From positions 372,001 through 436,000 of the forward strand of contig JAKZZE010000036.1 of the NCBI GenBank assembly GCA_024220505.1: a stretch of DNA of 64,000 bases, given 5' to 3'. Made by a program: the position numbers and the translations under genes. Of the stretch, positions 1 to 64,000 are shown piece after piece. Position 1 is the stretch's first letter. Every line of letters starts with the position of its first letter. The notes beneath the pieces were generated by a model. The model saw only the letters and a list, made by a program, of their open reading frames with translations. It had not been told where the DNA came from and searched no databases. The stretch comes from Rhizopus arrhizus (lineage: Eukaryota; Mucoromycota; Mucoromycetes; Mucorales; Rhizopodaceae).

Positions 1-3000
1 GATGGTGAAAAGGATCCACGTAACTTGATGGTTGCTTTTGCATTGGTTCGTGCCATCATTGACAAATTTGACATCTCACGTCACGTTGAAGATTTATTTG
101 ATATCATCTTTTGCTATTTTCCTATTCATTTCATAGCACCTACCAATACGGATACACTCGAAATAACCACAGAGGATTTAAAAAGGAGTCTTCGACAATG
201 TTTGGCTGCTACACCTTACTTTGCCTATTACTCTACTCCTTTGTTGATCGAAAAGCTACTAACAACGACCGGAAGTGCAAAGAGAGATACTATGGAAACC
301 ATCAGCTTATGTGCACCTGCTTATGGTGCACATGCTATTTTACCCCACACTCTAGATCTATTTGATGCTCTTACAAAAGAAGTAAAGTTGGGGTGAAGAA
401 AGAAAATGTTTGACTGATTTCTCTCATTAGGTTTATACAGGCAAAGATTCAGGCATGGTAGAGGTCGCATTGGACACAATTCATCATGTGGTGGCCACAT
501 TAGGAACAGGCATCAGTATTGTTAATATTCGTGATCCTGTTGAAAAGTCAATTGATACCCTATTGGCCCAATGTATAGAAAAATTAAAAGAACCAGAATT
601 AAAGAATGCTCGATCAGCAGCCTTTGTTCTCAGAGCAGTGGCCTCTGCCTCCGATCCTGCCTGTACCTCTGTAACACATGCGGTCTTACCAATCATTTAT
701 CAACAATATAAGCCTACAGATTCATCTCTTCGACAAAAGTCCATTTTGGATATCTTGATAGAGATATTGATTGCTAGTAAAAAGCTGTATGGATCGGTAG
801 AGGATGTTGGTTATGGTAAAAATAAGAGTGCATGTGTTTTGCGCACCAAATGATGATTGATTGTGTTTGTAGATCGTGATTTCCAAACTCCCTTATTGAT
901 GTATAAGCAGCAAGTATTACAGATGTTTGTGCTATCTTTGATTGATTCGGATTCAACCTTACGCCAAACTAGTCTCAAAGGAATCCATGAAATGGTTTTG
1001 ATGAAGCAGTTCTTGAACAGAGAAGAGGTAAAGGACAGTATAAATGTTGAAGGCATTTTTTCTTATCTTCTTATACAAGGTCAATATCACCGTTAGTCAT
1101 TTAACGCGTCAACTTGAAGGAGAAGACAAGCAGATACGGTTAGAAATTAGATTCAAATGATGCCTTGTTTTATTCTAATTGCTTATAATAGTGATCTATC
1201 ATTACGCACTTTAGGTGTTATCACCAAGTTACATCCTGAATCTATTGAACAATACACAATCCCAGTACTTTTAAAAGAACTTGCTGATGAAGAGCATAGC
1301 TTGGGAAAGTACCAAGACGTATTAGAAGCCGTTCAAGCCTTGGGAGCACACGTCAATTTATTCAAGATCGTCACTGACCCATTACTGAAAAAACTAGATT
1401 TCGCCTGCAGCCATGAAGGTTTGTTCCTTTGTTTTTGCTACATATACAATAACACATTTAATTTATAGTAAAAAGTAATCCAACTTACTGTCATGAATTA
1501 GCAGCATGTATATTAGCTATTTATAGAGCAACATGTAAAGAGACGGTACAGATTGGATATACAACGTTATTGCCATTTATTATGAAAGGATGTATCACTA
1601 GTGTTTTACAACCCAAATGGGACTTAGATCAGCAGTTGATTGAAACCTTTGCCATGATAGTGGCCATCACAACTCGTTTACTGCCCATAAGGTAAGAACA
1701 GAGATATAATACTGTTTTATGTCGGTCTGAACTGTTTGTTTAGTGAACAAAAGACGCTTGTGGACAATGCTTGTAAACTATTTATTTTGGGAGAATATGA
1801 AAATCAAAACTATGAACAACTTATGCTATCATCAAAGGTATACAAGCAAAGAACAAGAAAGGAAATTCACTGTATTTAATCATTCATATCATTACCCTTA
1901 TAGAAAAGCGATTACTCGATCATACTGCTATTTACCGCTATTATTGGAAATTGCAACAAGAAGGTTGAAAGAGATGAAAGCATACTTTTTATTTTTATTT
2001 TTCTAATGTCATTTTTTATAGATACAACTTCCCTTGCCAAATACAACAGAGTTTTTAGACTGTCTTTTTCGAATTGCCCTTGAATGTGATACATCAAACG
2101 TCACTTTATCAAAAACTATTGCTATTATTATCAACAAGTGGATGAATGGTAAATAATATATTGAATGTGTATACTTACTTACATGATCTAGATCAAATAT
2201 CTGACTTTGTCTATAAAATAACTCAGAATGACCTATTACCTATACTCAAAGAAGAAAATAATGTACATAAAAGAAAACTATGCTTAAATATATTTATATG
2301 GGTAACTATACCACTTTTTGCTTCTAAGAATAGCACTAACACTTTTATAGTTGACAAAAGCACTCGTGATGCGAGGTCATTCATTTGGTTTCGAACTGCT
2401 GGACAGTATAATAATTCAACAGTGTGGATCCCCGGATTTGGGCGAAGATGCAGCTGCCAGCTTCACAATTATTTTACAAGATGATGATTTTATACTAAGC
2501 AAATCAGCACATGCTAATGTATCTGTAAGTATTGTTGATATTAAACTGTATTTTATCTTCTGATCTTTCCTTATAGATTTTGTATAAACAAAGAGTATTT
2601 AATCATTGCTTTCAAACATTAACACTAAAATCAGAATCGATTGATCTGCAGTATTCAGGTATAAACGGAAAGAAAAAAGAGGGGTGTGTGTACAGGAGAA
2701 GACGGCAAAATGGATGAAGTGTTTTTTTTTTTTTTTGAACGATGCATCTAATGGAATCCAAAGTAAATTATTTATTAGCTCTTTTATACTTGTTACAAAA
2801 AGTACCATTTCAAGTCATGATGAATGAACTACCCAAGGTATATATCTAAACTTCAAAAAAAAATTATATTCACTTGTTCACCAGCTCATGACGCCGATCA
2901 TTTTGTCTCTGTCGTCTCACAACATGAATCTTATTACTCTGACATTAAAAGTCACGCAGGATATGATACCAAACGCCCAAGCAACCATTGTACAACATCT

Positions 3001-3220
3001 TGGATCTTTTATTCATGCTCTCTTACGATTGACACGCTTTCCTGCCGTACATGTCAGACTTCTTGCACTGGACGGACTTTCTGAACTAGCTCAAAAAGGT
3101 AAATCAGAGGTGCTCTCTCCGTTTCGACCTTCGGTTGTCAAAGAGCTGGTCGGTGCCTTGGATGACAAAAAACGAGTCGTGCGTAAACATGCAGTTGATT
3201 GCAGAGAAAGATGGTATTAA
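1..3220 (+). CDS. MMS19: MMS19 homologue, C-terminal part (cytosolic iron-sulfur assembly / DNA repair HEAT protein)
   Basis: This is the 3' part of a multi-exon gene whose start lies before the window. MMS19 (yeast Met18) is a HEAT-repeat scaffold that hands iron-sulfur clusters to DNA polymerases, helicases such as XPD, and other nuclear enzymes. The first exon matches the conserved MMS19 block (FDIIFCYFPIHF, EDLKRSLRQCLAATPYFA, SAKRDTMETISLCAPAYG). The last exon matches the C-terminal HEAT repeats (HVRLLALDGLSELAQKG, LDDKKRVVRKHAVD). Exons that join in frame: 1-381, 431-815, 873-1027, 1080-1138, 1192-1418, 1469-1691, then near the 3' end 2022-2148, 2192-2301, 2351-2524, 2577-2658, 2764-2837 and 2885-3220. 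The stretch 1744-1945 is coding, but its internal junction could not be resolved in frame. The protein ends a few residues after the last repeat, as in the family. Confidence 0.9.
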
Positions 3221-3669
3221 AAAAAAAGAATATATTTGTGGATTCTGTATTGATTTGAATATGATAAATATAGGTTTGCTATTAAAAAATGAAAGATAAT
3301 TTCATCCTGTAACAAACTTGAGAGGGGAAAGAGGGAGAAAAGCAGAAAAAGAAAATAGGTTTAATAGATGATATATTATAATATGCATTTATGTTTATGT
3401 AAAAATGAAAATTTCCTTAACTTTAATAAAAAGGACTATGCAATTTAAGTAGTAAATATTTGTATAATGTGCATTGTGGGAAATCACCTCCCACTTTTTA
3501 TCAGTTGACACTCTTTTCACTTATACATCCGTACATTTTATCCCTCTCACAGTGTTTCTTTGTATGTAAGGGGATGATCTAACAATTGTGATCTACTAAA
3601 GGTTACTTTTTCAGTATAAAACATATAAAGTAGTAATATTCTTCTTTTCTTTTTTTTTTCAACATTAAA
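3221..3669. other. Intergenic, MMS19 to secreted-protein gene
   Basis: AT-rich spacer with no coding signal. A pyrimidine-rich run just before the next ATG (about 3640-3660) is the likely promoter or transcript-start region. Confidence 0.5.
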
Positions 3670-4437
3670 ATGAAACGTTTCTTTGCTCTGTGGTGCTTAT
3701 TCTTTACATCAGTACTTATGATACCAATGAAGATACCCTCTCAAGCAAACATGGATACAAATACAGATGATGACTATGATTTATATGTTAATGTGATTGA
3801 ACACTACCAAAACATGATGGACGTCGTTATTTCCTCCGAAAGCGAAGACCTTTTAATCAATTTAATTCATATGCCAAAACTATCACTTCACAGAGCCCTG
3901 AAGATACAAGGCAATGCGTTAGGTATTCATGATCTTAGCTGTACGTATAAAATTTATCTATAAAAATATACTTACGAACGCACTCTAGACCGACAGATTA
4001 CCAAGATGCCAGTGATTATTGGAAAACAGATTCATGACATGAATGCCGAATTATATCAATCTGTTGAATCCTTGGTTAATTCCCACTGGCAAGCCATGAA
4101 CCATAAAGACCGCAAAGTATCCCTCACTGAGCTCAATAGTCTGTTGGCACAGGACGTTATAGAAAAGATTGATGAATACAATTTTTTGCATAAAATCAAG
4201 CGAGATATTCTTGCTGTTCCTTCTGGGCCGTTTTGGAATAATCATTGGCTATTTCAATGGTTCTCGAATCGAGTGGTGTTTATTGAAGAAGATGCTATAG
4301 AATTGGATTTTTTGAGACAGCATCTGTCAAATATTAAGACAGGATTATTGTTGGAATTTCAGGTACAATTCATGAACTTTTATTCGAGAATGAAAGACGA
4401 TGCTTTTGATCAAATAATGAATGACGACTTTTATTAA
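3670..4437 (+). CDS. Predicted secreted protein of unknown function
   Basis: Two exons (3670-3940 and 3989-4437) join in frame through a split Tyr codon and give about 239 residues. The first ~20 residues (MKRFFALWCLFFTSVLMIP) have a basic N-region followed by a hydrophobic core, which reads as a signal peptide. The mature part is predicted helical, rich in charged residues, Met and His, and ends with an acidic tail. I see no catalytic motif, cysteine framework, second membrane span or GPI signal. I do not recognise the family. The ATG chosen is the first in the exon and follows a pyrimidine-rich leader. It lies 450 bp after MMS19 on the same strand. A lineage-specific secreted protein is the most economical reading. 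Confidence 0.7.
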
Positions 4438-6055
4438 AAAGGAGTTCAACCCTAAATATTGTATATAGAAACCACTCATGTATTTTGCCCATCCTGTGTA
4501 TTAAAATAAAACGAGATTAAAAAGTAACCAGACTTGCATGTAAGAACATGAAAAGAAATTCATGATGTCATCATTGTTTCTCAATATTTACTAATAAATA
4601 TATGCAAGCCATCTTTTTTATGTGAAAGAAGCGAATAAATCTAGGATGTTACCTCCTTTGTCATTGAAACTGTCGCAATAAAAAATATAACAATGATTTA
4701 TATTAATATTATTAAAAAAAATATGAATGCCAATATCTTCTCTTAATGGCTTTGAACTATGTGTTTGAGTTTACCTTTTTCACTTGCAGAAGTCGTATAA
4801 CATTTACTTTTGACTATTTTATTGAAAAAACTACATATTAAAAAAATAAAATCTCTAGTTGGGCCATAAGCTAACTTCGGCATCATTTCCTTTCGTGTTC
4901 TCCACAACCTATACTCCTAAAACATTGTTACCCAAACTAATATTTCAAAAAGGAGATTGTTAACTCATTTTAAATGTGTAATATGGATAAGCTATCTCTT
5001 CTCAACTTTTATGTATGGTGTTGTTAACACGAAAAATACCGGTTAATTTGGCCTAGTTTCTTTGTATAAGAATAAAAAAAAACACAATGGGATGTATCCT
5101 ATCGACAGCATTGTTAAATTGTATTTTATAAATAACTAAAATTGAAAAAAGCTTGATATCATCTAAGTTTGCCATAATTGCTCTGAATATTTTCACTTAA
5201 TAAAGTATAATACAATATGGATCAAACACATGGCCCTTCAGATCTTCTGCAATTTGAATGAAAAGGAGGAAAAAGATGATTAGTGGCGTTAGATTACATG
5301 AACAAAGCGTATATAAAAGGCAAAAAAGAACCTGCACACTCCAGGAGTAAGCTAATAAAAAATAACTGCTTTTTATATGAAAAACATAAACGCTTTAAAG
5401 TAAAAGGAAATTGAACACAAGAATTAAAGTACAAGAAATAGGAAAATAGAGTGGTTGTTATCATACTTTATTCAAGTTAGAATGTTTGATTTCGTATATA
5501 CAATCACATACGAATCTGAGTAAAAATACTTGCAGTATGCAGGATATAATTGAATGGGAACATTAGGATACTTTATAGTCTATCTGACTTATTTCCTTAC
5601 GTTTTTCATTGTCAAGTCATTATATTATCATGGAAAAAAAAGCTAGTTTTTATAAAAGATCTAAATAGATAAGGAGAGAAGAAACAAGTAGACAGCTAAA
5701 GTGAAATGACATTTAGACGGTACATATAATAAAAACGTCTCTATTTATTACCAATTCACCCTTTTAGCATCCTTAACTCAATGTATGCATCAAAGAAGAA
5801 AGCACGTAAAACTTTGTCAAAAACTAATTTTTCTTTTTCTTGTTTCCCCCCCCCCTTGTTTCTCCTACTCACCACCATCTATTTCTCCTCCACCTTTTTT
5901 AATTAGAAATATACATCTCCTCTTCTTCTTCCTCCTAACACGTATCTTTATTCTTTTCTTCTTTTACCCATTCACTTGTTCTTTCTTTCTCTATTTCACT
6001 CGTTTACTCATAATTAATATATACATATTATTTAATAATCTTAATAAAAACAAAT
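4438..6055. other. Intergenic region upstream of the kinase gene
   Basis: About 1.6 kb of AT-rich DNA without a convincing reading frame. The last 250 bases (about 5815-6050) are strongly pyrimidine-rich on the plus strand (C-runs and CTT/TTC stretches), typical of a fungal promoter and 5' leader. The reading frame that crosses this tract is low-complexity and was not called. Confidence 0.5.
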
Positions 6056-8989
<2,934 letters not shown>

Positions 8990-9798
8990 TATCGGATAGT
9001 AATAAATCAATGTAATGTTTCCTTTTTAATATAATCTGATGATGGTTGAGCATGGAGAGTAGACTAACGTTTAAATGAATTCTATAAAGCGTGACACCCT
9101 CCATCTTGTACATCAATTGAGATATAAACATGTATTAATAAGGGAAGATAGAAAAGAAAATAAATCAGGGCTTTCATATCTAGTAGTAGGAATACAATAC
9201 ACATGGCTTGTTTTTAGCCAGAACTGTTGTCTACTTTTTCTTTTCTTTTGAGCGTATAGTACCTAAAGAGAAACAAAACCAAAATTTCTCTTTAGTTATT
9301 CTTAACTTTTTGAGATGTCATGTATATTAAGGAAAAATATTTAACCTGTTTCAGGGCCTAAAAGAGACTTAAAAAACAAGTTTATTTATATGAAGAAAAT
9401 AAAAAGGGAAACTCTGTGATCTGTTGTCCGGAAAATATCATACTACAATACCCTATTGAGTACTTTGTGCTTTTTTTTATTTTTTGTATTTTGCAAATAT
9501 ATCAACCTCCTTGAGCAATTTCAAGGTCTTAAACTCTATGTGAAAGCTTCTGACTAAAATAGAATGGAATTAAAAATACTTATTGACATATACAACTGTT
9601 CGTTGTAATAGAGAAACTAGTGATATAACTGAAATCAGTACGCTTTAAAAGTGACGCCTTTAGCTTATATTTCAATGGATGTCAAAGTAGCTTAGCTTAA
9701 GTACCAAGTCATTACTTATCATTACAATCAAAAAGGAGCCATGTGTTTATTCATGCCAATAAGCATTTATTTGGAAAAAAAAAAAAAAAAAAAAAAAA
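8990..9798. other. Intergenic, ends in a poly-A run
   Basis: No reading frame of interest. It ends in a run of A at about 9775-9798 that abuts the repeat copy at 9799. Confidence 0.5.
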
Positions 9799-10660
9799 GT
9801 ACTTTTCTTAGTTCTCAAAACTTTTTCTTTTTTACGAAGCCAGTTTTGATTAACAGAGTCAACCTCGAGAAGGTAAAAGTACGTCTGACCCCAAAATCGT
9901 GAGGTGATAGCAAAAAGTATCCAAGTGTCAACACGATACCTCAAGCTGACTAGCCTCAAGGGAGGTACGATACGCGCGAACGGATCTTCTGATTCCTACC
10001 CTTGATGAATCAAGTCCTATTCCTAAAACTTATCCATCTTGAGGGATCACATTTGGGCCTAGGCCGCTTTCTGGCAAATGAAATAAAAGGGGAGGATCCA
10101 GCCCACCCACAGTCTATCCGCACAGCCAAGTTGACAATAGCAAACTAGTGATGAACCCAAACACGACCCTTTTTGCAGTCCGCACTAGTCGTCACTCAAT
10201 AAAGAACGATTGTGATGATCTGTCAGGTTACCAGAAATAGATTTTTGTTTCATATTCCCACACAAAAGCGTCAGCATTTTGTTTGTAACCGCATTACTGC
10301 TGGATTGGCAGGCAAGAAATAACCTGTTTGTTACAACCACGCTGCTGGATAACGTCGATAAGCTAATCAAACCCCCGCGCTGAACTATGAGCATGATACA
10401 CGCCTTCAATTAGAACAACGCGTCCATACAGTATGGGTAGTTTATACAGAGACAAATACCACAGATCGTGACAAAAGCAGACTTACCAAGTGAAAGAAGA
10501 GCAGTTTCTAACAAAAACAATGAAGAAGAAGAAAAAAAGAAAAAGAAAAAAAGAGAAAAGTTTAAAAAAGACATTTCTGTGTTTCAAGTTTAAGGTTTTT
10601 CATTGGCCACCACTTCTTGCATGTGAGTATTTATTTTTTAAATGCATGTGATGAATGATA
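9799..10660 (-). repeat. Copy 1 of an ~860 bp dispersed repeat (inverted partner at 29.8-30.65 kb)
   Basis: Read on the minus strand, this stretch is nearly identical to plus-strand 29795-30645, with only scattered substitutions seen along the whole length. The shared part begins with TCACATGCATTT and ends with AAGAAAAGTACTTTT. At its outer end this copy runs into a poly-A tract on the plus strand (poly-T in element orientation), which the partner lacks. A 74-residue frame is the same in both copies, but that follows from nucleotide identity and is not called as a gene. Neither LTR-type TG...CA ends nor a target-site duplication could be fixed. Class unknown. Confidence 0.85.
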
Positions 10661-12778
10661 TTAAAAGCTCTAGCTTAGGATAGCTATTCAACGAAGCTCT
10701 TTGTTGTATTCACTTGTTGTAATTGAGCTTTGTTTAATCGTTGATTATTTCAGCAAGTCAATTAAAAACGCTTATGATGCAATAAATTGTTCTATTATAG
10801 AAAGACACAAACATTATAGTTAAGGTACCGCACAGACACTGAGTAGTCAGGATAGGTCATGCACTTAGACATCATAGTAAAACACATGCGACAATACACG
10901 CGTATGTATTAAGGAGTATCAGCATGCCGTTCATACTTTGTCAAGTTTGCATAATGAAAAACATGAAAATATCTTAGATGAATTACAGTGGTTTACACTC
11001 GAAATCGACATGTAATAAACCAACACTACATTAATTTATGTCTGTAAAGGCTAGCATAATAAGAATATAGTAAAATTATTATTTAATTCATATAAATAGA
11101 CACAATAAAGAATATCTTTATTCATTTTACTTCATCAGATGGAGTCTGATTGATTTATACTAGTCTACTTTTATTTTTTTTCATTTTGTTTATCCTTTGT
11201 CGAGGATTAGGTCCTCTTGAAATAGATCCTGCTTAACTATTTAATAAAATATTTAAAATCTCAAGGTAAATAGTAGATGAAAATCAATTATTCTAATTGT
11301 AAAATAATAATTTCACAAGTTCATCATGTATAAATGTAAGAAACAAAACGCTTTAGCTTGCTAGCTCAGTGTCTCATTCAATCAAAAATTTAGTGCTATA
11401 TAATATATTATAGAATTGCTAAAGCCATCAATTTTGACCATCTAAGAATATTGTTGTCATTCGATGTCTTGAATTCAATATACCAAACTGCAGAGTATAC
11501 TGCAGATCAAGTTAAAAAGGCTGTTTCAGTATTATGCTTACATAAAAACTACAAAGAGCTATGTATAATCTAAATTGAAAGTAATTTTTTAATGAAGAAA
11601 GCACAATTTGATTAGGCTAAAGATTAAGCAAAGATATGACACGGCTGTTTGATATAAATAGACTCGCGTTCATTTGACTTTGATCAACCAATACTCAATC
11701 AAGCTTGTAAAAATAATAATTGCCTCCAACGCCCCCTTACCCTTGGTTTCTTTTTATTTACCTCTAATGTCGCTGAAGCTCAAGATCACTACTAGGATCA
11801 TGTCGCACAAAAGAATATAGTTGTGATGATATCAATAAACTAGTTTTTCTTATCAGCTTTTTTTTTTTTTCAATGGAGAAGATTTCAATAAACATGGGAA
11901 TGACCCCAACAACTATTACGGTCTGACATAAAAAAGGAAATTGAGCAGTGAGGCACCGATCCATTTATGACTTCCTTTAAATTGGGGTAAGTTTTTGCTG
12001 GTGCAGCTGATATTACAGGCGCTAAGGGGTGTTCATGTAAAGATTAATAAAAGCTACTTTGTCTCATTTTAACACTCTTCTACTACTTCAAGTCTGATGA
12101 TTCTAATTTCATTTGGTTATAAAGGCTATTGAAAATACTGGCATCATATCATCTGCATCTATCTTTTTGGTAAGACAAGCCAGCTGACATTTAGAGCTAG
12201 CGCTGTTTGTTCCACAACTATTTTTGACATATTACCTCGGCTGGACTAAATTAACTTGAGGTAACTAACCTGTATGAAAACTTTATCTTTGTCAATCTGA
12301 TGAGGTATTGATATCTTTTTAGAGAATAAGGCAGTCAGATAAAACGACAGACTTCCAATTCAATATACGAAAGCAAGCCTATCAATCCATGAATTAGCTT
12401 ATTTCAAGTAGCAAAATCAAAAAACTTGTACAAAAACTGGCATGATCTTGTAGCCAAATACCCTAAAGATGTTAACAAGCCTTTAATAAACATCAAGGTT
12501 ATAATTCACTGACAGCATAAACTCGTTTTTTTAATTCTTTTTTTGTTATGTCTTTACTGTTCTTTAAACGAATATCATAAGCATAGAGTACTTCAATTGA
12601 GAGTGCAGTAAAAATGGTTTTATCAAACTATTTATTGTTAGAATAAGAGAAAATCCAGGCACAACGTGCAAAAAGTGACATCCTGCAAAAGATCTCAAAA
12701 TTCAACATGTCAAATATCGTCAAAGCAGCAGCAATCGACCTTCAAAAAGAGTAAGACGGGAAAGATACAGTTCTATGT

Positions 12779-12818
<40 letters not shown>

Positions 12819-15800
12819 AAAAAACAGTTTACTTGTACATAAGATACAAATCTTGCAACAACGACAAAAATCTACAGTAGGTTCTAATAAGAAGTTTGAA
12901 ATCTAAAGCTGAAGAACGTATCTCAATTAAAATCTATTGCAGTGAAATCATACTCTGTTCTCTATTACGGACATGCATTGATTACTGGTTGTGTATATAC
13001 AAAGTAGCTTATGGACTTGTAAAAGGGGAAAGAATGGTATAAATAGCTTAAAGATTGATAATATCAAAATCTTCAGCAAGGCCAATCTCAATTTATTTTT
13101 TCGTCCACTGTTGAAACAAAAAGGGGAAAAAGATATTTATCCCCCCCCCCTCCCTTTACTTCATATAACGCAAAGCCTTTATTCTTTGGCTTTGCTTGTT
13201 ACGTTTATGAAAGAAGTGAGTTCCAGTCAAAGAGAAGTCTGTGAGGCCATTTAGTCAATTCCCATTCTGTGTTTGTTGCTACTGGTCTAAGAGGAAAGCG
13301 GGCTTTTTCTCACTTATTTTGTCTTGATTGAAGGGAAAAGACGCACACTTTGTTGTGTTCTAGTGTCCTTCCTACATCAATATCTTTGAATCTCTTTGAC
13401 AGCTTGGTCAGCACATTATCGTTAATCATTTGGAAGAAACAAATGCAACTATTGTTTAATTTTTTATTTTTTATTTTATTTTTTTTGCTTAGGACCTTCT
13501 AATATAACTCTTTTCTTTTCTATGAAGAAGGGAAAAAGAACAAGACTCAACTGATAGCTGTGAACTGGAACCTGGAGATAATGGTTTTAGTCTAAAGCAA
13601 GTAGCCACAGTTGCGTGTGCTTTTTAATTTATCAGTCTGAATGTAACACTTATCACGCAACGATCATGACAAAACCATCCCATTTGCTTGCCAAAACCAA
13701 GATAAAAGTGCATACGACAAGACGAAAGCGATGTGGATAGTAGATAATTTGTTATTGTAGACTATTTCGATCATGGATGACCAAGGCAGTGAAGAAAACG
13801 CCTTGGCAGGTCCTCGTGTCGTAAGCAGGCTCCTATCGTCGATTGATCAAACCACTTGACGAATCATACCATTGAAGTATCTCTTTGAAGAAATTAGCAA
13901 CATCAATGGCATGTGTATCAAATGCACATCAAAAGTCCTCACTGGTTTGGAGACCCTGTCGACTTCGTCACCTTATCACAGGATGTTGCGACACTATCAA
14001 TAACTGGGGCTCTCCCGTGATGTTGGTATCTATTCAACAAGAACTGAGAGTTTTATCTATCGGCCAAGTTTATCGCTGTCGTACTTTGCTGGATCTATTC
14101 TTTTGAATGCAGAAAATGGACGAGCTATCATTGTAAGCCAGTTGAAATGTACGGCCGTACGAAAAATGTTGATGTGTATCGCAAATCGTTTGGAGATTTA
14201 AAGAATGGTAGACAAACAACATCTTACTATTTTCGACTGAGATTCTCTATGAAAACGTATGGCCAGTTATTTTACAACCACTTGACGGCCAAAAAGTGGT
14301 GAGTAGACCCTGAAATGTTCTAAGCGTCGAGAAATAAGAATTAACAAGACGGAATGATAGTTTTAAAGTCGAATACTTTTATCAAAGTAAAATTTCAAGA
14401 CCATTTATAATAATTTGAACAGGATCTGGGACTAATAGATATGATTTGAAATAAAAAAAAAATTATAGACTGATATTAAGAATAACCTGTTGAGATTAAA
14501 GTGAAACTTGACTGTTCAGTGACAATTATGATTATCAGGATCTATTCTTATTTAAACTCATTTGTAAAAATTTAGCCCAAAACGATAAGACTGTATCTTG
14601 TTAACTTGTCAAACATGACAGAACCCAAGTTGTAGATACACTCGTTACTTCAAGCTCTCATTTGATTGTCACAAGCAATTCTCTTGGATGCAAAATCCTT
14701 CTGGATCATAAAAGCTCGTAAACCGGATTAACTTTGGCTAATGACCCCCAAGCATCGCAAATTTCCGATATCAATATCATTCATCAACTTTGCCAGACCT
14801 GAACAAAATTTATCCATCATGATACGTCTATGCTCTATAGAGTACCTGACCCGCTCACCCATGCACACATTTGCCAGCCTTATTCTCTGTTTGTATTGGC
14901 TAGCTTCGACGGTGGAAAGAGTCCTGGCATGAGCATTTTCCATAACATGGCTATGAAAATTTTAGATTATAGACACTAGGTCAAACTGAGAAAGCATTTG
15001 ACTCCTGCCAATAACATGCTCCTATTTTTTTTTTTTTTTTTTACACATCTGTCCATAGGAACAATACCTTGCTCGTACTCTATAGCATCTTGGTCATTCT
15101 TATAAGCAAACTGAAACGTCATAGGAAAAAAAATGGGAAAAAAACGTTAAAGTGCTTGGACATCTATTTTTGTTCTAGGGTATTCTCCAAATTATGCAAG
15201 TGACCCACGCATTTTTTTTTTCTCAGTCGATATTTATTTCTAGATGCACTGTAAAGTAAGCTAAATTTCCTATTTTTGAAACAAAGCTTCTTTTTTTATC
15301 AGAACGCTTTGGTTTTATTAAATTTAGTGTGCTCAGCTTGGATGAACGAAAAAGAAATGTGAGACACCCACTATGTATCACTCACTTCTACATGAAGTGA
15401 TCAATATCATATCGAACAAAGGTATGCTGGCCATTATTACAGATATCATAAATAATTTTTGAAATTGATTAAAGAAAACAGACAGGCAAAAGAGCCTAAA
15501 AAGAAGCGATATTTGATCTTGGATGATAGCAGCATTGATGAAGAAGAGCAAAGGACAGGAAGCGTATTCATGATTTATTCAATAAAGCTTCTTTTGATCA
15601 TGAATAAATTGAGTGCGTTTGGTTGTTCCTTTATTGGCCATGTCGCTATATTTCAATAAAAAGTATTGTTCAACTTGATGGTTGTTTAAATAAAATGCCT
15701 ATTTAATAAAGCTGACGTTGACAGAGTTCATTAATAAAATAGAAAAGTAATACCCGATATTACGGTTTGCTTTCTGGAAATCTACCAATTAAAATTCAAA

Positions 15801-18112
15801 ATTTAGTTGAATGTATTATAGCTAAATACCAAAATGCTTTTTTGAACTTTGTCAAAATGTTCAGAGAATACTCAAATTGAGAGTGAAAGAACTATTGGCC
15901 ACCTGATGATTAAAATGAAGGGGCCCAGCATAAGCCAATCGAATGATTTATTTAAGATTCCTGTTAGGCTGTGGGTTATACACAGCATTCTTGTGGAACT
16001 CGGTGTTAAGACACCAAGCATGTTTGGTCTCTTGACATTCGGTATGTTTTTTCTTGGATAATTACAAAGTAACACCAATTCGAATTAACGATAGGACTTG
16101 GCTACAAGCATTACAAGATGAGCTTTGGATATCCAAAAGCAAATAATTGGCATTATTGGAAAAGCGTTTTCTGTTGAGAACGGTCGCTGCCTTTGGGGAA
16201 ATAAGTAGATCGTTATATGGTACAATATCAAGATGTTATTGGATATCATTTTGATATTGCATTCATTAATGAGGCTTGTACATAAACAAAAGTACAGACA
16301 AACATAAGAAACATTAGCCAAATGTATAGATACAGCACCCAAAATTGCTCATGAATGATCAATTGACCTCATTTGTATGTAGATTCGAGATAAAGAATAT
16401 TGTATCTTTTTTATTACTTGGCAATAAAAATAGAATAATTTACGGTAATTTATCAAATCAAAACGAAAAGCAAAATAACAAATTGTTGTGGACAAAGACA
16501 CTTTTTATTGATAATGATGGTATGCAGCATTATAATTAATTGAATCATGTAATAAACTTTATTAATGGGCTAATGTTATCAATCGGGAGTAAATATAAAA
16601 CTGTAGAGGAAGTCGTAAGGATATAATCGATCATCAACTTAGCCCTTATTTTTACAAAGTCTACCTCCATAAATATGCTACATAATATTCTTTCATACCT
16701 TAATTTCACCAGCGGAAGAAGTACACTATTTAATCTTATGTTTGTATTTGGTCTAGATTGTTGAACATACTTCCTTCATCTTTGTGTAAAACAATTGGAG
16801 CACAAATGTTTAACATACTACAGCTTTAAAAGACCGTATCTGAAACCCGCATAAGGTGAATTAACCACCTCACAACCCAAATTGACATGTGTACCAAATC
16901 ATTCAATGCCATGAGATATGATTTTTTTTAGTTGCTATTATCATATATTTGGTTATTCGTTCTGATTGGTTAATCAAATTTATTATCATTGTACTTGAAC
17001 TTGTACCTGAATCCCAAATACAGGATATTCTCTTGCTAATCGTATAACGTATAAAGCAAGCAGATGTTGAAAAATTTTCTATGGCTATTATTGATATTGA
17101 CATAAAAATGTGTATCCAACTTGATTGAGTGAAATAAGCATTAAATTATAAGTGTTATTTCTTTATTAGTTGGTATAGGTGAATTTTTCTCATTGGCCCT
17201 TTAGTGTGATGATGATATACAAGTCAATGAAATAACAATACATCACTGCTAGACTATAATTAAGTATACATTACGACAATGTTATGAAATGATGAATTAG
17301 TACTACAAATTAAGTTTACCGTAGAATGGGATACGATCCGATGTTACACTATTATTCCAATTAAAGCATATCCCACTCAAGCCTCTTTCTCTGTCAAACA
17401 TTAGGTTACACAGAAGTTAAAAAGGCTGAACTTCATAGATGACGTGCTCCACAGACAATTTCACTTGTTCAATCGGTGTCGGAAACATAACTGTAATATC
17501 CCCCGCTTGCCCTTTGACGCTTGAATGTAAGATGTTTGTTATCTGATTTTTAATAAAATATAAAACAGTGATACAGCATTTTATGTTTTTATTATTTGAT
17601 ATTAACAATTTAATAAAGTACTTAAAGCATATAATAAAAAGGGAATAAAAAACTTGTATGTTTCACAATAAAGAAGAAATACAAATGTCAAGTCTAAACA
17701 AAGCAAGAATAAACATCAAAGAAAAGCAAAAGCATGAAACACTTTATATTTCTGTTAACGAATTATTTGGTTTACAGAATAATAAAGGGAGATCCTTTTT
17801 ATGTATTTGTGTGTCTTACTTTTTATTTGGTATTTTTTTTTTTTCGATCCCCTTTATTATTTTTTCCCCAATTTTTTATTTTTCTTTTTAGGAATTCTTT
17901 TTTCTTTTCTCTGCCTTTTCTTCTTTTTCTTTTGTTTTTCACTGTCCAAAAAAAAAGAGAGAGAGAGGTTTTTTTTCTTATTTTAAGATAAAGCAAAACA
18001 AAGCAAAAAACCTGGAATTCTTTTTATTATTATTATTGTTATTTATTCAATGCTTTAACATTTGTCTACCATTTATCATTGTTATATTACTACTCCCACA
18101 CACTCACAAAGC
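10661..18112. other. 7.4 kb gene desert
   Basis: No gene supportable by conserved protein or spliced frame. It contains a 33-T run (12782-12814) and a short repeat (14335-14625). A possibly decayed coding stretch at about 13770-14330 on the plus strand shows alternating open frames broken by stops. Short isolated frames near 14.7 and 15.5 kb have no recognisable family. Pyrimidine-rich sequence at 17.83-17.98 kb precedes the FYR gene. Confidence 0.5.
14335..14625 (+). repeat. Short copy of an LTR-like dispersed repeat (long copy at 37.13-38.34 kb)
   Basis: The starts match (taaagtcgaatactttta followed by AAAG and a TTTCAAG block). So do the middle (atagactgatattaa-like) and the end (AAGTGAAACTTG, then AATGATAAGACTGTATCTT-type sequence and CATGACA). 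This copy is about 290 bp against about 1.2 kb at 37-38 kb, so one is internally deleted or the other carries insertions. No coding capacity here. Confidence 0.65.
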
Positions 18113-19832
18113 ATGTCTCATCAATCTATGTCTATTAATAAAATCTTATTACCCACCATTACAAGTCAATCGTTCACATTGGATAAAACAGCAAAAGGTA
18201 AAAACAAAAATAAAATTAGTATTTTAATATTAAATCATTAATACAAAAATAGTAAAAATCTTTTATACATTTAATGGATCTCAAAAGCACTGTTTATGTT
18301 CATTTGATATGAAACTAAGCGAAGAAAATATTAAAGAAAAGAAATGGATGAGTGTACCATTAAAGCAGTGTTTAATATCACTTTGTTCTTCTTGTCCAGA
18401 TCAATTAATATACAAGGATGCGGCTGTTTACAGTGCAAACTTTGAAGAAAATGCAACGGTAGAGAATTGGTCACCGCTTCATGATGCTACATCTAACATT
18501 GTCTGGGAAGGACACGGCTTATTATCTTCACTGATGAATGACAATGCACAGCAATATGCTACTGGAAAAATAATTGAATCCAACAGCAATGACTATATTT
18601 GTCAAGTCGAAGTCTTGATTCAATTACAACCTGTAAAATAAATTACAAGAATATACGCTTCTAAAAAAGTGCTCATATATTCATCATTAGGTACAGCCAC
18701 ACATATTACCTACTTCTCCACAATCTGAAAACTATCAACTTCCACCTATGCGATCATTATGGAACACATCAGAAACAGTAAATTGGCAAAGAAACGATGT
18801 ATTCTCCTCAGTTCAAAAACAACCTGAACAATCCATCAACTATCCACCTGCACTCAATCGTAATTGGCCTGGAAGCCGATACGATGCTAACAGCTTTGTT
18901 CAAGAAGAAGATAAACGCAAACATCAAGAAATACTAAATATTCCAAAAAAAAAGATGAAGCAAAATACAACCATGACCATTCGATCCATTACTTCCACAG
19001 GCACAACCGATACTTATTTTCATCAATCAAGACGCAAAAAGCGTGATACAAAACCACCTAATGCCAATGATATTAGGCCATTTATAGAGGTTCAAAAGGA
19101 CAATGATGGTCATTATATTCTACCTGCTGAAGTGGACTCTTGGACTGTACTTGATCTAGGTACTGTCGTTTGGGATAGAGCTGCTTTTCATAACCAAAGA
19201 TATATTTATCCAGTTGGTTACCGCGTTAAAAAGTAATTTAGGTTGATAATAAAAACAAATGATGCTAAATATGTTTATGTTAGATGGTACAGGAGTATGA
19301 TCGATCCTCATAGTGATACTCAATATACTTGTGAAATATTGGATGGTGGTGAAGAACCTATTGTAAGCATATCATTCACACTTATACACAGTTTATTAAT
19401 ATTTTGTAGTTTCAGTTAAATGCAGATGATAATCCAACTGAATGCTGGCGTGGTCCTACGCCTACTACAGTTTGGACAATTGTAGTTCGAAGGTAAATGA
19501 ATATGTTATAGATAAACAAATGCTAAATCTACAAGTATAGGGCATTTGCTATTCGTAATATGGACTATGGACATAACCCAGTTGGTCCCGACTTTTTTGG
19601 TTTACGAAAAAATACAATTGCAAAAATGATTCAAGATTTACCCAATGCAAACAAGTGTCAAAATTATATTTGGCAAAACTTTGAAGCTATGAATAATACA
19701 AAAGGGAAATCAGTAAGAAGATCAAGTACACGGATTAACCTAATTGAAAGACCACTATTGAAATCAATTGAAGACCCTCATCCATCGTCAAGTAGTTGTG
19801 CTTCATCTCCTCATACAGACAATGAGGCTTAA
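18113..19832 (+). CDS. FYRN/FYRC domain protein, TBRG1-like nuclear protein
   Basis: Six exons join perfectly in frame to 486 residues: 18113-18197, 18253-18632, 18691-19232, 19284-19362, 19410-19492, 19541-19832. The C-terminal half carries an F/Y-rich module. FYRN: VLDLGTVVWDRAAFH, then IYPVGYRVKK and YRSMIDP. FYRC: YTCEILDGGEEPIFQL, then ECWRGPTPTTVW. After it comes GPDFFGLRKNTIAKMIQ with NANKCQNYIW, which closely follows the arrangement in TBRG1. FYR modules occur in chromatin proteins (MLL/KMT2, TBRG1, JARID-type fungal proteins). Just before the module is a basic segment (about residues 225-270, RRKKRDTK) that may be a nuclear signal. The first ~155 residues look folded (Cys- and aromatic-rich) but belong to no domain I recognise. 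The chosen ATG is the first in exon 1. Confidence 0.88.
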
Positions 19833-20785
19833 AAAAATATATTTATAACTTATTGTATATCTTTTATTTTGTATTTTGTGTTTATGTTAATATTTGTATG
19901 TTTTTTAAATAAATCTAACTCATTATTATTATCTCATTCCAAATAAATAAATAAAAATTTAAATGAATGAGAAAAATCATATAACTATTTTGGAAACATA
20001 AATCCCCCCCAAAGAATGAAACCAAATGCCTTATCTATTCCTAACAGTCTGCTAGAATAACTTGTGAACAAGCTTCTACAATTTGAGTAATCAAAGTGTC
20101 GTTGTCATCAAAAGGTTGTCTTGTAACACCATAGTTCGCTTTTCTTTTTTAATAGCCAAATGCAATTTCTATTTCTTTTTCTTACTCTTCGTCTTTATCA
20201 ATTTTTATTACTATTAAATATTTTATTTAATTTTCTTACTAAAGAACAAGACTATCTACAATAGTAAATACAAATGAAGCGAAAAAAGAAGCTTACTTTG
20301 GGCCCTCCAGCCCCAGGGGGGTTTACCATCCAAAGAGTCGAGAGGGAAACAAAGCTTGCTATATAAAACTGTTGTCGATCAATAAAGCAAGGCTAAAAAC
20401 ATACATGTGTGACATCCGATGCCCCAGACTCTTAAGTAACTCAAAAAAAAAAAGTCCCCGCTCAAGAAGACTTTGATGGCGATTTTCAACACACGTAAAC
20501 TCTACTTTCAGTTATGAACCACCGAGTGATTCATTTGAAGGTTTCCAAAAAGAATTCAGGCATATTTACAATAACTTGTATTTTCTCTACATGAATAAAC
20601 AAACTAATGCAAATAATATTAGGCAAAGAAAAGCCTCCCGTCAATAGTAAAAAGGTAGACAAAGCAATGAGGAATAAACATATGGAAGAGGTATTACATA
20701 AATCTGCAACGTCTGAACAAGAATAAGGTCTGTATGTAATTGCTATTTCTCATGTTGAATCATGCTAGCATTACAATAAATCATA
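19833..20785. other. Intergenic
   Basis: AT-rich; no gene seen. A short GC-richer island (about 20295-20350, GGGCCCTCCAGCCCC-type) stands out but encodes nothing recognisable. Confidence 0.45.
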
Positions 20786-21175
20786 TATTATAATCATGAC
20801 GCAGGCTTAGATATTACTGCTTCTTCTACATCTACTGCTACTACTGCAACTGCTAGTGAAGGCTTCAGCGATCAAGATGAGAAGGTTACTAAAGCTACTT
20901 AAAAGAGAAAGGCCAAACAAGTAACCCTTAGAATTATCAAACAAGAAGCTTAACGATCATCTACAAAGTCGATGAAATGTCGTACTTGTGATGGGACTGA
21001 TCATATAAAACCTTCCAGCTGTAAGTGTCCTTACTATATCAAGAGCAAAATAGAAGCACACCAAGATCTTATAAAAGCTTCTGTTATCAAGACAGATTTG
21101 AACAACATTTGTAGGGTTGCTAACATGATTCTGGAAATCCAAAAGCTAGTATCGCGTATAATTCAAGTTGTCTAG
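20786..21175 (+). pseudogene. Decayed zinc-knuckle ORF, probable transposon remnant
   Basis: One frame reads through a Ser/Thr-rich segment, two in-frame stops, a basic segment, and then CRTCDGTDHIKPSSCKCP. That is a C-x2-C...H...C knuckle of the sort common in repeat-encoded fungal proteins. The frame ends at 21175. Stops before the motif show that it is broken. Parent element unknown. Confidence 0.4.
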
Positions 21176-21570
21176 ATGAGTCTATGTTTGTAAACTACTT
21201 TTATCTTGATTGAGTAAAGAACAAGCAAGCTTCTGCTGTTATTACTCACAATTTGGTTTATCAACTTTTTCCAAAAGATTATTTGATGATAATATCAAGT
21301 ACAGCAGTAACAATTCTATTGTGAAAAGAAGCAGCTCTATGACAAGAAACAAAAATGGATCCTGCTTCTTCCAAATAATAACAAGCCAGATAGTCCTTAC
21401 AAGAAAGAATAATCACTTACGGCGATGGCTCTTTTTCTGGATCTCTGAAAGAAAAAATTTCTATGGTTACTAGAAGGATTACCGATGCTATTAAGGTATC
21501 AAAGGGTTCACAAGGAAAAACTGAGTTTATCTATGCTGCTTAGGCTTTTACTAGGCAAATATATAATCAA

Positions 21571-21622
<52 letters not shown>

Positions 21623-22395
21623 CTATTTCAGCCAGATCAAGACGAAAGGTACATGTCGTCCTCAAGTGTAACTCTTGTAGTACAGTATAAAATCGTGATG
21701 TGATGACTGACAGAAACATACGTTATATCTTTACATGTTACAGCATAATAACGAAAGACCTCTCGAATACATGAATTTCGCTTCTTCTGAGGATTGTATG
21801 AGAACTTCATAACGGATTCTCATCCCTTACCTAGCAGATAAATTGTATACAATATTTCTTATAATCTTTTACTAGTATTCACTGCTTGTTCTCTCAAATT
21901 ACCTCAACTTGCCCATACCAATTATTTCCAAAATTTTACTACTTCCTTTCCAACTTTCTACTTCACTTTTTTCTAAATTATTTCAGCATTCTTTTCCAAG
22001 TTTACAATATATGATTTTTTTTGTTACGGTCATCCGATTCAAATGGAAAAACCACTAGCAATAATTCTTTAAATAGACTCCTGTCTTGGATGAGATTGTC
22101 ATCAATCAAATTCATGAAGAATTATTGAAACTATCTGCTTACAATTCTCTATGCTAATATCTTTTGTATTGTTTCATGCACTTAGATTGCTTTTAATCCT
22201 TATACTCTTTGATGAGTTTTAACAAACATCAAAATTTTCATCCATTTTTACCCTTGATCCTAAAAGAGTTTTTAGCTTCTTTTTATTCTTCCTTTTGATC
22301 TGATCCGAGCGAAGCGATGTCTATAAGACATCATGCGTCCACTGTGGTCTAGCAAAATATAAATAAATAAAATACTCATTTTTTTCCAAAAATAT
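21176..22395. other. Non-coding, with a 39-A run
   Basis: No gene supported. It contains a 39-base poly-A tract (21574-21612). Sequence before the tract has short broken frames that may extend the decayed ORF upstream. Confidence 0.45.
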
Positions 22396-22399
22396 TTTT

Positions 22400-24130
22400 T
22401 TATTTATACAATAATGCAAGAATAAACAAAGTAACATATGGATAAACATAAAAATAACAATAATATATGAAAAAAGAAAAAGGAAAAAATAGTAGAACTG
22501 TGAACTGATTAATCGAGTTTGTTTTCTTCAGCAATGTAGTTGCGGACGGATTGTGAAATGTTTTAAAGGATCTTGTTAGGTAGGAATGGCTGGTCATTGA
22601 AAATGTAATTCCAGTGTGCTTTCCATATAAAGGAGAGTGTTGTAATAAGTACTATATTGGTGATAATAGCCCTATTTTGACAGCAATCGACGGAATAAAA
22701 AGCGAGAGTTGAGAAGGCATTGGAAATGCCCTGCGTGTCGTCAGTGGACCGCAAGAATTCACGGATGACACCTTGCCAAACAGCAAGTTTTGGTGAACAC
22801 GTAGAAATAAAGCATTCAGTTGAATCGACAACTACATTACAAAGTGAGCAGATTAAGGTGGTGCATTTTGCAGGCAGGAGGGGATGTGGCGGATACTAAT
22901 GCAGAATTCTTTTGTGCATTAATCTGAACAAGGTATTTCTTTGAATTGTAAGCACCAGAGACCAAAAGTCGAGCCAGAATTGTTTTTGAATAGCAGCGAG
23001 AAAACGTGGTGGAGGATTCAGGTGGTTAACAGGTTTGCAGAAGGATTTTGTATTGACATTTCGAAATGTTTTAGAAGGAAGTCGGAATTGTAGACAGTTA
23101 ACCAAAGGATTGAAGCTAAATTGAGGTAGGTCGATAACTGTTGTATCGAGGTCGTTGGCTTGAGAAAGACAATGCTTGCCGAAGAAGTAGCTGATGTGTA
23201 CACTTTCGATTTGTATGCCATGAAAGATTTTATTGATGGCACGTTGATGGTGTGGCGTAATGTCTTTCTGTTATTTTCTTTGCATAGCCTGTAGCTGAGT
23301 GTTGAACTAGAATGCATCTCGCGCTGACATTTAGTTCACATATACTTCAAAATTTGAATCGATTCTCGGGGGTTACATATATACTCCGGATGAGTAAAGA
23401 CAAACAGGTTTGATGAGCAAGGTCCATTTGACTGAAGTCTCGAGGAATGCGATCTAAAGATTTGAAAAGCCGCGAACAAGTATTGTAAAGCCGTACAGGC
23501 AGTTGAAGGCGGCCATCTGGAAACAAAAATGAGGTTTGATGGTGTTCTGCGTTGTAACTGTTTTGTACATGTGTTTGACGCACTTTGTTGACTTTAGTCT
23601 TTTGTTCAAAAGGTATATCCAGCAAGAGCGGTTGTATCCAATGAGAATATAGGGCTGCTTGTTGTACATGAGGATCAGTGATATTCAGCCCACCATAGCA
23701 CTTTGGGAGGGTCAGAACATCCCATTTGATGCAAGAAAAATATTTTGGCTTAAAAACTTTGACACAAGACCTCTAATTTTGTTGATGTCTGTTTGGGTCA
23801 CGGGAGTCATTCATAACAAGTACGAGCACTTGGAAATCAGTAGAGTATTAGCAATGGTGGCACACCCAAGGATAGATAGTGAGCGCGTTGAGTGCAGTAT
23901 AATCTGTTGGCGAATTTTGTTTATAAATTGTGACATGAAAGCGTCTCTCTATATACGTGATTGAATCAACGGGAAACCAAGGTACATTACCGGTTGAGGA
24001 CTGGAAGGCAGATGAATACTGGGGATCCCCAAATCAGACAAACTGTCCGCTATCTCATTCACATTTAAATGCAGTAAGGAAGATAACAAAAGGGACATAT
24101 AAACTCCGACATATTTGACATTTTTGATTC
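22400..24130 (-). mobile_element. 5'-truncated, degenerate LINE (non-LTR retrotransposon), 3' half
   Basis: Minus-strand fragments, in order, match the end of a LINE reverse transcriptase and its downstream region. They are the MYLGFPLIQ block (about 24000), a helical segment with an in-frame stop (about 23800), LPKCYGGLNITDPHVQQAAL (about 23690, the PK-x-GGLG-type motif), then an aromatic-rich segment (FWLDFWSLVLTIQRNTLFRL, about 22960). A zf-RVT-like tail reaches about 22400. Frames switch several times, so the copy is dead. The endonuclease and the catalytic YxDD part are absent, as expected for a 5'-truncated insertion. It lies less than 100 bp beyond the QCR6 stop. No clear 3' poly-A tail is visible. 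Confidence 0.8.
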
Positions 24131-24198
24131 TAGAAGTAAAAAAAAAAAAAAAGCAAAAGAATTTACTCTTACTATGTAACTTTCTTTCTCTTTTATAT

Positions 24199-24694
24199 TT
24201 ATTTTGTAGCAGCAAAAATTTTGGGAGCAGCCTATTTATATACAAGTTAGCACATGTCAAAGGAAAGCAAATATAATGAACTTACACATTCGTCAGCACA
24301 GTGCATAAAGTGGAAAAACTCTTCAACACCTAAAATGCATATTAGTTTCTCTTTCTCTTTTTTCACTATCTTTTCAGCACTTACAGTTTTCAGAAGAACC
24401 GTTTTCAACACGCTCATTACATTCGTCAAAATGTTTCTTTAAGGCAGAACATTCTTCAGCACAAGCTATACAGAACATACATGAGTTTCTTTTCCCTCTT
24501 TCCAGTTCTGCCTATTATTCACTGTTTGTACCTTCCATAATGGCTTCCTTGGGATCCTCAGGCTCTTCCTCTTCTTCCTCTTCTTCTTCTACAACTTCTT
24601 CAGCAGGTTGTTCTTCGGCAGGTTGTTCCTCAACAGGTTCTTCATCAGCAAAGACGGTAGGAACAAAATTAGAAAAGAATTCAGAAAGACCCAT
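24199..24694 (-). CDS. QCR6: Cytochrome bc1 complex subunit 6 (hinge protein, QCR6/UQCRH)
   Basis: Four minus-strand exons (24694-24532, 24465-24385, 24329-24286, 24231-24199) join in frame to 106 residues. QCR6 is the acidic hinge subunit of respiratory complex III in the inner mitochondrial membrane; it supports the cytochrome c1-cytochrome c contact. Visible features are the N-terminal MGLSEFFSNFVPTVFA, a long Glu-rich tract (about residues 18-45), and four paired cysteines in the C-terminal helical hairpin (ACAEECSALKKHFDEC and HFMHCADEC). The end, APKIFAATK, corresponds to the hairpin end of the family (AHKLF in yeast and animals). Length fits the family. It shares a ~245 bp upstream region with a divergent small ORF. 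A dead LINE lies just past its 3' end. Confidence 0.93.
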
Positions 24695-24939
24695 TGTAAT
24701 TAAAAGAGTGAGGGGGTTGAAATTATGTAAAGAAAAAAAAGCAAAGTAAATTTTTTCTCGTCTTTTTCTTTGCGCTCTGGGAATAAAACCCTTACCTCGA
24801 TCCCCTCTCTGTGAGTGCCTGTGTGTGTACAAAAGAGAGTGGTGTGTGCTTAAGTGTGACGTAATCAGTATTAATACTCCGTGATTTTTCGGTTTTAAAT
24901 ACGTTGATTCTCCCTTTCCTTTGTTATTCTTTCATTATA

Positions 24940-25179
24940 ATGACTTTACAAGAGTATCAGGAAATGATACGAAAAAAGTTTACCAGCATGACCGTCATTC
25001 GAGATATAGATTGTTTTATACCACATAACCACCAAAAAAGAAAATTTACAGTACCAAAAGATGTACAACCAAGAGGTGTGCAAACAGACACATATAACGA
25101 AACGCTCGCTGTGACCGATAGCAGCCCAATGAAAAAACTAAAGCAATTCGCAATCCTTAAAAATAAAAGTCAAGACTGA
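24940..25179 (+). CDS. Small hypothetical protein
   Basis: Single-exon frame of 79 residues from MTLQEYQEMIRKK; an in-frame ATG at 24904 would add 12 residues. The protein is basic and polar with no domain, membrane segment or signal that I recognise. It is arranged head-to-head with QCR6 and its stop is about 110 bp from the end of the Miro gene on the other strand. The gap-filling position and good initiation context support it, but no homologue is recognised, so a chance frame remains possible. Confidence 0.45.
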   Translation: MTLQEYQEMIRKKFTSMTVIRDIDCFIPHNHQKRKFTVPKDVQPRGVQTDTYNETLAVTDSSPMKKLKQFAILKNKSQD

Positions 25180-25286
25180 TACTGGATCACCTAAGTTCTG
25201 TTTTATGCAAAATACCTATTATACTAAGAATCCAATCGACAAAAGAGATATTATTTTTTCATTTATTACAAATACAACACTATATT

Positions 25287-27848
<2,562 letters not shown>

Positions 27849-27996
27849 TGTTTCTTTTTTTTTTATTTAAATATATAAAAACAAGACGCGGTTTGGTGTA
27901 TAAACCCGAGGAAAAAAAAAAAAAAAAAAAAAAGAAAAAAAAAGTGAAAAAAATAAGGGCAACAATAAGTTTAATTGTGTTCACAGTTGTGACTTT
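27849..27996. promoter_or_regulatory. Miro gene promoter / Ubc8 3' spacer with poly-A/T tract
   Basis: 148 bp between the E2 stop and the Miro start. It contains a long A-rich run on the plus strand (about 27912-27943), which is poly-T upstream of the Miro ATG, a typical nucleosome-excluding fungal promoter element. Confidence 0.45.
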
Positions 27997-28806
27997 TTAT
28001 AATTCCATACCAGCTGCTTCATCTTCTGAAGAATCAAAATTTACAGAACTCATATCTTCATCATCCGAGCTTTCTTCAACTGCAGCATCTGCTGCTTCTT
28101 TAGTAGCAAATCTTGCAACATAATCTATCATAAATGTTTATAACTGCTTTATATAATATATATGTTACCTTTCACTTTTAATTCGTATTTAGCTGGCTCT
28201 CTCATTAATAATGCAGCAGCTTCACCATTTAAAGGATCTGTAGGGTTAGGATAACGAAGCAATTGAGGAAGAAATACTTCAAATATATTAATCATATCTA
28301 ATATAAACATATCAATATGCTATTCATATAAATTACAATATTTCTTTACCAAACATTGGGCTCCATGTTTGATTGATGACATCTAAGCAAACAGAACCAC
28401 TCCTAAAATTGCAAGCATTATTATTACATCTAAATATCGTCTGTTTTTCTTCAATTTACACTTCATCGATGTTTGGATGAAATATTTTATTCATAAATCC
28501 AATGCTTGGTGATTTATAAGGATATTGGTCAGGAAGTTCTACGTGGACTTTCCATACTCCTCCTGTAAAAGGTGCTGTATATTTATCAGTAACAGTCTGC
28601 TGCTGTATAGAAGTACATACTATCACTTGGTCCGTGAAAACGAACATAAAATTCTTGCATGTTGTCGTTTACTAGAGTCACTTCATAATCACTCATTAAG
28701 CTAATGGTACATTAGAAAAGAAAAGGAGTTTTTTTGTAATAATAATTCTTTTTAAAACTAACAGCTTCATAACATCTGTCTCTATTCTTCTTCTGGGTGT
28801 AGACAT
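27997..28806 (-). CDS. UBC8: Ubiquitin-conjugating enzyme E2, Ubc8/UBE2H type
   Basis: Six minus-strand exons (28806-28763, 28700-28621, 28574-28460, 28402-28350, 28297-28169, 28124-27997) join in frame to 182 residues, nearly the length of human UBE2H (183). This E2 works with the GID/CTLH ubiquitin ligase; in yeast it drives catabolite degradation of gluconeogenic enzymes. Visible features are the N-terminus [22 protein letters not shown], the core [20 protein letters not shown], the HPN motif (IFHPNIDE), the catalytic cysteine in [13 protein letters not shown], and [16 protein letters not shown]. An acidic C-terminal tail ([11 protein letters not shown]...) is typical of this E2 class. The start is fixed by the conserved N-terminus. 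Confidence 0.95.
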
Positions 28807-29115
28807 GCCTTAAAAAACTATTTATGTGAAAAAAAAAAAAAAAAAGAAGCGTAATGCGTTTATGAGATTTTAATATTTTCAGATGCGCTCTCTGATTGGT
28901 TGGATTTGTTATTTCCAGCATTACAACCGTTTAAATACCACATTTGGAAAATACAGGTAAATCTTTAAAAGTGTGAAATAAGGCCGTTCCTTTTCCTGAT
29001 TTATTTGAGGGAAGGTATTGAAGATATAGTACTATAGCTTTGATGTATTTCTCTTTTCTGTAAATAAATCGTCTTTTACAATCCAAATTATTTAGAAACC
29101 CACGCAAAAAATGTC

Positions 29116-29147
<32 letters not shown>

Positions 29148-29790
29148 CTCAGAACATATCATTTGCTTTATAAAGAAAAGCACGTTACTTTCTTGTAAGA
29201 GTTCTCACTTTAGAGAATTTGCAGTATAAAAGAGATACTTTTATTAGTATGATTGTCAATTATTGACTCTTGAACAAGTTCATTTACCTATTTAATCTAA
29301 TCATATCTTAATGTATTACTGTTGGATGAACAAAGTCAGTTTATGATCAAGTAAAGGAGTATTATCAATAATGATATCATTTTTTTGTAAATAATCTCAT
29401 AGCGTATACCTTGCAAAATAAGCTTTGCACTGTGTTAAATATAATTTTCATTAGAAATAGTTACAATGAAAATAAATGTAAGTTAACACTTATCACACGG
29501 GAATTTTTTACTGCGTATTTATAAAATTACAACTGTCTATAGGCTTATATTATTCTCTGTTCATCATTCTCTTGGAATTGTACTTTTTAATAAAAAAAAA
29601 AAGCTCAAAACTACTTTTTTTCTGCTGTATCAAACAAGAGATATGCTGCAAACAACAGTTACCAAGCTCACAACGGTTCAATATTATATAAGCTGATAGC
29701 AAAATATCCTAAGTCATTAGTGAATAAGAAGGAGTAAGAGACGAAGAATAGCTATTAATCTCGCAGTTTTGTTATCTTGAGTGTCTTCAA
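28807..29790. other. Intergenic
   Basis: AT-rich; no gene. It holds a 29-T run (29119-29147). Confidence 0.5.
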
Positions 29791-30650
29791 TCACATGCAT
29801 TTAAAAAATAAATACTCACACGCAAGAAGTAATGGCCAATGAAAAACCTTAAACTTGAAACACAGAAATGTCTTTTTTAAACTTTTCTCTTTTTTTCTTT
29901 TTCTTTTTTTTTTCTTCTTCATTGTTTTTGTTAGAAACTGCTCTTCTTTCACTTGGTAAGTCTGCTTTTGTCACGATCTGTGGTATTTGCCTCTGTATAA
30001 ACTACCCATACTGTATGGACGCGTTGTTCTAATTGAAGGCGTGTATCATGCTCATAGTTCAGCGCGGGGGTTTGATTAGCTTATCGACGTTATCCAGCAG
30101 CGTGGTTGTAACAAACAGGTTATTTCTTGCCTGCCAATCCAGCAGTAATGCGGTTACAAACAAAATGCTGACGCTTTTGTGTGGGAATATGAAACAAAAA
30201 TCTATTTCTGGTAACCTGACAGATCATCACAATCGTTCTTTATTGAGTGACGACTAGTGCGGACTGCAAAAAGGGTCGTGTTTGGGTTCATCACTAGTTT
30301 GCTATTGTCAACTTGGCTGTGCGGATAGACTGTGGGTGGGCTGGATCCTCCCCTTTTATTTCATTTGCCAGAAAGCGGCTTAGGCCCAAATGCGATCCCT
30401 CAAGATGGATAAGTTTTAGGGATAGGACTTGATTCATCAAGGGTAGGAATCAGAAGATCCGTTCGCGCGTATCGTATCTCCCTTGAGGCTAGTCAGCTTG
30501 AGGTATCGTGTTGACACTTGGATACTTTTTGCTATCACCTCTCGATTTTGGGGTCAGACGTACTTTTACCTTCTCGAGGTTGACTCTGTTAATCAAAACT
30601 GGCTTTGTAAAAAAGAAAAAGTTTTGAGAACTAAGAAAAGTACTTTTGTT
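29791..30650 (+). repeat. Copy 2 of the ~860 bp dispersed repeat (inverted relative to 9.8-10.66 kb)
   Basis: Starts at TCACATGCATTT and ends around AAAAGTACTTTTG. It matches the minus strand of 9799-10660 closely. Sequence on both outer sides differs between the copies, which shows two insertion sites. No protein domain is recognisable and no terminal repeats are visible. Confidence 0.85.
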
Positions 30651-31637
30651 ATGTATATTCATTTTCATACAATCCAATATGCTTTTTTGATATCATCCAA
30701 GTAGAAGGCTATACAAATATAGGATTGCCATACAGCTCCTATCTATTTGCTTTTACAATCATTAATTGATTAATGATGCTTGGTATTAGGAGTCTTCTTA
30801 CTGATTACGTGATGCGATGTATGTTAGACTACAGCATATTCCTTTAATTGTAAACAAAACCCTTAATTTAATAAGAGAGATTATATTTCACATTTCTCAC
30901 AATTGTATAAATACCCATAATCTTTTATTTGAATAAATATCAGTCTATTGCCAAGTATCATCCTCTCTATTAGGCTGTCTGTCTATTCTTATTTTTACTT
31001 GTCTGTCTCGTTCTTACTGATCAACTATTGTAAGTCCTATTTGCAGTTCAGAACTTCAAACCTCTCTTGTCCTATTTTACTTGTCTATCCAAACTTCTTA
31101 GTTCCTGTCTGGTTCTCTCTCTCTCTTTCTCTCTCTCTCTGGCTTAACAAATCAATTTATTACAAATTCTCAAGTCTCATTTGTTTTGTACAAGTAGAGT
31201 TCACGTATTTTATGCTTGAATCGATTTCTACGCCTAAATAATTCTCACCAAGCTTACAAACTGAAAGGGAATTGTCTTAACTATTCTCTCTGCTCTAGGT
31301 TCATTCTTGATCAACTCTAGATCATCAAAGAAATTTGATAGCCCTCATATCTCCTCAAAGATCTCAAGTACTCTGAAAGATTGCATGCTGAACAATGATG
31401 GTTATTTCTATTTGGTATTTTAAAGTATTTATCGACATGAGTAAACACAAGCATTTAAGCCATGCTTGAGCAAAAACAATAATATTTATTAGTTTGGCTT
31501 GAGGTAAGATAATCTTTATTCTCTAGGTGCTCATTGAATACCCCTTTTTTAAGCTTTATGTGTATCTTTTCTGTATATAATATACTGCAACGATAGTCTC
31601 AAAAGCATGTAAAGGGCAAATCCTGTCTTTTTGACAG

Positions 31638-31690
<53 letters not shown>

Positions 31691-32042
31691 GGTGAGAATA
31701 AAAACTTTGATGCATCTTTTTCAAACAAAGCCAAATATCACGTTGTACATTGCGTTACTCAACACTTATTTTCCTTTTACGGTGAGCTAAATGCAATTGT
31801 TGTAGATAAAGTCAAAAAAGCTCTTATTGCTCTATTGATTCACAATAAACTCTATATAAAACGTCAAATGCTATATGTATTTAACTTTATACTTAATTCT
31901 TATCATTCATAATCTATTTCTTGCAATTCATTGTTATTCCCTTCTCTCCTTTTGTAGTCACATGATTCTATCTATAAAATTTCACTCTCATTCTACTATA
32001 TTTTTCTTTTTCTTCATTTTCAAAAAAAAAACCCCTCTTCCA
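30651..32042. other. Intergenic with a 49-A run
   Basis: No gene. It contains a TCTC-rich stretch (31115-31140) and a 49-base poly-A tract (31640-31688). The leader just before the NST1-like ATG ends in a pyrimidine-rich run followed by A's. Confidence 0.5.
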
Positions 32043-34148
32043 ATGACTATACCAACTAAACGAAAATCTTCTGTTACAAAGAAATCAACTCGCTTAAACA
32101 AAAATGATGCCAAAAATGATATTTGGAATAATACAAACCATACAGAAGAACGTCAAAAGATTAGGGAATTTTGGATTCATTTAAGTGAAGAAGAAAGAAG
32201 GTCACTTGTAAAAGTAGAAAAGGAAACTGTGCTTCGAAGAATGAAGGAACAACAAAAACATACCTGTAATTGTTCAGTCTGCGGCAAAAAGAGGTAAAGA
32301 AGTCATTTATTTAAACAAAAAGGAAACTCATTTTCATGTAGCTCTGTAATTGAAGAAGAGCTGGAAACACTCTATGATGCTTATTATGAAGAATTAGAAA
32401 AGTACGCTTATCGTCAGCAACAACAACAAAAAATAATTCAAGAACAAGAAACGAGCTCTGATGAAGAAGAAGAACGTAATGTTAGTATAAGAATAAAAAA
32501 CACATTGACAGTAAAAGGTACACATAAATTGTAATCCTTCTTTTTTTTTGTTACTTATTGAGGCAGGAAACGTTATTACTTTGGCGGATGATTTGATGAA
32601 AAATGATGGCAGAAAATTCCTAGAAATGATGGAAAGAATTACGGATCAAAAATTGAAAAGAGAACGGGAATTACAAAGCGAAGATGACGATGACGTGTAT
32701 AGCGAAGAAATGAATGAGGATGATGATGAATTATACGAAGATGACGAAGATGATGACGAGGATGACGACGATGATTACATAAAGACAGAAGAGCAAAAGA
32801 TGGAAGAAGGCAAGAAAATGTTTCAAGTCTTTGCTGCACGAATGTTTGAACAACGCGTAATGCAAGCTTACAGAGAAAAAGTAGCACAAGACAGACAGCG
32901 GCGTTTAATTGAGGAATTAGAAGAAGAGGATAGGTTACGTCAAGAAAGGGAGCTGAAGAAGCAACGTGAAAGGGAAAGGAAAAAGGAGACTAAACGATTA
33001 GAAAAGCTGAGGCAAGAGCAAGAAAGATTAGAGATGGAGGCGAAAAAGAAACAAGAAGAGGATGAAAAACAACGTAAATTAAAGGAGATTCAAGAGCAAG
33101 AAAGAAAGCGTAGAGAAGAGGAAAAGAAACAGAGGGGAGTAGAAAAACAAAGAAAGGAGACAGAACGACAAAGAAAAGAGGAAGAAAGAAGAAAAAGAGA
33201 GCAAGAGGAATTAGAACGGAAAAAGAAAGAAGAGGAAGAAAATAGGCTTAAAGAAGAAGAAAAGAGAAAAGAAGAGGAAATAAAGAGAAAGAGAAATGAA
33301 GAATTAGAAAAAGAAAACAGACGAGAAGAAGAGTCAAGGAGAAGATGTGAATCGAAAAAAAACAACCAAAGAAACGAAGAGTTTACGAAGCCACTTGATA
33401 CATTGAATACGCCTAGTACTACCATTGAAAAACCACGTAAAAGCTCGGCTGCTGGTCCTATCGGTGGACCTATTATGAAGGGTAGATCATCAACAGCAGA
33501 TTGCCAGCAACAACTTTATGATGAACATTCTTTCTTTACCAATTATCTGTTTGGACAAGCTTCTTTAAATCAAGGTAAATTTCGTATTTTTACGTATATC
33601 CTTGTGTTAAGACTTGGCATAGACGATCATTGTAAAAGTAAAAGACGTATTTCATATGGAAACATTCATCAAAATTGGACAAATGGATGGACAATATTAT
33701 CTGATACAGTGCATGAAAAATTATTTGGCGATGTGATTGTAAAGAAGTGATAAACTGGGTTGTTTTATATTTTTAACCTGTTGGTGTATAGGCTGATCGA
33801 AGTACTATGATTTTATCAAGAGCAAAAGAAGCATATTTGAGATTAAATGAGATAGCAGAATCCAAATACAGGATAACACCCAATTACCATTCACTTACAC
33901 ATTTACAAGGAATGATGGATAATATGGTACTTGATAATATTACGATCGATACATTTGAATTATACGAGACACTAAATAATTCAAAATCAAGTGAATTTGA
34001 ATGTGTTTATAATCAGCAACAAGGTTATCTTGTTCGCTTAATGAACATAAGACCAAGATCATCTTCTATACCTGCGCATATTCCCTCACTAACAACATCA
34101 TCCACTAACTATGCATTTAATACTAACAGTTCAAATGGAATATTTTAA
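32043..34148 (+). CDS. NST1: NST1-like stress response protein
   Basis: Five exons join in frame (32043-32293, 32342-32517, 32567-33574, 33623-33738, 33792-34148), giving 635 residues. The N-terminal block has the Nst1 hallmark: [19 protein letters not shown], then [10 protein letters not shown], which looks like a small Cys-based metal site, then [17 protein letters not shown]. After an acidic tract (about residues 200-225, DDDDEDDD type) comes a ~200-residue, highly charged Arg/Glu/Lys coiled coil, also typical. Yeast Nst1 influences salt tolerance and forms cytoplasmic condensates; its exact role is unclear. The 3' exons encode a moderately conserved-looking tail. The fourth exon was set by frame only and is the weakest part. 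The gene converges with a DEF1-like gene, with only 23 bp between stops. Confidence 0.85.
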
Positions 34149-34171
34149 ATATACAAATAAAAAACCTTTTT

Positions 34172-35378
34172 TTATTGATTCCAATATTGCTGTTGTTGAT
34201 TATAAGAATACATTGATGTATTTAAGTAGTTTTGTGATTGTTGCTCTTGTTGTTGCCGTTGCTGCTGCTGCTTTTCACCTCGTTGAAGCAATGGTATATT
34301 GTCATTGCCGTTATATTGATTTGAATAAAAGGATGGATTTGAAAATAATGATGGTTGTTGATAAGTATTGAATGGTAAACAGTAAGGATAGAATGCATTA
34401 TTATTACCATACAATGTTTGCTGATTATAAAACAAGTAATTACTGCTATTATTCACTGGTGTATTGTAATAATTCATTAAAGAAGAATTCTTTTGTTGAT
34501 CGAATCCACCATAAATACTATAATCTAATGTATTTGGTTCTTCTTTTTTAGGTTTAATGGAATCAAACAAATCATTCACAGTTGTTATTTTTGGTTGCCT
34601 TGGTTACGAAATTAATTAAATCATATTCGTCCAATCAGAACAAACACACTTACTTTTCTTCATTTAAATTTAATTTATGAAAATCCAATGAGATGTCATT
34701 GTCTTTATTACTGTTATTGTATGCTTCTTTACTATTTGAAAATAACTGTTGCCGTTGTTGGTTATTACCATTATTGTTAGTTCCTTCTTCATCGCTTGCA
34801 GCTTTATCGCTAGATCTAAAAAAGAAAAGCGTCAAAATAATAATGATTTTCTTTTTTTTTAAAGACTGACTCTTGTAATAAACTAGCCCATGTTTTTGGT
34901 GTATTCTTTATCGGTACTTTCTTCCATGAGTCTGATTTTGTTGTTAAAGCTGTTGACCAATGATCTGTTGTCATTGACTTTTTAACTGTGTTATTCCATG
35001 ATTGGGGCTTTTTATTACTATTCGGTCGTTGTTTAATACTGTTTGCTTTTGGTTTAATTGTGCTTTCTGATATTGTAGGTTTGTTTAGATTATTATTAAC
35101 TGATGCTGCTTCCTTTTTCGATTTCTTTGTCTTTACTTCATCCCATTGGTTAACCTGGCCTATACATCAAACTTTAATATTTCTTTGACATTATGTATAA
35201 AATTTTCTATACCTATACTTATTCTGTCAATAGCTAATTCCAAGTCTCCATTTGCATCTTGAAGAGTGAATAAAAGATCTTCTTCTGACCAATCTGCAAA
35301 TAACTCTTCCAGCATAGATAATTGTGAAGCATATTCTACTTTAAGATTCTTAAAATCATTCTTTTCTGCTGTACTCAT
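34172..35378 (-). CDS. DEF1: DEF1-like protein: N-terminal CUE domain and Asn/Gln-rich tail
   Basis: Four minus-strand exons (35378-35213, 35159-34871, 34815-34654, 34598-34172) join in frame to 347 residues. The N-terminus is a CUE-type ubiquitin-binding domain (LSMLEELFADWSEEDLLFTL, then GDLELAIDRIS). It is followed by GQVNQWDEVKTKKSKK, a combination characteristic of Def1, which recruits Elongin-cullin ligase to stalled RNA polymerase II. The remainder is Ser/Asn-rich and ends in a Gln-rich segment (QQQQRQQQEQQ). Yeast Def1 (738 residues) has a longer Q-rich tail, so this is a short version. The first ATG immediately precedes the CUE domain. Confidence 0.85.
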
Positions 35379-36955
35379 TTTTTATTTTAAGAAGAAACAA
35401 AGTGTTTCTATTCTAAAAAATTCTAATTTGTTATTGAAAGTGAAGATTGTTTGTATTAAAGTTCAGCTCCATTATTCTAAAAGTAGTAATAATTTTTTTG
35501 ATCTACTCCTTGGCGTTACCTTTATCACTATATTTATTCTATAAATTGTCAGAAGATTCTTGATTTATACTAAGACTTGCCAAAGCTCTTTTAATTAAGT
35601 TCAAAAAGTACTAAAGTAGGCATTATAATCTTTCATTTGTTTTACTACTTGTATTGCTTATGTAAAGAACAAGAGGTGTTCTAAAAAAGATTTACAGTTT
35701 ATATCAATGATTTAGTCTATATTTTTTAAGTGGTAATAAATTAAAAAAAAAAACATGCCATGTAATAATAAAACGCAAATCTATAACTGATTGCTTCGTT
35801 GGTAAACTGCTTCATAACATTGCAAGTAAAAAAAAACATCCGACCTTTCTGCTGAAAGAATAACAAATATTGAGATTTCGAGTAGCCCAGGATTTCAACA
35901 GTAGTTGATTTTCTGGTTGAGAAAGTATCGAAAGGTAATATTGAACGGTATAGTTTAAGACTATACGCATATAATTAATCTTTAATACATCAAAAAACGC
36001 TGTTATCATCAATCATTTTTATGTTATTTTTGTATAATGAAGAATGTATTTCATTTTCAATAGGAATAGGATACTAACTACTTCTATATAAAGAAAAGAT
36101 AGAAGGTAAAATAGTTTACGTTTCAGGCTTTTATTTGTATAGAAAATTTATTATTTCACTGTGTTTATTTATAAAATATATCTTTACTTGGCTTGGTCTG
36201 CAATTTAGTCAATAAAAATTATCGTAACAATACAGTATTTCACCACCAACTCTAATTTACAATCACACATTGAACCAAATTGCATTCTAATTTTATTTTC
36301 ACATTTTCTTAACAAAAATGCTTCTTTTTTATTTTCTTTACTTTAAATTGTCTTCCTTTGACTCAATATTTGTTAATAAATGAATGATTATGGATTTTTT
36401 GAATTGGATAATATCCATTTTTAATAGTAATCTCATCAGTTTACATTACTTTTACCTTTAAATGAAATGCAGTCTATGCAAACTTCATTTCTTTCATTGT
36501 TCAATATATACGATCGCTCTTTAGCACGCGTAATGTCAGAAATAATTACGGGGAGTTAAAAAAACTGTGTCAGTGTTCTTCCTAAATATGGTTTTGCTAC
36601 CATTACACTGGTCTGCTAAGTAAAATGCTTCATTTCATACATCATATGAAAGCACTAGTCCTGATGTATAATACAATATAGAAATAGTATTACTTTTTAA
36701 ATATTTGCTCACTAAAACTTATAAAATTACTGCAGTCGGTGCACTGAAACGGTTTTTTAACTCCATTAAAAAAACATAAATACCAATTACAATTATGCAG
36801 ACTTCATTTTTCACTTATGCAATACACATAAAGTTAGGGGAAGAGTATAATACTTTGCACTTATTAAAGAACAAGTATATAAACTCGTTATTTTATTAAT
36901 AGTCGCGTAACAAATTTCATCCTTTTTCATTTAACATTTTCAACCCAATCTTTAT
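35379..36955. other. Intergenic, AT-rich
   Basis: No supported gene. It marks the border between the housekeeping block and the transposon-rich part of the window. Confidence 0.5.
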
Positions 36956-36961
36956 TAGAAA

Positions 36962-37107
36962 TGATTCGCTCCATTTTCAAGATACTCAAAATGATTTGAG
37001 ATTGCTCTTAGAGTCTGACTTGTCTTATGAAGAGATTGCTAGTCGCTTGACTCTCTCTAAAGCCACTGTTCATCGATATTGCAAAAAATGGAATATCCAA
37101 AGATGAA
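36962..37107 (+). pseudogene. Helix-turn-helix fragment of a transposase or integrase
   Basis: One frame reads DLRLLLESDLSYEEIASRLT and then LSKATVHRYCKKWNIQR before a stop. This is a clear helix-turn-helix of the type at the N-terminus of Tc1/IS630-like transposases. No in-frame ATG and no catalytic part follow; an LTR-like repeat starts about 25 bp later. Confidence 0.55.
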
Positions 37108-37129
37108 GTGTTTTAAGTATAAAAAATAG

Positions 37130-38340
37130 GATAAAGAAGAATTAACGAGACCGAACAATAGTTCTAAAGTCGAATACTTTTATTAAAGAAATATTTCAAG
37201 GTTATTTATATTAGTTGATGTCGTATTTACTCTAATAATTTCCTTAATGTCGTGTGAGATCACTCAAAAGATTCTTAAAATTAATAATTTGACTGTATAT
37301 CATATATAGCACTTCGTGCTATGTATGATAAACAGCCCACACAATTTATACCGTACTACCTCGGACCCTAAATCATATTGTTATATTCTAAGACGTAGTT
37401 TGTATTGAATGGGCTCTCTCTCTCGTCCTTACTCAATAAAGAGGTTCAAGAGACTCATCGATTATTTGATTTATTTGTTAATTTTATTAATCGAGGGAAA
37501 TAACACGCCTATTCCACAGTTGAGCAAGACCTGAGATTAGATGACAAAAATAGTTACGACCGATATGATTTGACATGTATAAGAAAAATTCTATAGACTG
37601 ATGTTAATAATTGTTATGCTCTGGTAAACTAATTAAGGATAACAATAAAACCAAAGAATAATTTTTGAGGCTGAACTTTATTTAAGACAATCTTAATTGT
37701 TAAAAAGAAATCATTACAAAGTCTACTATTTATATTCTTCTATCAGGGCGGGTAAATGAGTAGTTATGAGCGTAGATCCAATAATTGACATGTTTGATTG
37801 AAGAATGATCACTGAATCGATTATGAAAATTTTTAATTCGTTGTTTTTATAGATCTTATTGTTCTTTAACTGATCTGGGAGAATTGTCCCGTCTTCATTG
37901 AGAGGAAAGATATATTTATATGAAATGCCTCCAGTCAGATCAAAGTTGACTAGGTACCTGATCCATTATTATTCATTTACAGAAATGATGAATAGTAAAG
38001 ATCATGACTTATTTATTGTTCATGTTTACTTTATAGAATGAATCTAATTGTGATAGTTTTATATAAAAAAGAAGAAGAATATATTTTATTTGATACAGAT
38101 TTAAATTATTATCTTTTATCAATTTTAATATACTTCTTTTAGTTGTGATTATTCAATGTCCGTTATGATCAGACGCTGTTCTACAACAATAATCAACTGT
38201 TGAGATGAAAGTGAAACTTGGCTGTTTAGGGCAGTGATAATTATCAGGTTCTATTCTTATTCAAACTCATTTGTAAAAGATTTAGTCCAGAATGATAAGA
38301 CTGTATCTTATTGACATGTCAAAACATGACACCTATGAAA
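37130..38340 (+). repeat. Long copy of an LTR-like dispersed repeat
   Basis: Shares its beginning, middle and end blocks with 14335-14625 (see that entry), but is about four times longer. A sub-block at 37657-37700 (gaggctgaactttatttaag) echoes the start block (taaagtcgaatactttta), so it may have an internal duplication. It runs directly into a 120-residue ORF. Confidence 0.55.
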
Positions 38341-38678
38341 GAGAGTTTGCAATCCCAGAAGAAATTCTCGAGGACTTGGACAACACATCCAAGACTAACT
38401 TCCATCAACAGTTCAAGAAGTACCAAAAGTCCCTACCCAAATACCAAAAGACTCGATGGACGTCCGCAGAAACAATCAAGAAATGTTTCCATGCCGATCT
38501 CAAGCGAGAAAATCTTGACAGCTACCAAGTCATCTCCAGTCACTACAAACATTCTGACAAACTTAGAACAGCCGGAGCAGCTGCGACAGAGATCTTCGAA
38601 GAACTCCGAAGTTTCATTAGTACCGAAGACAGTATCTTCGCAAACGTATTTGTTGTATCCACACAACTAGTAAAGTGA
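38316..38678 (+). CDS. Hypothetical ORF at the edge of a repeat, possibly transposon-derived
   Basis: An open frame of about 120 residues from MSKHDTYEREFAIPEEI. The protein is rich in charged residues with a predicted helical C-terminus (AAATEIFEELRSFIS). Base composition is more GC-rich than the flanks, which suggests past or present coding. Its first ~25 bases overlap the end of the dispersed repeat, also present at 14.6 kb without the ORF. No family recognised. It may be a gag-like or exon fragment of the element. Confidence 0.35.
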   Translation: MSKHDTYEREFAIPEEILEDLDNTSKTNFHQQFKKYQKSLPKYQKTRWTSAETIKKCFHADLKRENLDSYQVISSHYKHSDKLRTAGAAATEIFEELRSFISTEDSIFANVFVVSTQLVK

Positions 38679-38744
38679 ACATTCATGGATAAACGTGATA
38701 TCTCCGCAATAGCCAACTTTGCTCTGTTGTCTCTATCGGCGTTC

Positions 38745-38990
38745 CCACGACTATATCGGAACCTGATTACAACGACGGCAGTTCAATCCAACCTTATTCG
38801 ATAATTATCGTTAGATCAATAATTTATCTACTTCATTGTCCCTTGATTCGTCAAGAAGACAGCGGCTATTGATTATCCACTATCTTTCCTTTATCTTCCC
38901 ATCCTTCCCACATCATTCTTTTAACCGATTGATTGAAATAGCGGTAAAGACCCAGACATCCAAAAAGTATAAATAGTCTCAAATGCTTTT
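38745..38990 (+). repeat. Promoter-like repeat shared with the element C transposase upstream region
   Basis: Matches 55370-55612 in order: a TATCGGAACCTG block, a GATTCGTCAAGAAGACA block, TTATCCA-TATCTTTCC and CATCTTCCCATCC-type blocks, a CCGAT-ATTGAAATA block, then TATAAATA (38968-38975). At 55 kb the same order precedes the element C transposase ATG. Here no transposase follows. Confidence 0.6.
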
Positions 38991-39010
38991 TATTAATAAA
39001 GTAATATATA

Positions 39011-39588
39011 CAGTAGGTGAAAAAATACGAGCAACCTCTGTTCGATTTGTGTTCATATCTTTTTATTTTCGTGTGTACATTCGCCAGAGCTTTGATATCA
39101 CACAAACTAATTAAGACAACAAAGATACATACAATACACTAAAGAGATTGACTGTACTTGAAGTACAAGCTTTTTAAAAAGAGAAAGACAGTCATAAAAA
39201 AGCCAATGATGATTTTTCAAAATTCGCTATGTTTATTTGATATTTCCTATATCTTCCCTTTGCTTTAATAAGTGCTTCTACTTTGGCTGGCATACTATTG
39301 ATGTGCCTCTTGCAAGCATTTGCATTGAGTTTATTTCGCTCTACATCCACTAATTCCTAAATCTTTCTGACACCTCTTTCTCCGACTTCATATGGTGGCA
39401 GATTAAGTTTGAGCTGATGCCAAACATGCTTTATATGATTTAAATCCAGACTTTGACCACACCAATAATTTATATACCTTACACTGATACCGCATACCTA
39501 TACAGCTATGACTTTTAATTTATGCTTTACGCCGCTATCACTCTGAAGGTATACATCAGACGTCTTCAAATAATGGTACTCTAACGTA
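39011..39588 (-). mobile_element. Truncated Tc1/mariner-like element
   Basis: Begins after a TA with CAGTAGGTGAAAAAATACG, a Tc1-type end. On the minus strand at 39225-39480 it encodes the C-terminal end of a transposase: an SLDLNHIKHVWHQLKLNL block (the SPDLNPIEHLW motif, mutated), then ACKRHINSMPAKVEALIKAK. A stop interrupts it. The copy ends where the intact element at 39589 begins; the missing half is not seen beyond 41237. Confidence 0.7.
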
Positions 39589-41235
39589 CAGTTGTTGGAA
39601 TAATTGTTCGGATGTTTTGCAATTTTATACTTTTCGCTTTGTATCTCTGCAATCAGATAGGATAGAGCTACTTACAATACCTCATTAGAAAGCGACGGTT
39701 TTCATATATAACATATAAAAATTTAAGGTTATGGTATTACTTCCATATATAGTAAGGTCAAATTGCGTCAAGCATATGCATTCGAACAATTTTTCCAACT
39801 GAATCATCTTTTATTCAATATCGTGTATAACCGCCTTTAGCTTTAATGACTGCTCTACAACGAGCTGGCATACTCTTGATATATGCTTGGCACTGCTCTT
39901 TAGTAAAAGAGTTCCATTCTTTCTCGATTCTAGACCAGAGATCATGCACTCCTTTAGTCCTACCTTCATACAAACTCAGCCTCAACTTCAAATGGTGCCA
40001 GAGATGCTCTATAGGATTCAAATCAGGACTTTGAGCTGGCCAATTGAAGGTGTGCTCTTCTTTAAACCCATTTTCTTTAAACCAAGCACGAGCAAGCTTC
40101 AATGTGTGCTTAGGATCGTTATCTTGTTGAAAATAGATAGCCTCCTGCTTGTAGCCATAGTAGTTCAGACTGTCCATCAGTGTAGTTGACAGGATATGAA
40201 CATAATCTGATGCCTTCATAGTACCGTCCTCAATTGCGCAGGCATATCCAGGACCATCCCATGTCATACAACCCCAAAGCATCACACTGCCAGCTCCTCC
40301 TTTGACTGTAAGGTCAAGATGATGAAGTTGTAATTTGTCACCAGGTCTTCTCCAAAAGTATTTACAACCATCCGAGCCCCAAACATTAATCTTGGTCTCA
40401 TCAGAGAACACCATACGCCTCCAGTCATCTTCTGTCCAATCTTTGTGAGCTTTAGCCCATTTTAGTCTAGCTTCCATGTGTGATTTTTTGAGGAGAGGTT
40501 TTTTCTTCTTAATTTGGGTACTGAAACCCATGTTGTGAAGCATTTTTACTGTACCAAAATAGCCTATCTTATAGCCAATACTGCTTAAATATGACCATAC
40601 GCTCTTTGCTGTTTGAAGTGAACCATTTATAAGTTCTCTCTTCAAGTAATTCTTTGTCGTTGAGCTTATAGTAGTCTTTCTACCAGCATGACCTCGAGTA
40701 CGTTTAGGTGCATACAAGTTCTTGTACTTGCTCAAAGTGGACCTTGATACTCCTGGAACTCGTTTCATGATTTTTGAGTATGATAAGCCCTTTTTCAACA
40801 ACGACCGGATGCTTTCTTGCTTGCTACGAGATAAAGGGTGTACCATGATATAAAGAAGTATAGGCTGTACAAGATAGAAGGGAAACACTGCAAAATCCAG
40901 CCTTATTTATATATTTTAAGCTCTGACTAAAAGCAAAAGCGCTATTTCATTATTACGTCATTTTGTAATGCTGTATTTGTGACGTCAGAAACGCCAATGA
41001 TATCATCATTATAGAATGCATTGAGTTGGAAAAATTGTTCGAATGCATATGCTTGACGCAATTTGACCTTACTATATATGGAAGTAATACCATAACCTTA
41101 AATTTTTATATGTTATACATGAAAACCGTCGCTTTCTAATGAGGTATTGTACGTAGCTCTATCCTATCTGATTGCAGAGATACAAAGCGAAAAGTATAAA
41201 ATTGCAAAACATCCGAACAATTATTCCAACAACTG
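39589..41235 (-). mobile_element. Apparently intact Tc1/mariner element with 212 bp inverted repeats
   Basis: 1647 bp, flanked on both sides by TA (39587-39588 and 41236-41237), the expected target duplication. The ends read CAGTTGTTGGAATAATTG inward. The terminal inverted repeats (39589-39800 and 41024-41235) differ at only about two positions, so insertion was recent. The outer motif recurs in inverted orientation at the inner edge of each repeat. A full-length transposase frame lies between them. Confidence 0.93.
39815..40888 (-). CDS. Tc1/mariner transposase (DDE_3 type), intact
   Basis: A single uninterrupted frame of 357 residues; the more likely start is the internal MVHPLSRSKQE at 40846 (343 residues), because the preceding 14 residues are hydrophobic and unlike the family. 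Cut-and-paste transposase acting on the flanking repeats. Two N-terminal helix-turn-helix units (GLSYSKIMKRVPGVSRSTL; TAKSVWSYLSSIGYKIGYFG) should bind the ends. Catalytic core: first Asp in VFSDETKINVWG, second in YFQQDNDPKHT, Glu in SPDLNPIEHLW. I count 37 residues between the second Asp and the Glu, not the 34 of classical Tc1. The C-terminal YIKSMPARCRAVIKAKGG block is typical. No frameshift or stop is seen. Confidence 0.93.
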   Translation of the reverse strand: MFPFYLVQPILLYIMVHPLSRSKQESIRSLLKKGLSYSKIMKRVPGVSRSTLSKYKNLYAPKRTRGHAGRKTTISSTTKNYLKRELINGSLQTAKSVWSYLSSIGYKIGYFGTVKMLHNMGFSTQIKKKKPLLKKSHMEARLKWAKAHKDWTEDDWRRMVFSDETKINVWGSDGCKYFWRRPGDKLQLHHLDLTVKGGAGSVMLWGCMTWDGPGYACAIEDGTMKASDYVHILSTTLMDSLNYYGYKQEAIYFQQDNDPKHTLKLARAWFKENGFKEEHTFNWPAQSPDLNPIEHLWHHLKLRLSLYEGRTKGVHDLWSRIEKEWNSFTKEQCQAYIKSMPARCRAVIKAKGGYTRY

Positions 41236-41239
41236 TACA

Positions 41240-41477
41240 AAGGTTTATAGTTCAAAATTATTCTAAAATTTCTTTAGGAACATGGAATGGAATAAAAATG
41301 AATGTAACTCCTGCTCTCAGAACGAAGAAAATGATGCCTTGGTTGCTTATTGAATTTATTTGGCGAAGAAAGCATCATAACGATATATTTAACGGTATAA
41401 TAAATTGCCTTAAGAATGTTAGCTTTGATCGAGCTCAACGTAATCCAGCCTGGCTAACAGAACTTGCTGCAGAATAA
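41240..41477 (+). pseudogene. ISXO2/Merlin-like transposase C-terminal fragment
   Basis: One frame reads GTWNGIKMNVTPALRTKKMM, then PWLLIEFIWRRKHHNDIF. This resembles the end of the ISXO2-like DDE domain (E-x-W...K...L-x-EF-x-WR). It starts right after the Tc1 element and has no catalytic part, so the element is fragmentary. Family assignment is from motif memory only. Confidence 0.45.
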
Positions 41478-41732
41478 TAATAATAATAAAAAATAAAAGT
41501 AAAAATCTTTGTTAAAATGTAAATATTATTTGAAGCAAGTATTATTAATACTTTATGTAAAAAAATAGCCAAAGTGTTAAGATAATCAATTTAAAAAAAA
41601 ATTGTAATGGTATTCGTTTTTGTGTGTCTACAATATAAATACAAAATAAAACGATACATAAAAGCGTTAATTTAAAAAAACGAATCACAGCTATAAAACT
41701 GCAATTGCAACTTCCTAAAAAAAAAAAAAAGG

Positions 41733-41806
41733 ATGCACCGCACGTTTCGAACCGGTGACCTCTTGCTTAGGAAACTGACGCCCTAACCAATCTGGACAAT
41801 AACATG
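41733..41806 (-). pseudogene. tRNA-like relic (Arg-CCT-like)
   Basis: Read on the minus strand it has a box A-like TGGTTAGGGCG, a D-stem GTCC/GGGC, an anticodon-like TTCCTAA loop, a box B-like GGTTCGAAAC, and a T-run terminator (14 T) just after the 3' end. The anticodon stem, T-stem and acceptor stem contain several mismatches, so a functional tRNA is unlikely. It could be a pseudogene or the head of a tRNA-derived short repeat. Confidence 0.45.
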
Positions 41807-41861
41807 CATAATATAATTATATTTTACGGGTTATTACAGCTAAATGCCTAAAAATGGGGAT

Positions 41862-44527
41862 CACTGCAAATAATCGTTCCCATTAGGTACCGGATTGCGC
41901 AAGATTGCTCTTCTTTTGGGTAACGGATTGTTATTTTTTTTCCTGAAAAAAATTAAATCTTGCTGTATTGATCATTTTCGAATTTTGAAAAAAGATTTAG
42001 ATGCGAAAAAAATAAAGAAATTTAACGATGTTATTATTTTATTTGTAGGGTAAATATTCATGGAGTTATTCACATTTTTAAAAAAAATGTCTTTTTTTAC
42101 AAATGATCTTTTTTTGGAAAGCGTATTTCTCTCCATTGTTTAAAGACCGATATTTTCTTTTTTTTTATTTTTGAGGACAAAATGCGGAAAACAAAAGCAC
42201 AATGTGATTATTTTGATCAGAAGAATACATATTAGGAAGGCAGTCTGTGCTTTTTAGCTTAGCTCATTAGAAACGTGTAACAGAACGTAACAAAATAGTT
42301 GCGTTTGGGAAAAAAAAAGAAGCTGAAAAATTAAAAGTAAAAAAAAATAAAAAAAAGACAAAGTTAAAGAAAAGACTGAGTAAAAAAAAAAAAAGAATAT
42401 AGCAATAAAAGGTTCCTTATTCAAATGAAAACAATAATTTAACAGCAAATATACTTTATAGAAATGCAAATGTTCTTGCATTATAACAAAAGAATACATG
42501 TGTATTCTAAAAAGAATAAAAAAATAAAGAAGCTCTGCTCACATTTTGTTGCAAGGCAGTTATAATTAACAAATACAAGCACAATTTTTTTGTTTTCAAG
42601 TAAATAGATTGTTTTATTATTTTTTATGACAAATAATATAAAAGAATATATGTTTTTAAGCTTATATTAGTTCATTACTTACTTTGTATTTGCAGATGGG
42701 TGTAATTTGCAATTTGCCATTAGCCATCAGCCATTAGAGATGTTAACATTGCCAACTTCCTTAACTAAAAAGAGTTTTTCAGCAGCAAGCAGTAATATAA
42801 GTTTGGTATTCTTATGGTTTTATCATGTTGGGAAGAACAACTTTGCTCATGAGGCTCATGTTCATCATCCGAATGTGTCCCATTAGGAATTCCTAATGTA
42901 AAAAAAAAAAAAGAAACTGACATTAGACTTGGTTGTTACTTTTTTTTTATAAACTTACATATGATCAATACTTGAGCATTCTTTTTTATCTTTTGTACCT
43001 TTGACATCTAGTATATTCCATGAAACAAAACAAGGGAGAAAAAAAAAAGATATTGTTTTACTGCTATAATTTGTTAAGATACCGACTTTTTTTTTTATTT
43101 CAAGTAAAAAAAAATAAAATAAAATAAAATAATAACCTTCCTCCTAAACATATTGCATTCAAGTAATAAAACTTGTTCAAGCAATGTATAAGTTATCTTT
43201 GGGATACCATTAAATGTAAACTACATGAAAAGCAATTGTTTTTGTTTTCTAATATAGATAGACAGTGAATAAGTGTAACATTGGTAAAATAAGGCTACAA
43301 AAAAGCACTTCTCTTTTTTTTTTCTTTTTTTTTCTTCTCTTTTTTATAAAAGGTAAGTTCTTAATATTACATATGTATTCTATTCCTATTCTAATGGTAC
43401 TTGTACTTTAGTAAAGATGTATCGATTGCTTTTTTTATGGTTTAAATAGTCTTTATAAAGTCTCTTTCCCAGAATTGTAGTTGCTTCTTCTTTTATTTGT
43501 TGGTATAAGCTTGACTGGTATCTTTTTTTTTCTTTTTTTTTTCATGGTCCATCCAAAGCAAGGTACTATTACTTTTGCTACATATACTCAATAGCTAATA
43601 ATTATTATAGATGCCTGCTGCTTCCTTTTTTTTACTTATTGGTAAAAGCTTAGCTAGTTTTCTTCCCCTTGTCTATCTAAAGAAAGGTACTATTGCTTTT
43701 ACGATATATATACGATGGCTAATAATTATTATAGATAAATGCTGCTCTGCTTTGGCCTCTTTCTGTTTCTTTCCTGATTTTTACTTTGGTTCTTAAGTAC
43801 TGATGTACTTCCATCTTTTGCTTTAAGTGCCCTGGTCCTTGTGTCTTTGAATCCTAGAATCCTTGAGCTTGCTTTTTTTTTTTTCTTTTCTTTTGAGAAC
43901 TTTTAAAGTTCCACGAGATTAATTGATGTATTTTTAGATTAGATGCTGCTATTCTGGTGACATTAGGTAAGTCAAGCACACTGTTAAAACGCTACAAGCA
44001 AAGAAATACTATGTATTGTTATTATTATTTTATTTAAATAAAAAAAAAGCTATTTTTTATAAACAAAATCCCTATTTTTTTGTATATATAAAGCAATATT
44101 TATTGCAATATGAATGGTCGATAAAGAAGTATATAAAGCAATATAAGTGGTTCATAAAGAAGTATATAAAGCAATATGAGTGGTTTATAAAAGAGCAAAA
44201 AGACAAATAAAGTAGTGTTTTACAAAGCGTGATTGGTTGCCAAGCACCATTAGATGTCAAATTGATAATAAACAAGAGCCACAACGTAACTGATGAAAGG
44301 TCCACCTTGCAAGATCAGTTAACGAAAAAGTCTCCCAACAGTCTCCTGTGTTGGCCACAAATCTTGCACCATCACATAACCAAAGGGCGAACAATAGCTT
44401 ACACGATTTGTGGCAGAGACAGGAGGCTGTGCGTGGATAAATCTCTTACCTGATTGTACACGATTGTAAATTATTTCGCAAGATTGGTAAACGATTTGTT
44501 ACCCAATTTACACTATTATTTGCAGTG
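41862..44527. mobile_element. Element A: non-autonomous CACTA-like element, internally deleted relative of B
   Basis: Starts CACTGCAAATAAT (41862) and ends ATTATTTGCAGTG (44527), a 13-bp perfect inverted repeat. It is flanked by GAT on both sides (41859-41861, 44528-44530), which fits a 3-bp target duplication. The left 1.2 kb resembles the left arm of B (44532-45760). The right part from about 43260 resembles B from about 50450 to 53520. The B genes between these points are missing, so A has no coding capacity and would depend on a transposase supplied in trans. Confidence 0.85.
44106..44204 (+). repeat. Subterminal 33-bp tandem repeats of element A (3 units)
   Basis: Three 33-bp units beginning CAATAT-AGTGGT and containing ATAAAGAAGTATATAAAG, near the right end of A; the third unit is diverged at its end. 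Because 33 is a multiple of 3 they leave an open frame that is not a gene. Subterminal arrays are the usual binding sites of CACTA accessory proteins. Confidence 0.8.
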
Positions 44528-44544
44528 GATCCACTGCAAATAAT
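44515..44544. repeat. 30-bp perfect palindrome at the A/B junction
   Basis: The right end of A, the 4-bp spacer GATC and the left end of B together form an exact 30-base palindrome. It exists because both 13-bp ends are intact and the spacer is itself palindromic. Confidence 0.95.
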
Positions 44545-45851
44545 GTTGCGCCTTTGACGTAGAATTCTGATATCGGTGACAGTCATAGGTCCACAGATTT
44601 TAAAGTTTTTTTTTAAAAAAACAATATATCTTGCTGTATTGGTCATTTTCGAAATATGAAAAATGATTTAGATGCGAAAAAAATAAAGAAATTAAGTAAT
44701 GTTATTTTTTTCATTGTAAGGTAAATATTCATAAAGTTATTCACGTTTTAAAAAAATGACTTTTTTTTTTTACAGATGATCTTTTTTTGGAAAGCTTGTT
44801 CTCCTCTATCGTTGAAAGACCGATATCTTCTTTTTTTTATTTTTGAGGGCAAAATGCGGAAAACAAAAACACATTGTGATTATTTTGATCAGAAGAATAC
44901 ATATTAGGAAGGCAGTCTGTGCTTTTTAGCTTAGCTCATTAGAAACGTGTAACAGAATGTAACAAAATAGTTGCGTTTGGGAAAAAAAAAAGAAGCTGAA
45001 AAATTAAAAGTAAAAAAAAAAAGACAAAGTTAAAAAAAAAAGACCTAGTGAAAAAAAAAAAAAAAAAAAAAAAAGAGCATAGCAATAAAATGTTACTTAT
45101 TCAAATGAAAACAATAACCTAACAGTAAACATGTTTTATAAAAATACAAATGCTTTTACATTATAACAAAAGAATACGTGTATATTCTAAAAAGAATAAA
45201 AAAAAAAGAAGCTTTGTTAACATCTTGTTACAAGGCAATGATAATTAATAGATACATGCACAGTTTTTTGTTTTTCAAGTAAATAAAGTGCTTTATTATT
45301 TTTTATGACAGATAACATAATAGAATATATGTTTTTAAGCTTATATTAGTTCATTACTTACTTTATGTTTGCACATGGGTGTAATTTGCCATTAGCCATT
45401 AGCCATTAGAGATGTTAACATTGCCAACTTCCTTTATCAAAAAGGGCTTTCAACAACAAGCAACAATATAAGTTTGATATTCTTATAGTTTTATCGTGTT
45501 AAAACGAACAACTTTGCTCATGTGGCTCATGTTCGTCATCCGAATGTGTCCCATTAGGAATTCCTAATGTAAAAAAAAAAAAAAAAGAAACCGACATTAG
45601 ACTTGGTTGTTATTACTTTTTTATAAGCTTACATTTGACCAGTGCTTGAGCTTTCCTTTTTTTTTGTTTTGTGCCTTTGGCATCTAGAGTATTCCATGAA
45701 ACAAAACAAGGGAAAAAAAAAAGAAGTTGTTTTACTGCCTTATTTCATTGTTTAAGCACCGACTGTTTTTGCAAATTTACTACTCGTTTTTTATCAGGCG
45801 CATTTTTTTTTTTCCTTCTTTATTTCTTTACAAAATACTAAATTCTTCAAA

Positions 45852-48721
45852 ATGAACAACATCAACAACATTAAAATCGCTTGCACTTGTACCGAATGCA
45901 GCATGCATCCCGGTGGATTTAGAAGACTTGCAAAGAGAACTGTTCTTACTCATAAGCGTCTGGACAGATTCAGAGGAAGAGGTTATAGTTTTTATTTTTT
46001 CGTATAAACGCACTCGTGTTAATGTAAAAAAAAAAAAAAAAAAAAAAATAGAGTCCAGAAGACAAGTAGCCGAAGTCATGCAACAACCAACAGCCGTCCT
46101 TGAAAACGAAAGTGAGCATACCACCTTTGAAGGTATATTTTCAGTCGACAAAGCATTTTACATTAGAAAGGATTTATTTATTGAACTGTATTTTACAATT
46201 TGTTAGACCACATGAATGTTGATGGAGAGGAGGAATTGAGCCACGAAGAACAGCTCAAGCATCTTTTGGTGCTCTACGTGGTTCTTTTTCAAGCAAAGTA
46301 CCTCTCTGTACAAGCTGGTGAAGAATTGTTGGCCTTTCTCTCTTTCTTTGTTCGTGCTCTTGGCCATGACATGGAGATACCAACAAAGATCTCCACGGCT
46401 CGTGTCATGGTCAACTACTCGTCTGCCAGCAGTGGTGTTTCTCGTTTTCTTGTCTGTTCCCTTTGCAGAAGCGTTTACACCACGGGAAGTTTGCATGCCC
46501 GACAATGCTCTTATGTCAGGTTTGCAAACAACCCTCACCGCCAAGAACAACCATGTGGTAATCCTCTTTTTGTTGGAAGCACCGTCAAGCCTGCTCTTGA
46601 GTACCCTTACAACTCAATTTTGGAAACGTTGAAGAAGTTTTTTGCTCGTCCTGCCTTCGAGTTCCAAATTGAGCAGTGGAGAAGTAGATCGGTGGAAGAG
46701 GATGTTCTTTACGACATCTATGATGGTAGAGTTTGGAGTCAGCTTGCCGACTCAAATGCTCAGCCATTTGTCAACAAAGAAAGGTCGTTGATGGTGTCGT
46801 TGAATGTGGACTGGTTTCAGCCTAGTGACGGTATGCACTATTCTTGTGGTGGTGTGTACCTCACTATCAACAATCTCCCAAGAAGTTCAAGGATGAAGAC
46901 TTCCAACGTTATTCTTGTTGGTATGATTCCTGGTCCTGGCGAGCCCACGGATGACCAAATTCAAAACTTCTTGCGGCCAATGGTGGATGAGTTGATTGTC
47001 CTGTACGATGGTGTGGTTATACCCACCTATCAATGCCCAAATGGTATGCTTGTTCGTGTTGCTTTAATGTCAGTCAATTGCGACATACCTGCAGCGCGTA
47101 AAGTAGCCGGGTTTATGGGGCAGTCAGCTCATAAGGCTTGTAACAAATGCTCAACTGTCTTTCCTAGAATCAGTACTGGTGTGAATTCATCCAAGCCTGA
47201 TTTTTCCAACTTTGATGATGAACACTGGATAATGAGGGACAGTATTCAACAAAGACAAGAAGCATTTGACTGGCTGAATGCAACTCACATCACTCAGCAA
47301 AGAGCCTTACAGACGAGCACGGGGAGTAAATGGAGTGAGCTCCATAGACTTTGTTATTTTGATGTGGTGAGATTGACAGCTGTGGATCCAATGCACAACT
47401 TGTTTCTTGGTACACCAAAAAGAATGATTGAAGTTTGGGAAGGCCGTGGTTTGCTCACTGTAAATGATTTCAAGGCAATGGCTGATGAATCTAGCTCAGT
47501 TATCATTCCTTCTCAATACTGCAAGATATCTAGATGTATGTAACAAATATAAAAAACTTTAATTCATGTTCAAGCTAACAATTATTTTTTTTTTAAAAAA
47601 AAAAAGCCAAGATTGAAAGTTGTTTCAGTAACATGAAATCAGACGAGTGGAGAACGTGGTGCGTTGTGCTGTCGCCATTTCTCTTGAAACAGAAACTGGC
47701 AAGAGAGCACTTTGACAATTGGATGCTGTACGTTGAAGCGGTGAAATTGGTCACTGGGCCCCTTGTTACAAATGAAGACATAGACATAGCCCATTCACTC
47801 TTTAAAAATTTTGGCAAGACTTGTGTTCGACTATATGGAAACTCTATGGCAACACCAAACATGCACATGCATATGCATCTCAAGGAATGCTTTTTGGACT
47901 TTGGTCCTTCTTATGCCTTTTGGCTTTATGGTTTCGAACGCCTTAATGGTAACATAAAAAATATAAACATTAATTTTAAGACAGGCTTCGAAACAACCTA
48001 TGCAATTATGTTTATCCAAAATGTTCATACACAAGACCTCATACACTCATTACATTCATTCATTAACACAACCAACAATGACATGCTCCTATTAGTGAAA
48101 TCTATAGAAAAGATAGGCGAGGTTACGAGTGATGAGAGTGGTTTAACGCCATTTGACTACTCTCGTTTCATAGACGGGCCTAGTTTATTCAATTCGACGA
48201 TTACTGGTAGTGAGCCTCTGCCACCAACCTCCTATCCTTTAAAATACAACAAAAAAACACACCTTATATGCCATGAACATTATGAAGCTTTAAAAGCCTA
48301 TTATATCTACACCTATGCAACTAATACATACATCGATACTACTATACATTCATTTAAAAATATCACTTTGCTTGGACAACTTTATCAGCCAGCAATTAAC
48401 AATTCCTTTTCATCATCACCTTCATCATTCATTCAGGCCATTGTCGACAATCAACTGCGCATTGGTCAAATATCATATCTTTTCACACATTCATTTAACA
48501 ATATGACTCATTACTTTGCATTTGTCAATTGGTACAGCCATGCGACCCAGCATTTCCCCACCTTCGATGGTACTGGCATCCAAGTGTGGAAGAATCAATA
48601 TGAACCAGTGTCAAGACTTAGCATACTTCCAATTCATCGAATTTATAACCCTGTTGCTGTCAAATCATACATCGATAACCACATCCTCACTCTCTCTCTT
48701 CCAAGAAAAATTTATATGTAA
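45852..48721 (+). CDS. KDZ/Plavaka-like (Tnp2-related, CACTA superfamily) transposase of element B
   Basis: Four exons (45852-45981, 46052-46132, 46207-47535, 47607-48721) join in frame to 884 residues. The N-terminus has a C-x-C-x2-C...H metal-binding motif (CTCTECSMHPGGF ... TVLTH). The central part carries the family blocks LNVDWFQP, VYLTINNLPRSSRMK, ILVGMIPGPGEP, CDIPAARKVAGFMG, CNKCSTVF and VDPMHNLFLGTPKRMI. The C-terminal part has SDEWRTW, NMHMHMHLKECFLDFGP and YAFWLYGFERLNGNIK. Acidic residues in LNVDWF, VDPMH and FERLNG are the likely catalytic triad (inference from CACTA relatives). It should cut and join the CACTGC ends. Introns 1 and 3 end in long poly-A before the AG, which is unusual. 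No stop or frameshift is seen. Confidence 0.88.
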
Positions 48722-48910
48722 CAAATATGCAAAACCATTAAATCATTCATTTATCTATCGATATTATTATTATTATTTTTATTTTATTACATATTTTACT
48801 AAAGAATCATTCAATAGACTAGCTTTTTTTTTTTAACAAATGTTTATTCAATTTGAAAAACGACAACAAAACAAGGAACAAAAAGGAAAGGAAAAAAAAA
48901 AAGTGGATGC

Positions 48911-50188
48911 CTATGGCATTGGGTTGACGGCGGCAAAGGAGGAAGAACCAGAAACAGAAGTTGGAAAGCCAAGAGCAGGGGAAGAAAAAGCCCAGGAAGG
49001 GTAATACTCATGGTCGAGCTTATAAGGGAACTCCACCTCAACATTTTCTATTCTTCTTCTAATAGCTGGTGGAGCCCCCTTTTTCTTTAACAAGTCTTTG
49101 TGCCCTTTCTGCAGCTCTTTGTGGAATTCCACTACCTGTAGGCAATTAAGGTATATTAGAAAAAGAGGTTTATTGATATGTTATACTTACTCTTTCACTT
49201 CTGAATGATGGCCGCTTGACAATAAATGTACGGCCATCTTCATCTTCTGGGCCATCCTCCTCATCAGAGGTCCAAGCAACCGTCAAGATCTTTTCGGCAA
49301 ATGGGAACCGGGCGTGGTATGCTGCTGCGTTGGCGTTGTAAGCAATCCTCCTGTTAAGGAGTTTCTATCATAAAGTATTGATATAAGTATTATAGGCATT
49401 TTATATTATGATTTTTTGAATATCAAGTACTTACTGCATTTACGCGGCTGCGGCAGGCTGACGTTGGTGTCGCCACAGCTTTCCCATTTGCCTTATCCAC
49501 CATGTAATAGAACTTACTTCTAATCATGGTGAATATCTGCGAATCAGTCAGGCAATTGAAGCGTTGGTGCTTCCTGACTTCATCGCGCAACAGATTTTTT
49601 ACTTTTCTGTTGGCCTTGTCGGTGATGGACTTGAGCGTATCAAACTTGATGCCACGGCCAACCAAGTATTCACGGTAGTGATCAGCTATGTGATCCTATA
49701 ATGTAAGTGAAAAAAATTAAGAAATAAAGTTACTAAATTGAATTTACTAATTGATACTTTAATTTTTAGCTTACACTACACTGCTTTTTGATCTTGTTGA
49801 TCTCAGCCACAGAAACATACTGCTGCCCTTGCTGTGGCTGTTGAACTGAATGTTGCTGCTGCTGCTGCTGCTGTTGCTGTTGCCACATTTGAGCAAAAAA
49901 CTGCATTTGGGCAGCCATCATCTCTGGTGTGAAACTAGAGGCTGCTCCAATAGCCTCTGCACCAGTATGGCTACCAAATGTTGCAACAGGAGCGGCCACA
50001 GGAGCAGAAACGGGAACAGGAGCAGAAGCGGGAACAGGAGCAGGAGCGGGAACAGGAGCAGGAGCAGGGAAAAGAGAAGAGGAAGAAGGAACAACAGTGG
50101 ATGATGATCCAGCGATATTTGAAGAAACTCTTGCCCTTTTTGGGGCATTGCTGGGAACGTTGATGGGTGTAGCGACGCGTCTAGACAT
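48911..50188 (-). CDS. Partner protein of element B (unknown family; possible DNA-binding accessory factor)
   Basis: Four minus-strand exons (50188-49775, 49695-49435, 49364-49191, 49135-48911) join in frame to 357 residues. The N-terminal third is low-complexity: a basic start, Ser-rich, then a Pro-Ala repeat and a Gln run (QQQQQQQQQQ). The middle (about residues 139-225) is a folded-looking basic/helical segment (HYREYLVGRGIKFDTLKS, RKVKNLLRDEVRKHQRF, MIRSKFYYMVDKANGKA). Then come NRRIAYNANAAAYHARFPF and an acidic stretch. It is convergent with the transposase (190 bp between stops). The middle blocks and exon count match the partner gene of element C at low similarity. By analogy with plant CACTA TnpA it may bind the subterminal repeats; that is inference. 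Confidence 0.8.
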
Positions 50189-51024
50189 TTTTTAAAATAA
50201 AGTATAAAGAAGAAGAAAAAAGAAGAATGTGCTACATTGTTTTTATATTCTTCAGTTTATTTTGTACTCTTTTTTTTTTTTTTTTTTTTTTAAAAAAAAA
50301 AGAAAAAAAAAAACACTATTAGGGTTGAAGATGTTAAATTTAAATAAAGAATAAGTCTAACAATATATAAACAAGCTTTTTGAATATTTTAATAGCTGAA
50401 CTGTGTTAAAAAATGCAGTTGAAACGAGCTTTCATGGTTATTAGAATTTACTAATACTGAATAATTGTAACACTTGTAAAATGAAGCTATAAAAAAAGTA
50501 CTTTTTTTTCCCTTTTTTTTTTCCTTTTTTTTTAAAAAAAAATCTTTTCTGAAAGGTAAGTTCTTAATATTATATATACTCTATTATTGCTCTAATGGTA
50601 CTTGTACTTTAGTAAAGTTGTGTTGGCTGCTTTCTTTATAGTTTAAATTGTCTTTATAAAGTCTTTTTCCCAGGATTATAGTTGCTTCTTCTTTTACTTG
50701 TTGGTATAAGCTTGGCTGGTGTCTTTTTTTCTTCTTTTATCTCGTGGTTCGTCTAAAGCAAGGTACTATTACTTTTACTATATACTCCATAACTAATATT
50801 TATTATAGATGCGTTCTGCTTCCTTTTTTTTTACTTGTTGGTAAAGCTTAGCAAGGTTTTTCTCTTAGCCCATCTAAAGAAAGGTACTATTACTTTTATT
50901 ACATATCCTTCATAGCTAATAATTATTATAGATGTCTGCTGCTTTTTTTACTTGTGAGTATACGCTTAGCTAGTTTTTTTCCCATGGTCTATCTAAAGAA
51001 AGGTACTATTGCTTTTATTATATA

Positions 51025-52654
51025 CAGTAGCGGACAAAACTGGTGCACAAAAATTAAAATCAACATTGTATCTCCGCCATATGTCTGCGACTTTTGTGGC
51101 ATATACCATCTGAAAGACAGTCCAAAATATACATTATGTTATGTAAACCGGAACTGTACCGGACATCCCCCAGGCATAAGGTCATTTTTAGTGATTTTTT
51201 GCATATTTCAATTTTCGCCAAAAATGTGGTGCTTGTCTAGCCTTCTTTCAATTTTCCCCATATCTCTCCCGTTTGCTTTCAGATTTCACCGCATATTAGT
51301 GAATTATAGTAGCTCTTAAAAAATATATAAAACCGTAGTTATTTTGTATTTCCCATTGAATCCCCCCTTTTGTTTTTACCCTATTCACTATAACAAAGTA
51401 CTAGCCTTATATGTTTAAGAAAATAAGCAACTGTAAAAACGAAACTCTGAGATCTCGAATACACTTAGTTCGTACGACAACAGATATTTCTAGAATAACA
51501 AGAATCTCTAAATGGACAATCAACAGGAGAAAGAGGGAAGAAAGAAACTTAATGTCTTGTGATCATGAAGGTCTCCCGCTTTTAGTCTGAAAAGTTACTA
51601 GCTCAATCACCAACCTAAAGCTTGGACAAGGTCCGTTACACACAGTTTCCGATGCTCAGCACATTTTGAGGACCTTAAGATACAGTATTAGCAAATTGTC
51701 AGTCTGAAGGCACTGTAGGAAGCTAGATTTTGAGTCTGGAAGTAAGGAATCGAAGAATTTCATCAGCTGTATTAGCCGGAAAAAGCGATGGATGTGGTAT
51801 CACGACAAGCCATTGTATACAATAGAGGGCTGGAAGTCTGCTATGTTTAGCAATGAAACAAATATGAACATTATGGATGCAGATAGTATACACTAATATT
51901 GAAAGCAAGTCGAGCAACCTGAGCGATTTTTTCACGGTTATCAAACAATGAAGCATGCTGGCTGCTCTGTTATGTTTTAAGGCTGTATTAGATATTGAGG
52001 ACCAGAATATGTGTGTCAAGTATATGATGGTATAATGAACTCATAAATATACACATATATTTCGCTTACTTCATACCACAAAAGCCTAGCGTATAGTAGT
52101 CTAAAACGTCGTAATCTCTCGTTTCAGTATGACAATGACACAAGGCACAAGTCGACGCATGTCACAAACTCAATATTTGATAACAGCGCTTCTGTGCTAC
52201 AAGTTTAGCCGCCACTAATCCCGGCCTAAGTCCGCTTAAGCATACCAGGTGGCAATTGATGGCAAAGGTATGATGATACGACACTAGATCAAAAAGGGTC
52301 GATGATCTTTGGAAAAGAATAGTTAAAGAGCCGGGTTCTTTTACTGAAAATGATATACACGCATATTATTAGCATATGCAAAGAAGAACATCCGATGATA
52401 TCAAGAGATGAGATGATTATATAAAGTCTAAGGTCTTAGCCACTTTTGCGGTTTTTAGAAAATATAAAATTTTATAAATTTAAAGCACGCTTATCGCTCA
52501 GTTTTAACAATGTCATGCTTAGAACATGCATAAATTACAATGACTAGTATATCCTCCTTCTAGTACAGTTTCATGACTATTGCAATTACCATGAGCAGGT
52601 AATGGTAGTTAAAAGCTGAAAAAAAGTTTTGTGCACCAGTTTTGTCCGCTACTG
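51025..52654 (+). mobile_element. Degenerate Tc1/mariner element inserted in the right arm of B
   Basis: Flanked by TA on both sides and bounded by a 28-bp inverted repeat starting CAGTAGCGGACAAAACTGG; the inner sequences beyond that do not match. B-family sequence (compare element A at about 43700) resumes on both sides, so the insertion interrupted B. Confidence 0.88.
51420..52400 (+). pseudogene. Broken Tc1/mariner transposase
   Basis: Plus-strand frames carry recognisable but mutated motifs: RTTTDISRITRISKWTINR (helix-turn-helix), FSNETNMNIMDADS (the SDET region with Asp changed to Asn), a GCSVMF-GCIRY and GPEYVCQVYDGIMNS region, and a degraded QDNDPKH region (FSMTMTQGTS). Many stops and frame changes; inactive. 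Confidence 0.7.
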
Positions 52655-53060
52655 TATACACGATATTTAACATCTATTGTAGATGAATGTTGCTCTGCTT
52701 TGGCCTCTTTCTGTTTCTTTCCTGGCTTTTACTTTGGTTCTTAAGTACTGATGTATTTCCTTCTTTTGCTCTAATTACCCAGGTCCTTGTGCCTTTGAGT
52801 CCTTGTGTCTTTGAATCCTTGAGCTTGGCTTTTTTTTTTTTTTTTCTTTTGAGAACTTTTTGAGTTCCACGAGACTAGTTGATGTATTTTTAGATTAGAT
52901 GCTGCTATTCTGGTGACATTAGGTAAGTCAAGCACACTGCTAAAATGCTACAAGCAAAGAAATACTATGTATTGTTATTATTATTTTATTCAAATAAAAA
53001 AAAGCTATTTTTTATAAACAAAATCCCTATTTTTTTGTATATATAAAGCAAAATTTATTG

Positions 53061-53192
53061 CAATATGAATGGTCGATAAAGAAGTATATAAAGCAATATA
53101 AGTGGTTTATAAAGAAATATATAAGGCAATATGAGTGGTTCATAAAGAAGTATATAAGGCAATATGAGTGGTTTATAAAGAGTAAAAAGACA
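53061..53192 (+). repeat. Subterminal 33-bp tandem repeats of element B (4 units)
   Basis: Four units with the same consensus as in element A, about 330 bp from the right end. B has one more unit than A. Confidence 0.85.
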
Positions 53193-53523
53193 AATAAAGT
53201 AATGATTTAAAAAGTATCATTGGTTGCCAAATTATTTATAACGTAGAATAGACTATGTAAAGCAGCTAACAAGAGAGACGCCTTCGCAGAACGACAATTG
53301 GGTCTGTATAAATCTACTTATAGCTATGGATCATCATTTTCGTTAATATCGGCACCATACAGAGACGCAGAATATATTGACAGACATTTAGGTCCTTAAA
53401 GGGTGCCGATATTGACGTCGGCATAAATACCCATTCAATCACAGCTTTTGGCATCGTTAAACAGAAAAGCATATTGCTAAAAATTAACAATGTGCAGAGT
53501 TTGCACGATTATTTGCAGTGGAT

Positions 53524-55663
53524 CACTGCACCCAATCCCTATATTCTAAATTATTATACTTCGGGTGTTTTAACAGTTGAACTTCGAATAAAATAATACA
53601 AATTTGAATTTGCCGGATAGATATATAATATTTGTATCAAAAAAAACCTAGAAAAAAATATATGTTATATCTATAACGATATATATATGTTTATAATATG
53701 TATATTGAATAAAAAGAAATTGTATTTCTTGTAAAAAATTTTTTGTCTCTTTTGTACTACATGAATCCATGCAAACTTATAAATTGGGAAAATGAAAAGT
53801 TTTCAAATTCAGTGTATGATTTTTTAATTTCAACAAAGGTCAATAACGTAAATCCATTGGACTGTAAGCTCGGAAGTTTAACTGCTTGAGTTGCGACGTC
53901 CTCTTGCAAAGCATACTCGATTTGCTATACTGCAAAAAAAAAAGAGAGTACTTAGTATATCTACCCAAAAAAAAATTGTACGTTTATAATGAGAAGATAG
54001 AGAGCAATATTGCTTAAATTGTGAAAGGGAACATGAGTTCAATGCTTTTATCCAACGAAGTGTAAAATTAATTATTTACAACTGAAATAAAAGAATGGTC
54101 TATAGGGAAGTAATAAATATAAACGTTAAATAAAAGATAAAAGCTAGAAACAAAAATGAACAAGGAAAAAGGAAAAAAAAAAAAGAAAAAAGAAAAAAGA
54201 AAAAAGAAAAAAGAAAATGGTATTTCTTTTTTTGACCGTAAGGAAAATAGCATCTATCAAAGATGATAGTGCAATGTTTAAAGGACTAAAGCTAAGCAGA
54301 AAATAGAAGGGTATGGGTTTGGTAATCATTTTTATTTTTAATTGCAAAAAGAAACAACAATATTAACATCAAGTGAATTTACATGTCTTGAGATTCCTTA
54401 TAACAGAGACTATAAGAAAGAGTTATTGTTAATGAAATAAAATAGAACATTTGATAGATTTAGAAAAAAAGAAAAAGTAATGTTGAAATTAGACAATTGC
54501 AATGTCGGAATTACTTGCATGTGAAAAAAGCAATGTTGGAATTACGTGCATGTTAAAAAAAAAAGAATGTTAAAGTGACATTGCAAAAGAATACTTACTT
54601 TTACAAATTGTCTTAAGTTGAACAAACCTACTTACAGGACCTTCGTTTTATTTATAGAGCATACAGAGATTTACTTTGGGCTATAAAAAGCGGTTTTAGA
54701 AATTGCACTGAAATTGGAAATTTTTTTTTTTTGATTTACTTTGAAAAAAAAAAAATCTAGCTGAGACGTCAACTGCAGATGTTTTAATTCATTTGCCTTT
54801 GTGTGCTAATTGCAATTTATTATTCAATATATATGCCTTTATTTATGAGTTTTTTGTCCTATCTTTGATTAAGAATATCATTACTTTGCCTTTTTTTTTT
54901 CTTTTTTCTTTTTGGATTACCGCAGTACACTTAACTAAACTCCATCATTTTTTTTTTGTAAAGTAGTGCACTTATGTAAGTCGATCAATATAATACTGAA
55001 TATGATGGGAAAAGATTCAAATATCTTAACACAAAAGTTGAATTGATTTTACTTGATGAAAAATTTATTCTTGTTTAGCGGCACTTGTATAATGTCGGTA
55101 ACATAACAACATCAATTGAAACTTGTTCTTCCTCTGGAACTTCAAACTGAGTATTAAAGGTTCTTATTGTTTGATTTTGAAGCTGTATATAAGGAGTTCA
55201 TAAAGCGACATATCAATTGTATAAAAGTTTTTGTTGTATTTATACAAAAAGTAAATACTCATAGATAAATTTAATACTACTGAATCATAGTAAAACCATA
55301 TCTCTATAAATAAATATGAGACTTCTGCAATGATCGTCTTTGATGTATTGTTCATATCGGTATTTAAAGAACCATATCGGAACCTGTTTTTAAGGATAGC
55401 AGATCAATGTAATCCTATTTGATAAATATTGTTAAATCAATGAACAATTCACACCATTCTTGATTGATTCGTCAAGAAGACAACATGTCATATTTATCCA
55501 TTATCTTTCCTGCATCTTCCCATCCTCCTTGTATTATTATTTTTAGCCGATGAATTGAAATAACGGTAAAAATTTGTATATTCAAAAAGTATAAATAACA
55601 TCAATTGTTGCTATTAATTAAACAGTATATATCTAGTAACACACATTCTTTATTGTATTTATA
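53524..55663. other. Left arm of element C, non-coding
   Basis: AT-rich with A-runs and no gene. The block 53740-54420 is similar to 63180-63870 in element D. The last 290 bp form the transposase promoter region. Confidence 0.6.
55370..55663 (+). promoter_or_regulatory. Promoter region of the element C transposase
   Basis: A TATAAATA box at 55590-55597 lies 67 bp before the ATG at 55664. The 240 bp before it are shared with 38745-38990. Conservation of ordered blocks around the TATA box supports a real promoter unit. Confidence 0.55.
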
Positions 55664-58634
55664 ATGTACTCTTCAAGCCCATACAAATTCCATTGTTACT
55701 GTACCCAATGCTCTGGAGGAGAAGTAGGCAAGTACCAAGTTGTTACGCAATGGACTCTTGCTCGTCATAGAAAAAAAGAAGCTGTTAAAGGTTTGTTACT
55801 TACATTAAAATAATTCTTTTGCTAACGCATCATATATAAACAGGTGAATCAGAGGCAACTCCAGAAGTTAATGCCAATAATGAAGTGATTCCGTCAAGTG
55901 AAAATGATTCTGAGAATGATGGTGATGAAGACTTTTCTAATTGGCAAATCACTGACGATGGTGAAGATGATGCCTCCAGTTGTATGGATGTTGTTGAATT
56001 TAATGTGCCCAAAGGTAAACGTCTTCTAAAATTGTGTTAGTAAAAGATAAAATACTTACTTTGTCAACTTTTAGTTAAACTTGAAGGATTCCAAAATGAT
56101 GTTGTTGCTTTTATAGCAATTTTCTTGACCTATTTCCAGCTGTTTTTCATTTCTGAATATGCTGCGGAAATAGTAATGAAATTTGCTAACGATCTTGTTA
56201 TCCTCTTGAATTACGAACCAATCTTTCCTGCCAAGTTGGATACTCTTCGAAATGCTGTTGGAATCCATTATACCTATAAAGGTATGTTTCGTCTTGTTGT
56301 CTGCCCTGAATGCCACACACTATATGAACCTGAAGCAATTCATTGTGACTCAAGGTGTACTTTTTCCGAATTCCAAGGCATTTGCAATGCACAGCTCTTT
56401 CAATCTGTGAATATTGGTGCAAGCAAGATGTACGCTAACAAGGTCTCGGCATTCAATTCGATCAAGTACGCTTTGACAGTGATGTTCTCACGACCAGGCT
56501 TTGAATCAGCAATTGAAGCATGGCGCTATCGTACTCGTCATAACAACACTATGTACGATATCTATGATGGTCAATTTTGGAATGAATTCAAAGATAGAGA
56601 TGGTAATATATTTACCAGTCAAGCTAGATCTCTTCTGTTCACTTTGAATGTCGATTGGTTTCAATCTTCAAAAAGAACCGTGTACTCTGTTGGTGCTGTT
56701 TACTTGACGATAAATAATCTTCCAAGATCCATCAGATACAAAAAAGAAAATATCATCTTGGTTTGTGTTATTCCTGGACCCAAAGAACCTAAAGACATGC
56801 AAATCAACAACTATTTGCAAGTTTTGGTGAAGGAGCTAAAGGATCTCTATTATGGTGACTTCTTCACATGTACAGCTGATTCTCCCAATGCTCCTGTCAA
56901 AGTTCGTGCTGCTCTGTTTTTGATTGCTTGCGATATTCCTGCTAGCCGAAAGGTTAGTGGGTTTACTTCATTCAATGCAACTGTACCTTGTAATAAATGC
57001 TCAACAGCATTTCCTGCTCGTTACAATACAAATCTTCAACGTGATTTTTCTTTTGGTCTTGAAGATCTTGGTGCTTGGTCACTTCGTACCAATATTGAAA
57101 ATCGTCATCATGCAAGAAATTGGAAAGAAGCATCTACAAAGAAACAAAAAGTTGACTTGGAACAGAAGTTTGGTACTCGATTTTCTGCCCTACATGATTT
57201 GGAATACCTTGATCTTGTTCGTTGTACTGCCATTGATCCTATGCATGGCCTTTTCCTAGGAACAGCAAAGAAAATGGTTAAAATATGGCGTACTACTATT
57301 TGTGACCTTACCCATGAATTATGTTTGACCGATGCTGACTTGAAAGAAATGCAAAAGGAAGCAAACGACATTATATTGCCAGCACAATACACGCCAATCA
57401 ATCAGAAAATTGCCAGCAATTTTTCTGACTTAAAAGCTGATGAATGGAGAACCTGGTGTCTTGCTCTTTCGCCCCTTTTACTGAAGTCTCGTCTTCCAGT
57501 CCGTCACAAAGAAAATTGGGCAAAGTTTGTACAGGCTTGTCACATCGTATGTCGTCCATGCATTACTCAGAATGAAGCCATGATGGCCCACAAGCTATTC
57601 CATGAGTTTGTCATTGGTGTTGTTGAATTGTATGGTCCAGAGATGATCACTCCAAATATGCATCTTCATCTGCATTTAAAGGACTCTATCCAAGACTTTG
57701 GTCCAATCTATGCATTTTGGCTGTATGGCTTGAGAGGCTTAATGGCGACATTAAGAAGATGACAGTAAACTACAAAACAGCGTTCGAAGTTACATATATG
57801 AAGAAGTTTCTTTCCGTTGTGCACTATGGTGACTACATCCGTAACTTACCACAAGGAATTAAACAGAATCCTGTGATGATGTCTTCCTTTGGTTACTTGT
57901 CACCAACGCCTTCTGATTCCCTAGTTGCTTCTTCATCTACTTCGACCTGCTTTGATTTCAGTTTATTTGTCAGTGCTCCTCTACGTTTGAATGATATCTT
58001 CACTGGTGCTGAAATTCTACCTCCTGATACGCAAGCTTTCGTTAGACACAAAGTTAATGTAGATAGATTGAATCGAGACCACTATGGTTATCTTTTCTCT
58101 TTTTACAAACTAGTATATGCTGATCGAACGTTTGCAAGTGCATTCACTCCAGAAGAATTTGACAAGTTGTCTACAATGGTGCTTCCCGATATTTCTCTTT
58201 TTTCTGAAATTCAAATTCTTGGACAAAGATATCGGTCAAAGGCATCGCGTGCTACTCGTGGTTGCTATATTGAAGTTGCTTGTAATTCTGCTGTTCTTGG
58301 ACAAGAGCCTGAAATGCGAATTGGCGAAGTTCAATATTATTTTAGCCATCAGCTTCAAATGAAAAAATCTGTCCTTCCAAATGGTCAAGTCTTTGTGCCA
58401 GAAGTCTTTGATGAGCATACCTTTGCTTTTGTACGTTGGTACAATCCTCCACTTCATCCCTTTCAAGGGTTTGAATGTCTTGGTGCCGCGTACTATCATA
58501 ACTCATTTCGACCTGCTGATTCAGACTGCATTCTTCCAGTATCACGTATATTTACTTGTGTGGCTATGAAAAAAGGCTATCCTGATAATCATGTTGTTTT
58601 TTTACCTCTTCCAAGAAAAACCATTGACTTGTAA
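55664..58634 (+). pseudogene. KDZ/Plavaka-like transposase of element C, with an apparent one-base frameshift
   Basis: Three exons (55664-55790, 55844-56014, 56075-58634). The N-terminus has the C-x-C-x2-C...H motif (CYCTQCSGGEVG ... LARH), then an acidic segment. The core has LNVDWFQS, VYLTINNLPRS, ILVCVIPGPKEP, CDIPASRKVSGF, CNKCSTAF, IDPMHGLFLGTAKKM, ADEWRTW and HLHLKDSIQDFGP. At about 57731, within the conserved YAFWLYG-x-ERLNG block, the frame slips by one base. The upstream frame stops at 57762, while the downstream frame continues to 58634 with homology to the B protein. Everything else is open. It is either a freshly inactivated copy or a sequencing indel. The break falls beside the presumed catalytic Glu. 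Confidence 0.83.
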
Positions 58635-58741
58635 AAAAAAAAAAAAAAAGTGAAGAATAAAAAGATAAAATAAAAATAAAACCAAAAATTCAAATTCCGT
58701 ATTCCTTTTTAATTTTTTTTTTATTTCGCAAATGATTATTT

Positions 58742-60086
58742 TTACAACTGCAAGTTATCTTCATTCGATACTAACTCATCACCAAAAGCCCAGGCGATGC
58801 TTTCTTCAGTTATATTTTCTTTTTTTATCAAGCTGGGAACAGGCAACGAATATTTTCTTCGAATGCGAGGAAGAGACTGAATGTTGCTGGTTCCAGTCCT
58901 TTGTCTTTTGGCCCTGTCATTTTCTATTTGATTATCCAACAGGTTGAAAATTCGGTACACTAAATGTCGGATAATTAGTTAATTGCGCTTAAAAAGATAT
59001 TAATTAAACTCACTGCAGGGGATCTATACTTTGGTACACGAACTTCAAAATAATCAATGGTTTTCGTACACAAGACAGACATACGTTCCTTTTCAGTAAA
59101 AGGAGTTATTCTATCTGGATTTTGTTCAATAAGAATTTCCTCCACCTTGTTCATTGTTTCGTCGTTATACATGTCTTCTTCTTCAGACATATATTGCTGT
59201 TGAAGCAAGTACTCACAGTTGGGATAGCTTTCGTAAACACCTTGATCCTTGTACTGCTCATATATAGCCTTACGTGCCTTGATTTTCTAAAAAAAAAAAA
59301 GTCAAATATATGATAATTATGACTTTTATTTTACTTACCGTATTTTTGCGAGTTGTTTTGGCAGCCTTTCTTTTTTCATAAACTCGTCGACAAAACCAAC
59401 CTCTTCTCCAGCCATACCAGCTTTCTTGGTATAGTACTGTCGTTCAAGGTATCTTCGTAAGTCTCGGCCATTAGTACTCTTGTAAGCATAATGGCTATTG
59501 ACATACTCTTGCAACAGCTTAAGTACTCTCTGATTCTCAGCAGACTTTAAAGGCTTGCTGAGATCGTACTTAGATGATGGAGGTAAATCATTGTAATGAT
59601 TCCTCACAGCATCCTATATTTTAAGAAAAAAAAAAAAAGTAATTAGTACACTTGTTTGAAATTAAATTATTAATAATCTTACTTTGATAGCTGTTGCAAT
59701 TGGCTTTGCACTTTTGCTTGAGGCTTCCTCAAGCTCTCTATATTCTTCTTTCAGCTTGCTAAATGCCACTTGCAAGGCACGCTTTTCTTCCTGTTCTTTC
59801 CTTAACATCTCCTTCAGAGAGTCAATTTCCTTTTTCATATCCATATAAATGGAGAAGGAAAAAGAAGATTCATCACTTCCAATGTCCTCAGTCTCACGCA
59901 TTCGCTTCTGGACATTGGTAATAGGAGGGAAGCCAGGTCTAGGATAGGCAAAGCTATCAAAAACAGCATTGCTTGAGACAACCTCAGGAAAAGCAACACG
60001 GAAGGAACAGCAATTGGCTGCCCAGGAGAGCTAGGACCACGAGCATTGGCAGGTGCAGGGTTGAATTCGATAATACGGTCAGACAT
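58742..60086 (-). pseudogene. Partner protein gene of element C, with apparent frame slips
   Basis: Minus strand, about four exons: 60086-59683, 59613-59339, about 59288-59015 and about 58960-58742. The first exon starts MSDRIIEFNPAPANARG. It changes frame near 60000 and continues through a Glu/Lys-rich coiled coil (MDMKKEIDSLKEMLRKEQEE). Exon 2 encodes RVLKLLQEYVNSHYAY and GRDLRRYLERQYYTKK. Exon 3 has RKAIYEQYKDQGVYESYP and an acidic part. Exon 4 is basic (RIRRKYSLPVPSLIKK). The exon 2/3 and 3/4 junctions do not hold frame in my reading. Blocks align weakly with the B partner (NRRIAYNANAAAYHARFP). Function unknown; likely the accessory factor of C. Confidence 0.68.
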
Positions 60087-60945
60087 AATGATAGAAGGTA
60101 CTTTGAAGGAAAAGTAAAGAAACATAACATTGAAGCTAGATACATCTTAAATACTATTGCGTTCAACTGTAAACTCAGTTCTATTTAAGTCAAAAAATCT
60201 ATAAAAGGATTGATGTCTCAGATGAATCTTTCTTTTCTTTCTTTCTTTTTTTGATTTGTTTATCCCAAGTAAGTCTCTCTTTTTTTTAAAATTTTTTTTT
60301 CTAATGTTCTTTATTAAAGATTTATAGATATACTCATGGCTGTCATAAGTTCTTGAGTCTTTTCTGTATCTGTTTATGTGGTAAGTATGCTTTTAAACCT
60401 CATTATCTTTATTAACAATCAAATTTAGTTTTCTAGGCTTGATTCTGAAGCTGTTTGAATAGTTTGGCATCGTCTTCTGGTTTTAAAGAGGTTTAATGTA
60501 GAAAGTCGGGTACATCATGTTTCACTGTAATTAATCTTTCATTTTATCTAGCCTTGACTCTATTTTCCTCCTGTTTAGTCTACTGTCTTTATCTTTATAT
60601 TGCTTTTGATCTCTTTTGAGGCTGCTTCATTGTATTTGTTTATTTTGCCTGATTTGTCTGCTATATTCTATTGTTTGATGCTTCTGAGGTCAAGGTAAGT
60701 GCAATTTTGAAAAAAAAAATTTTTTTTGTATCTACCGTTTAAAGGTGATGTTTCATTATTCCCATAAATTCCCTGCTCCTCCCCCCCCTCTTTTTTAAAT
60801 CATATTTAATAATCAAATGAACCAATAATATATAATCAATATGGCAAAAGAGCCCAAAAATAAATGAATAAAACCACATTTTTGACCAATAATACTGTAT
60901 TTTAAGCCTATTTTTTTCCTAATACAAATCATCCAGAGCTATATA
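60087..60945. other. Right arm of element C before the Tc1 insertion
   Basis: T-rich, non-coding on inspection; includes A/T homopolymers and a C-run (60781-60788). Confidence 0.5.
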
Positions 60946-62612
60946 CAGTGGCCAGCAAAACCGTTCGCACAAAACGTATTGTTTTCTTTCTGCGCCTTTT
61001 GCGACATATTGCTCTTATTAAGCGCTACCTATAATACATATTACTTAAAAGTACAAACTCTTGGCTTTCTGATGACGTATGATACGTCCCCCTACGCGCA
61101 CCCTGGCCAGTGCTACGGACAATCAAAACTCAAAGGTACATTCGAACGGTTTTGCGGCCGTATGTTTTGAAATCAAAATGTGTTAGAATAAGTTTATTTG
61201 ATATCCAATATAAAGACCATCAGTCTCAATAACTGCACGGTATCGCTCTGGCATACTTTTAATAAACGTTTGACATTTTTCAGCTGTGATTTGGTACCAA
61301 GTGTGTCCTATACGGTCCCATAGCTCATGTATACCACATGGAGGACAGTCATAGTTTCTAAACAACCGTCTTTTAAGTAATTGCCACATGTTTTCGATTG
61401 GGTTTAAGTCTGGTGATTGTGGTGGCCATTCCATTACATGAAACTCTTGCTCATTTAGCCATTTTGACACGACTTTAGCTGTAGTTTGGGGTCATTGTCC
61501 TGCATAAGATGAATTGATTGGTAGATTTTCCACTTTCTCCATATACCAAGCCAAAGACTTCATCAAATAATCTTGTAAAACCTCCAAATAGACGTCCTTT
61601 GCCATGCACTTGCCCACATCCACAATATAGCCTGGGCCATACCAGCTAATATAGCTCCATACCATTATAGAACCTCCTCCATGCTTCACTGTCTCACGAA
61701 CCTGATGCTTTTTTTAACGGTTTACCTGGCACTTTCCATGCATAAGACTTTCCGTCGGATCCAAAACTGTTGAACTTTGGTTTCGTCAGACCATATGACG
61801 TTCATCCAATCGTTTACTGTCCAGCCAATGTGCTGACGAGCCCATTGGAGCCTCCTCATTCTATTTCTTTCATTAATTAAAGGTTTCTTTGGCTTGACGA
61901 ATGAGACCAAACCAGCATCTTTTAATGCCCTACGTACAGTATCTACAGAAACTGACTTGCCCAGGTTCTGCTCCAACGACTGCTGTGCTTGTACAGCGTT
62001 TTCGAGTCCATCTGCTGTTACAGCACGATCAAGATGCTGTTGCTCCCGTTTAGTGAGCGCTTTTGGTCTGCCACCCTGTCATTTCTAGCAGGCAAACCTA
62101 ATTCTAAGCGAACCTTATGAACAGTAGATGATGATACTTTGACTATCTTTGCAATTTGTGATAAGAAAAGCCTTGACGAAGGTAAAGCTCAATGGTGTTC
62201 TTGCGATCTTCTGTCAATGGTTGCATGTTGGGTAATGACTTGGTAGATGTCGAGATTGTCGAAATGAGAATGTATGAATGACAAAAGAAAAAAAGTAGAA
62301 AAATAATGCGAAGTGATGAATTAGTAAGCAGCGAAAGTTCTGGAAGGATTGCAGGGTGCAGTTGACTGCGTTTACCGCAATCGACCAACTCCTAAAACGT
62401 GGCCGCAAAACCGTCGAATGTACCTTTGAGTTTTGATTGTCCGTAGCACTGGCTAGGGTGCGCGTAGGGGGACGTATCATACGTCATCAGAAAGCCAAGA
62501 GTTTGTACTTTTAAGTAATATGTATTATAGGTAGCGCTTAATAAGAGCAATATGTCGCAAAAGGCGCAGAAAGAAAAAAATACGTTTTGTGCGAACGGTT
62601 TTGCTGGCCACG
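60946..62612 (-). mobile_element. Decayed Tc1/mariner element inserted in the right arm of C
   Basis: Flanked by TA. Inverted repeats of about 210 bp (60946-61159 and 62401-62612) start CAGTGGCCAGCAAAACCG; the right outer end has lost one base. As in the element at 39.6 kb, the outer motif (GGCC-GCAAAACCGTTCG) recurs in inverted form at the inner edge of each repeat. Confidence 0.88.
61183..62226 (-). pseudogene. Broken Tc1/mariner transposase
   Basis: Minus-strand frames in order: MQPLTEDRKNTIELYLRQGF (N-terminal helix-turn-helix), NLGKSVSVDTVRRALKDAGL, QHIGWTVNDWMNVIWSDETK (first Asp), KHGGGSIMVWSYISWYGPGY and EWPPQSPDLNPIENMW (final Glu), then YIGYQINLF at the end. At least three frame changes separate them and the second Asp block is lost. 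Inactive, but its repeats could still be mobilised in trans. Confidence 0.82.
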
Positions 62613-62988
62613 TATAATCATAATAACCAATAAGAAAGTATTGTAAAGGCAATAAGCCAATAAAGAAGTAATTTTAAAGAGAAATAGACCTATAAGGAAG
62701 CTTTGTTAAAAGGCAATAAGCCAATAAAGAAGTAGCATCAAAGAGAAACGCAAGCATGTAAGGTCCAATGGAAAAGCGTTATGTTTGTGTATCATCGTAG
62801 AAAGAACAATGAAGCGGCGCGTCACCAAAAGTAACACGGTATTTTATATACATATCTTAACATTTCGAGCAAAATATGCGAAGTACATATTTTATGGAAT
62901 CTGTAAATATATTGACGTAAACCCGAAATATCTCATTATATTCTGTCAAATATAATGCTATATATATAGCAATTATGTGCAGTGGCCC

Positions 62989-64000
62989 CACTGCACCAAT
63001 CACCGTATCCAAGTTGATAAAGTTGATCTTTTTGATAGTGGTAATTCTATTAAATGAGTGAGAACTCGGATTTAAATGTTAGAAAGCTGATTTTTATATC
63101 AGAAGAAAGCTTGAAAAAAATAGATTGTAAATCTATAAAAATAATCAAAGTATATAATATGTTTGTTGAATAAAAAGACATTGTATTTTTTAAAAAAATA
63201 AATAATTTTCTGTTGTGCTACATGATGCCATACAAGATTACAAATTGGGAAGACTAGCTTTTTCAACTTCAGTGCAATATTTTTTAACTTCAACAAAGAT
63301 CGATAACACAGTTCTATTGGCCTACAAGCTCGGAAATCCAAGTGATTGAGTCGTGGCGTTTTCTTTTCAAGCATTCTTCGGTTCTCATGTCGTATTTTAC
63401 CAAAAAAAAAACTTTGTTTAATACAAAAGGAGATTTATTTTGGTTACTAATGAACAAAAAAAAAAAAAAAAAAAAAAAAAAGAAAGAGTAAAGAGGCACA
63501 TATGAATAAGAGGGATGAAACTCTTATATAAGTGTATAATATCGCTATAATAATAAGTATAAAAGTATGTGTTTATAAATTGGAACAAAAAAAAAAAGAA
63601 TGTGAATATAGTAGAAAATTTAAAAGATTGAATAAAATATATAAAAAAGAAGGATTCTTTTGGCTCTAAAGAAGTTAAACTTGTTTGAAGCTGAAAAAGA
63701 TATGTTTTAAATAGTAAGATCACGGCATAAAAAAGACAGAGTATTTTTGATAATCATTTTTATTTTTTGAGAGTAAAGAAAAAAAAAAGGCAACGGAATG
63801 AATGTCTATTATGCTACACGTCTTGAGATTTCTATGAAAAGGTTAAAAAACAAAAGAAAAGTATATTGTTACTGAGTACTTTTGAAAAAAAAAAAAAGTT
63901 GCAATGTTGAAATTGTAAAAAAAAAAAATTACATTCCCAGCATTGACATTACAAAAGGAATCTCCATTCAATGTACTGTTTTAACTTGAATAAAAAAAGG
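62989..64000. mobile_element. Element D: left part of a C-family CACTA-like element, cut by window end
   Basis: Starts CACTGCACCAATC, 4 bp (GCCC) after the end of C. Its 63180-63870 segment resembles 53740-54420 of C (blocks around acaaattggga, tttaacttcaacaaagatc and taagctcgga-like sequence), so it is the same family. No gene within the visible kilobase. Confidence 0.78.

Follow-up and report, generated by a model that had tools for sequence, protein, structure and literature searches.

Element B and its transposase

The window, a 64,000-nucleotide stretch of the Rhizopus arrhizus assembly that we searched (50.3 Mb, 41 contigs), contains a complete CACTA-type transposon, element B, in which a transposase gene and a second spliced gene converge (Table 1). 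The 13-mer that forms its inverted termini, CACTGCAAATAAT, has 545 genomic occurrences, and the reversed control has 0. The stretch from 45800 to 50250 has 14 near-full-length matches in the genome at 98-100% identity, the window copy counted, and we therefore take B to represent a recently mobile family rather than a chance arrangement. Ten B copies show both ends: five are flanked by an exact 3-bp target duplication, the window copy has a 4-bp duplication (GATC), one shares 2 bp only, and three share nothing. The Tc1-like element nested in B is missing from most B copies compared. Tandem repeats lie near one end of B only, and a repeat related to its 33-bp unit is present in element A (44105-44191); a short repeat motif common to both ends of B was looked for, and none was found.

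Table 1. Features of elements A, B, and C, in window coordinates
Feature	Position	Strand	Remarks
Possible tRNA relic (weak)	41731..41805	-	about 56 bp from left end of A; box-B-like TTCGAACC
Element A	41862..44527	.	2.7 kb; ends and subterminal sequence of B kind, without the two genes
Element B	44532..53520	+	complete CACTA-type transposon; limits by comparison of 20 loci
Ends of B			CACTGCAAATAATG... left, ...CGATTATTTGCAGTG right
B left terminal repeat	44532..44544	+	transposase side; 13-mer CACTGCAAATAAT
B transposase gene	45852..48721	+	884 aa; exons 45852-45981, 46052-46132, 46207-47535, 47607-48721; GT-AG splicing, translation
B partner gene	48911..50188	-	357 aa; exons 50188-49775, 49695-49435, 49364-49191, 49135-48911; GT-AG splicing, translation
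119-bp tandem repeat	50752..51025		2.3 copies; between partner gene and right end of B
Tc1-like element nested in B	51024..52655	.	approximate limits; ends CAGTAGCGGACAAAACTGG; outside both genes
33-bp tandem repeat	53042..53181		4.2 copies; close to right end of B
B right terminal repeat	53508..53520	-	inverted copy of the 13-mer
Element C	53524..62984	+	second family, same layout; ends CACTGCACCC... and ...ATTATGTGCAGTG
C transposase gene	55665..58634	+	41% identity to that of B in 560 aligned residues; interrupted frame in window copy
C partner gene	58741..60089	-	frame broken in window copy, open in L038
Tc1-like element nested in C	60947..62612	.	inverted repeats of about 205 bp; contains open frames

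Spliced translation bears out the original prediction of an intact 884-residue transposase in B, but the label "KDZ/Plavaka-like" that came with it gives way to a different assignment. The protein matches PF02992 (tnp2) with an E value of 6.3e-17 and 61.9 bits against a cut-off of 28.6, the C transposase matches the same family (E 1.7e-15), and the motifs of the B protein follow the CACTA order D, D, CxxC, HxxxH, E, with pattern matches at residues 269-275, 362-365, 382-385, 600-604, and 623-628. The D and E presumed to be catalytic were chosen from the description of the EnSpm family (Kojima 2025; PMC12730594). Since this Pfam family and motif order are accompanied by CACTG termini of the CAC..GTG kind and by target duplications that are mostly 3 bp, the sequence of the B transposase fits the tnp2/CACTA (EnSpm) type, as found in fungi. 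Plavaka elements need TGT..ACA or CATCA..TGATG termini, whereas B has CACTG..CAGTG; the KDZ (Zisupton) group needs an 8-bp target duplication, whereas those found here are 3 or 4 bp (PMC12730594). Going by its family, the transposase would cut and paste the element.

The Tnp2-like transposase, the CAC..GTG-type termini, and the 3-bp duplications are common to B and the fungal EnSpm elements described by Kojima, whereas the convergent unrecognised partner and a location upstream of tRNA genes are features of B (PMC12730594). The extra gene reported for the Kojima elements encodes a TET/JBP dioxygenase, and the terms "tRNA" and "Mucoro" do not occur in the EnSpm passages of that paper. With plant En/Spm, which encodes TnpD and TnpA, B has in common a tnp2 transposase and a second element-encoded protein. 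The partner differs from TnpA in that neither the window partner nor any of four relatives matches PF03004, the TnpA domain, in Pfam at up to E 10. It is also a separate convergent gene, whereas in maize the tnpA and tnpD transcripts overlap and arise by alternative splicing (PMC8195511).

The convergent partner gene

The second gene of B can be read, as had been proposed, as an intact, spliced, four-exon gene on the minus strand, and the proposal that its 357-residue product belongs to no recognised family also stands, no Pfam family having reached its cut-off. Pfam searches found no enzyme or chromatin domain in the partner, and no DNA-binding domain was recognised by sequence or fold searches. 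Two database searches of limited sensitivity returned relatives named Rhizopus delemar or R. arrhizus in 8/8 and 45/45 cases; no relative came from another genus or bore the name of a host gene. The protein seems to represent a new family. Structure prediction, suggested at the outset as a check, yielded helical models of both partner types, but with low mean pLDDT (61 and 60) and with no significant match in fold searches. In the AlphaFold2 models, a disordered N-terminus is followed by a long helix (residues 81-149 of P0001, 67-124 of P0021) and then by a helical core, an architecture from which we infer that the partner may dimerise and bind DNA. In one Rhizopus database protein, P0038, the C-terminal part of the partner is attached to a segment that bears a precomputed PF08598 label; a fusion of gene models may be the cause.

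The convergent arrangement recurs across the genome. Partner-gene searches gave 203 and 225 matches, listed in part; the pairing of the two genes drew on 171 partner hits, with one to a few for each locus, and on 150 of the 162 tnp2 hits, one of the 150 being below the cut-off. A listed partner hit lies within 6 kb downstream of 116 of these 150 tnp2 hits and is convergent in 116/116; the remaining 34 have no partner among the matches listed. Seen from the other side, 117 of the 163 partner loci among the matches listed stand beside a tnp2 hit and 46 do not, and 14 of the 46 sit between paired C-type ends. In this genome, homologues of the partner are thus not located mostly outside transposons, nor do most transposase copies lack one.

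Open four-exon partner genes are present in all five subfamilies that we distinguish, B, G2, G3, C, and C' (357, 348, 357, 390, and 391 residues, respectively). G2 (L037) is a B-like subfamily in which the transposase is 70% and the partner 42-53% identical to the B proteins; between these two the partner diverges faster than the transposase. The transposase of G3 (L039), also B-like, is 71-78% identical to that of B, and C' is a variant of C, 78-81% identical over the partner gene among the best 40 of 138 matches. An hhalign comparison of B-type with C-type partners spans 300 columns (probability 92%, E 5e-7), and intron positions match between the two types in an alignment judged by eye. Partner dN/dS between subfamilies is 0.12 for C/C', 0.21 for B/G3, 0.27 for B/G2, and 0.28 for G2/G3, values that are rough because the corresponding dS is 1.0 to 1.6. 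Within B, three partner-only copies compared with the window copy give 0.42-0.45, based on few changes. Seven of nine aligned B partner copies are without coding indels except multiples of three, and those of L016 and L023 have a single-base shift each.

Element C was said to repeat the plan of B. Its layout does so, the C-type partner of L038 is open with the same four-exon plan, and frames of 863-933 residues are open around other C-type tnp2 hits, but the claim does not extend to the genes in the window, both of which are broken. By our reading, the partner there carries three one-base shifts relative to L038, and the window copy of C is, to judge from these frames, a dead copy.

The partner, convergent beside so many tnp2 hits and with low dN/dS between subfamilies, is on these grounds well supported in this genome as a conserved component of the transposon and not a passenger. 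The original prediction had argued for a functional component from the conservation of position, orientation, and four-exon structure in two families, and the argument gains from five subfamilies and from the dN/dS values. CACTA transposons often capture genes (PMC8195511), and a passenger acquired by chance is an alternative; it is disfavoured and very improbable given a place and orientation that are constant in five subfamilies, matching introns, low dN/dS, and two database searches, of limited sensitivity, in which no relative lay beyond Rhizopus or had a host-gene name.

Partner genes also occur in elements that have no transposase. When C-type left ends were paired with right ones, 71 elements resulted; two of the listings of element ends covered 100 of 110 and all 90. 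A class of 22 C-ended elements of 3.85-3.92 kb contains, in 22/22 members, one match of about 1.4 kb to the entire C' partner query, whereas the 150 tnp2 hits all lie elsewhere. Partner frames were read in 3 of the 22 and are open, in L060 and L061 for 391 codons and in L024 for the 319 codons visible. Three B-type elements (L022-L024) have kept the partner, with its one-base shift in L023, and are missing the transposase. Eight other C-ended elements, of 3.08-3.15 kb, are free of tnp2 hits and of listed partner hits (8/8). These classes of 22 and eight were checked against all 150 tnp2 hits, the earlier pairing check having used 35 of the 150. Because elements of the smaller class have multiplied, the partner does not seem to be needed in cis for spread. 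Selection within the partner-only elements was considered on the basis of a dN/dS of 0.12 for L060/L061. We do not claim it, because exon 2, with 279 sites, has 43 of the 59 coding differences and the remainder of the gene few, a pattern that looks like recombination with a diverged copy.

The multiplication of elements that have the partner and no tnp2 hit (22/22 in one size class) could also mean that the partner acts against silencing of the element and is uninvolved in cutting or targeting, much as the TET/JBP genes of other fungal transposons are thought to serve escape from silencing (PMC12730594). We consider this quite unlikely, since no enzyme or chromatin domain was found in the partner and the 3.08-3.15-kb elements, with no tnp2 hit and no listed partner, multiplied too.

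Location beside tRNA genes

At 13 distinct sites, each counted once, an element end of the B or C lineage lies 55-59 bp upstream of a tRNA gene, and at 13/13 the tRNA is transcribed away from the element. Four of the ten B copies that show both ends have a tRNA gene (Ser, Val, Lys, Gly) 56-58 bp off the left end. Of 20 ends taken in succession on contigs C1-C2, leaving out those opposite another CACTGCAAATAAT end, five are 55-58 bp from a tRNA (Gln, Ser, Asp, Lys, Val); among the other 15, five adjoin the end of another element (by eye). Counting from the tRNAs, a listed CACTGCAAATAAT end, among the first 100 of 545, lies 56-59 bp from 4 of the 17 Infernal tRNAs on C1-C6. Genome-wide, a listed C left end lies at 55-57 bp from 3 of the 63 tRNAs scored among 2878 candidates, a result for which we estimate a chance expectation of about 0.0003. 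Where the end facing the tRNA is known, it is the left, transposase-side end (B 4/4, C 3/3), and the 63 tRNAs have no C right end closer than 500 bp. As a control, 97 listed Tc1 ends compared with 12 tRNAs on C1-C3 have no like spacing, the nearest being 2,029 bp away. At the 13 sites, B and C elements stand at a fixed distance from tRNA genes, as Pol III-targeted elements do. Since the tRNA isotypes differ while the distance is fixed, we suspect that the Pol III initiation complex, and not a DNA motif, would direct insertion.

Ends at L012, L024, L026, and L053-L056 lie inside repeated tRNA-like sequence, close to a box-B-like stretch. This sequence has an identical outer flank at different loci and no ARAGORN tRNA call; it may be a tRNA-derived repeat. 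Beside element A, the box-B-like TTCGAACC is 116 bp from the element end (compare L014, 116 bp, and L059, 117 bp). A tRNA gene at this position was rejected, there being no ARAGORN call at the normal threshold and no Rfam call at E 1, and the sequence is a relic at best.

Ty3, TRE5, and other Pol III-targeting retrotransposons likewise insert upstream of tRNA genes, of several isotypes, with a fixed spacing (PMC5911963), which for TRE5 is 40-54 bp. They differ in being retrotransposons, whereas B and C are DNA transposons with a DDE-type transposase and terminal inverted repeats; the elements with a fixed distance upstream of tRNA genes in the table of that review are retrotransposons (PMC5911963). 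Dada elements are also DNA transposons tied to tRNA genes, and tandem insertions occur among them, but their insertion site is defined by sequence and lies within the RNA gene, and their duplications are 6-7 bp long (PMC3706591, PMC8869645). Membership in Dada was rejected on the position of the ends, 55-59 bp upstream, and on the 3-bp duplications, though some ends do lie inside the tRNA-like repeat. In Rhizopus 99-880, Ty3 elements co-localise with tRNA genes, of which there are 239, and En/Spm elements make up 0.68% of the assembly and are without ESTs (Ma et al. 2009; PMC2699053). The repeats section of that paper mentions neither a tie between En/Spm and tRNA genes nor a partner gene; the R. 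stolonifer genome paper gives repeat totals (PMC13111411). The titles and abstracts listed in searches of the open-licence literature disclosed no DNA transposon, and no EnSpm or Mucorales element, with such a tRNA spacing. The tRNA-gene location and the partner-only elements were not part of the original prediction, and both raise the interest of the finding. A DNA transposon with Pol III-like spacing and many near-identical copies would allow targeting to be studied without reverse transcription.

This location opens a second role for the partner, that of a putative targeting subunit, which would bind TFIIIB or TFIIIC together with the transposase and so set the spacing of about 56 bp. Such a role is consistent with a distance that is fixed across isotypes, with identical spacing in B and C though their transposases are only 41% identical, and with the constant orientation of the transposase-side end toward the tRNA (B 4/4, C 3/3, with no C right end within 500 bp); in Dictyostelium, TRE5 employs contact between its ORF1 protein and TFIIIB (PMC5911963). 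We nevertheless regard the role as possible but rather unlikely. The subfamilies examined for target all carry the partner, which makes location and partner inseparable; the transposase itself could target; and a protein in contact with a conserved host factor might diverge less. Similarly tentative, and in our judgment somewhat doubtful, is the broader picture of a CACTA transposon that reaches tRNA genes via Pol III, with the partner as putative tether and with tether-only satellites. If true, this would be the DNA-transposon counterpart of the Ty3 and TRE5 retrotransposons.

Putative role of the partner and the stack of elements

The reading that we prefer, at a probability of roughly 0.5, is a two-gene CACTA/EnSpm transposon whose convergent partner is a putative DNA-binding accessory subunit of the transposase. 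The partner would pair through its predicted long N-terminal helix, its predicted helical core would hold the element DNA, and it would be required together with the transposase; in other words, a role like that of plant TnpA would be played by an unrelated protein. The accessory subunit is backed by the convergence at 116 of 150 tnp2 hits, the five open subfamilies, the low dN/dS, and the alignment of B and C partners, and further by PF02992 with its motif order, the 3-bp duplications, the predicted helices, and the tRNA spacing. Three sets of observations weaken it: (i) no DNA-binding domain was recognised, pLDDT is 61 and 60, and 34 of 150 tnp2 hits are without a listed partner; (ii) no short repeat motif common to the two ends was found, although TnpA-type binding would suggest one, and the tandem repeats lie near one end; and (iii) the partner is the faster-diverging protein, and no EST was reported for En/Spm by Ma et al. 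(2009).

Repeated insertion at the same distance from a tRNA gene would build stacks such as A-B-C. Where stacked elements adjoin, 0-8 bp separate them, most often 3. Another element, its left end C-like (CACTGCACCAATC), begins 4 bp past C and occupies 62989-64000, exceeding the window, which extends the stack to A-B-C-D. Three Tc1-like elements with inverted ends or repeats lie in the window, at 39586-41238, 51024-52655, and 60947-62612, and the second has an end with 733 genomic occurrences, the first of which were listed. The window also contains an 889-nt inverted repeat (9777-10665 and 29777-30665), the arms of which are 97% complementary and 19 kb apart.
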